Notes: generated by a model not told the origin, from the letters alone. A stretch of 40,470 nt of DNA from a virus (IMGVR_UViG_3300008997_001583:1-40470), one strand, 5' to 3'. Numbered from the stretch's first letter, positions 1-40,470 are shown. Translations and numbers: made by a program.

Positions 1-752
1 GGTTTAATTGCCTTGTGTAGATGGCCATAAACCTGTTTTGTTGTGGGGTTAAATATACCAGAAGTACAATATGTAATAGCGTCCGGAGAAATCTGAATTC
101 CTTGTGAATTAGCACTTCCTTTATTTCCGGGTATACCTTGAAAAGCAGGATAAACTCCAGCTTCATTATAGATATAGAATTCTTGGACTTTTCTAACTAA
201 AGAAACACCTTCTCTAGAGACACCGTCCTTTCCTTTCCCCTTTTCTACTACACGAACCTTCTTGATAAATTTAGGATCAACATAACGAATTTCTGTAATA
301 CCTTTCCGCGGAGAGGTATCTTCTATCATTTTGTGATAGAAAACTCTTCCGTCGATATACCATCTTCGGAATATGTTGTGTCCATTATTTTTCCAGTCTA
401 ACAAACGTAAGATTTCGTTAAACTCCTCTAAAAGCTTTTTCTTAATTGCGGTTGATAATTTAGTATTATCTAAATTCAACTTAATAGAAACGTCTGTCTC
501 ATCCGCAGTTATAGCCTCATTGACTATATCATCAATCGCTTGGTCACATTCGGGAGCTTCAGCAGTTGCACGATATTTTTTAATTAAATCCCAATCGTTC
601 TTTGCTGCCTTATCTACGTTAATGTACTGACTGAAAAAACCAGCACCGCCAGAAATGTCTAGGGTGCCTTCCTCGTCGGAAGGGGCGACAAAGGACTTAG
701 CCTTCGTCGCCTCTTTTTTCCGTTTTATTTCGTATCCAAAAAAATCTGCCAT
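1..752 (-). CDS. 20: Portal vertex protein gp20, N-terminal part (runs off left edge)
   Basis: Reading leftward from an ATG at 750-752 gives about 250 codons open to the window edge, starting MADFFGYEIKRKKE. Recognisable T4-type portal features are a segment reading YRATAECPECDQAIDDIVNE near residues 60-80 and a later YIDGRVFYHKMIEDTSPRKG segment, followed by ITEIRYVDPKFIKKVR. In T4-like phages gp20 forms the dodecameric portal through which gp17 packages DNA. It is placed directly after gp19, exactly the T4 gene order, which makes the call firm. An exact late promoter lies only 5 nt upstream of the ATG, so the transcript would be nearly leaderless from that site unless gp19 read-through also serves it. 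The C-terminal half is missing because of the window boundary, not a mutation. Confidence 0.93.
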   Translation of the reverse strand, partial: MADFFGYEIKRKKEATKAKSFVAPSDEEGTLDISGGAGFFSQYINVDKAAKNDWDLIKKYRATAEAPECDQAIDDIVNEAITADETDVSIKLNLDNTKLSTAIKKKLLEEFNEILRLLDWKNNGHNIFRRWYIDGRVFYHKMIEDTSPRKGITEIRYVDPKFIKKVRVVEKGKGKDGVSREGVSLVRKVQEFYIYNEAGVYPAFQGIPGNKGSANSQGIQISPDAITYCTSGIFNPTTKQVYGHLHKAIK

Positions 753-757
753 AATAA

Positions 758-765
758 TATTTATA
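758..765 (-). promoter_or_regulatory. T4-type late promoter before gp20
   Basis: The plus strand shows TATTTATA, so the minus strand reads TATAAATA, the T4 late promoter element recognised by a gp55-type sigma factor. It sits 5 nt before the gp20 ATG in the short gp19-gp20 gap. No clear Shine-Dalgarno sequence lies between it and the ATG. Confidence 0.7.
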
Positions 766-791
766 CAACTTCAGCTAGTGATTTTTTTTAT

Positions 792-1319
792 TTACGGTGT
801 ACCAATACCTGTACCTGCTGGTCCTGTAGTCATGTAATTAAATCGGAACGTTACTCCATATTCCTCTACAACGTCATTTGAATCATAAGCAAGTTCAACA
901 GCATCAACTGTAGTAGGCCATACACTGTAAAGTTTTGCAGTCCATATAACAGTACCTTCACGATTTAATTGTCTCACATCTGCTGTGCCATAATAACCAG
1001 CGCCCATAGCAGTAGTGCTTGATCCAACGTCAGCAATAGCATGACTCCAACGTTCTAAACCAGAACGAACAGACCAACCAGCATCATTGAGTATAGTTAC
1101 GGTCCAAGCATCATATGTACGATCACCAGCAAGAAAAATCTGCCGGCCCCGATACGGTACGGTTACTTCACCAATTGTCATCGCAGGCATTTGAGCTGCT
1201 TTACACAAGAATGAAAATGGTTCTGGAGATACACCTAAACCAGAGACAGACACTTCAAACTGATTAGGACGAGCACCACCACCAGCGAGTCTATTTACAA
1301 ACGAATTTAAATTAGCCAT
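792..1319 (-). CDS. 19: Tail tube protein gp19
   Basis: A 175-aa protein starting MANLNSFVNRLAGGGARPNQF. The length (T4 gp19 is 163 aa), the N-terminal region and the motif PYRGRQIFLAGDRTYDAWTV near residues 55-75 fit the T4-type tail tube subunit, which stacks in hexameric rings inside the contractile sheath. It lies 13 nt downstream of gp18 and is preceded by a very strong Shine-Dalgarno AGGAGG about 9 nt before the ATG, as expected for a high-copy virion protein. The neighbours gp18 and gp20 are in canonical order. No promoter motif was seen in the short gp18-gp19 gap, so it is probably co-transcribed with gp18. Confidence 0.95.
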   Translation of the reverse strand: MANLNSFVNRLAGGGARPNQFEVSVSGLGVSPEPFSFLCKAAQMPAMTIGEVTVPYRGRQIFLAGDRTYDAWTVTILNDAGWSVRSGLERWSHAIADVGSSTTAMGAGYYGTADVRQLNREGTVIWTAKLYSVWPTTVDAVELAYDSNDVVEEYGVTFRFNYMTTGPAGTGIGTP

Positions 1320-1332
1320 TTGTTATATCCTC

Positions 1333-3294
1333 CTATACTCGACCAACAACTTCATCAAAATCAACACCTGTTCGTGTTGCAATGAATGTTAGTGTTACAA
1401 AGTTAATTGAACGTGCAGGTTTAATGTAAATATCAGCCCGGAATTCATTGTTATCAATTACCTGTGGGGTATTGTTTGATGCATCACAAACAGTTAGAAA
1501 ATCAGTAATACCACGGCGTGCCTGAATATCTCTTAGATAGGGGTCTACCATAGCTCTGAAATTGTCCCGTGTAAATTGATCGTTGAACTCAAAGAGCACT
1601 GTACGAGCAGCAATCTTACAAGCTTCTTCTACTGTTAAGAATAACCTACGAACATTAATGCGACTAAAAGCACTATTCTTAGATAGTCCAGTTTTGTCAC
1701 CGAACAAGATAGTACCTTCACCTGGGAACGTAACAACAGGGTTGATACGAGCACGATAAAGTCTATCACGTTCTGTTTGAGTTGGATTAAATGCAAGAGC
1801 AATTGATCCGCGGATCTGTCCGCGAGTTATTCCTGCAGGTGACCACCATGGATCTTCAACTGCATCGGTGTGAGCACACAGCCCAGCAATATGACCATTA
1901 AGAGGCACCCAACGATAAACGTCATTATACTTATCAAACTGCTTCGTATAACCACTATCAAATACCGTATAGGATGAACTTGACAGAGCATCAAAATACT
2001 TTTTAACGTTCTGCGATTGTGTGTAGCTTTTGGCGATATTGACAACATCACTCCGATCAGGAGAAATGAATCCAACACAGTCTTTACGTTTCTCAACAAG
2101 GTCTGTAATATAAACACCTTGTGTTATTGAACCGGTACCACCCACTGAAGCGGGACCAGCGATAACGAGATTGACATCCTCTGTGTCAGCATCTTCAAAC
2201 ATATCATAAGCAACCTGACGATCACCTTCCGTGGGACTAGTTGTGTCACCAGCACCATTTACACCTTCTGTTCGTTCAAAATCGTTTGTTGCGTCAGCAA
2301 ATGTTACACCTGCAGCAGGTTGGCCCCAGTTTGTGCCTCCAGCTGGATGATCTAGCCAATAAATATATTCAGATTGATCAGCTAAAACAGTTGCATAATA
2401 GTTTTTTGAACCATCATCTGTTAGTGCATCAGAAGCTTTCGATACTGATTCCCATTTCTCCAATACTTCTCCAACTACACCACTAATCTTACCATCTTTA
2501 TCAATGATAATGATGTGCATTTCATCATTTGCACCTGATCGGTCAGATACATATGTTGATGTTCCAGGTTGATTAGAGAACTGATCAGCATATTCCCATC
2601 TCCGATCAATGTCTGTATCATCAGCTATGTCGCTAGATAATCCCGTTGCGCCGCTTTCTGGATATCGTTTAATTGTTACGTCATTTGTAGCAATACTAAC
2701 TACCTGATAATGTTGCCCATTAGCTTCCTGCAAATAGATAATATCATTATCATTTAATAATGTTCCGTCGTCCACTGTAATCACAGTATCGCCTGCAGAT
2801 GCTGATGCATCATTAACTTTTACGACAGCATCTTCTTCAAATCCTGCTGCATCGTTACAGTATGCTACTCTTAAGCTATTGCCCCAAGTGCCGGCTGTTC
2901 TTGCAGCCCACATACCGTTTGCCGTCGGTGCAGACCCATCAGCATAGGGGCCGGTTGAACCGTCACCGTCCATATAATGGGTTTTGTTTTTGATAAGAAG
3001 GCCAGAACCCTGCTCAGTAGCATTCATGGCCGTCGAAACTAAAATTCTTACCACCTTTAGTGTATTACTATACATCAAAAAGGAAGCCGCCGTAAACCAA
3101 TATTCAAAATTTGTGGCGTTTGGTTTACCAAATATTTCTACTAATTCACTTTCAGTAGAAACTGTGATAACTTGCTCAATCGGGCCTTTAATGGCTGGAA
3201 TAGCAACAGCACCAATACCGGTCGGTTCACTTCTTACAGAAGTCGTAGCGTCCTTTTCTTTTACAGCAACACCAGGTGAAACTAGATCAACCAT
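1333..3294 (-). CDS. 18: Tail sheath protein gp18
   Basis: A 653-aa protein, near the T4 gp18 length of 659. The N-terminus MVDLVSPGVAVKEKDATTSV is the typical sheath start, followed by IPAIKGPIEQVITVSTESEL. The C-terminal third carries the conserved sheath subunit region (RRLFLTVEEACKIAARTVLF, then TRDNFRAMVDPYLRDIQARR). The middle part (about 120-340) is the variable, surface-exposed insertion expected in this family. It contracts around the gp19 tube during DNA injection. The ATG is preceded by AAGGAGAAA at good spacing. A one-mismatch late promoter lies 22 nt upstream of the ATG. Confidence 0.96.
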   Translation of the reverse strand: MVDLVSPGVAVKEKDATTSVRSEPTGIGAVAIPAIKGPIEQVITVSTESELVEIFGKPNATNFEYWFTAASFLMYSNTLKVVRILVSTAMNATEQGSGLLIKNKTHYMDGDGSTGPYADGSAPTANGMWAARTAGTWGNSLRVAYCNDAAGFEEDAVVKVNDASASAGDTVITVDDGTLLNDNDIIYLQEANGQHYQVVSIATNDVTIKRYPESGATGLSSDIADDTDIDRRWEYADQFSNQPGTSTYVSDRSGANDEMHIIIIDKDGKISGVVGEVLEKWESVSKASDALTDDGSKNYYATVLADQSEYIYWLDHPAGGTNWGQPAAGVTFADATNDFERTEGVNGAGDTTSPTEGDRQVAYDMFEDADTEDVNLVIAGPASVGGTGSITQGVYITDLVEKRKDCVGFISPDRSDVVNIAKSYTQSQNVKKYFDALSSSSYTVFDSGYTKQFDKYNDVYRWVPLNGHIAGLCAHTDAVEDPWWSPAGITRGQIRGSIALAFNPTQTERDRLYRARINPVVTFPGEGTILFGDKTGLSKNSAFSRINVRRLFLTVEEACKIAARTVLFEFNDQFTRDNFRAMVDPYLRDIQARRGITDFLTVCDASNNTPQVIDNNEFRADIYIKPARSINFVTLTFIATRTGVDFDEVVGRV

Positions 3295-3315
3295 TTTTCT
3301 ATTTCTCCTTGGTTA

Positions 3316-3323
3316 TGTTTATA
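3316..3323 (-). promoter_or_regulatory. Probable late promoter variant before gp18
   Basis: The minus strand reads TATAAACA, one mismatch from the T4 late element TATAAATA, 22 nt before the gp18 ATG and in the 148-nt divergent gap. The position is right for a late promoter, but the imperfect match keeps confidence moderate. Confidence 0.45.
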
Positions 3324-3403
3324 TAATATAACTGTTCTTCAATTCTTTCATAGTTATTTATTATTTCCTTGTTTTCCAAAACAGTGATTTTTGCACACTT
3401 GAG

Positions 3404-3421
3404 TATAAATATATATAAATA
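3404..3421 (+). promoter_or_regulatory. Tandem late promoters for the plus-strand zinc-finger gene
   Basis: Two exact TATAAATA elements occur on the plus strand at 3404-3411 and 3414-3421, 10 nt apart and 21-31 nt before the GTG at 3443. They face away from gp18 and give this isolated plus-strand gene its own late transcription signal. Confidence 0.65.
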
Positions 3422-3442
3422 ATTTTAAACAGGCTTACACAA

Positions 3443-3730
3443 GTGTACACTAAACAAAGAAGATTAGATTTAATTAATACATTTAATGGTTTAGAATGTG
3501 AAATATGTGGTCATCCAGAACCGCAGAATTTGGTGTGGTATCCTCATCATAAAAAGATAAGGCACAACATATTTCGATATGGTAAAAGGTCCGAAGAATT
3601 CAAATATGCTAAAAAGTTAATAGAACAATCTATACCTGTTTGCTTACACTGCCGAGAAAATAGATATTATGCATTACTTATAGGTGAAGATAAAGACCCT
3701 AGATGGCCTATGGTAATAATTTTAGATTAA
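3443..3730 (+). CDS. Small zinc-finger / degenerate HNH-like protein
   Basis: A 95-aa ORF on the strand opposite to its neighbours, starting at GTG. It has two CxxC pairs (C19-C22 and C67-C70) and a central His-His pair at 35-36 in a WYPHHKKIRH segment. This layout resembles phage HNH endonuclease or zinc-ribbon proteins, where two CxxC knuckles flank the catalytic His. The usual final Cys-His of HNH proteins is replaced by CRE, so nuclease activity is doubtful. It lies between the gp18 start and the gp17 stop, and its stop codon shares the palindrome TTAA with the gp17 stop. The tandem late promoters upstream support a real gene. The function is not known; an intron-less homing-type or a DNA-binding role are both possible. 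Confidence 0.65.
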   Translation: MYTKQRRLDLINTFNGLECEICGHPEPQNLVWYPHHKKIRHNIFRYGKRSEEFKYAKKLIEQSIPVCLHCRENRYYALLIGEDKDPRWPMVIILD

Positions 3731-5373
3731 TATGTTTCTACATCAAAGGTATTTGGCATATCAGTAGGTCTCCAATAATCTCCATCTTCATCAACAAACG
3801 CACCATCCAAATCTAAAATTCCATCATCAATAAATCCAAACGGAGCCATATCAGCTTCTATATTTTCCTTTTGACTTTCAAATAATCTCTTACGGATATC
3901 TTCATCTGTCATTTCTTTAAAGTATTGTTGATCTGTTAACCAAGCAAAAAACACTAAACACATCACCAAATCATCTGATGCTCCTTCTTCAGCCTCAAAA
4001 GAATGTCCTTTTTGTATGAAATTAGATAACTCTACTATAACATCAAAATCGTGTATCTCTAACTTATCACCTTCTATCAATTGTTTTAGATTAGAACAAC
4101 CTATACGCTTGAGTGCTTTAGTTGTTCTTATACCTAAATCAGTTGCAGAATCTCCAAATCCACCACCAACAACTTGACCTAAGCGTCCTCTCATTTGTGT
4201 CATTATGACATTTTCATAAGCCATATCATGGTGTAAAGAGTCAGCAACTTGGCCGCCAATATCATTTATTTCTATTAATAGGTGTGCATTATTATAATTA
4301 CGAGCAACTTTATGTATAATCTCAGGAAATACAAGAGGTTTAATTTCATTGCTGCGATATTTAGCAACTAATTTATAAGGTAGAGATGTAATATCAAGCA
4401 CTACAAATGCACTATAGTCATTTGTACCACCTCTTGCAACATCTACAGACATACAATAATCATGTCCCTTTTCTGGCCTCTCATATATATCTAACCCTGC
4501 ATTTTTTTCTATGGGGTCCCAATAAGGCATTTCTTGTAATTTAAGAACTGATATAAGGGTGTCAACAGATCCCAAAAACGAACATTCAAATTCCTGCTGA
4601 AACTGTCGTTCCGATGTATTTGCTATTGTAGATGCTTTCCACTTCTCATCTCTTCCTGGTACTTCTGACCAGTGTACCTCTATAGGAACAAACTCATTTT
4701 TTTTGTTTACAGCATCCATCCACATTCTATAATACATATTCATCCCATGTGGTGTGGACACAATCATCACTTTAGATGATTTGCCTGATGAAATTGTAGG
4801 ATATACGGAAGCGAAAAACTGTTCTGCTATATGTGAGGGGATGAAAGCAAACTCATCAAGGAAGATAATGTTGAATGTCATACCGCGAATAGCGGATGCA
4901 GACGTTGATGCCGCTATAATTTTAGAACCATTTTCCAATTCAAGTGAACCTTTGTTCCAGTTCAAAACTCCCATCTGTAACCATTTGGGAAGATTCTCAT
5001 ATGATAATTGAAATCTAGATAACAAATCTCTAGCTGTTGAAGCTTTATTAGCGAGAATAGCTACATTTGTTGAATCATTAAAGATTGCATTATGAATCAA
5101 ATAACCAATAATGGTGGTAGACTTACCCGACTGTCTGGGTAGTTTGCATATGGTAAAACGATTATTGTGGAACGTACCTATAATTTCTTTTTGAAATGGA
5201 TATAATTTAAATGGAATAAGGCCTTCATCCAAACTAATAATCTTTATATAATTTTCTATAAAATAGATTGGATCTTTAGAACACCTAATAAACTCAGATA
5301 ATTCCTCTTCTCCGTATTCGGATTGGGTTAATGCTGATTTAAGATTAGGATTGCCCTTATAAATTTCAACCAT
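3727..5373 (-). CDS. 17: Large terminase subunit gp17
   Basis: A 548-aa protein with both terminase activities visible. The ATPase half has a Walker A-type motif LPRQSGKSTT at residues 78-87 and Walker B with catalytic Glu in IIFLDEFAF around 169-177. The RNase H-like nuclease half shows acidic residues in MSVDVARGG (D311), LLIEIND (E368) and a late DDLVM segment near 465-470. The protein drives ATP-dependent packaging through the gp20 portal and cuts concatemers. It is somewhat shorter than T4 gp17 (610 aa), as I recall for marine relatives. Its start overlaps the gp16 3' end by 8 nt, indicating translational coupling. It ends against the convergent zinc-finger gene. Confidence 0.97.
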   Translation of the reverse strand: MVEIYKGNPNLKSALTQSEYGEEELSEFIRCSKDPIYFIENYIKIISLDEGLIPFKLYPFQKEIIGTFHNNRFTICKLPRQSGKSTTIIGYLIHNAIFNDSTNVAILANKASTARDLLSRFQLSYENLPKWLQMGVLNWNKGSLELENGSKIIAASTSASAIRGMTFNIIFLDEFAFIPSHIAEQFFASVYPTISSGKSSKVMIVSTPHGMNMYYRMWMDAVNKKNEFVPIEVHWSEVPGRDEKWKASTIANTSERQFQQEFECSFLGSVDTLISVLKLQEMPYWDPIEKNAGLDIYERPEKGHDYCMSVDVARGGTNDYSAFVVLDITSLPYKLVAKYRSNEIKPLVFPEIIHKVARNYNNAHLLIEINDIGGQVADSLHHDMAYENVIMTQMRGRLGQVVGGGFGDSATDLGIRTTKALKRIGCSNLKQLIEGDKLEIHDFDVIVELSNFIQKGHSFEAEEGASDDLVMCLVFFAWLTDQQYFKEMTDEDIRKRLFESQKENIEADMAPFGFIDDGILDLDGAFVDEDGDYWRPTDMPNTFDVETY

Positions 5374-5800
5374 CAGATTTATCTTTTAGGAGAGCTTGAA
5401 GTTCTTTAGTTGAACCAACAAACAAAGCATTAGTAACATTTTTCGGACCTGTTTCTGGAACCTCCTTTAATCTTTGCATTTTCTCTTGTAAGTCAGCTAA
5501 TCTTTCTGTTACTTCCGATACAGTCTTAATCAATTGACCTGCAACTTCATAGGTTCTAGGGTGTTCAGATTCTTCTGCTAGTTGCAATATGCCTGTAATG
5601 GCGTCCTGACCCCGCTCGATGAGATTGTAGAAGTTTTCCCGACTATATCTATAGTCTACGTCAGTATCCATTTCCCGTTCACTGGTAGTCATTACAGACG
5701 TTGCTGGCCGTGTAGCCAAAGGCTTAGGATTTAATACCTCTTTTTTTATATTTTTTGCTACACCAAGAGCATCACTGATTGCATCATCAACATTATTCAT
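5366..5800 (-). CDS. 16: Small terminase subunit gp16
   Basis: A 144-aa protein (MNNVDDAISDALG...) between gp15 and gp17, the T4 position of the small terminase, and of similar size (T4 gp16 is 164 aa). The C-terminal half is rich in heptad-like Leu/Ile/Val spacing (QLIKTVSEVTERLADLQEKM), consistent with the coiled-coil oligomerisation region of gp16. The start is chosen at the ATG 2 nt after the gp15 stop; an in-frame upstream ATG at 5812 would overlap gp15 and add only four residues. The family role is regulation of gp17 cutting and packaging initiation. The identification rests on gene order plus coiled-coil character more than on a signature motif. Confidence 0.88.
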   Translation of the reverse strand: MNNVDDAISDALGVAKNIKKEVLNPKPLATRPATSVMTTSEREMDTDVDYRYSRENFYNLIERGQDAITGILQLAEESEHPRTYEVAGQLIKTVSEVTERLADLQEKMQRLKEVPETGPKNVTNALFVGSTKELQALLKDKSDG

Positions 5801-5802
5801 AA

Positions 5803-6576
5803 TCAAGTCCATTCACTAATAGTTTCATTAAATCCAAAATCATCCGCATCAGCTGATGATGGCGGACTAGTTGCTTCTACAACAATACGATGGTGCCGTG
5901 AAGGTGCTTCTGCTGGCAAATCTGAGTATATATCCACTTGCGCTTTCGTAATCTGTTCTTGTGTAGAAACTGGACCATAAACATATGTTTTAGCACTAAA
6001 ACTCATAGTATAAATTATAGCCCTGCGTTCTGTAAAATCACCAGCATAAGTATCCTCATAATTAATATCATTTAAAATTATTGGAACATCTCTAATGAGA
6101 TCCATTTCAGGAACTTCTTTAATCGTTACTGTATATTCTGGTTGAAAGTATGGTAGTATCTGTTCAACAATTTGAATACCATCATCACTATTTTTTGCCA
6201 TAACAAACAATTCAAAATTCATATTGTAAGGTACGGGTGTATACTGTGAGGTCATTGACTTTAGTTTTTTACTAGTATCATCATTAACCTTTTTATGTTT
6301 AATAATTCTATTTAATTTTCTATCAGGATCATATGTAAATCCTTGAATCTCAAACCCTATACGAGGAAGAGTAATAGCTATAGATTGTGTCCCAGCTGGG
6401 TCTTGTTCTAATCTAGCAATAAATTTTTGTTTTGGACCATATGCTAAAGGCACTTTCAAAGATTGTGTCTTTGTTCCTGCTTTATTTTTTCTAAATATAG
6501 TTACGTTGTTGAATAATGAACCAAAAGCTATAATAGTTTTTCTAAACGATTCATTATAAAAATGTTCTCCGAGCAT
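5803..6576 (-). CDS. 15: Tail sheath stabiliser / tail terminator gp15
   Basis: A 257-aa protein starting MLGEHFYNESFRKTIIAFGS. The segments FGSLFNNVTIFRK and PLAYGPKQKFIARL near residues 20-60 are characteristic of T4-type gp15, which caps the tail tube and sheath and connects the tail to the neck. T4 gp15 is 272 aa. The ATG at 6574-6576 overlaps the gp14 stop in TGATG, with a GGAGG Shine-Dalgarno about 9 nt upstream. A GTG one codon earlier is possible but less likely. It lies in canonical order between gp14 and gp16. Confidence 0.94.
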   Translation of the reverse strand: MLGEHFYNESFRKTIIAFGSLFNNVTIFRKNKAGTKTQSLKVPLAYGPKQKFIARLEQDPAGTQSIAITLPRIGFEIQGFTYDPDRKLNRIIKHKKVNDDTSKKLKSMTSQYTPVPYNMNFELFVMAKNSDDGIQIVEQILPYFQPEYTVTIKEVPEMDLIRDVPIILNDINYEDTYAGDFTERRAIIYTMSFSAKTYVYGPVSTQEQITKAQVDIYSDLPAEAPSRHHRIVVEATSPPSSADADDFGFNETISEWT

Positions 6577-7502
6577 CACATACCCTCCGTAGGTTCACCA
6601 AAAGGATTCTTCTCACTGAAATCAAGTATTCCATCTATAGATTCGGTCCCTATAGCTTCATCTTCAAAGAAATCATTATCCGCTTGTGGCATTTGTTCTT
6701 CCATTTTAAAGTTCTCTAATATTATATAGTATTCATCACCTTCATCATCTTCATAAAGAATAGAATCAACACCAACTTCATCTTCACAAATTATATTATC
6801 ACCATCGGTTTCATCTATTATTAGTCCGGTACTAGTTATATCTGTTCCTGCTTCCAAGCGAATTGCCTCGTTATATGTGAATGGACTTTCGCCAACAAGA
6901 TGCCAATTTCTAGGATCAAGTGTGTGGGCTTCTTCAACATTATCAATTTCAGAAATTCCAGTATCAATTGCTTCACTTGAATATTCATAAGTTCTACAGT
7001 ATAATTTATATACAGGGAGATTATCTATCTGATAAAATGGATCATCATGGTCTACAAAACTTATTTCAAATAATTTTTTTACTTCTGGGTGCCATACTAA
7101 ATCTCCTTCATTCGGCCTCCCAGTCCCAAGAATACCATCTAAATATTCCGTATCTGTTAGAGCTGTGGATGACCCTGTACCTGATGCTGCAATTAAAATA
7201 TCTTCCCAACGTCTACGAGAAACCACAAATATGGTTTCATCTCGTATCTCCAGACCAAACCTTGTAATAATTTCCTTTTCGCCTTGATAACCTTCTGGAG
7301 TTTCCATCCACATTTCCATGGGATAAGCGCTTTCAAATTTACTAAGAGTATCTTCTCCCAAGAGATCATCTTCATTTACAAGGATTCTAGGTATATAATA
7401 AACTTCATGTCCGTATATCTGCAACGCTTCAATTACTAAATCTTCATAAAGCAATTGTTCATTGGTCGTCCCTTTAGAGAAATATAAATTTGTAGTAGGC
7501 AC
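6576..7502 (-). CDS. 14: Neck protein gp14
   Basis: A 308-aa protein with the recognisable gp14 start PTTNLYFSKGTTNEQLLYED followed by LVIEALQIYGHEVYYIPR. It forms the neck with gp13 and joins head to tail. It is longer than T4 gp14 (256 aa), with extra acidic sequence in the C-terminal third (a run rich in Asp/Glu around residues 230-290). Translation appears to begin at GTG, 5 nt after the gp13 stop, with only a weak GGTT purine stretch upstream, so coupling to gp13 is likely. It is followed directly by gp15. Confidence 0.93.
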   Translation of the reverse strand: MPTTNLYFSKGTTNEQLLYEDLVIEALQIYGHEVYYIPRILVNEDDLLGEDTLSKFESAYPMEMWMETPEGYQGEKEIITRFGLEIRDETIFVVSRRRWEDILIAASGTGSSTALTDTEYLDGILGTGRPNEGDLVWHPEVKKLFEISFVDHDDPFYQIDNLPVYKLYCRTYEYSSEAIDTGISEIDNVEEAHTLDPRNWHLVGESPFTYNEAIRLEAGTDITSTGLIIDETDGDNIICEDEVGVDSILYEDDEGDEYYIILENFKMEEQMPQADNDFFEDEAIGTESIDGILDFSEKNPFGEPTEGM

Positions 7503-7507
7503 AGTTT

Positions 7508-8323
7508 TTAACCAATGTCAAAGTGGAGTGGTTCTTCCCAAGTAGTTCTTGATTCATCTTCTAATTTTTGAATTGTCTCCTTAGCCTCATTATATATCGT
7601 TTCACCGTTCATGGAAACTCCGCCCAACATTGTTACTCCTTGAAACTTAATAAGATTCTCACCCCACTGTTTCTTTATGAGAGCTGTTGTATATTTTTTT
7701 AGCCATAAATTATCATATACGTCTGTCCAGGTTGTAGGATCTAATTTTCGATAACATTCTATAATGATATGCTCTCCTACCTGAACATCATCACCCCAAT
7801 CCATATTAATATAAAGCCTATTCTTATGAGTATTAAACTGTAAAGGCTTTTCTCCTATTAAAATCATATCCAAATAATCTAAATGCCACATGGTCATTTG
7901 ATAGTGGATAACTGATTCGGATGAAAAATCATAGAGGTCATTTAATCTTAACTGATAACGAACATCAAACATATTAAGATTGCCTCTATCACTAAACGGC
8001 AGAACTCTTAACACACTTTGAACCGCATCAGGCATTACTAAAAATCCCTTCCCTGTTTTCCAATCTGTTGTTATTCCTGAATCCGATATATCAGTTGAAG
8101 TTTCCGTTTCATCTGTACCGGATCTAGCAACATCAGCTTCTGTAATTAAATGTTTAAGATATACACGCTCCATACCACTATACTGAAAAGTATAAAAGTA
8201 TTGAAGCGCTTCATCAATCCGATCATCGACCTGATCGTCATCAACATTAATTTCTAAAACAGGTGCTCCTAATTTTCGCAAGCACCAATCCTTCAATGTA
8301 GATTTAGAATTTGGTATAGCCAT
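7508..8323 (-). CDS. 13: Neck protein gp13
   Basis: A 271-aa protein starting MAIPNSKSTLKDWCLRKLGA, with QVDDRIDEALQYFYTFQYSG near residues 30-50 and a C-terminal KKQWGENLIKFQGVTMLGGV segment, all typical of T4-type gp13. Together with gp14 it completes the head before tail joining. T4 gp13 is 309 aa. Its ATG overlaps the stop of the upstream giant fibre gene in TAATG, so it is translationally coupled to a fibre gene rather than to fibritin as in T4. Confidence 0.93.
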   Translation of the reverse strand: MAIPNSKSTLKDWCLRKLGAPVLEINVDDDQVDDRIDEALQYFYTFQYSGMERVYLKHLITEADVARSGTDETETSTDISDSGITTDWKTGKGFLVMPDAVQSVLRVLPFSDRGNLNMFDVRYQLRLNDLYDFSSESVIHYQMTMWHLDYLDMILIGEKPLQFNTHKNRLYINMDWGDDVQVGEHIIIECYRKLDPTTWTDVYDNLWLKKYTTALIKKQWGENLIKFQGVTMLGGVSMNGETIYNEAKETIQKLEDESRTTWEEPLHFDIG

Positions 8324-11300
8324 TAATATGTTCCACCATCTATTACATTAGTCCAATCTGGAGTCCCAGAGTTTGAATATAAGAAGTAACCATCTGTTCC
8401 TTCTGCTGTTGCTTGTATATCCGTACCATTGTTACCATAAAGGATACCATTAGCTGTTAATGTAGTGACTCCAGTACCACCCTCTGACATTGGCAGAGTG
8501 CCTGTTACCTTCGTAGTTAAGTCTATATTACCTGCAAGTTGGGCATTTGTTACACCTAAACTCTTAATAGTAACATCACCACTAGTTACACTAAAATCTG
8601 CCGTGTTAAACGTAGCAATACCCTTATTAGTGTCTGTAGCATCTTCAGCTGCAATCGTAAATGTATTAGCTGCATCATCATATGTTGTAGTAATACCTTC
8701 ACCATCTTGTACCAACTGAGATACCCGATCATCAATAGCTTCTGGACTTGTATATAAGTTTGTAGAGCCCTGAGCAATATCATCAGAATCTAGAGTTAAT
8801 GTACCACCCAATGCAATAACGTTACCGTTAATAGTAACAGAATCATTAGCCAACTGTGCGTTATCAACACCAGAGGACTTAATCGCAACTGCACCAGTTG
8901 TTACTGCAAAGTCCCCACTGGCAAACGATGCAACACCTTTATTAGTGTCTGTAGCATCTTCAGCAGCTATTGTGAATGTATTGGCAACATCATCATATGT
9001 TGTGGTAATACCTTCACCATCTTGTACCAAAGAATTAATGCGGTCATCAACCCTTTCATTAGTGAAGAATATGTTTGTACCCTCAGCAAAATCATCTGTA
9101 TCTAGTGTTAATGTGCCACCCAAGGACAGTGAATGACTGTTTATTGTTACTGAACTATTAGATAATTTATTATTATCAATAGAACCAGTAAGCATTGAAT
9201 TAGTTACACCTAAGGCCTTAACTTGCAACGCATCAGCAACAACTTCAATAGATGCATTATCTACTGCAACATCTAATGTGTTACCTGTTTTGGTTAATGC
9301 ATCACCAGCAATTACTTGTCCTGCACCAGAGAACTGCGCTACTGGTAGAGCAGTCGTTCCGATTGTTGGTACACCATTATGAGTAAATGTGTATCCATTA
9401 TCTTGTCCAATGGTACCTTCTTCAACAAATACAAATGTTCCACCATCTAGTTCTTGTGATGGATCACCATCAGCATCTGTAGCTCTAGTCAATACCCAAT
9501 TTGTAGAACCATCACCAAGTGTTGTTACTGTATAGATACCATTCTCAGCCTGTGCAGTCTGATCTTTAACCAGCACTCTATCATTAAGAGATGCTGTAAC
9601 ACCATCTACTGCAAATGCAGCCTGGGTACTATTGTTAGTCAATGTTGCACCAACACCAGATGTGCCGTTAGCATATGTGCCCGACAAATCAGCTGTTGTA
9701 GCCATTCTTACAGAATCTTTAATATCAAGACCACTCTTTACTGCATCGACATATTGTTTAGTAACAGCATCCGTTGTTTGAGTTGGTTCTGCAAGATTAA
9801 TAATTCTTGCACTGTTAACATCTACTGATCCAGTTCCATTAGGATCTAATACAATATCTCCATTTGCATCTGTAGAACTAATCGTGTTGGTATCTATTCT
9901 AATGTTGTCTACATCTAATTGTGTTAGACCATTAACATCTGTAATCGTATCGCCAAGATTAACTGTATCACTACCCAATACTATAGTAGAATTGACTAGT
10001 TTAGCATTCTCAATCGAACCAGCAAGTTGTGCATTAGATACACCAAGTGCCTTAATACCAACTGCACCAGTTGTTACTGTAAAATCAGTATTAGCAAACG
10101 ATGCCACACCCTTGTTAGAATCTGTAGCGTCCTCTGCATCAATGGTAAATGTACCAGCACTGTCGTTATAAGTTGTGGTGATACCTTCACCATCAACAAC
10201 TAGGTTACTTACACGGTCATCAACACGTTCATCTGTATACCAAAGATTACTTGCACCTTCTGGTACATCATCTGTGCTGACCTGATTTGTACCTGTACCC
10301 CAATCAATAAGAGTATCATCAATAGCATCAGCCTGTATATTTACTGCCCCGGCCGTAACATCGAAATGTGTTGCATCAAAGGATGCCACACCCTTATTAG
10401 ACGTGCTAGCATCTTCGCCGGTTATAGTTACAATGTTTCCTGTAGCAGAAGTATCTACACCTTCACCACCAACAATAGATAGCGTTTCAGAGTCTAAGTC
10501 AATAGCTATTGTGCCACTGTCTGTAGTAAGGTCTAAATCTTCAGCTGTAATCTGTGTGTCAACGTATGTTTTAATACTTTCGGATGTAGCAAGGGTTGTA
10601 CTTGATGCAGTTGCAAAAGTATCGTCATCTAAAACAGCAGTACCAGCAACATCTGTATTAAGAACAGCACTTTCAACTATAACTGTACCAGAACCATCTG
10701 GTGTGAGATTAATGTGACCATTAGTGTCTGTTGATATGATTGTATTACCATTAAGATTGAGATTATCAACATCAAGATCACCTGTAATATCTACAGCACC
10801 AGTTATTGTTGATGTACCATCAATCTCCACATCAGCATTAACGTCTAATGTAGCACCATTGATTGTAGCATCACCTGTAACGGTTAAGTTATCATTGATG
10901 GTAGTTTCTGACACCGTGTGGCCAATCGACACAGGACCACCAGAAGTTGCAGTAGCAATATTTAATGTTCCTGTAGTATTGTCAATATGCGAATCTGTAC
11001 CGTCATGGTAGAGTTGTAAATCATCACCAGTACCTAACTTGAGGTTTGCATTGTCTGGTAGATCGACATGAGTTGTTGCTGAAATTACCCCTGTAACATC
11101 TAGAGTATCACTTAATGTAGTAGCACCAGTTACCCCTAATGTACCAGCAACAGTAGCGTTATTGTCAACATCTAAATCATCAATGTGTGCTGTACCATCT
11201 ATATAGAGGTCTTTCCATTCTTGAGTTGCTGAACCTAAATCATAAGCACCGTCTGTATTTGGAATGATATTAGAATTAACATCAGCACCAAAGACCACGT

Positions 11301-13965
11301 TATCTGTATCGGCATCACCAAGAGTTAGTGTGCCGCCATTAAGAGTTGAAAGCCCTTCGACGGTAAGATTGCCGGTTACGGTTGCATTTCCTGTTACATC
11401 TAAATTGCCGGCAACATTTAAATTGTCATTAACTGTTGTTTCTGATGTTCCGTGGCCTATTGAAATAGGAACACCAGAAGTTTCTGTAGCAATTTTTAAT
11501 GAGCCCGTTGTGTTTGTAATATAGGAATCTGTAGCATCATGGTACAGCTGTAAGTCGTCGCCTGTACCTAATTTAATATTAGCGTTATCTGGCATATCAA
11601 CATGAGTTGTTGTCGTGATTACACCAGTAACATCTAATGTGTCGTTCAGTGTAGTAGCACCAGTAACATCTAATGTATCGCTCAGTGTGGTAGCACCAGT
11701 AACACCTAATGTACCAGCGGTATCTGTATTACCAGTTGCAGCTGCAATAGTAAACTTAGTGGTGTTAATATCAAAATCACCATCTATACCTGTAGCACCA
11801 ACAACGTCTAATGTACCAGCAATGTCAGTATCACCTGAACTTGCAGCAACATTAAATTTATTTGTATTAATGTCAAAGTCGCCGTCTATACCTGTAGCAC
11901 CAGTAACATCTAATGTATCGCTCAGTGTGGTAGCACCAGTAACACCTAATGTGGAACTTAGAGTAGTAGCACCAGTTACTCCTAATGTACCAGCAACTGT
12001 AGCATTAACATCAACATCTAACGTATCAATATGGGCTGTGCCATCTAAATATAAATCTTTCCATTCTTGTGTAGCAGCACCTAAATCATAAGCACCATCT
12101 GTATTAGGAATGATATTAGAATTAACATCAGCACCAAACACCACATTATCTGTAGCAGCATCACCTAGTGTTAATGTGCCACCATTGAGTGTTGATAATC
12201 CTTCAACGGTAAGATTGCCGGTTACGGTTGCATTACCTGATACTGTGAGATTATCATTGATAGTAGTTTCTGATGTTCCATGACCTATTGAAACAGGAAC
12301 ACCAGAAGTTTCTGTAGCAATTTTTAATGAGCCTGTTTTGTTTGTAATATAGGAATCCGTAGCATCATGGTAAAAAGATAAATCATTACTTGTTCCTATA
12401 TAAATTTCTGTATCATCTGGTAGATGTATAAACGAACTTGCACCTGCTATCTCCACAGGAGCATTAACATTTAATTGGTCGTTTAGTGTCGAAACACCAG
12501 TCACACCTAATGTGGAACTTAGAGTAGTAGCACCAGTAACTCCTAACGTGCCTGTTATGGCCGCGTTCTCATCTACATCTAATGTATCAATGTGAGCTGT
12601 GCCGTCAATATAGATATTTCTCCATTCTTTTGTGGCGGTACCTAAGTCGAATGTGCTGTCTGAATTGGGTATAATATTAGAATTAACATCAGCACCAAAC
12701 ACCACATTATCTGTGTCGGCATCACCAAAAGTTAATGTGCCGCCATTAAGAGTTGATAATCCTTCAACTGTAAGGGTACCTGAAATTTCTACATTAGAAT
12801 CTATATCTACATCTTTAAGAAATTGTATTTTCTCACCGGAATCTGTGGTATGAAATACAGCATAATTTGTAACACCTTCAGAAATAGTAAGAGCTGTAGC
12901 ACTGTTATCAATAATATTAATATCTGTTGCTTGTGTTGAAACATCAATATTTGAAGAATTAAAATCTAAATCTGAATTTAATGTTGTTGTGCCATCAACA
13001 ATAAGATCACCAGAATCTATATCAATACCTTGATTGAAATGCCATCTATTATCAGCATTTTGCCAAAGTATAGTTTTGTCTGTAGTGCCTTTAAGGGTGA
13101 TACCACCGCCATCCGCTATACCGTCAGTAGGAGTATCTACTGCCGATAATTCTAAATTCTTATCGTCTACTGTAATGGTTGCAACATTAAGAGTTGTTTG
13201 GGTACCATTAACAATCAAATCTCCAGTAACGGTTAGATTATCATTGATAGTTGTTTCTGATACGGAATGACCAATTGAAATTACAGAACCACTAGTTGCT
13301 GTTCCTAACTGTAAAGCATTAGTGCCGTTAGGGTCTATAGATAATGCACCTGTCGTAGTTGTAATAGCATTGCCATTTAAATTGATATTATCAACATCAA
13401 GGTCACCAGTAATATCTACAGCACCAGAAAGGGCTAAATCACCAGAGAAAAGAGAACTGCCAGAAACTGTCAAATCTCCAGCAATTGTGAGATTATCTTG
13501 AACAGTAGTTTCTGAAGTTGCATTACCAATCTTAACAACAGAACCGCTTGTAAGTGTTCCTAGATTTAGATTTTGTGTGCCTTGAGCATCAATGTTTAAG
13601 TGTCCGCCTGAGGTATATTCATGGAAGATACCGACATTATTTCCATCTATAGTTACCCTATCAACCCTAAGCTCGTTTAATTTTTTATCTTCATCAACTA
13701 TTAAAGCAGAATCTGGAGAAACTTGTCCTCGAATATGATCTAACAAATCGGTGAAATACTTACCACCAATTGTATGTACAAATTCAGCTTCTAATTCTCC
13801 GCCGGGGCCTGTAGGATACTCATCTCCTGCACCAATAAAAAATCTTTGGCCGCCGTTAGATGCTGTAGCACCTCCCCATGTATAAGCTATTTCCCCCGAT
13901 TTTAAATCGGTAGGAGCTGTATTTCCGGAAGACCTTTTTATTAGAAATTTTGATATAGTGGGCAT
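8323..13965 (-). CDS. Giant repetitive tail fibre protein (1880 aa)
   Basis: The N-terminus MPTISKFLIKRSSGNTAPTD, with LKSGEIAYTW just after, is the common start of marine T4-like fibre and structural proteins. Most of the length is beta-structured repeats: short units such as LGVTGATTLSSTLGVTGATT and LDVTGATTLSDT, longer units containing TVEGLSTLNGGTLTLGDADT and VNSNIIPNTDGAYDLG, and late units such as NTFTIAAEDATDTNKGVASF. A distinct globular-looking segment begins near residue 1410 (KSGLDIKDSVRMATTADLSG). These are elongated trimeric beta-fibre patterns, so a receptor-contacting long fibre is the likely role. It lies upstream of gp13 in the late operon and downstream of two small structural genes. 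The repeats are strongly conserved at the DNA level, which favours recombination. The receptor is unknown. Confidence 0.85.
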   Translation of the reverse strand: MPTISKFLIKRSSGNTAPTDLKSGEIAYTWGGATASNGGQRFFIGAGDEYPTGPGGELEAEFVHTIGGKYFTDLLDHIRGQVSPDSALIVDEDKKLNELRVDRVTIDGNNVGIFHEYTSGGHLNIDAQGTQNLNLGTLTSGSVVKIGNATSETTVQDNLTIAGDLTVSGSSLFSGDLALSGAVDITGDLDVDNINLNGNAITTTTGALSIDPNGTNALQLGTATSGSVISIGHSVSETTINDNLTVTGDLIVNGTQTTLNVATITVDDKNLELSAVDTPTDGIADGGGITLKGTTDKTILWQNADNRWHFNQGIDIDSGDLIVDGTTTLNSDLDFNSSNIDVSTQATDINIIDNSATALTISEGVTNYAVFHTTDSGEKIQFLKDVDIDSNVEISGTLTVEGLSTLNGGTLTFGDADTDNVVFGADVNSNIIPNSDSTFDLGTATKEWRNIYIDGTAHIDTLDVDENAAITGTLGVTGATTLSSTLGVTGVSTLNDQLNVNAPVEIAGASSFIHLPDDTEIYIGTSNDLSFYHDATDSYITNKTGSLKIATETSGVPVSIGHGTSETTINDNLTVSGNATVTGNLTVEGLSTLNGGTLTLGDAATDNVVFGADVNSNIIPNTDGAYDLGAATQEWKDLYLDGTAHIDTLDVDVNATVAGTLGVTGATTLSSTLGVTGATTLSDTLDVTGATGIDGDFDINTNKFNVAASSGDTDIAGTLDVVGATGIDGDFDINTTKFTIAAATGNTDTAGTLGVTGATTLSDTLDVTGATTLNDTLDVTGVITTTTHVDMPDNANIKLGTGDDLQLYHDATDSYITNTTGSLKIATETSGVPISIGHGTSETTVNDNLNVAGNLDVTGNATVTGNLTVEGLSTLNGGTLTLGDADTDNVVFGADVNSNIIPNTDGAYDLGSATQEWKDLYIDGTAHIDDLDVDNNATVAGTLGVTGATTLSDTLDVTGVISATTHVDLPDNANLKLGTGDDLQLYHDGTDSHIDNTTGTLNIATATSGGPVSIGHTVSETTINDNLTVTGDATINGATLDVNADVEIDGTSTITGAVDITGDLDVDNLNLNGNTIISTDTNGHINLTPDGSGTVIVESAVLNTDVAGTAVLDDDTFATASSTTLATSESIKTYVDTQITAEDLDLTTDSGTIAIDLDSETLSIVGGEGVDTSATGNIVTITGEDASTSNKGVASFDATHFDVTAGAVNIQADAIDDTLIDWGTGTNQVSTDDVPEGASNLWYTDERVDDRVSNLVVDGEGITTTYNDSAGTFTIDAEDATDSNKGVASFANTDFTVTTGAVGIKALGVSNAQLAGSIENAKLVNSTIVLGSDTVNLGDTITDVNGLTQLDVDNIRIDTNTISSTDANGDIVLDPNGTGSVDVNSARIINLAEPTQTTDAVTKQYVDAVKSGLDIKDSVRMATTADLSGTYANGTSGVGATLTNNSTQAAFAVDGVTASLNDRVLVKDQTAQAENGIYTVTTLGDGSTNWVLTRATDADGDPSQELDGGTFVFVEEGTIGQDNGYTFTHNGVPTIGTTALPVAQFSGAGQVIAGDALTKTGNTLDVAVDNASIEVVADALQVKALGVTNSMLTGSIDNNKLSNSSVTINSHSLSLGGTLTLDTDDFAEGTNIFFTNERVDDRINSLVQDGEGITTTYDDVANTFTIAAEDATDTNKGVASFASGDFAVTTGAVAIKSSGVDNAQLANDSVTINGNVIALGGTLTLDSDDIAQGSTNLYTSPEAIDDRVSQLVQDGEGITTTYDDAANTFTIAAEDATDTNKGIATFNTADFSVTSGDVTIKSLGVTNAQLAGNIDLTTKVTGTLPMSEGGTGVTTLTANGILYGNNGTDIQATAEGTDGYFLYSNSGTPDWTNVIDGGTY
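11654..11952 (-). repeat. Direct repeats inside the giant fibre gene
   Basis: A 59-nt stretch beginning gtagcaccagtaacatct is identical at 11654-11712 and 11894-11952, a 240-nt period. Other near-identical blocks recur at greater distance, for example the stretch beginning atattagaattaacatcagc near 12110 and again near 12672. The repeats keep the reading frame, so unequal recombination would lengthen or shorten the fibre in whole modules. Confidence 0.8.
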
Positions 13966-14198
13966 TAAAATGTTCCCCCATCAAACACAATAGAGCCTGT
14001 AGATGTAAGAACCGTATAATCTACGTCTGTGATAAGGTCCTTCAATTTCCAAGAGTCTGTTGCTGCATCATAAAACACAACTTTATTATCATCAGCAGCT
14101 GATAATGTGCCAAAATTAGAATCCGTTAAAGTTCTAAGCTTTAATTGTGACTTTACTACTTTTGCTTTTAGTGTAGTACCAGATGAACTAGTAGCCAT
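13965..14198 (-). CDS. Small structural protein (77 aa), fibre-associated
   Basis: A 77-aa protein starting MATSSSGTTLKAKVVKSQLK. It has no motif I can name. It ends in STGSIVFDGGTF, much like the last residues of the downstream giant fibre (NVIDGGTY). Its stop overlaps the fibre ATG in TAATG, the same junction that the fibre makes with gp13. AAAGGG lies just before its ATG. The junctions and the shared C-terminal tail suggest a small virion or fibre-junction protein expressed late, but this is inference. Confidence 0.6.
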   Translation of the reverse strand: MATSSSGTTLKAKVVKSQLKLRTLTDSNFGTLSAADDNKVVFYDAATDSWKLKDLITDVDYTVLTSTGSIVFDGGTF

Positions 14199-14213
14199 AT
14201 CCCTTTATTCTCC

Positions 14214-14564
14214 CTATCTAGAAACGGAAGGCTGAACTACTAACCTACCCTCTAAAGTTCTTGTTTTAATTCCTAAAGAATCGGTTAATTGTAAATCCCA
14301 AACATATCTACCGTCTTTGAGGTTACCAGTTTGTGTGTCAGTCAATCCAAGCTCTAATTTCCCAGTAGTTCTATCTGCGGGCCAAGCAATAGTAAAGGTT
14401 TCAGATGCGGAGCTAGTTCCGTATCGTTTTCGTATTTGAGCTAAAGCGGTATAACCAGTTAAATCAAGGACTGTGATGTTTCCATCAGCATCTTCATTTG
14501 TCAATTCTACAGAAACCGAGAAATCTGCATCAGCTTCAACGACTAGATTATTAATTAGTGACAT
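14214..14564 (-). CDS. Ig-like small baseplate/structural protein
   Basis: A 116-aa protein predicted by eye to be all-beta, with DLTGYTALAQIRKRYGTSSA in the middle and YVWDLQLTD then RTLEGRLVVQPSVSR at the end. The C-terminal pattern 'Y.WDL.LTD....R..EG...V.P.VSR' is a recurrent feature of small phage structural (BppU-like upper baseplate or fibre-attached Ig-like) proteins. It is the first gene after the tetrapyrrole cassette. A late promoter overlaps the alaS stop 24 nt upstream of its ATG, with TTGGAG as Shine-Dalgarno, so it can be transcribed independently of the cassette. Confidence 0.6.
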   Translation of the reverse strand: MSLINNLVVEADADFSVSVELTNEDADGNITVLDLTGYTALAQIRKRYGTSSASETFTIAWPADRTTGKLELGLTDTQTGNLKDGRYVWDLQLTDSLGIKTRTLEGRLVVQPSVSR

Positions 14565-14587
14565 AAAAACTCCAATTCTTTTGCTAC

Positions 14588-14595
14588 TATTTATA
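14588..14595 (-). promoter_or_regulatory. Late promoter overlapping the alaS stop
   Basis: The minus strand reads TATAAATA, 24 nt before the ATG of the 116-aa structural gene. The element overlaps the final codons of alaS, whose stop is at 14591-14593. It separates expression of the structural genes from the cassette. Confidence 0.7.
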
Positions 14596-15781
14596 AAATT
14601 TCGTTGTGTCGCATTGCATCCCTCAACTTAATTACCATATCATATATCATTAAATCCGTATGAAAAGGTCCTGGAGTAAACCTTAATCGTTCGGTACCCT
14701 TTGCTACGGTAGGATAATTTATAGGTTGTACATAAATCCCATCCTTATATAATAAATCATCACTAATTCTCTTACATTTTGTTGCATCACCTATAATAAC
14801 AGGAACAATATGTGATGGATTTTTCATTACGCTTATACCATTTCGTTCCAATTCTTCTTTAGTTTTTTGGGAACGCTCTTGCATAGTAAGCCTTAAGCTG
14901 TTATGGTCTCTAACATACTTAACAGAGGTCAAGGCTCCAGCACATATAACTGGACTTATACTTGTGGTGAATATGAATCCAGAAGATAAACTTCGTATAG
15001 CATCTAGAAAATCTTTATCAGCAGCAATATAACCTCCTTGTATTCCAAACGCTTTAGCTAATGTTCCGTTTATTATATCAACTTCAACACCATCACGTTC
15101 TGTAATACCGCCACCACCTTCTCCATATAAGCCTACTGCATGAACTTCATCTAGGAAAGTTATAGCTTTATATTTTTTACATAATGCTACAATTTCTTTT
15201 AATGGACATATATCTCCGTCCATAGAATAAACAGATTCAAAAACAACACATTTAGGATCAGGAGTTTTTTCAAGTAATTCTTTAAGATGCTTTAAGTCAT
15301 TATGTTTCCAAATTTCTTTCTTAGCTCTACTGTGTCGAATTCCTTGAATAATGGATGCATGGTTCATACTATCACTTATGAAAGTAATATCAGGCAAGAC
15401 TTTAGCCATAGTTTCTAAAGTTGCTGAATTTGCAATATAAGCTGAAGTAAAAAGCAGAGCGGCTTCTTTTTGGTGCAATTCTGCTAACTCTTGTTCTAAA
15501 GCAACATGATAATGTGTGGTGCCTGATATGTTTCTTGTTCCGCCTGAACCAGCACCAGAACTCTCCAATGCTGTTCGCATTGCATCTATAACATAACGGT
15601 GTTGACCCATGCCCAAATAATCATTTGAACACCAATTAACTATTCGTTTAACAGCGTATTTGGAATACCATATTGCTTGCGGAAATTTACCACGTTCTCT
15701 GAGGATATCATTAAAAACTCTATAGTTGCCTTCTTCTTTAAGGCCTTCTATAATTTCCTGAAATTTATCAAGATATATCAT
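14591..15781 (-). CDS. alaS: 5-aminolevulinate synthase (viral AlaS)
   Basis: A 396-aa PLP enzyme of the alpha-oxoamine synthase family, which condenses glycine with succinyl-CoA to 5-aminolevulinate (Shemin pathway). Residues below are numbered from the ATG at 15779-15781. They include WCSNDYLGM (50-58), [11 protein letters not shown] (78-88, typical of ALA synthase), [13 protein letters not shown] (137-149), [15 protein letters not shown] (209-223, with the Asp that binds the PLP ring nitrogen) and [16 protein letters not shown] (238-253) with Schiff-base lysine K243. The length fits the bacterial enzyme. No truncation or missing catalytic residue is visible, so it should be active. An in-frame TTG at 15787 is a less likely start. 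The ATG overlaps the pcyX 3' end, and a late promoter lies 6 nt upstream. It would feed the host heme pathway that supplies the neighbouring heme oxygenase. Confidence 0.93.
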
Positions 15782-16472
15782 GCTCAATATTTATACGGGG
15801 AAACAAAATATCTGAGCAAAACAAATTCACATCTTCTTCATCCAACCCTAAAGACTTCATTACCTTTGGGGTATGTGGATTCTTTTTTTGGTTGTCACAA
15901 TAATAATTTTGGCGTTCAGATACTTCTTGAACAATTCCCCTTCCATTAGATTCTGATACATTATCAAAATAATAATTTAAGTTTTTTAATGTTAGCATTA
16001 TAATATCTAATGATTCTGCTTCTGTATTAACATTACTAGCAGCAATCATAGAAGGAGAAAATATATTTAAGGCCCATTCAGGCAAAGACCTCTTTTTACT
16101 AGGAACAAAACTGGAAACAGAATCGGCAAACCACTGTATCATAAAATGATTCTTATCTGTTGTTGCAGAAAAATCATGGAAAGCTCCTGTCATTTTATTT
16201 TTACCTGATATAACATCAAAGCCAAATATTGGACTAGTATTATCTAAATTAGGAAAAATACAAACGTGCATCATCCATAATTTCTTTGTATCACGAACAT
16301 CCACAACATCTATATGGCAACGTCTAGTTGACTCGGTTTGCCATACTCTATTCATCCATCCAGGTTGGTTGAAATGATCCATACCCGGTTCAAATATTTC
16401 AACACCTACATCATCAAATTTTTTTATAAATTCATCTTGTAATGATATAAGGTTGTCCCATAAAACACTCAT
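15768..16472 (-). CDS. pcyX: Ferredoxin-dependent bilin reductase, PcyX-like
   Basis: A 234-aa protein with the bilin reductase core: [20 protein letters not shown] then [19 protein letters not shown] (residues 65-103). H69 and D86 align by eye with the catalytic His88 and Asp105 of PcyA, and D55 stands near PcyA Glu76. [11 protein letters not shown] (130-140) and [20 protein letters not shown] (196-215) followed by FCSDILFP are the remaining family blocks. The family reduces biliverdin IXalpha using ferredoxin; phage PcyX is reported to make phycoerythrobilin. I favour PcyX over PcyA or PebS because of the compact length, the PcyA-like His/Asp pair and the phage setting beside heme oxygenase, but the product cannot be proved from sequence. 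The ATG overlaps the upstream 38-aa ORF in ATGA and has no Shine-Dalgarno of its own, implying translational coupling. No ferredoxin gene is in the window. Confidence 0.88.
15788..15795 (-). promoter_or_regulatory. Late promoter inside the pcyX 3' end, before alaS
   Basis: The minus strand reads TATAAATA, 6 nt before the alaS ATG and embedded in pcyX codons (Arg-Ile-Asn-Ile). Chance occurrence in an AT-rich gene is possible, but the spacing matches other promoter-start pairs here (gp20 and the 35.8-kb pair). Confidence 0.5.
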
Positions 16473-16585
16473 GCAATAAACAATAAAATCAATATAACAA
16501 ACACTACCATGATTTGATGAGCAATATATTCATCTGATTTCAATTTTGGATAGCTCTGCAATAAAAATTTAAAAGTTTCTTTCAT
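16469..16585 (-). CDS. 38-aa single-span membrane peptide in the bilin cassette
   Basis: The ORF reads MKETFKFLLQSYPKLKSDEY and ends in one hydrophobic segment ([14 protein letters not shown], residues 25-38), so it looks like a C-terminally anchored membrane peptide. It starts 4 nt after the stop of the 97-aa membrane gene, with AAAAGG abutting the ATG. It ends in ATGA, sharing bases with the pcyX start, an arrangement that suggests it is translated and couples pcyX translation. I recognise no homologue. Possible roles are a membrane anchor for the reductase or for a redox partner, or purely a coupling leader. Confidence 0.55.
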   Translation of the reverse strand: MKETFKFLLQSYPKLKSDEYIAHQIMVVFVILILLFIA

Positions 16586-16589
16586 CCTT

Positions 16590-16883
16590 TTAACGCTGTT
16601 TAGCATCTTTTATGAATTTAGGAATCAATGCCAAATAGTAAAGAGCACCAAGACCTATACACCATAGAAGAATAGATTTGTATTCTGTTTGCCAACCAAT
16701 GAACATTAAAATAATACACGCTACATCTATAATTGAATAGTACAGCCTAAAATTAACTTCACCATTAGGTTCACATTTTTCAATAAGTTTTAATCTAGCA
16801 TTAAATAACCATGGGCTAATATGTCTCCCCATAACAAAAATATGCAACAGCAAAAATACTGTTAGTCCTATATAAAATAACAT
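16590..16883 (-). CDS. 97-aa three-span membrane protein in the bilin cassette
   Basis: The protein has three hydrophobic segments, about residues 2-18 (LFYIGLTVFLLLHIFVM), 48-64 (YYSIIDVACIILMFIGW) and 70-87 (SILLWCIGLGALYYLALI). A basic loop separates the first two and the end is basic (KFIKDAKQR). It starts immediately after the heme oxygenase stop (TAGATG), with GGAG 8 nt upstream, so the two are one transcript and probably coupled. I do not recognise the family. A few His residues (H14, H21) lie in or near the first helix, but there is no paired heme-binding pattern strong enough to call a cytochrome. The position suggests a role with heme or bilin, by context only. Confidence 0.75.
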   Translation of the reverse strand: MLFYIGLTVFLLLHIFVMGRHISPWLFNARLKLIEKCEPNGEVNFRLYYSIIDVACIILMFIGWQTEYKSILLWCIGLGALYYLALIPKFIKDAKQR

Positions 16884-17450
16884 CTACTCAACTCCTAAAT
16901 TATTTTGTTGTTGATATTCTAAAACTTCATCTAAAAGTTCATTAGATAATTCAAATACAGCAACAGCTTCATCATACATACTATCATCCAATTTTGAAAC
17001 AATTTCAGCTATAGCAGTTTTAGCATCATCAAATTCATAAAATTTTCCGGAACCCGGAACTTGATTTTTTAATATTTGACCACCATGTAGTTCACCCATA
17101 TGTCTAACATACACATGAGCCATAATTATTGTGGGGTTGTGGAAATTTTTTATTATCCTATCTTTATGCTTTTTTGTAGTGTTACAGGTGGGTGCCGGGA
17201 AATCTTTGTCCCATAATTCTTGAAAATCATCCAACAACTTAGAAGAACGAAGCGTATCTTCGTTAATTAAATTTAATTCAAGAGCTGCATTTTCTAATAC
17301 TACATAAATTTGATATAAATTCCAAAGATAAACTGCATATGTTTCAGGATCAATATCTCCTTTTAACATTTGTTCTGCTATTTCATGCCGTTCTGATTTA
17401 TGATGAACTTCCATCGTTAAAGAACGTAAATTATCTGTACGCTTATTCAT
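16884..17450 (-). CDS. ho1: Heme oxygenase (HO-1 type)
   Basis: A 188-aa protein that would open heme to biliverdin IXalpha, CO and iron. The N-terminal pattern LRSLTMEVHHKSE (residues 8-20) holds the proximal heme ligand H16 in the family arrangement L-R-x2-T-x3-H. YLWNLYQIYVVLE (41-53) and the distal-helix signature YVRHMGELHGGQILKN (114-129) with flexible glycines G119, G123 and G124 are diagnostic. VPGSGKFYEFDD follows, as in HO proteins. The ATG at 17448-17450 is chosen because it follows AAGAGG at usable spacing and starts right before the family's first helix. The longer frame from 17519 would read through a perfect hairpin. It heads the cassette, downstream of an RCC1 fibre gene. No obvious late promoter lies directly before it. 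Confidence 0.92.
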   Translation of the reverse strand: MNKRTDNLRSLTMEVHHKSERHEIAEQMLKGDIDPETYAVYLWNLYQIYVVLENAALELNLINEDTLRSSKLLDDFQELWDKDFPAPTCNTTKKHKDRIIKNFHNPTIIMAHVYVRHMGELHGGQILKNQVPGSGKFYEFDDAKTAIAEIVSKLDDSMYDEAVAVFELSNELLDEVLEYQQQNNLGVE

Positions 17451-17473
17451 TATATAATAACCTCTTATTATTG

Positions 17474-17506
17474 CTATAGGGGTAGAAATTGCTTCTACCC
17501 CTATAG
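17474..17506. terminator. Perfect 14-bp hairpin between fibre gene and heme oxygenase
   Basis: The arms CTATAGGGGTAGAA and TTCTACCCCTATAG form a perfect 14-bp inverted repeat around the 5-nt loop ATTGC. It lies 20 nt beyond the fibre stop and 24 nt before the heme oxygenase ATG. Neither strand has a run of T after it, so it is not a textbook rho-independent terminator. It may act as an mRNA end-stabiliser, a partial terminator or an RNA processing site. Confidence 0.55.
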
Positions 17507-17526
17507 AATATTTAGTCAAAAACTAT

Positions 17527-19785
17527 TTAGTCACACGGTCCGGAGTGCATGACATGTTGAGATTCTTGACCTTGGTCATTTCTTGAGTATTCCCAGAAAC
17601 TATAGTGAAAACAAGACCGGTGGGAATCGGAATCGTTACCTGTCCACAACATCTTACCTCTATCATCCATCCAAGCTTGCATTGGCCGGTGGGCGTAACC
17701 AAAAGCTCCAATATTCATAATTCTAGTACCAGCTGGGAGAAGTGCTCGACGTTTATTTGAATAATTCAGCTGATCAAAATCAGGATAGTTCTCAGCAGGA
17801 GATTCATCACTATTCCATCCCCAGGAGTTGCTGCTGCCCTCGTAGTAACCCAACCCTTTGTAGCCATAAGTATTATAACCACCACTCCAACAATCGCCAT
17901 TACTGTCTAGATATATCGGACTAGTCCATTGATAACTACCATCACCACCATCATGGTTATGACTAGTAGCATATTTGGTCCAGCGAGGACCCTTAATTTG
18001 TACAAAGTGTCCAGGATGACCAGTCGATTGATACCAATACATAGAACCAGACGGACTGTGTCCTAAATCGCCGTGAGCGTAATTGCCTGATGTAGTCCAA
18101 GTCATGCCGGTGCTTTTCTGTTTGAATGTAAAGTGGAATTCATAACCCGTTTCACCACCTGGCCAAAAATCTTCAATGTCGCCGTTTGGTCGGAAATTCA
18201 ATCGTTTAAATGAGCCCATTTGGTGTGAGTCGTGTCCGCCCATTCTACTAAACCCTGGCATCTGGCCTGCGCTGTGATGGCCAGCAGCCCACAACCAACC
18301 TTCACCATCCAATGCGAATAATAAACCGGTAGACGCTGAACTATCGCTTGGCACAAAATCTAATTTTTTAAGTCCGCCATAATAATTGAAATCAACACTA
18401 ACTAGTGTAGGAGTGTGCATATAGTAAGTACCATTCCGATGGCCAACTCCTAGTTCGCCGTTATTGTTATGACCCCAAGCCCAGAGCAACCCTTCTTCAT
18501 CTAATGCCCAGAATCTACCCTCATTGCTACCAGAAGCGTAAATATCTACGATCATTTTACCATCAAAGAAAAATTGTGGAATTCGCATTGGTCTACTAAA
18601 GTTAGAACTATACCATGCCCAAGTATTTGGATAAGTATAATCTTGTCCATCAGGACCTTTAGCTGTACCACTACCGTTGAAATCACCACTATTCTTTACA
18701 TCTGGGTTGCCAAAACCTAATTGACCGTTGTTATTATATCCCCACATCCAAACAGAACCATCTTGTCCTAAAGCCATAGTAGAAGAAGTGCTACTTGTAT
18801 TAGCTCCAGCTGAACTGGATTCTATTTTAATTATTTTTGTCTCACTAAAGCTTTTCGCAATTGGAGTACCTAACCAATCAATATGGTCATCAGCAGCACA
18901 GCGAACTGGATAATAGCGATCGGATGTTGATCGCTCTCCCAACTGTGAATTTCCATTATATCCAGCACCATAAACCTCTCCATTGTTCATTAAGAAGAAT
19001 GAATTGTGGGCACTACCTATACACTGTACAACCCGAGGAGTTTCACCATCAGGTGTAATCAGTCCTTCACCAGCTGCAGCTGCTAAAGTGTTCCATGAAC
19101 TATTATCTCCACTATTTAACCAATCAGTGAAAGTAAATCCAGGATAATGGTGTTTAGCTCTATTAGAGCTACCACCAACACTGCTGGCGCCAACGCCATT
19201 ATATCCATTTTGATCGTTACCACCAACGCACTGTACTGTTCCATCAGAACAAATATGCATGCTACTATAACCAGTCATTTGTTGACTCTGGTGCATCTTG
19301 TAGCCCATATTATATTTCCAACCTAATGGAGCACTGTTTCTAAATGCAATACCTTCGTGTCTACCATCTCGTCCTCTAGAGGATTCTAATACTTTAACCC
19401 AATAGTCCGTTTCTTCTACCCAAGTATTTTTATACCGAGTACCTTTTATACACTGGTAAAGATGTCCATTGGCTTTGCACATTTCTCCAACTTCATATTG
19501 GCGATGATAATCCCATGTTGAAACATCAACGTTGCCGCGAATATGAACAACCCAATAAGTTTTATTATCCGGCCGACACGACCATTTAACGACTTCGGGA
19601 TGCTCGAAATTATAGTGAGTGGTGCCTGTTGTACCTTCAGATGAAATACTATAATCTCGTGGATTATCTCTTATACACCGATAAGATTTGCCTTGCCATT
19701 GTACAATATCATTTTTATCATACCATGTTCGTTCTTGCCATGGACCTTTCCAGGTTAACTTTAATTTATTAATGTCTAAAGCCAT
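17527..19785 (-). CDS. RCC1-repeat tail fibre/adhesin C (752 aa)
   Basis: The N-terminus reads INKLKLTWKGPWQERTWYDK followed by NDIVQWQGKSYRCI, the shared 'W-G-W ... Y..D.V...g..Y.C' module found at the start of all four large fibres here. A second module lies near residues 110-140. From about residue 175 onward there are roughly seven RCC1-type blades with repeated 'G.V..wG.N..GQLG' cores, for example MALGQDGSVWMWGYNNNGQL and FWALDEEGLLWAWGHNNNGE. RCC1 repeats fold as a seven-bladed propeller, here probably a receptor-binding or adhesive head. No cupredoxin segment is present, unlike paralogue A. AAGGG precedes the ATG. It is the last fibre gene before the tetrapyrrole cassette. Confidence 0.82.
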   Translation of the reverse strand: MALDINKLKLTWKGPWQERTWYDKNDIVQWQGKSYRCIRDNPRDYSISSEGTTGTTHYNFEHPEVVKWSCRPDNKTYWVVHIRGNVDVSTWDYHRQYEVGEMCKANGHLYQCIKGTRYKNTWVEETDYWVKVLESSRGRDGRHEGIAFRNSAPLGWKYNMGYKMHQSQQMTGYSSMHICSDGTVQCVGGNDQNGYNGVGASSVGGSSNRAKHHYPGFTFTDWLNSGDNSSWNTLAAAAGEGLITPDGETPRVVQCIGSAHNSFFLMNNGEVYGAGYNGNSQLGERSTSDRYYPVRCAADDHIDWLGTPIAKSFSETKIIKIESSSAGANTSSTSSTMALGQDGSVWMWGYNNNGQLGFGNPDVKNSGDFNGSGTAKGPDGQDYTYPNTWAWYSSNFSRPMRIPQFFFDGKMIVDIYASGSNEGRFWALDEEGLLWAWGHNNNGELGVGHRNGTYYMHTPTLVSVDFNYYGGLKKLDFVPSDSSASTGLLFALDGEGWLWAAGHHSAGQMPGFSRMGGHDSHQMGSFKRLNFRPNGDIEDFWPGGETGYEFHFTFKQKSTGMTWTTSGNYAHGDLGHSPSGSMYWYQSTGHPGHFVQIKGPRWTKYATSHNHDGGDGSYQWTSPIYLDSNGDCWSGGYNTYGYKGLGYYEGSSNSWGWNSDESPAENYPDFDQLNYSNKRRALLPAGTRIMNIGAFGYAHRPMQAWMDDRGKMLWTGNDSDSHRSCFHYSFWEYSRNDQGQESQHVMHSGPCD

Positions 19786-19814
19786 GTTTGTTTACCCTTA
19801 TTTTAAATTATTTT

Positions 19815-20213
19815 TTAGAATCCAAGACTTGCTTTAAATTCTTCTTCTTCTGTTCCGATTGCAGCGATAGATGCTAATACATCAGCATCACTATCTACTA
19901 TACCTTGCAACAATTTCGATAGAGGTGTATTTAAGGTAAGTTTTGATTGAATGTCCACCGTTCCTCGAATTAGGACCTGACTCACCGCAGCTACTTCCGC
20001 TAATGCAGCTGCATCAGTGGTTTTATCATATACGGTAACTTCAAAATCTCCCTGACCTGTTGTTACTGTTACCTTTGCGTCATCATAAGAAAACCATTCC
20101 TTATCATCATGTGAAGCCAAGAACACAGGGGTATCTTCTACATCAGCTACCACTGGCGCAACATAATCATCTGTAAGGGCAATGGACTTGTGACTAAAAA
20201 TCTTCTTCGCCAT
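19815..20213 (-). CDS. Unrecognised 132-aa late protein between fibre genes
   Basis: The protein begins MAKKIFSHKSIALTDDYVAP. Its first half is beta-rich and acidic, and its C-terminal third is helical with LLQGIVDSDADVLASIAAIG before EEEEFKASLGF. I do not recognise a family. It lies between two RCC1 fibre genes on the same strand, with GGAG before the ATG and a late promoter 44 nt upstream. A virion component or a fibre chaperone would fit the position, but nothing in the sequence decides between them. Confidence 0.65.
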   Translation of the reverse strand: MAKKIFSHKSIALTDDYVAPVVADVEDTPVFLASHDDKEWFSYDDAKVTVTTGQGDFEVTVYDKTTDAAALAEVAAVSQVLIRGTVDIQSKLTLNTPLSKLLQGIVDSDADVLASIAAIGTEEEEFKASLGF

Positions 20214-20256
20214 TTTAACTATTCTCCATTTAAAAGTTATATTTTTTTGTTATTAA

Positions 20257-20264
20257 TATTTATA
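20257..20264 (-). promoter_or_regulatory. Late promoter before the 132-aa gene
   Basis: The minus strand reads TATAAATA, 44 nt before the ATG at 20213 and just past the stop of the upstream RCC1 fibre gene at 20268. It likely drives the 132-aa gene and the downstream fibre, and perhaps the heme oxygenase cassette by read-through. Confidence 0.7.
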
Positions 20265-20267
20265 TGT

Positions 20268-22934
20268 TTACCGACCCATGCCAGGATTAGACATTAGTCC
20301 ATTATTGTTACTGTTATAACACCATGAATTATGGCCATTTAAGTGATTGCCTTCATTAGATGAATAACCGCTAAATCCCCATAATAGGATTTGACCATCT
20401 TCTGTTATAACCCACGGCATATTACCAAAGTAATTGGTACTTTCATATATGCCTTGAGGAATAACATGACTTATTTTCGTGCCAGCAGGAATATACTTGT
20501 GATATGGCTTATATGTGCCATCTTCACCTGTCCAATTGCTGCCTGCATATGGATTGCCACCTTCATTATAAGAATCATAGCCTTGTCCTAAGAACTCACC
20601 GGAATCGGTAAGAGCCCAAGTATGACCAACATCACTATATGTTCCGCATGTACCAATATCTTTAAGATTTTTAATCTTTGTAATAAGTGAAGGTGGATAA
20701 TCAGATCCAGTAGCACCATCCAACCCGAGATAATTGCCGCTTGAAGCTCCGGCATGATATGTATCGCCGTTTTTAGTTCTTATAAAGAGTCCGACATAAC
20801 CGTTCCAGGAGATTCCCCAAATATCAACAATATCACCACCAGGTGCAGATGTCATTTTGACCCATCCGTCTTGGTGGTTTGTTGTATCTGATCCTCCGGA
20901 ATTACCATAACCGTTATATCCAGAGTGCCATATATACCCATTATTATCTAAAATCCAAATACTGGTGTTGCCACTATACCCAGCAATTTGCCAACAAGCC
21001 ATACCATCCACTGCTGGATCCCACTGGTTAGTAGCTGACCCACCACCACCAATTTTTACTGGTCGATAATGGTTTGTTGTATTGGATTGTCCAAGTTGGC
21101 CAACACCATTATAACCCCAACCATACAGATGATCGTCTTGAGTTCGTGCAACCATTGTGGAGCTGTGTCCTGAGCAAGCAATATCAATTACTCGTTTGTT
21201 TTCAAAATATTCTTGAGGAATTTTGAATGGAGAGCCCCAATGCTCGGTACGACCTCTACCAAGCTCGCCGTTGCCATTATAGCCCCATGTCCAAACCTGG
21301 CCTTTATCATCAAGAGCCATACAAGCATGATTATTAGTCTCTGTTGGACCACTGTTAGCCGCAATCTTAACAATAAACACACCACGTAGGTTTTGACCTA
21401 CTTGAGGCATCCGATGATCGCTAAATTGCCCATGGCCCGCCTGGCCGTGTCCACCATAACCTTTATGCTGGACTTCTCCGTTATCAAAAAGGAAATACTT
21501 CCAATCATAACCTTGACAAATCTGAACACACTTAGGTGTCCTTCTCTTATCAGCTCGATTTGTGTGTCGGCCGTTTGAAGAAAACCCTTTAATGCTAGGA
21601 TCATTATGGCCAAAATGACTTTTATCTCCTGATTCATTCCAATCTCTAAATACAAAATCTACTTCCGAAAAATAACTTAACGGACGAGTTGTGTGTGGTG
21701 TTGATGAACTACCATAACCCAAAGAATACACGCATCCATTTTTATCAATAAATGTTCTATTGCGATAGATGCCTGTCCCTGGGTTGTTCAATGGCTCTTT
21801 ATATTTCCAAGCGATCCGACCCATATTAGATGCCCAAATAGCTGCCTGATCGTTACTATTACCACCACTAATTTGTTCCCAACTATTATGCCAACTTTGA
21901 ATTGGACTATATTTGCCCATAGCATCTTTAGATCGTCCTGATGTTGTTGCAGCATCTGCCATCAAGTCGGAACGAGTTCTATTCATTTCTTTGGTCATAT
22001 ATGGAGGTGCACCAACATTATCTCGTAGTGCCCTATAAAAACCAGAAGTATTACTTGACTCTTGACTTTTCATAGATACTATATCACCCCAATAATATTG
22101 AGTTGAAGCATCATAATCTCCTCTATAGTTTATTCCACCCATAGACATTAAGTCCCAATATTCGTGTCCGATCCAACCTTTATTAACATGGATTCCTTTA
22201 CTATCATACATTGCTGCAGTAGTTTTAGAGAAAGGATAAATTTTCTCATATCCAACAGGAACATGAAGTTCTACTTTACGATTTAAATTTTCTATATCTT
22301 GATAGGTGCTACTAGTCGTGTTTAATGTTGCTTCATAATGTGCCTGGGTAACCTCTTTATTATTTAAAAAGTATTTAAGAGGCGAATCATCCCCTGATGT
22401 CCAAAGCGAAACACCGCTGTTATGAGTACCATCAGCTGTTATGCTGAAATCTAAAGGATACCCCTTTTCAGCTGGGCCGTTTTGATGAAAACTATAATAA
22501 CCCATTTCAGCAAATGAAACATCCATTCCATTTTCATCAATACCTAAAGTTTCAGGCGTTTTAATACTATCAATATAATATTTCATAACGCCGGCACCAA
22601 TATCTACTCTTTCTACTTGGTGGTTGTTATCTACTGGTCGATAATTATAAGGAAAATTAGAAGTATCATCAAAGCTATGATAAGCATTAATATCTTCATC
22701 TGTTTCCAAATGTCCGCTAAATTTAGAACGTAAATTCCATAGCGTTTTATAATTTTTATATCCCTGTCCTTTATCGCCAGGAGCAAATGTTTCATGTGAA
22801 TTTGGGGAATAAGATTTTTTACAATACCAAATCTTACCGCCGTGCTGGACCGTATCACCTACTTCATAGGTAATATTAGGATCCCAGTCCCCTTCAAATG
22901 AAAACTTTAATTTTCCTAAATCAATTGTTGCCAT
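20268..22934 (-). CDS. RCC1-repeat tail fibre/adhesin B (888 aa)
   Basis: The start LGKLKFSFEGDWDPNITYEV, followed by GDTVQHGGKIWYCK, is the shared N-terminal module, and a second copy begins near residue 270 (INYRGDYDASTQYYWGDIVS). Between them a region with YSFHQNGPAEKGYPLDFSIT aligns in position with the cupredoxin-like segment of paralogue A, but the first ligand His is Tyr and no Cys-x2-His-x3-Met follows, so any copper site is lost. From about residue 395 onward there are roughly eight RCC1-like blades, such as ACMALDDKGQVWTWGYNGNG and MVARTQDDHLYGWGYNGVGQ. CAGGAAAAA precedes the ATG. The likely role is receptor binding. Confidence 0.82.
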   Translation of the reverse strand: MATIDLGKLKFSFEGDWDPNITYEVGDTVQHGGKIWYCKKSYSPNSHETFAPGDKGQGYKNYKTLWNLRSKFSGHLETDEDINAYHSFDDTSNFPYNYRPVDNNHQVERVDIGAGVMKYYIDSIKTPETLGIDENGMDVSFAEMGYYSFHQNGPAEKGYPLDFSITADGTHNSGVSLWTSGDDSPLKYFLNNKEVTQAHYEATLNTTSSTYQDIENLNRKVELHVPVGYEKIYPFSKTTAAMYDSKGIHVNKGWIGHEYWDLMSMGGINYRGDYDASTQYYWGDIVSMKSQESSNTSGFYRALRDNVGAPPYMTKEMNRTRSDLMADAATTSGRSKDAMGKYSPIQSWHNSWEQISGGNSNDQAAIWASNMGRIAWKYKEPLNNPGTGIYRNRTFIDKNGCVYSLGYGSSSTPHTTRPLSYFSEVDFVFRDWNESGDKSHFGHNDPSIKGFSSNGRHTNRADKRRTPKCVQICQGYDWKYFLFDNGEVQHKGYGGHGQAGHGQFSDHRMPQVGQNLRGVFIVKIAANSGPTETNNHACMALDDKGQVWTWGYNGNGELGRGRTEHWGSPFKIPQEYFENKRVIDIACSGHSSTMVARTQDDHLYGWGYNGVGQLGQSNTTNHYRPVKIGGGGSATNQWDPAVDGMACWQIAGYSGNTSIWILDNNGYIWHSGYNGYGNSGGSDTTNHQDGWVKMTSAPGGDIVDIWGISWNGYVGLFIRTKNGDTYHAGASSGNYLGLDGATGSDYPPSLITKIKNLKDIGTCGTYSDVGHTWALTDSGEFLGQGYDSYNEGGNPYAGSNWTGEDGTYKPYHKYIPAGTKISHVIPQGIYESTNYFGNMPWVITEDGQILLWGFSGYSSNEGNHLNGHNSWCYNSNNNGLMSNPGMGR

Positions 22935-22957
22935 TGTTGTTTTTCCTGTTTAAAATT

Positions 22958-25549
22958 TTATCCAATTGCTGGTGGTTGCGCTATTGTCTGCCTGTGCTCG
23001 GCCATATTACCGTGCATTGATGTAGGATATCCTGACATACAAATACGGTTCCGATCATTTTTCCACACATAATGCCAATAATGACTAGTTGTGTCATTAC
23101 CAGCATAATGAACCGGCCTAATATCTTCCATGTGACCTTGAAAATCATTCATTAGTCTGGGCATTTGCAATTTACCATTATTCTTTTCTTCTACTAGATT
23201 GGGTAAATTTTGTGAAGCACCTGCCCAAGTATCAGTATACCCCATTGATAGTGAGCCTTGATTATTCCTGCCATTAACAAAACAGCTTCCTGAATTTGTA
23301 ATAACACCTACATTAACATAATGGTAAGAAGTGCTGTTACCCATATTGTTATTAACCACCTTTTTAATATTTGTAACCGCTGCGGTTAGACCCCCAATAG
23401 TCCATTCTGGAATTACTGGTGCTGTTGAGTCTGTTGTTGTGCCGTTGCACAGTTGATATGAATTATTACGGCCACAAGAATTAACTACTCCACTTGTATT
23501 CTGTGTCCACATTGATCCAAATTGACCGTTGCCAACAAACCAGAAATTGTCACAATCACCTGTGCCACTACCGTGTCCTAAAGCAGTCTGTACAAATGAA
23601 TTCTGTTGTGCGGTTCCTCCAGCCATAGCCCAACCATACCCATTATATCCACAGGTGTATAATCTGCCGTCGTCAGCTAAAACAGCCGCTCGGCCGTAAC
23701 TACCCCTCCCATCAACCTGGACTTTTACGATTTTAGTAGTTGTAGCAGCAAAAGTTGTAGTAGCAGTAGAGCCTGATGGTCCGATACATGGCACTGGCAC
23801 CGATTGGTTAGAAGTATTGCCTCGTCCTAATTGACCATATCCATTATAACCGCAACTGTAAAGCACGTTTGTTGCTGTTAAGAAATAACTGCACCCATAA
23901 GTATGACCACACAACCACATATCAATAATATCTTCATTAAGGAAGAATGCTCTGTTAATTTTTGTGGGCTGAGTTCGCTGGGTTGTTGTACCATCTCCCA
24001 ATTGACCATAACCGTTGTATCCCCACATCCAAACATCACCATTCTCATCAATAGCACCACAATGGTGTGTACTATCCGGACCATCCCAATCACTTATAGC
24101 TATTTTGGAAATTCTCAAATCTCTCCAAGTATGATTTGTTGCATTGGTTGCTTCATATACATTTTGGTAAGAACCACCAACTCTTACTGGATAACTTCTG
24201 GTAGAAGTTGATGCATCACCACTTTGGCCGTGTCCACCATAACCCCAGTGATATACTTCACCATTGTTAAATAATGCCATACCAGTGTCATACCCCTGTA
24301 ATAGTTGAATACATTTAGGAACTTGTCCATCAGGAGTTTTGTGAACGCCTGTTCCGCCGTGGTCGGTGGAACGATACCAATCTAAAAACGGAAAAACCAC
24401 ATTTGTTGCTGTATAAAATGTTTGATTTGTACCACTTCCGCCTCCACTATTTGAACCTATATGCATTACGCCGCCGCGGCCGTTGATCCAATTGACCATA
24501 TTGACTGAATATGTGCCTGGAAATTGTCCATCTTTACTTCGTGAAAGTAACTCTGACCCAATAATTCTATCGTGATTGGAGATTTCTAAGGTCTCCAAAT
24601 AATCACCAGTAAACGTAGCAATCTGACCTTGTGCTTTATTTGAAGCTATAACTGAATCATCAAAGTCGTGTCTAGAATTAATTAATTTCCAATTTGAATT
24701 ATTATCCCAAGGCTTAGTAGCTTGTGTACCATCAGCTGTATTTTCTATAGTACAAATGTACATTGCTTCAGTTGACCGAGATTGGTCAGCCATAAGCATT
24801 CCGGTACCAGAAAAGGATGCGCCGCCTAACGTATTATCATAATCTACCGTAACTTTAACAACATCATTCTTATAATATACTGTGCCGTTTGTATTATCAT
24901 GTGTGCCTCGATAATTAAAACTTTCCCTAATTGGTGTCCAATACTGTGTTGCGTTTGTTACTGCAATTTCATTACCCATACCAGCACCATGTGCATCACA
25001 GAAATACCATAAATCTGCTGGTGATCCACCAACAGGTGCATCAGGTGCAAATTTGATTTCTATTCTGCGTGTTGTAGCTGCATTGAATTTTGCCAATGTT
25101 GACCATTCTGTTTGAGTTACCCACGCACCATCTAAATAATAACGAACATTCTTCGTATATAGATTTGATGTTTGTGACGATGCTGTTGTAGCAAACTCTA
25201 AAGGGTGTCCATCATTAGAAGAATCATCTAAATTAAAATGATGTGTTTCACCTCGGTTCACAGTAAGAGCTGGATTCGTAGTTGCAGCACTTGGATTGCC
25301 TACCCCTTCTCCAGCAAAATGGAATGTATTTCCTGATCCTGAAGGATACAGAGTTCCTGCTGCAACAGTAACGGTATAAGTTACTGACTTTGGAATTGCA
25401 GGTGCCTGAGCCGCTGGAACAGTTGTTAATGCTACAAAATCTGTATTACGATGTTCTACTACATCATCTTCCAGATAAGTCGCACCATTATCAAAGGCTC
25501 CTTTATAATTGAAATGCAGATTCCCTATTTGTGTTGTTGTAACTGCCAT
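22958..25549 (-). CDS. RCC1-repeat tail fibre/adhesin A with cupredoxin-like domain (863 aa)
   Basis: Three regions are visible. Residues 8-45 are the shared N-terminal module (IGNLHFNYKGAFDNGATYLE). Residues about 55-197 look like a cupredoxin: NPALTVNRGETHHFNLDDSS, then GHPLEF with H115, then LWYFCDAHGAGMGNEIAV with C184, H187 and M191. These match the His, Cys, His, Met type 1 copper set, and the segment resembles the plastocyanin C-terminal loop. A second W/Y module follows near 210-290. From about 420 there are roughly seven RCC1-like blades, for example GAIDENGDVWMWGYNGYGQL and VLADDGRLYTCGYNGYG. GAGGAAC precedes the ATG. It is most likely a virion fibre; whether it binds copper is unknown. 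Confidence 0.83.
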   Translation of the reverse strand: MAVTTTQIGNLHFNYKGAFDNGATYLEDDVVEHRNTDFVALTTVPAAQAPAIPKSVTYTVTVAAGTLYPSGSGNTFHFAGEGVGNPSAATTNPALTVNRGETHHFNLDDSSNDGHPLEFATTASSQTSNLYTKNVRYYLDGAWVTQTEWSTLAKFNAATTRRIEIKFAPDAPVGGSPADLWYFCDAHGAGMGNEIAVTNATQYWTPIRESFNYRGTHDNTNGTVYYKNDVVKVTVDYDNTLGGASFSGTGMLMADQSRSTEAMYICTIENTADGTQATKPWDNNSNWKLINSRHDFDDSVIASNKAQGQIATFTGDYLETLEISNHDRIIGSELLSRSKDGQFPGTYSVNMVNWINGRGGVMHIGSNSGGGSGTNQTFYTATNVVFPFLDWYRSTDHGGTGVHKTPDGQVPKCIQLLQGYDTGMALFNNGEVYHWGYGGHGQSGDASTSTRSYPVRVGGSYQNVYEATNATNHTWRDLRISKIAISDWDGPDSTHHCGAIDENGDVWMWGYNGYGQLGDGTTTQRTQPTKINRAFFLNEDIIDMWLCGHTYGCSYFLTATNVLYSCGYNGYGQLGRGNTSNQSVPVPCIGPSGSTATTTFAATTTKIVKVQVDGRGSYGRAAVLADDGRLYTCGYNGYGWAMAGGTAQQNSFVQTALGHGSGTGDCDNFWFVGNGQFGSMWTQNTSGVVNSCGRNNSYQLCNGTTTDSTAPVIPEWTIGGLTAAVTNIKKVVNNNMGNSTSYHYVNVGVITNSGSCFVNGRNNQGSLSMGYTDTWAGASQNLPNLVEEKNNGKLQMPRLMNDFQGHMEDIRPVHYAGNDTTSHYWHYVWKNDRNRICMSGYPTSMHGNMAEHRQTIAQPPAIG

Positions 25550-25577
25550 TTTTGTTCCTCTATACTAATCCTTTATA

Positions 25578-28500
25578 TTATGTAACTGTAAGTTGTAAAT
25601 GTCCCTTTGAAGAAACAGCAACATCTGTTGTCGTACTTCCATGGAACCATTGCGTATCAACCATATCGGTATTTGGCAATGATGTTGATTGCGATGGCAC
25701 ATTAAAGTTAGTGGACCTAATTTCTATCAAAGCACCAGTCAAAGGATCTGCATATAAAGCTGTTGTTGTTGAAGTAGCTTCTTCGTCAACATAAACTTTA
25801 TTTGTAACATCATTATTGACAGTTGGCGCAATTGCTGTTTGTGTCTGTGCTTCAAGTAAAATCTTACCTGTACCATCTGTTTGTAATTTTAAATCTCCAT
25901 TAGTTGCTGTAGTAATAATAATGTTACTATGTAGTTTTAACTGACCAACAAGAATTTCGTTGACTGTCAGGTTGTTACTACCACCACCTAACTGGGTTTC
26001 AACATACGTTCTAATTGCTTTCTCTGTTACAAGAGCATTATCTGAATTTCCTGACAACGTTCCATCTGTCGAGAATTCTGAAACTGTAGCCCCAAAACTT
26101 CCAAGTGCAACAGATCCTAGTGACAGTTCTTGTAGACCTGAAAGGTCAAAACTCTCAGCATTAAGTGTAGCCTTACCAGTGGCCTGATGTACTTTGAATA
26201 GGTCACCAACTCTGTAGTTACCATCTTGGTCAGTCGATGTGTAGAATACTCTACCACGATCTTTCTCAATAACCTCATCGTCAGCATCGGATGCCTGTAA
26301 TGGTTCTTCAGTCGGATAGTTGGTGTCTGCAAAACTACCAGTACCAATATCCAAGAAGTCATGTCCAGTCATTCTGATGTTAGAGTACTTATCCCTAAAC
26401 GTAATAGCTGTATTGTCAGGCGGAGTTAATGCCTTTGTTATAAGCGGCGAACAAGTAATTGTTGCCTGTCCAAGACCACCTGTAACTGCATTGGCCGTTG
26501 AAGCAACAAATGTATGTGCTGTTGTGTTAGATGATACACCAACATTCACGGTAAGTGTATCTGCTGTTACTGCTGTGATGGACAATGATGCACCATTACC
26601 TGCAGGATCAGCTGGCCGTGGGTATAAATGGTTACTACCATGACTATCTTCAGCACAAGTAAATGTTAAACTTTGATTTGCAATCTCTATTGTTTGACCA
26701 ACTGTCAAGGAGTGTGCCCCAACTGTTAATACTAATACACCTGTTCCGGGATTATATGTTGCCGCAGACGGAGTAAACTTTGTCTGGCCCACATAATTAG
26801 TAGCACTAACAACCAAGTAACTTGTATTGCCGTCATGTGCAAACTGAAAACTAGCTCCTTCTTTAGGTTCCTTTGATAGACCATCAGCAACAAAACTGTT
26901 ACCCACTGGGTTGATGTTTGAATAACCATCACCACTTATGGTTCCTGTTGTTGTTGCAGTCTTATATCCTGTACCACCCACAGTAATAGTTGATTGGCCA
27001 ATTACTCCATTACCTATTATAGGAGTTGCAGTTCCTAATGTTGTTGCATTGGGGTCAGTAATTATTGCTGTTGGTGCAGAACTATATCCTGCTCCAGCAT
27101 CAAGAATAAAGATTTTCTGAATCTTCGCCGACTTAACCGACACTCTAGCCAAAGCCGTTCTAGATGGTGTACCACCGCCTGTGAAATGAATTCGTGGTTC
27201 AATTTCATAAGTCGTTGTGGCATCTAGTGTTGTCTCAGCAGATGATCTGCCTCCAAAATAATCCCAACCAGAACCTGCAGCTTCATTAACTATTGTACAA
27301 ACTTTAGTTGATCCGTTATGGGCACTAATAATACCTGTCTGACCTGTGCCAGTACCATCGGTAATAGTAATTCTCATTCCATTATAGAAACCCGTTACGT
27401 TTGTATCTGACAAAGCAAGAGTAATAGTTGTTGCAGTACCAGTCTGAGCAGACGATGTAGTTGTTACATGGTTCTCACCAGTTGTTGTAACATCAACGTG
27501 TCTAACACCACCATCATTGATAGCAAGTGTAGCAGCCCCACTAGCGCCTGCACCAGAAAATGCGATTGTAGCAGTTTCTATAGTAGCAACATTAAATGTT
27601 AGTGCAGGTGCACCGCCGCCTCCCAACTGAGAGTCGTTGATACTAATTGTATCAGTTGCGGCATGAGCATCACCACCACTAATTAGGAGATGACCTGTTA
27701 CTTGACCAGAACTACCAATATCTATATTAACTATTAAGCCAGTACCAGAACCTGTTGTAGCGTCTTGAGTACAAGCAACATAAGAACCTTGAGTTCGTGA
27801 ACCGTGAGCCGCACCAAAAGTACCTAGTGTAGCGGCAACGCCATGGTTATAATTATTACCAGCGTATTCAAATTCGATTCTCTGTATAGCACCTGTGCCT
27901 GCAGTATTATGTCCTGCAAGTACTCGTCCCACTATAGCCTGTTGGCTTAAGTTATTAACAGTACCTGTTGCAGGTACTTCAAGTGGGTCTACACCAGAAG
28001 ATACAGCTCCGTATTCTCCGTATGAGTTGTTACAGTTTGCAGCTCGAATTGTACCACCCGAATCTGCAAGGTAACCCATATGACAATAGTATGTAAACAC
28101 AGATACAATTTCTGATCGGCCAGCGTTCTTTGTCCAAACACCAACACCATCATCACATATCTGTGTGAAGTCATTAGCAAGAATAGAATCATAACCCATC
28201 GGGTGTAATCCACCATCAATCTTAATGCCTACAGCACCAGAATAACTAATGTGTACTGCGTTCTGAACAAATGGTGACTGTAGATAAACAAGTCCGTTCG
28301 GATCAAGAGCAACAGCAACACCAGACCTTGTAGCGCCTGCTGTTTCTGTCGGTCGTTGTAGACCATCAGATGAAGCAGATGCCAACTGACCGATAAGACC
28401 CGTCATGGTCATGCCACGAATAGTAGTCTTTTCGTTCATCTGGAACATATCAGAGCGGTTGTTAGGTGTTGAACCGTCATCTGAATTACCGGAAGTAGGT

Positions 28501-30362
28501 TTGACTGTAACACTTCTCATTTCATCACCCATAACGGCAACACCTTCTGGGACTTTAATCGGTAACTGCTCTTCATAGATACCGGTCCTAACAAATAAAG
28601 TTCTAGAATCGGTTGTTGGTGTAACTAGTGCAGGCAAAGTCGAAAGACCGCTATCTAAAGCATTAGTATCTATTAAAATACTAGCAGTAATAATTGCATC
28701 AGTGCCAGCTTCTCCATTGTTCCCGGAAGTGTCCTGTGTAGTTATTACTGGAGATTGTAGTGAACTATAAGCTGTACCAGTGAATATATTGTTATTAATA
28801 ATATCACGCAATTTTTCGTGAACAAGCTTTTCTGGTTCCCGTGTACCGTCAATTAATGCGGTATCACCAGAAGGGCCACCAGGATAAGTGTCATTTGCCC
28901 AAAACATCATAGCAAACTGTCTGATCCAAGAATTACCCCCATAGACCATATCATGGTCTAAAGAATCAATTAAATAACCAACGTCCCTTTCGCACTTACC
29001 ACTGTCGTATGTATAATTATACCAAGGTGAACCAGGGTTGCTAGTATTAAGAAATACCTGTTGAGCAATCCAAGCAACGACCTCATCTTTCAGGAATTCT
29101 TTATTATTAGTTAATCGAAGCGAAGCATCAGGATTAGATTTTGCAGCTGAATCTAATGCTTCACAAGCATATTTAATTGTTAAATAAGGCTTATCAGGTG
29201 TTGTTCCTCGTCCTGAAGTAGCATCATCCGCACCGTTCTTACCAACATAAAACACACCAGGAACAACACCAGAATAACCCCATTCTGGCTCTTGACCGGC
29301 AGAATCAACTTTAAGAACTTGTCCGGATGTACCAATAGGAATTCTATAATTTGCAGTAGCATTTCGTGATAGCACATCACCCCGTTGGGTTAATACTGCC
29401 TGCGAATCACCCTCTGCAAGTACATCCCAGTAAGTTCCGATACTGTCTGTAACCGGATCATTAACACCATTTGAAGCAGTGTGAGTAAGCTTACAACGAT
29501 AAGAATTTGCTAGATGACTAACTGTGTCACCTGGATTATAAACCGTAGTGTCTGTCCAACTATCTCTCCATGTAAAGCCTTCTACAATTTTTTCCCAATG
29601 TGTTGCTGAATCTGGGGTGTTTCCTGTTGTATCTACTTTAGCAGAATATGAATGTCCGCCAAAGATTACAACATCACCTGGACTATAAGCAGTAGAATTA
29701 TTATATGTACTCTTTAATTTAAATCCAGTAGATAATATTTCCCAATCAGAAGTATTATTATAAGGAGAAACCCCTACATTTTGTCTAACAGCGGCATAAG
29801 TGTATCCGCCATAAGTTACAACATCACCTAACTGGTACTGTGTGCCTGCTGCCCAAGAATCCTCAAATTCTAAACCAGAAGCAAATAGATCAAATTTAGT
29901 TTCGTCTAATGTAGCACCTGCGGTGTGTTGTGTGTTACAAATATATGTTGATGCACCATACTTGACTACATCATTAAGTTTGTAATCTGTTGCGTTTGTG
30001 TAAGCACCCTTCCAAGCAAACCCAGAGTTATACTCTGTCCACTTTGCTGTATCATCATATAAACTAGCTTGTGATGTGTGTCCGGTGTTACAAATATAAT
30101 TCTTACCACCCCAAGAAATTACTTCGTCTACTTTATAATAAGTAGTTGCGGTCCATGCACCTTTCCAAGCCTGTCCACTTGTAAACTTTGCTAGTTTAGA
30201 AGCAGCAAGGTCAACATAAAAATCTGCATTTGAGGTGTGGTTTTCCTTTACGACATAAACATTACCACCATACTCCACACAATCATCTTTAATGTATGCT
30301 GTGGCTGTTGTCCATTCGCCTTTAAATTGGAATCTAATTCTTCCTAATACAAAATCTGCCAT
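25578..30362 (-). CDS. Large tail fibre/spike with six carbohydrate-module repeats and beta-helix (1594 aa)
   Basis: The first about 310 residues contain six tandem modules of 45-55 aa with the pattern 'W.g.W...t.Y..gD.V.y.g..Y.c...ht', for example FKGEWTTATAYIKDDCVEYG and WKGAWTATTYYKVDEVISWG. This resembles chitin/cellulose-binding CBM5/12-like modules and common marine phage baseplate/fibre modules. Then FYVGKNGADDATSGRGTTPD, just before KPYLTIKYACEAL, begins a probable right-handed beta-helix of the kind found in tailspikes. Gly/Thr-rich beta sequence follows. The C-terminus (GNSDNALVTEKAIRTYVETQ then GTGKILLEA) resembles other cyanophage-type fibres. A host-surface binding, possibly glycan-degrading, spike is the best guess; no catalytic residues are identifiable. 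AGGATAAAA precedes the ATG. Confidence 0.82.
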   Translation of the reverse strand: MADFVLGRIRFQFKGEWTTATAYIKDDCVEYGGNVYVVKENHTSNADFYVDLAASKLAKFTSGQAWKGAWTATTYYKVDEVISWGGKNYICNTGHTSQASLYDDTAKWTEYNSGFAWKGAYTNATDYKLNDVVKYGASTYICNTQHTAGATLDETKFDLFASGLEFEDSWAAGTQYQLGDVVTYGGYTYAAVRQNVGVSPYNNTSDWEILSTGFKLKSTYNNSTAYSPGDVVIFGGHSYSAKVDTTGNTPDSATHWEKIVEGFTWRDSWTDTTVYNPGDTVSHLANSYRCKLTHTASNGVNDPVTDSIGTYWDVLAEGDSQAVLTQRGDVLSRNATANYRIPIGTSGQVLKVDSAGQEPEWGYSGVVPGVFYVGKNGADDATSGRGTTPDKPYLTIKYACEALDSAAKSNPDASLRLTNNKEFLKDEVVAWIAQQVFLNTSNPGSPWYNYTYDSGKCERDVGYLIDSLDHDMVYGGNSWIRQFAMMFWANDTYPGGPSGDTALIDGTREPEKLVHEKLRDIINNNIFTGTAYSSLQSPVITTQDTSGNNGEAGTDAIITASILIDTNALDSGLSTLPALVTPTTDSRTLFVRTGIYEEQLPIKVPEGVAVMGDEMRSVTVKPTSGNSDDGSTPNNRSDMFQMNEKTTIRGMTMTGLIGQLASASSDGLQRPTETAGATRSGVAVALDPNGLVYLQSPFVQNAVHISYSGAVGIKIDGGLHPMGYDSILANDFTQICDDGVGVWTKNAGRSEIVSVFTYYCHMGYLADSGGTIRAANCNNSYGEYGAVSSGVDPLEVPATGTVNNLSQQAIVGRVLAGHNTAGTGAIQRIEFEYAGNNYNHGVAATLGTFGAAHGSRTQGSYVACTQDATTGSGTGLIVNIDIGSSGQVTGHLLISGGDAHAATDTISINDSQLGGGGAPALTFNVATIETATIAFSGAGASGAATLAINDGGVRHVDVTTTGENHVTTTSSAQTGTATTITLALSDTNVTGFYNGMRITITDGTGTGQTGIISAHNGSTKVCTIVNEAAGSGWDYFGGRSSAETTLDATTTYEIEPRIHFTGGGTPSRTALARVSVKSAKIQKIFILDAGAGYSSAPTAIITDPNATTLGTATPIIGNGVIGQSTITVGGTGYKTATTTGTISGDGYSNINPVGNSFVADGLSKEPKEGASFQFAHDGNTSYLVVSATNYVGQTKFTPSAATYNPGTGVLVLTVGAHSLTVGQTIEIANQSLTFTCAEDSHGSNHLYPRPADPAGNGASLSITAVTADTLTVNVGVSSNTTAHTFVASTANAVTGGLGQATITCSPLITKALTPPDNTAITFRDKYSNIRMTGHDFLDIGTGSFADTNYPTEEPLQASDADDEVIEKDRGRVFYTSTDQDGNYRVGDLFKVHQATGKATLNAESFDLSGLQELSLGSVALGSFGATVSEFSTDGTLSGNSDNALVTEKAIRTYVETQLGGGSNNLTVNEILVGQLKLHSNIIITTATNGDLKLQTDGTGKILLEAQTQTAIAPTVNNDVTNKVYVDEEATSTTTALYADPLTGALIEIRSTNFNVPSQSTSLPNTDMVDTQWFHGSTTTDVAVSSKGHLQLTVT

Positions 30363-30366
30363 TGTT

Positions 30367-30795
30367 TTATCCTATCCAGTTTTCTGTTGCACCGTTTTCT
30401 GTTGCGGCGTAAGTATAATTTTGATTATATCTGGCTACTAATTCTCCATCACTATTCATATAATATGTTAATTTATTTTTATCCATTCTCATCTGATCGA
30501 AAGCTCTATCGCCTCGGTCAGATTCGTATTGTTCCCGGCCAGACTCTGTATAACCCTTTAGAGAAGCATTAACATTTACATCAGAGCCATCTAAATTTTC
30601 TTCTAAATCTTCTATGCCGTTATAAGCGAAACCTTCACCGCTATTTATACTTATTGATTCTTCTCCAGACATATAGACTTTCTTATAATATAGTATTCCA
30701 TCATCATCTACATCCAAAACATGAAGAGCATATTCGTCTGTTATAGCTGCTTCTCTACTCTCCGCTTTAGCAGCTGTGCTTATAAGCATTGGCAT
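30367..30795 (-). CDS. Small acidic virion protein (142 aa)
   Basis: It begins MPMLISTAAKAESREAAITD and continues with YALHVLDVDDDGILYYKKVY. It is rich in Asp, Glu and Tyr, and has a C-terminal stretch MDKNKLTYYMNSDGELVARY. I recall no characterised function, but small proteins with this style and position precede fibre genes in marine T4-like phages. The ATG overlaps the upstream stop in TAATG with GGAGG 7 nt before, so it is well translated and coupled to the 112-aa gene. It is probably structural. Confidence 0.65.
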   Translation of the reverse strand: MPMLISTAAKAESREAAITDEYALHVLDVDDDGILYYKKVYMSGEESISINSGEGFAYNGIEDLEENLDGSDVNVNASLKGYTESGREQYESDRGDRAFDQMRMDKNKLTYYMNSDGELVARYNQNYTYAATENGATENWIG

Positions 30796-31133
30796 TAGGT
30801 GACCTCCAAAATACTAAGGAAAACTTCCAGATGCGTAACATCTGACACCACCCTAATTATGTCTGAAGCTTCTAAATTAATAGGCTTATCTAATATTAAG
30901 GTATTTTGAGCTGCAACTTCTAATGATTTTCCTATATGTCTAAATGTTGTTCCACCATCTACCGTAACTTTAATATCACAATTAGCTACACTAGTCAGTG
31001 AAGTGTTTGATAGATATACTGCATGTAATACTGCCCTTGAAGATGCTGGTGAAGCAGGACAGGTATAAACATCTGCTGAGCTATCATCTGTCGTTGAACA
31101 TATCATCCCTGCATTTTTAAAATTACTTGCCAT
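30795..31133 (-). CDS. Small virion structural protein (112 aa)
   Basis: It begins MASNFKNAGMICSTTDDSSA and contains VLHAVYLSNTSLTSVANCDI followed by KVTVDGGTTFRHIGKSLEV and LDKPINLEASDIIRVVS. This beta-rich pattern ('L.a.ylSN.s......V.V.....g........l.......l.l..gd.i.v') is typical of small conserved phage structural proteins accompanying fibre genes. It lies between two other small late genes with 3-nt and overlapping junctions. The exact position in the virion is unknown. Confidence 0.65.
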   Translation of the reverse strand: MASNFKNAGMICSTTDDSSADVYTCPASPASSRAVLHAVYLSNTSLTSVANCDIKVTVDGGTTFRHIGKSLEVAAQNTLILDKPINLEASDIIRVVSDVTHLEVFLSILEVT

Positions 31134-31136
31134 ATA

Positions 31137-31517
31137 TTATCCACCAAATACTACCGAGAAGGCTAGTATGTCTCCATCTGTTGCTAAAGTACCATTTGAA
31201 TTTGGTAAGGTGATAGTTCTATCAACATCCGGATCAGCAGCAGTAAGAGTCGTTTCAGCTGCATCGGGTGTTGATCCTTCAAAGACAATATTAGAACCGT
31301 CTAAGTGAATATCATTAGATGTTGAATTGTTTGTTGTTGTTACATCGTGCAAAGTAACACCGACTGCACCACCAATTTCTTTAATTGCATTAGAACTATC
31401 TTTAATAAAAAGTTTCTGATCAGCGGTGTTGATTGCAATTTCACCCACCTCTAAATCACTGGTTCCTGGTGGGGTACTTGCGGTTTCGTTACGCTTTACT
31501 TTTATAACTGTTGCCAT
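31137..31517 (-). CDS. Fibre-head-like small structural protein (126 aa)
   Basis: It begins MATVIKVKRNETASTPPGTS and continues DLEVGEIAINTADQKLFIKD, the N-terminal signature shared by many marine T4-like fibre and structural proteins and also related to the start of the 1880-aa fibre. The C-terminal half has DRTITLPNSNGTLATDGD, a common fibre motif. In effect it is a fibre reduced to its attachment and head parts. It is the first gene of the leftward structural operon, with exact late promoters 30 and 84 nt upstream. Confidence 0.72.
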   Translation of the reverse strand: MATVIKVKRNETASTPPGTSDLEVGEIAINTADQKLFIKDSSNAIKEIGGAVGVTLHDVTTTNNSTSNDIHLDGSNIVFEGSTPDAAETTLTAADPDVDRTITLPNSNGTLATDGDILAFSVVFGG

Positions 31518-31546
31518 TTATAGTCCCTTTTTATAAATTATACTAT

Positions 31547-31554
31547 TATTTATA
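31547..31554 (-). promoter_or_regulatory. Late promoter heading the fibre operon
   Basis: The minus strand reads TATAAATA, 30 nt before the ATG at 31517. With the element at 31601-31608 it forms a tandem late promoter for the leftward fibre operon. Confidence 0.7.
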
Positions 31555-31597
31555 CTTTTCTTTATTGCTAAACCTTGAACTTTTGTGCAAAATGTCC

Positions 31598-31617
31598 AAA
31601 TATTTATATAAATATTT
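31598..31617. promoter_or_regulatory. Palindromic back-to-back late promoters
   Basis: A 20-bp perfect palindrome, AAATATTTATATAAATATTT, contains TATAAATA on the minus strand (31601-31608) and on the plus strand (31607-31614), overlapping by 2 bp. The leftward copy faces the fibre operon. The rightward copy faces the 50-aa plus-strand ORF 36 nt away. Confidence 0.65.
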
Positions 31618-31649
31618 TTATTATAATATAATGGATGAGGAACTATTCC

Positions 31650-31802
31650 ATGCAGAAATTAAAACAACCTAAGCGTGTAAAAAAGAAACTTATAATAATG
31701 ATGTCGGCCAGTTCGGCCGAACATCATAATGGATGGCCACCAGATAGACAATCTCGCAAGAAAGGACCAAAATTAACAATACTATTCAAACACATCAAAT
31801 AA
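31650..31802 (+). CDS. Short basic plus-strand protein (50 aa)
   Basis: The ORF starts MQKLKQPKRVKKKLIIMMSA and ends GPKLTILFKHIK. It is strongly basic with no Cys and no membrane span. It has a late promoter (31607-31614) and a GAGGAAC Shine-Dalgarno about 10 nt before the ATG, and it fills most of the otherwise empty 264-nt gap. Its 3' end overlaps the convergent radical SAM gene by 21 nt. An inverted repeat (GATGTCGGCC / GGCCGAACATC, one bulge) lies within the coding region. The function is unknown. A nucleic-acid-binding protein is possible, and a substrate peptide for the neighbouring radical SAM enzymes is speculative. Confidence 0.5.
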   Translation: MQKLKQPKRVKKKLIIMMSASSAEHHNGWPPDRQSRKKGPKLTILFKHIK

Positions 31803-33791
31803 CAATGGATCTCCTCTTTTAAATGTTGTTGCTATTACATCTCTAATATATGTTTCGGTTCTCTTGTCTCCACTATAATTTAACCATTTAAATTTAGATA
31901 ACACAGATGCATGATTACCTGTCGTTTGCAATATGTCTTTATAAATCTTTATTCTCTTAGGTTCATCCATTGGTTCGCTCCACCAATTAGATTTTGCTAT
32001 TTTAAAATACTCTGGCCAATCATGTTCCATGGTAAATACAAACCCTTTAGTATAATCATAATCAGGAGTTACTATTAAATCTAGATTAAATTTCATTATA
32101 CTATATAAGTTTTTTATGTCATAAGTATTTCGCATATATTGTTTTAATTCTTTTCTATATTCTGCAAAGTTGAGTAATAATAAAATTGTAATATATTCTT
32201 CAACATCGTACATAGGTTTTAATGTTGGTACTTCTTTAACTTCATATTCCCAAAACCAATCATTTTCTAAATCAAATATAAAGTTATTGATATGTTCATT
32301 TATTTTTGAATATATAGAATATACTGTGGGATATTTTGGATTCATAAAAAAGTTATTATGAAAATCTCTATAAAAATCTTCATATAATATATTGTGTGTG
32401 AGCTTTAAATAAATTGAAATGTATCGTGTAAATCCAAATCCATGAAAACTTCTTATCATAGCTGAAAAATTATATATATCTATATAATCTAATCTACTAT
32501 ATGTAGAAGTAGATATAACAAATTCGCCTGACGAGGTTACCTCTTTTGGATTATCTTTCTTTCGGCGTCGTTGTTGTGGGTGTCGTTCTATTGTTTCTAT
32601 CTGCCATTTCTTTTTATAAGCTGGTTCATTGGCTGGTGAATTTGGTAAAATTTGGAAATGAAATACTATAAAGTTTTCTAGTATACCTTCATTCATTACA
32701 TCAAAAAAGTTTTGTTGCCATCTATCATAATTATCTCCTGGCAATCCCATTATAAAACAAGATTCAATAGGTATATTGTGATTACCAGTTTCTTTTGCTA
32801 ACTTAATTAATTCTTGATGAGGAATATTTTTTCTGTCAATGGCTTTTAATACAATATCGGATGTTGATTGTAAAGGCAGTACACAAGTGGTTAACATCTC
32901 AGCGTCTCTAGCAATTTTTAATATTTCTTTTGTATGGTCTAATTTAGTTTTAGTATGTTGTAAAAAAATTCTTGGTGGATAACCACTCCTTTCTTTAACT
33001 TGTGCCATTTTAGATGTTATGTTTATATCTCTGGGAAAAATTCCAAAGTTAGCATTAATAACATCTATGAATCCAATGCCAGCTTCTCCAGCAAACTCTA
33101 TATCTTTATATACTATTTCTAAAGGAATCTTTCTAATTTTTTGTAGAGTAGAACTACCCCAATCGCAGAATGTACAACCAAATGGACAACCCCTATCACT
33201 TTCTAGCATGAGAGCCGTATTGTTTGAGCTGTGACAAAATTTTTTACTATCATGTGCAAGTTCCATAAATTCTTCAGCATAATCATGGAAATATGATTTA
33301 GTAAACTCTTTTTTTAATATTGGCATACCAGTATCGCCACCATTCTTTAAAACCAATCCAGGAATATCCTCAAAATCCATAGTACCTAATACAACTTCTT
33401 CAACTATTCTAGGAAAGGAAAACTCACCTTCATGTTTAACAACAATATCTATTTGTGGATTTTTATAGAAAAACTCCATGTCTCTGTAATAAGGTTCTGG
33501 TCCTCCTACAACGACAAGACAATTCGGGTTTTCTTTTTTTATTTCGGCTGCTAGATTATAATTAGTTTCCCTGTTCCAGGTATAAACAGAACAAGCAAAA
33601 ATGTTTAGATTTTTTAAATCATATCTAGATAATTTAATATGGTTCTTCCTATAGTATATCGGTTTATACCAATTAACTTCATCACCCAAACCAGGAACAT
33701 CATCGACAGACCCTTTAAGAATTCCATGTATATATGGTAGATATTCAAAAGAAGTATATGAACATGGATTACTATATAATATATCAATCAT
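31782..33791 (-). CDS. Radical SAM protein with B12-binding-like N-terminus (669 aa)
   Basis: Residues 60-135 have the Rossmann-like pattern of a cobalamin-binding domain (LNIFACSVYTWNRETNYNLA, then CLVVVGGPEPYYR at 91-103). The radical SAM core begins with RGCPFGCTFCDWGSS, in which C202, C206 and C209 form the CxxxCxxC iron-sulfur site. A TIM-barrel-like region follows (FIMGLPGDNYDRW near 350). The C-terminal about 230 residues are unassigned. Members of this class do methylations, cyclisations or other radical chemistry on varied substrates, so the reaction cannot be named. GAGG precedes the ATG, which overlaps the SET gene's 3' end by 8 nt. It is the last gene of the leftward island operon. 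Confidence 0.85.
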   Translation of the reverse strand: MIDILYSNPCSYTSFEYLPYIHGILKGSVDDVPGLGDEVNWYKPIYYRKNHIKLSRYDLKNLNIFACSVYTWNRETNYNLAAEIKKENPNCLVVVGGPEPYYRDMEFFYKNPQIDIVVKHEGEFSFPRIVEEVVLGTMDFEDIPGLVLKNGGDTGMPILKKEFTKSYFHDYAEEFMELAHDSKKFCHSSNNTALMLESDRGCPFGCTFCDWGSSTLQKIRKIPLEIVYKDIEFAGEAGIGFIDVINANFGIFPRDINITSKMAQVKERSGYPPRIFLQHTKTKLDHTKEILKIARDAEMLTTCVLPLQSTSDIVLKAIDRKNIPHQELIKLAKETGNHNIPIESCFIMGLPGDNYDRWQQNFFDVMNEGILENFIVFHFQILPNSPANEPAYKKKWQIETIERHPQQRRRKKDNPKEVTSSGEFVISTSTYSRLDYIDIYNFSAMIRSFHGFGFTRYISIYLKLTHNILYEDFYRDFHNNFFMNPKYPTVYSIYSKINEHINNFIFDLENDWFWEYEVKEVPTLKPMYDVEEYITILLLLNFAEYRKELKQYMRNTYDIKNLYSIMKFNLDLIVTPDYDYTKGFVFTMEHDWPEYFKIAKSNWWSEPMDEPKRIKIYKDILQTTGNHASVLSKFKWLNYSGDKRTETYIRDVIATTFKRGDPLLFDVFE

Positions 33792-34446
33792 TGATTAGGG
33801 CCTCATATTCTTTTTTTAATAACTCTGATTTATTTAAATCTATTTTCTGTAATCTTTTAAGTTGTTCTAGTTTAGCTTGGTCGTTAGTGCCTTTTATTTT
33901 TTCAAATAAATGTAAAGTAAATCGGTTAGCTTTCTGAAAATCTGATGAGAGCCAATCTTTACCAGTAACGTATGTTCTACATTCAACAAATCCACATTGA
34001 CAATTTTCAAATTGCAGAACATCATCGTCATGTATAGTACCATAGTCTACAGATAGTTCCTCATCCTTTTTAATATCTGTTAGTGTTTTAATACACATTT
34101 GTCCACTAACATAGCAATTAGGTTTACAAGTATGATTGATAGTAGCGGCATATTTATCCGTACCCATTTGTAATAGCATATGCTTAGGGTCAATCTGTCC
34201 ACCAGTTGCAAAGTTCCATCTTGATTTCACAGCGTTATATTCTTCAACTGTAAGTACTATACCACCTGCTAATACAACTGTTTCTCCAGCATCTATATCT
34301 TCTGTAGCAAATCTACCATTGCCGGCATTAGGAATTAATGATGGTCTTACTTCTGTTTGTGGTGACATCCAAGATAAACCAATTGGATTTTTATCCAACC
34401 AATCAATCAATTCGTTTATTCTGGAAATTTTCATATAAGTGTTCAT
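33784..34446 (-). CDS. SET-domain protein (putative lysine methyltransferase)
   Basis: A 220-aa protein with the SET hallmarks in order: NAGNGRFATEDIDAGETVVL (residues 40-59), INHTCKPNCYV (103-113) with the Asn-His SAM-binding pair, and DEELSVDYGT (128-137). FENCQCGFVECR (147-158) follows, with C149, C151 and C156 in a post-SET CxCx4C arrangement that normally binds zinc together with the Cys of the NHxCxPNC motif. The C-terminal about 50 residues are charged and helical. SET proteins methylate lysines in proteins; the target here is unknown. It is embedded in a translationally overlapping operon with the PP-loop and radical SAM genes. The start at 34446 overlaps the upstream gene by 44 nt; an ATG four codons later is also possible. 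Confidence 0.85.
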   Translation of the reverse strand: MNTYMKISRINELIDWLDKNPIGLSWMSPQTEVRPSLIPNAGNGRFATEDIDAGETVVLAGGIVLTVEEYNAVKSRWNFATGGQIDPKHMLLQMGTDKYAATINHTCKPNCYVSGQMCIKTLTDIKKDEELSVDYGTIHDDDVLQFENCQCGFVECRTYVTGKDWLSSDFQKANRFTLHLFEKIKGTNDQAKLEQLKRLQKIDLNKSELLKKEYEALIND

Positions 34447-35392
34447 ACCCTATTGTTAAAGTTTTCACTTGTTCATCATAATCTGTCCAAAGTTCTTGAA
34501 CATTTCCCCAATGAGATTGGAATTCGGTTCGCAATTCATGTTCCAGCTGCATCTCTGGTTTTGGAATATATTCAAATCCAGTATAGTCTGTATACGGTCT
34601 TCCCTTACGGCACCAACTTACAATTTTAGGACGTGGTTTTAAATTAGGAAAATGTGGTATACACATTTCATTTTTATTATACTGCATGGCAACATCAGTA
34701 TGTTCTATATTATTAGCAAATTTAATTGTTTCCCAATCTAAAAATTGACTAATCTTTAACTCCGGTGTATATTTAAAAAACGACCCAGCACCATTTCTAT
34801 TTTTATGTCTCAAATATCGTTCTTGACATCTTAATATTTCTGTATCTATATTCCAAGATTTGGTTGCTATTTTTTTATTTCTATGTAAATCAGCTTCTCC
34901 ATATCCAATCACAGGAAAACCATCAACTAGTTCCATAGCCCATGGAAGAATACAAAATTGAGGAGTCCAAGATTGTATTAATGATCCAATATCCCATGCT
35001 TCATTTTCTAAAAATTTTCTATAATCTAAATCTAGAATAAGTGGTTCTATATTATATTCTTCACACCACTCTACAGCAAATTTCATATCATGCCAATTCC
35101 AAGAATCAGTCAACCTAATAATAACTATTTTAAAAGGCACACCCGATAATCTAAATGATTCTGCTACTATTTGTGAGTCCATACCTCCACTAAAATAGAT
35201 AGTGGGTATTTCTCCATTAGCTTCATCATATATAAGTTTTGCTGTTGCTATACATTCTTCACGCCAAGGTAATGGTTCTCTAGTTAATCTTCCATACCTT
35301 ACAAAAAATTTATCACTATCCTTTTTACGAAATGAAAATGGAATATCATTATAACCCCATACAAATGTATTTCTATAATTCACGAAAGACAT
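34403..35392 (-). CDS. PP-loop ATPase, asparagine-synthase-like (no glutaminase domain)
   Basis: A 329-aa protein with a clear ATP pyrophosphatase motif, IYFSGGMDSQIVAESF at about residues 65-80 (SGGMDS 68-73), followed by FKIVIIRLTD and the helix WHDMKFAVEWCEEY. This matches the synthetase half of asparagine synthase and related AMP-forming amide or thiolation enzymes. The N-terminal glutaminase domain with its Cys2 is absent, so ammonia or another nucleophile would be used directly. The substrate is unknown. The ATG overlaps the GNAT 3' end by 20 nt and has GGGGAG upstream. It lies between the GNAT and SET genes, suggesting a shared modification pathway. Confidence 0.8.
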   Translation of the reverse strand: MSFVNYRNTFVWGYNDIPFSFRKKDSDKFFVRYGRLTREPLPWREECIATAKLIYDEANGEIPTIYFSGGMDSQIVAESFRLSGVPFKIVIIRLTDSWNWHDMKFAVEWCEEYNIEPLILDLDYRKFLENEAWDIGSLIQSWTPQFCILPWAMELVDGFPVIGYGEADLHRNKKIATKSWNIDTEILRCQERYLRHKNRNGAGSFFKYTPELKISQFLDWETIKFANNIEHTDVAMQYNKNEMCIPHFPNLKPRPKIVSWCRKGRPYTDYTGFEYIPKPEMQLEHELRTEFQSHWGNVQELWTDYDEQVKTLTIGYEHLYENFQNKRID

Positions 35393-35822
35393 AACAATTT
35401 ACTCCCCAATCGGCCTGTTCAAATTCAGACTCTTTAGTAAATCCAGCTCGAATATATAAAGGTAGTGCTATATTATTAGGGTAACCCCACACACCATTAC
35501 CACCCAAATCTTTTGCTGTTTGTATTGTTTGTTCCAATAACAATTTGCCAAAACCTTTACGTCTATATTCTGACAAAACATAAAATGATCGGACACGATA
35601 TAGATTGTTGGGAGTTAAATATACACTGAGAGTACCACAAAGTTTATCGTTTACATAAGCACCAAAAAAAGTTATATTTAATTCATTTTCAGATAAAGTC
35701 CACTTTGCACTTTTATTTTTGTAAACCATTTTGACATATTTTTTATGTTCTCTACCAGGATGTAATAATTCCCATAATGGTAATATATCTTCAAATTCTA
35801 TTGTCCTTATTTTATAATTCAC
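35373..35822 (-). CDS. GNAT-family acetyltransferase
   Basis: A 149-aa protein starting at GTG, with NYKIRTIEFEDILPLWELLH at the N-terminus and the acetyl-CoA loop YRRKGFGKLLLEQTIQTAK at about residues 86-104. ALPLYIRAGFTKESEFE near the end is the usual GNAT C-terminal motif. The open frame extends upstream to 35918, but those codons overlap the divergent radical SAM gene. The GTG right after the late promoter gives a normal GNAT start. It would N- or O-acetylate a small molecule, sugar or protein; the substrate is unknown. It is the first gene of the leftward island operon. Confidence 0.83.
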   Translation of the reverse strand: MNYKIRTIEFEDILPLWELLHPGREHKKYVKMVYKNKSAKWTLSENELNITFFGAYVNDKLCGTLSVYLTPNNLYRVRSFYVLSEYRRKGFGKLLLEQTIQTAKDLGGNGVWGYPNNIALPLYIRAGFTKESEFEQADWGVNCYVFREL

Positions 35823-35823
35823 T

Positions 35824-35839
35824 ATATAAATATTTATAT
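35824..35839. promoter_or_regulatory. Palindromic shared late promoter for divergent genes
   Basis: The 16-bp palindrome ATATAAATATTTATAT contains TATAAATA on the plus strand (35825-35832) and on the minus strand (35831-35838). The plus gene starts at ATG 35841 and the minus gene at GTG 35822, each 8 nt beyond its own element. No Shine-Dalgarno lies between element and start on either side, so both transcripts look leaderless or nearly so. Confidence 0.65.
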
Positions 35840-35840
35840 T

Positions 35841-37010
35841 ATGAATAAAAGTTATTGTAAAAGGGCTTTCGACCATATCTATTGTGACAGCAGAGGTAGA
35901 TATAGGCTTTGTTGTCATGCTTTTCCATTTGAAGATAAACCTATATTTAATTCTACAGTAACAACTCCCTTTAAATATTATCTTTCACCAGAAATGGATG
36001 AAGTAAGAAAGAAAATGTTAAATGGTGAAGATATTCCCCAATGCGGATTGTGTACTTCCATGGAAAGTGGAAAAATGCTTCCTGAGCATCTCCGTTGGGT
36101 CCCAAAGCATCGAGCGACTAGTTGCATTATTGGTCCAAAAACTAACGAAAATATAATTAGTAATGTAGGAATATCCTTTAGAGAGTTTAATAAAATACAA
36201 ACTGAACCTAGAGATATAGAATTAAAATTAAGAATATTTGGTACTCATTGTAATCTATCTTGTTATATGTGTCACCCACAAAATTCTTCAACAAGAAGAA
36301 AAGAATTATCATTATTAAAAAATAAGTATTTTGGCTATGACGACATACCCATAAAAAAAGAACAATACGATAAAACTATAAAAGACGTTCTTGATAATAT
36401 AGACAGAGTTTCTTCAATAAAATTTACTGGAGGTGAACCATTTTTATTGCCTAGAATGTGGGATTTTTTAGATAAAATTTCCGATGAAGATGCTAGTAAA
36501 ATTGAAGTTGGTTTTGATACGAATTTAACTTCTATGGACTATACAAAATTTACTTCTGATGTAATATTAAAATTTAAAAAGGTTAATCTTGCCGTGTCTT
36601 GTGACCATTATGGTGACAAATTAGCTTGGATAAGATACCCAATGGATGTTAAAAAATTTGAATCTAATTTAAAACTTTATAGAGAGTGGATAAACTTTTT
36701 ACATTGCACAGCTTCTATATTAAATATAAATGATTATGACGAAATAATAAAATATTATAAAGATCATTTTGATTTAAAATTAAAATTTTGTTCAATTGCA
36801 TATACCCCTTCTTTCTTAGCGCCAAGAAATTCAAATAATAAAAAAGAATTAATAGAACGTTTTAAAGATAATGAAATTATATTAGCAAAAGAACTTGAAA
36901 ATGAACCTCATGAATCTGGCCTAGAAAAAATGAAACAATATATATCGGAGCTTAATAAAATTAGAAAAACAGATATCTCAAAATTATGGCCAGATTTGGA
37001 CGCTTTATGA
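35841..37010 (+). CDS. Twitch-type radical SAM protein (389 aa)
   Basis: The N-terminal about 75 residues carry a Cys-rich segment (C6, C15, C24, C25, C68, C71; YRLCCHAFPF and IPQCGLC). This resembles a SPASM/twitch auxiliary cluster placed before the core. The radical SAM core has GTHCNLSCYMCHP with C137, C141 and C144 (CxxxCxxC) and IKFTGGEPFLLP with GGEP at 197-200. Twitch/SPASM radical SAM enzymes typically modify peptides or sugars, but proteins of this form in phages are uncharacterised as far as I know. It begins 8 nt after the plus-strand late promoter and ends in an ATGA overlap with the next radical SAM gene. Confidence 0.87.
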   Translation: MNKSYCKRAFDHIYCDSRGRYRLCCHAFPFEDKPIFNSTVTTPFKYYLSPEMDEVRKKMLNGEDIPQCGLCTSMESGKMLPEHLRWVPKHRATSCIIGPKTNENIISNVGISFREFNKIQTEPRDIELKLRIFGTHCNLSCYMCHPQNSSTRRKELSLLKNKYFGYDDIPIKKEQYDKTIKDVLDNIDRVSSIKFTGGEPFLLPRMWDFLDKISDEDASKIEVGFDTNLTSMDYTKFTSDVILKFKKVNLAVSCDHYGDKLAWIRYPMDVKKFESNLKLYREWINFLHCTASILNINDYDEIIKYYKDHFDLKLKFCSIAYTPSFLAPRNSNNKKELIERFKDNEIILAKELENEPHESGLEKMKQYISELNKIRKTDISKLWPDLDAL

Positions 37011-37987
37011 ATAATGAAAAATTGTATGCTGCACTATCTAGAAATACAATAAATTTAGATATATGTGCCAAATGTACTTTGAAGTGTGGTGGTTGTGCTA
37101 GAAAACAACATGATAAACACAAAATAAAAGTGCCGGGTGATTATATGTCTATAGAATGTTTTAAAAAAATTATAGACTTTTTCGTAGGCATCTCTTTCTG
37201 TGGTCAAATATCAGATCCAATATTACACCCAAATTTACCTGAATTTTTAAAACTTACTTATGAAAAAGGAATTCGGGTCCAAGTTCACACTGCTGTTTCT
37301 CACAAACCTTTATCTTGGCATAAAAAATGTTATGAAGCAAATCCAAAGGCAAAATGGTGGTTTGGTATAGATGGTCTTCCAGAAGAAAGCCATAAGTATA
37401 GAGTTAATCAAGATGGTATAAAAGAATTTGAAAGAATGAAGTTATGTGCTGAAATGGGATTAAAAACTACATGGCAATATATAATTTTTAATTATAATGA
37501 AAATCATGTAGATGAAGCCAGACAAATGGCTACCGACATTGGTGTTTGGTTTATGGAGTTGCGATCCTCAAGATGGAATAAAGAAACTATACATTTAAAA
37601 CCAAAACAAAAAGATTCTTTTGGAGAAAGAAAAGAAATAAAAAAAATAGATCCAAAGTGCATCGAAAAACTAGAGAAAAAATCAGGAAGTTTGGATAGAA
37701 AGGGGCTGGGTCAGTCAGCAACTGGATATCTTCTTCCATGTTGTTGGAAAGATCCAGCAATTCTCAGTATTCAAGAAATTCAGGATATAAAGGAGTTATT
37801 TCAAGATCATTTAAAAATAGAAAATGTAGATACTATAGAAGAAATTATATTTTCTGATGAATGGATAAATTTTTTTAAAGTATTAATATCTGATCCAGAA
37901 AATGCTCCCGCTAGTTGCAAAAGATATTGTAGAGATAGGGTGCCTGATAACCAACAACATTTAGTAACAAATAAAATAGTTAAATGA
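37007..37987 (+). CDS. Second plus-strand radical SAM protein (326 aa)
   Basis: Numbered from the ATG at 37007, which overlaps the previous stop as ATGA, the protein has NLDICAKCTLKCGGCARKQ with C23, C27 and C30 as the CxxxCxxC site. It then has a radical SAM barrel with ISFCGQISDPILHPNLPEFL, WWFGIDGLPEESHKYR and WQYIIFNYNENHVDEA. C-terminal Cys residues (LLPCCWKDP and APASCKRYCRD) suggest a SPASM-like second cluster. The alternative ATG at 36986 would add seven residues. It is coupled to the twitch protein, so the two may act in sequence. Its stop lies 3 nt beyond that of the convergent glycosyltransferase. Confidence 0.83.
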   Translation: MNNEKLYAALSRNTINLDICAKCTLKCGGCARKQHDKHKIKVPGDYMSIECFKKIIDFFVGISFCGQISDPILHPNLPEFLKLTYEKGIRVQVHTAVSHKPLSWHKKCYEANPKAKWWFGIDGLPEESHKYRVNQDGIKEFERMKLCAEMGLKTTWQYIIFNYNENHVDEARQMATDIGVWFMELRSSRWNKETIHLKPKQKDSFGERKEIKKIDPKCIEKLEKKSGSLDRKGLGQSATGYLLPCCWKDPAILSIQEIQDIKELFQDHLKIENVDTIEEIIFSDEWINFFKVLISDPENAPASCKRYCRDRVPDNQQHLVTNKIVK

Positions 37988-38663
37988 AATATCTATAATC
38001 TTTCCAATTATGAGGTTTGTTTTCGGATCGGGTGAAGTGTACCATCTTTATATCTGGATGAAATTCTCCTCCCAAATAAACATAATCATTGCCCGTTTGT
38101 TTATTATATTTTTTAGTAATATTCGTTTGCCATTCAACACCTTCATCACACCATCTAGTAACCCAAGAATCTGGAAAGGTAATAAGTTCTAATCTTTTAT
38201 TTACAAAATCTTCTACAAAATATTGTTCGCCGTTTACTGGCCCTATTGTTGTTCCGTTTTTAATATACCAAGATTGCCAGTGTCTAGGATCCATCATAAA
38301 AGCTTTGTAGATATATTTACAATCTTTAGGATAGTATTTAAAGAACCCACCATTAATCTTATAGTCGCCTTTAAGAGCTCCACCCCACCAACTAGGCATA
38401 GCAAGAAACTGACCGTGTTCTATTGGATAGTCAAAGACTTCTTTATAATTATTCACCAAAAGCATATCAATGTCCATAACACAAACAGGTTCATCAATAT
38501 CTAGATTCATGGCCGCCATTTTATTCCATTGATACCATATGTCCTTTTGTATAGGCTCTTTTATCCAAACAATTTCATAATCTGTTAATTTACTTTCAAG
38601 ATAGGTTTCATATTCTGGACCATACTTATTACCTATTCTAACTATTATTATTTTTGTCCGCAT
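37980..38663 (-). CDS. GT-A type glycosyltransferase (227 aa)
   Basis: The protein starts MRTKIIIVRIGNKYGPEYET. VCVMDIDMLLV at about residues 60-70 supplies the DxD metal/nucleotide-sugar motif (D64-D66). SWWGGALKGDYKINGGFFKY and GPVNGEQYFVEDFV follow, as in small GT-A enzymes that transfer from UDP- or GDP-sugars. The sugar is unknown. The start is set at 38663 because the longer frame to 38744 would overlap the methyltransferase by over 100 nt. The chosen start overlaps it by 26 nt. It is the last gene of a leftward trio with the methyltransferase and the other glycosyltransferase. Confidence 0.75.
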   Translation of the reverse strand: MRTKIIIVRIGNKYGPEYETYLESKLTDYEIVWIKEPIQKDIWYQWNKMAAMNLDIDEPVCVMDIDMLLVNNYKEVFDYPIEHGQFLAMPSWWGGALKGDYKINGGFFKYYPKDCKYIYKAFMMDPRHWQSWYIKNGTTIGPVNGEQYFVEDFVNKRLELITFPDSWVTRWCDEGVEWQTNITKKYNKQTGNDYVYLGGEFHPDIKMVHFTRSENKPHNWKDYRYFI

Positions 38664-39270
38664 ATTCTTCAAAAGTTTCCAACCCAGGCAAATACTTTTT
38701 GCCAGTAAAGCAGCCTCCCAATTTTGGTATTTTATAACCAACATTCTTTTCTATATTTCTTCCCTTCTCTATAACTATAACATCACATCTATATATTGAT
38801 AGTGAGTAGATTTCATTAAACTCTTTTGCGGCTTTTAAAATAATATCTTTCTCTTTTATATCTTCACAAAGATAAACACCTTTTGGACTTAAAAGAGGTA
38901 AAATCCATTTCATCGTTTCTATTTGTTGTGATACTTTATGTCCGCCGTCGTCTATAAAAATATCAACTTTACCTATTATCGAATCTCTAAAAGAACTATC
39001 TGTAATATCACCTATAAGTATATCTATTTGACAATCTCCATTCAAAGCTCGACATTCTTCTTCTTTATCTATTCCGTAAATTTTGCTTTTAGGACCAAAA
39101 CATGATTTCCACATTTCTAAAGAACCGCCATGGTGTATACCTAATTCCATTACACGAACATTTGTATCATAAAATTTTTTAAAATGGTCGTGATAAATTT
39201 GTAATTTTTCAGCACACTTCCAAGATTTCATACCTTCATGGTTATTAAAAAAATATATAAATCTATTCAT
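38638..39270 (-). CDS. Class I SAM-dependent methyltransferase (210 aa)
   Basis: Numbered from the ATG at 39270, VRVMELGIHHGGSLEMW (38-54) is the SAM-binding motif I with a Gly-rich loop. KIYGIDKEEECR supplies the acidic strand-2 residue, and VDIFIDDGGHKVSQQIE is a metal/catalytic-like motif seen in the sugar O-methyltransferase (MycE / 'cephalosporin hydroxylase') family. A sugar or polyketide-sugar O-methyltransferase role is therefore plausible. It overlaps the upstream glycosyltransferase stop by 8 nt and lies between two glycosyltransferases, which supports glycan methylation. An ATG six codons upstream is less likely. Confidence 0.8.
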   Translation of the reverse strand: MNRFIYFFNNHEGMKSWKCAEKLQIYHDHFKKFYDTNVRVMELGIHHGGSLEMWKSCFGPKSKIYGIDKEEECRALNGDCQIDILIGDITDSSFRDSIIGKVDIFIDDGGHKVSQQIETMKWILPLLSPKGVYLCEDIKEKDIILKAAKEFNEIYSLSIYRCDVIVIEKGRNIEKNVGYKIPKLGGCFTGKKYLPGLETFEEYADKNNNS

Positions 39271-40129
39271 CAGGCCAATACATATCAAAACGTTTATTAA
39301 TCATGTGGTATAATTTAACATCGGGATCTAATTCTTCATCTACATCTAAAACTCTAGCGTGCCAATAATAATCTAAAAGAGTAATAGGTACATTATTTTC
39401 AACAACTCTATATCCAAAAACAGTTTCATTATCGAAACCAAAGTTCTGTCTTATATCTATAGGATACATACTGTATTCATCATCTTGGAGTTCTTTCATG
39501 TACTCCATTAAATTTTCAAAGTCATCAAAATAATGTAAGTTTGCTATTGAATTTGTTGTACCACCCATGATTGCTGTATTCCATGCTTTAACATCCAAAG
39601 TTTCGTATTCTCTATAGGTTAACATAGCATGAGCATTCCAATATTTGGAAATAGGATTTCTATTATCATGTGTTTCCATTCTACCAATCATCAAATTGAA
39701 ACGAGCATCCTCCTTTGAATCTGCTAGACAAACAGAATCTTCCACGTTCCATACATCAAAAAAATCTTTAGTGGTATTTGGTATTACATCAAAATCCAAA
39801 TACAACACCTTCTCATACTTCTTTGCTGTTTCTACAAACAACCAAATCTTATAAAAATTAAGAATGTCATAGTGTGACATTGTTGGTTGAAGTTTATGTA
39901 ACCAATCATAAAACTCTCTATACTCTTTATCATCACGAAACAGAATATAATCTGCTCCGATAGCTTTAGCATATTCTATCTGAGCAGCTTCTAATTTTTC
40001 AGCATACTTCTTTAATTGTAATCTAGTTCTTTCACTTTTATTAATAGTATCCCATGCATAAGGTTTCTGTTCATCAATCTCATTAGGAGGAATATCTATA
40101 TAAAGACTATATATTAATTTCTTTTTCAT
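39263..40129 (-). CDS. GT-A / GT8-like glycosyltransferase (288 aa)
   Basis: The protein starts MKKKLIYSLYIDIPPNEIDE. YDILNFYKIWLFVETAKKYE precedes VLYLDFDVIPN at about residues 108-118, a DxD motif (D112-D114) in the GT8-like context of 'K...e....vlylD.Dvi'. Further C-terminal, LTYREYETLDVKAWNTAIMG, FGFDNETVFGY and a final Tyr/His-rich strand fit a nucleotide-sugar transferase. The acceptor is unknown. It overlaps the upstream ORF by 23 nt and starts the glycan trio. Confidence 0.75.
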   Translation of the reverse strand: MKKKLIYSLYIDIPPNEIDEQKPYAWDTINKSERTRLQLKKYAEKLEAAQIEYAKAIGADYILFRDDKEYREFYDWLHKLQPTMSHYDILNFYKIWLFVETAKKYEKVLYLDFDVIPNTTKDFFDVWNVEDSVCLADSKEDARFNLMIGRMETHDNRNPISKYWNAHAMLTYREYETLDVKAWNTAIMGGTTNSIANLHYFDDFENLMEYMKELQDDEYSMYPIDIRQNFGFDNETVFGYRVVENNVPITLLDYYWHARVLDVDEELDPDVKLYHMINKRFDMYWPDE

Positions 40130-40470
40130 TTAATTTATTTTCAAAATATTTTTTCCAATAACCAACATCTTCTATATACTTTTCATAATCTATATTCATC
40201 GGTTCAAAATTACTATGAGGTGTATCGACACTAAAAAATTTATTCAAATAAGTTTCATTTAAATCTTCATATTGTAAAATAGTATGTACTTGTTCTTCCA
40301 AAATGGTGTTTATAAAGCCTGTCAACCTTTTATAATTATCAATAAAATCTATCACCGAAACATCATTAACTATTATTTTAAAATCATCAGGAATAATAAT
40401 TTCTTTACCCGTGTAGTTGAGAAATGTATTTGTTTGATTCGCATAACAAGAACTTATAAACATATCCCAA
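40107..40470 (-). CDS. C-terminal part of an unrecognised protein (5' end outside window)
   Basis: The frame is open through the right edge, with ATG at 40461-40463 preceded in frame by Asp and Trp codons, so the visible 118 residues may be only the C-terminal end. The sequence includes DFKIIVNDVSVIDFIDNYKR and VHTILQYEDLNETYLNKFF. The LQYEDL stretch is weakly reminiscent of sulfotransferase C-termini, which would suit a glycan locus, but this is not enough to name it. Its stop overlaps the start of the downstream glycosyltransferase. Confidence 0.5.
   Translation of the reverse strand, partial: WDMFISSCYANQTNTFLNYTGKEIIIPDDFKIIVNDVSVIDFIDNYKRLTGFINTILEEQVHTILQYEDLNETYLNKFFSVDTPHSNFEPMNIDYEKYIEDVGYWKKYFENKLNEKEINI

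Follow-up and report, generated by a model that had tools for sequence, protein, structure and literature searches.

A T4-like marine phage probably carries an operon that both supplies and consumes heme in order to produce a bilin. In the 40,470-base IMG/VR virus fragment that we have analysed (IMGVR_UViG_3300008997_001583:1-40470, referred to here as the window), genes for a heme oxygenase (HO), a PcyX-type bilin reductase (FDBR) and a 5-aminolevulinate synthase (AlaS) lie in leftward order on one strand. The identities of these genes, their order, the conserved slot they occupy, the purifying selection acting on them and the PcyX signature residues of the reductase are the observations from which this reading starts.

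The window comes from the structural part of a T4-like phage genome, with genes for tail tube, sheath, terminase and neck and with RCC1-like tail genes; relatives include cyanomyoviruses and pelagimyophages. All on the minus strand, HO (16884..17450) is followed by a small gene, ORF97 (16590..16883), FDBR (15768..16472) and AlaS (14591..15787). The slot is flanked upstream by an RCC1-like tail protein (17527..19785, minus strand; Pfam RCC1) and downstream by a tail-fibre assembly protein (14214..14564, minus strand; phrog_3304, L-shaped tail fiber protein assembly), and a gp13 neck protein homologue with 58.6% identity to a neck protein of Pelagibacter phage Mosig lies further on (7508..8323, minus strand). 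A first-pass annotation of this DNA had described intact HO, bilin reductase and AlaS genes in this order, and the genes, the PLP lysine, the H69/D86 pair and the proximal His were all found as described. It had also presented them as a tight three-gene series; order and strand hold, but the fourth gene between HO and FDBR had been missed. ORF97 encodes a small membrane-like protein of 97 aa with hydrophobic stretches that matches phrog_31495 (E 1e-10). We have rejected it as a component of the cassette and regard it as probably a passenger gene, since it is also present in another locus (L416) where HO, FDBR and ALAS are absent within 4 kb. Beyond the slot, genes for large tail proteins follow one another in tandem (17527-30362), and RCC1-like repeats occur in at least two of these proteins; past the tail genes (31782-40463), genes of radical SAM, glycosyltransferase-like, acetyltransferase and SET-like type are clustered, recognised partly by eye.

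The cassette proteins are identical in two IMG/VR contigs and 89-95% identical in a third, the 13-kb L335. Against L335, dN/dS is 0.26 for HO, 0.13 for ORF97, 0.18 for FDBR and 0.07 for AlaS, so purifying selection acts on all four genes and the cassette is neither a chance assembly nor a decayed one. A perfect 14-bp hairpin (17474..17506; fold z -4.9) lies between the tail gene and HO; by eye, an altered version is present at the same place in L004 and a hairpin of different sequence in L005. A possible role of the hairpin is to terminate the tail transcript or to set the cassette apart from it. The late promoter motif TATAAATA occurs 12 times against 6.9 expected, with no copy just upstream of HO, and no promoter for the cassette was identified by the motif count and a scan of the window.

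By profile and tree placement the last gene of the cassette encodes a 5-aminolevulinate synthase. It scores 574.7 bits against the TIGR01821 equivalog (cut-off 338.55), the rival BioF/Kbl/SPT models score below both their own cut-offs and the ALAS model, and the protein falls in the phage-type ALAS clade with support 100/99. The PLP lysine is K245 in GTLAKAFG (K243 when counted from the internal ATG), and the 11-residue ALAS motif named in the first-pass annotation is present. The gene starts at TTG 15787 or ATG 15781 and shares 14-20 nt with the 3' end of the FDBR gene. A grouping with 2-amino-3-ketobutyrate CoA ligase, which would have spoken against its being an ALAS, was looked for with profiles and tree and was not seen; the profile cut-offs and the tree together reject both that enzyme and BioF. 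A Lys occupies the position of the heme-feedback His342 and no Cys is found near the C-terminus (compare Cys400). As a phage adaptation the loss of this His is a weak candidate, because most of the cellular ALAS compared are without it as well.

With close phage AlaS included in the tree, the window AlaS is sister to those of two Pelagibacteraceae MAGs (L101 and L102; SH-aLRT 97), one of which belongs to SAR11 IIa.A and has the gene on the chromosome beside hemN- and ubiH-like genes (by eye). The whole group is nested inside the phage-type clade, making a phage-to-cell transfer of the SAR11 AlaS possible; monophyly of the phage AlaS alone is not rejected (AU p 0.056), so the transfer may have gone either way. 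A separate uptake of the window AlaS from SAR11 was dropped once closer phage AlaS joined the tree. Several contigs from MAGs with the labels Flavobacteriales, Marinimicrobia and Rhodobacteraceae (L103, L104, L106, L109 and L173) seem to be phage DNA that was binned with bacterial genomes.

The reductase matches PF05996 with 62 bits (cut-off 31) and, judged by sequence, is of the PcyX type, as had been claimed. Among solved structures it is closest to PcyX 5OWG (E 1e-75, against about 1e-10 for PcyA), it belongs to a PcyX clade of 27 rows that includes 5OWG and Mosig (SH-aLRT 99), and besides H69 and D86 it has the PcyX-specific D55, within HID at 53-55. Position 55 (PcyA Glu76) is Asp in the window and the other PcyX-clade rows, Mosig and 5OWG included, whereas cyanophage and cyanobacterial PcyA rows have Glu (HIE/HLE at 53-55). 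PcyA was discarded as an assignment on account of this Asp and of a score of 84 bits against the NCBIfam PcyA model, whose cut-off is 206. Asp at this position has been described as PcyX-specific and its absence held responsible for the PcyA activity of phage CB_2 (Wegner et al., PMC11480375); therefore phycoerythrobilin (PEB) is the expected, and probably the actual, product. Two of the contigs L184-L186, which belong to a Rhodobacteraceae MAG (G058), have FDBRs that show HLK rather than HxD at 53-55.

These predicted activities, which we expect to be co-expressed, would form a single route. The phage AlaS would feed 5-aminolevulinate (ALA) into the heme route, enzymes of the host (or, in related phages, partly of the phage) would convert ALA to heme, the phage HO would open heme to biliverdin IX-alpha, and the PcyX-type reductase, with host ferredoxin, would reduce biliverdin IX-alpha to phycoerythrobilin, a transfer of four electrons. 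Bilin rather than iron would then be the point of the pathway. Heme that is made and then broken yields no net iron, because each new heme takes one iron and HO gives it back, so an operon or slot that holds genes for both synthesis and breakdown is better explained by bilin production than by iron scavenging.

The arrangement is not peculiar to this phage. A viral hemO-pcyA/X-alaS cassette was described by Wegner et al. in 2024, who also showed a phage AlaS, HO and PcyA of this kind to be active (PMC11480375), and the background invoked by the first-pass annotation (viral PcyX with HO, phage AlaS with heme-catabolic genes) is thus published. On its sequence, the window is a well-supported further case. 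Using the reductase as bait we retrieved 161 relatives and kept 80 loci, 78 of which have an HO match. In 75 of these, HO is on the strand of the reductase and ends no more than about 420 bp upstream of it; in L009, L058 and L068 it lies about 2.0-2.3 kb upstream. In the two loci without a match (L050 and L060) only 7-18 bases separate the start of FDBR from the contig end, making them uninformative on HO. The surroundings of most of these loci are different and include ClpS and Hsp20 genes. When AlaS served as bait, relatives were encoded by at least 584 viral-contig stretches, and 28 of the 80 loci kept have HO and FDBR within 10 kb. HO, FDBR and ALAS are contiguous in 20 of these IMG/VR loci, three of them from the window lineage; on all contigs that include both flanks, the cassette has an RCC1-like tail gene on one side and gp13 on the other. 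In cassette phages outside the window lineage gp13 follows directly; in this lineage three tail genes stand between AlaS and gp13. This slot is common to two phage groups even though their structural proteins share only about 40-60% identity.

A sister phage with other heme-synthesis genes at the same place is new here. Judged by the reductase, L005 is the closest relative outside the window lineage (82% identity, with 83% for the terminase), and it has HO-PcyX in the same surroundings with HemE, HemC and a hydroxylase-like gene in the place of AlaS; its HemC scores above the equivalog cut-off, and its HemE is below the NCBIfam cut-off but reaches 195 bits against PF01208. Among 50 virus records with HO-PcyX or AlaS, HemC was found only in G014 and in G004, the record that contains L005, and HemE in these two and in G016. 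The 107-kb G014 combines AlaS and HO-PcyX with a HemF-HemC-HemE-HemB operon (L236 1656-5185, contig 3300000101_000007), AlaS lying about 7.7 kb further on; its HemE and HemB fall below the NCBIfam cut-offs but far above those of Pfam. Other viral contigs (L259, L400) also carry HemF-C-E(-B) clusters, sometimes with AlaS nearby. By eye, AlaS in L103 and L104 has neighbours similar to those of the G014 operon, which suggests a second slot in which AlaS and HemFCEB may alternate. The "putative ferrochelatase" near HO-PcyX in Mosig (L100 2904-3674) and the one in HTVC008M (L225 6809-7450) have no Pfam match at E 0.001, so we have rejected them as heme-synthesis genes. The earlier proposal that the phage borrows the ALA-to-heme enzymes of its host is hence plausible for the window fragment, but related phages bring some of these enzymes themselves. 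Judged by gene content, the pairing of ALAS or HemC/E with HO-PcyX points to a bilin as the wanted product.

The most serious rival, to which we give a substantial chance although short of an even one, is that heme supply comes first: AlaS, with HemB/C/E/F in the relatives, would sustain respiratory and other heme enzymes, and HO-PcyX would clear excess or damaged heme. What makes it serious is that 45 of the 80 AlaS loci kept (from at least 584) have neither another of the heme genes searched nor HO or FDBR within 10 kb or up to the nearer contig end; with so many phages of this kind, AlaS may serve heme supply alone, and this is the explanation favoured by Wegner et al. (PMC11480375). Two further results count against the bilin explanation: no bilin-binding partner was recognised, and no phage ferredoxin (2Fe-2S) was found in 32 related virus records. 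However, synthesis is tied to degradation by the compactness of the operon and by the replacement of AlaS with HemE/HemC immediately after PcyX, and PcyX is unnecessary for the removal of heme.

Iron scavenging, in which HO would free iron for the many 2OG-Fe(II) oxygenases of the phage, seems unlikely to us. Genes for such oxygenases do adjoin HO in Mosig, and one family of them occurs in 49 of the first-fetched HO-FDBR and AlaS loci, but this explanation runs into the absence of net iron gain when AlaS or HemC/E stands beside HO, and it leaves PcyX unexplained.

The HO is itself a variant, with a predicted heme oxygenase activity. It matches PF01126 with 65.4 bits (cut-off 23), and its start is taken as ATG 17450, giving 188 aa, because the longer TTG frame runs through the strong hairpin; the proximal His is H39 in the TTG frame and H16 from this ATG, so that both the start and the H16 implied earlier were borne out. 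The distal motif GELHGGQ had also been reported correctly, but alignment to human and bacterial HOs shows that it is not canonical, having Glu at the catalytic Asp (Asp140 of human HO-1), and the distal helix carries a Ser to His change as well. In a first comparison GD..GG was present in 76 of 83 HO entries, and the seven with Glu were all copies of this lineage, duplicate loci counted. The Asp belongs to the proton-relay network of human HO-1, where Asp140His cuts activity (PMC7948506). Because most HOs use an Asp for catalysis at this position, HO activity is less certain here than in other phage HOs. It is conceivable, although we think it improbable, that the HO of the window lineage is no longer a standard one and has changed its regiospecificity or taken on a heme-binding role. 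The two substitutions agree with this, as does the identity to the L005 HO of only 42-44%, against 82% for the reductases. On the other side, GELHGGQ recurs in a second HO lineage (the L184-186 contigs, which also hold FDBR genes), the window HO is under purifying selection, and plant HO-1 works although it has neither the Asp nor the Arg (PMC7948506).

The host is probably SAR11. The terminase, 65-67% identical to those of cyanomyoviruses, lies at a similar distance from the phages of SAR11 and from cyanophages, and its tree gave no decision between the two kinds of host. The non-phycobilisome host assumed by the first-pass annotation is nonetheless likely, given that psbA was found in none of the 32 related records and that chromosomal ALAS of SAR11 is the sister of the window AlaS. 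These same two facts, together with the presence of PcyX in the SAR11 phage Mosig, make it quite doubtful that the cassette supports light harvesting in a cyanobacterial host with phycobilisomes, the role proposed for PebS of cyanophages, despite the similarity of the terminase to cyanomyoviruses and the probable PEB product. Neither FDBR nor HO was found in 197 genomes of the order of the SAR11 IIa.A MAG (G054, the genome of L102), so a phage with a host of that order would bring in a pathway absent from the cell. HemB was found in 183 of these genomes, AlaS in 9 and GtrR in none, and most of them seem to make ALA by a route invisible to the models used; the family is said to use the Shemin pathway only (PMC11480375), which conflicts with AlaS in only 9 of 197.

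Taking all of this together, we propose tentatively that the slot between the tail-fibre genes and gp13 combines HO-PcyX with whichever heme enzyme limits flux in the host (AlaS here, HemE and HemC in the sister phage), and that some HO-PcyX phages hold most of the pathway (AlaS, HemB, HemC, HemE and HemF). This would amount to a dedicated glycine-to-bilin route in hosts without HO and FDBR, the bilin having a phage-specific use, and the SAR11 IIa.A AlaS may derive from such a phage. The operon narrows the question of why phages of non-photosynthetic bacteria degrade heme: if they also bring heme-making enzymes, iron gain becomes an improbable motive, and the focus shifts to the role of the bilin in the infected cell. 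The window lineage, L005 and G014 are concrete phages for rebuilding the route, and the slot swap and the HO variant open the question "why a bilin?" to better tests.

Several known systems resemble the one described in this work. The hemO-pcyA-alaS island of Bradyrhizobium ORS278 (PMC11480375) brings the same three functions together, but it is bacterial, stands beside a phytochrome gene and has PcyA rather than PcyX. A deep pelagimyophage group also has heme-synthesis genes, for coproporphyrinogen oxidase and porphobilinogen deaminase, which in the parts of that report consulted are not linked to HO-PcyX (Zaragoza-Solas et al. 2020, PMC7029224); within the partial coverage of our literature search no such link was found. 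In Pelagibacter phage Mosig EXVC030M (MT647606) HO likewise adjoins PcyX and the pair lies directly before the neck genes; its FDBR is 50.7% identical to that of the window and its HO only 32%, and a search of phage records gave no AlaS match in Mosig. PcyX_EBK42635 (5OWG), the closest solved reductase, shares D55, H69 and D86 and belongs to a different PcyX subclade. The cassette of Wegner et al. (PMC11480375) is alike in having the three enzymes together in aquatic phages with a phage-type AlaS. The window differs from it in ORF97, which separates HO from FDBR, and the details that are new are the Glu for Asp in HO, the AlaS that is closest, as a sister, to the chromosomal AlaS of SAR11 IIa.A, the sister phage L005 with HemE-HemC in the AlaS slot, and the phage that combines ALAS with HemF-HemC-HemE-HemB.
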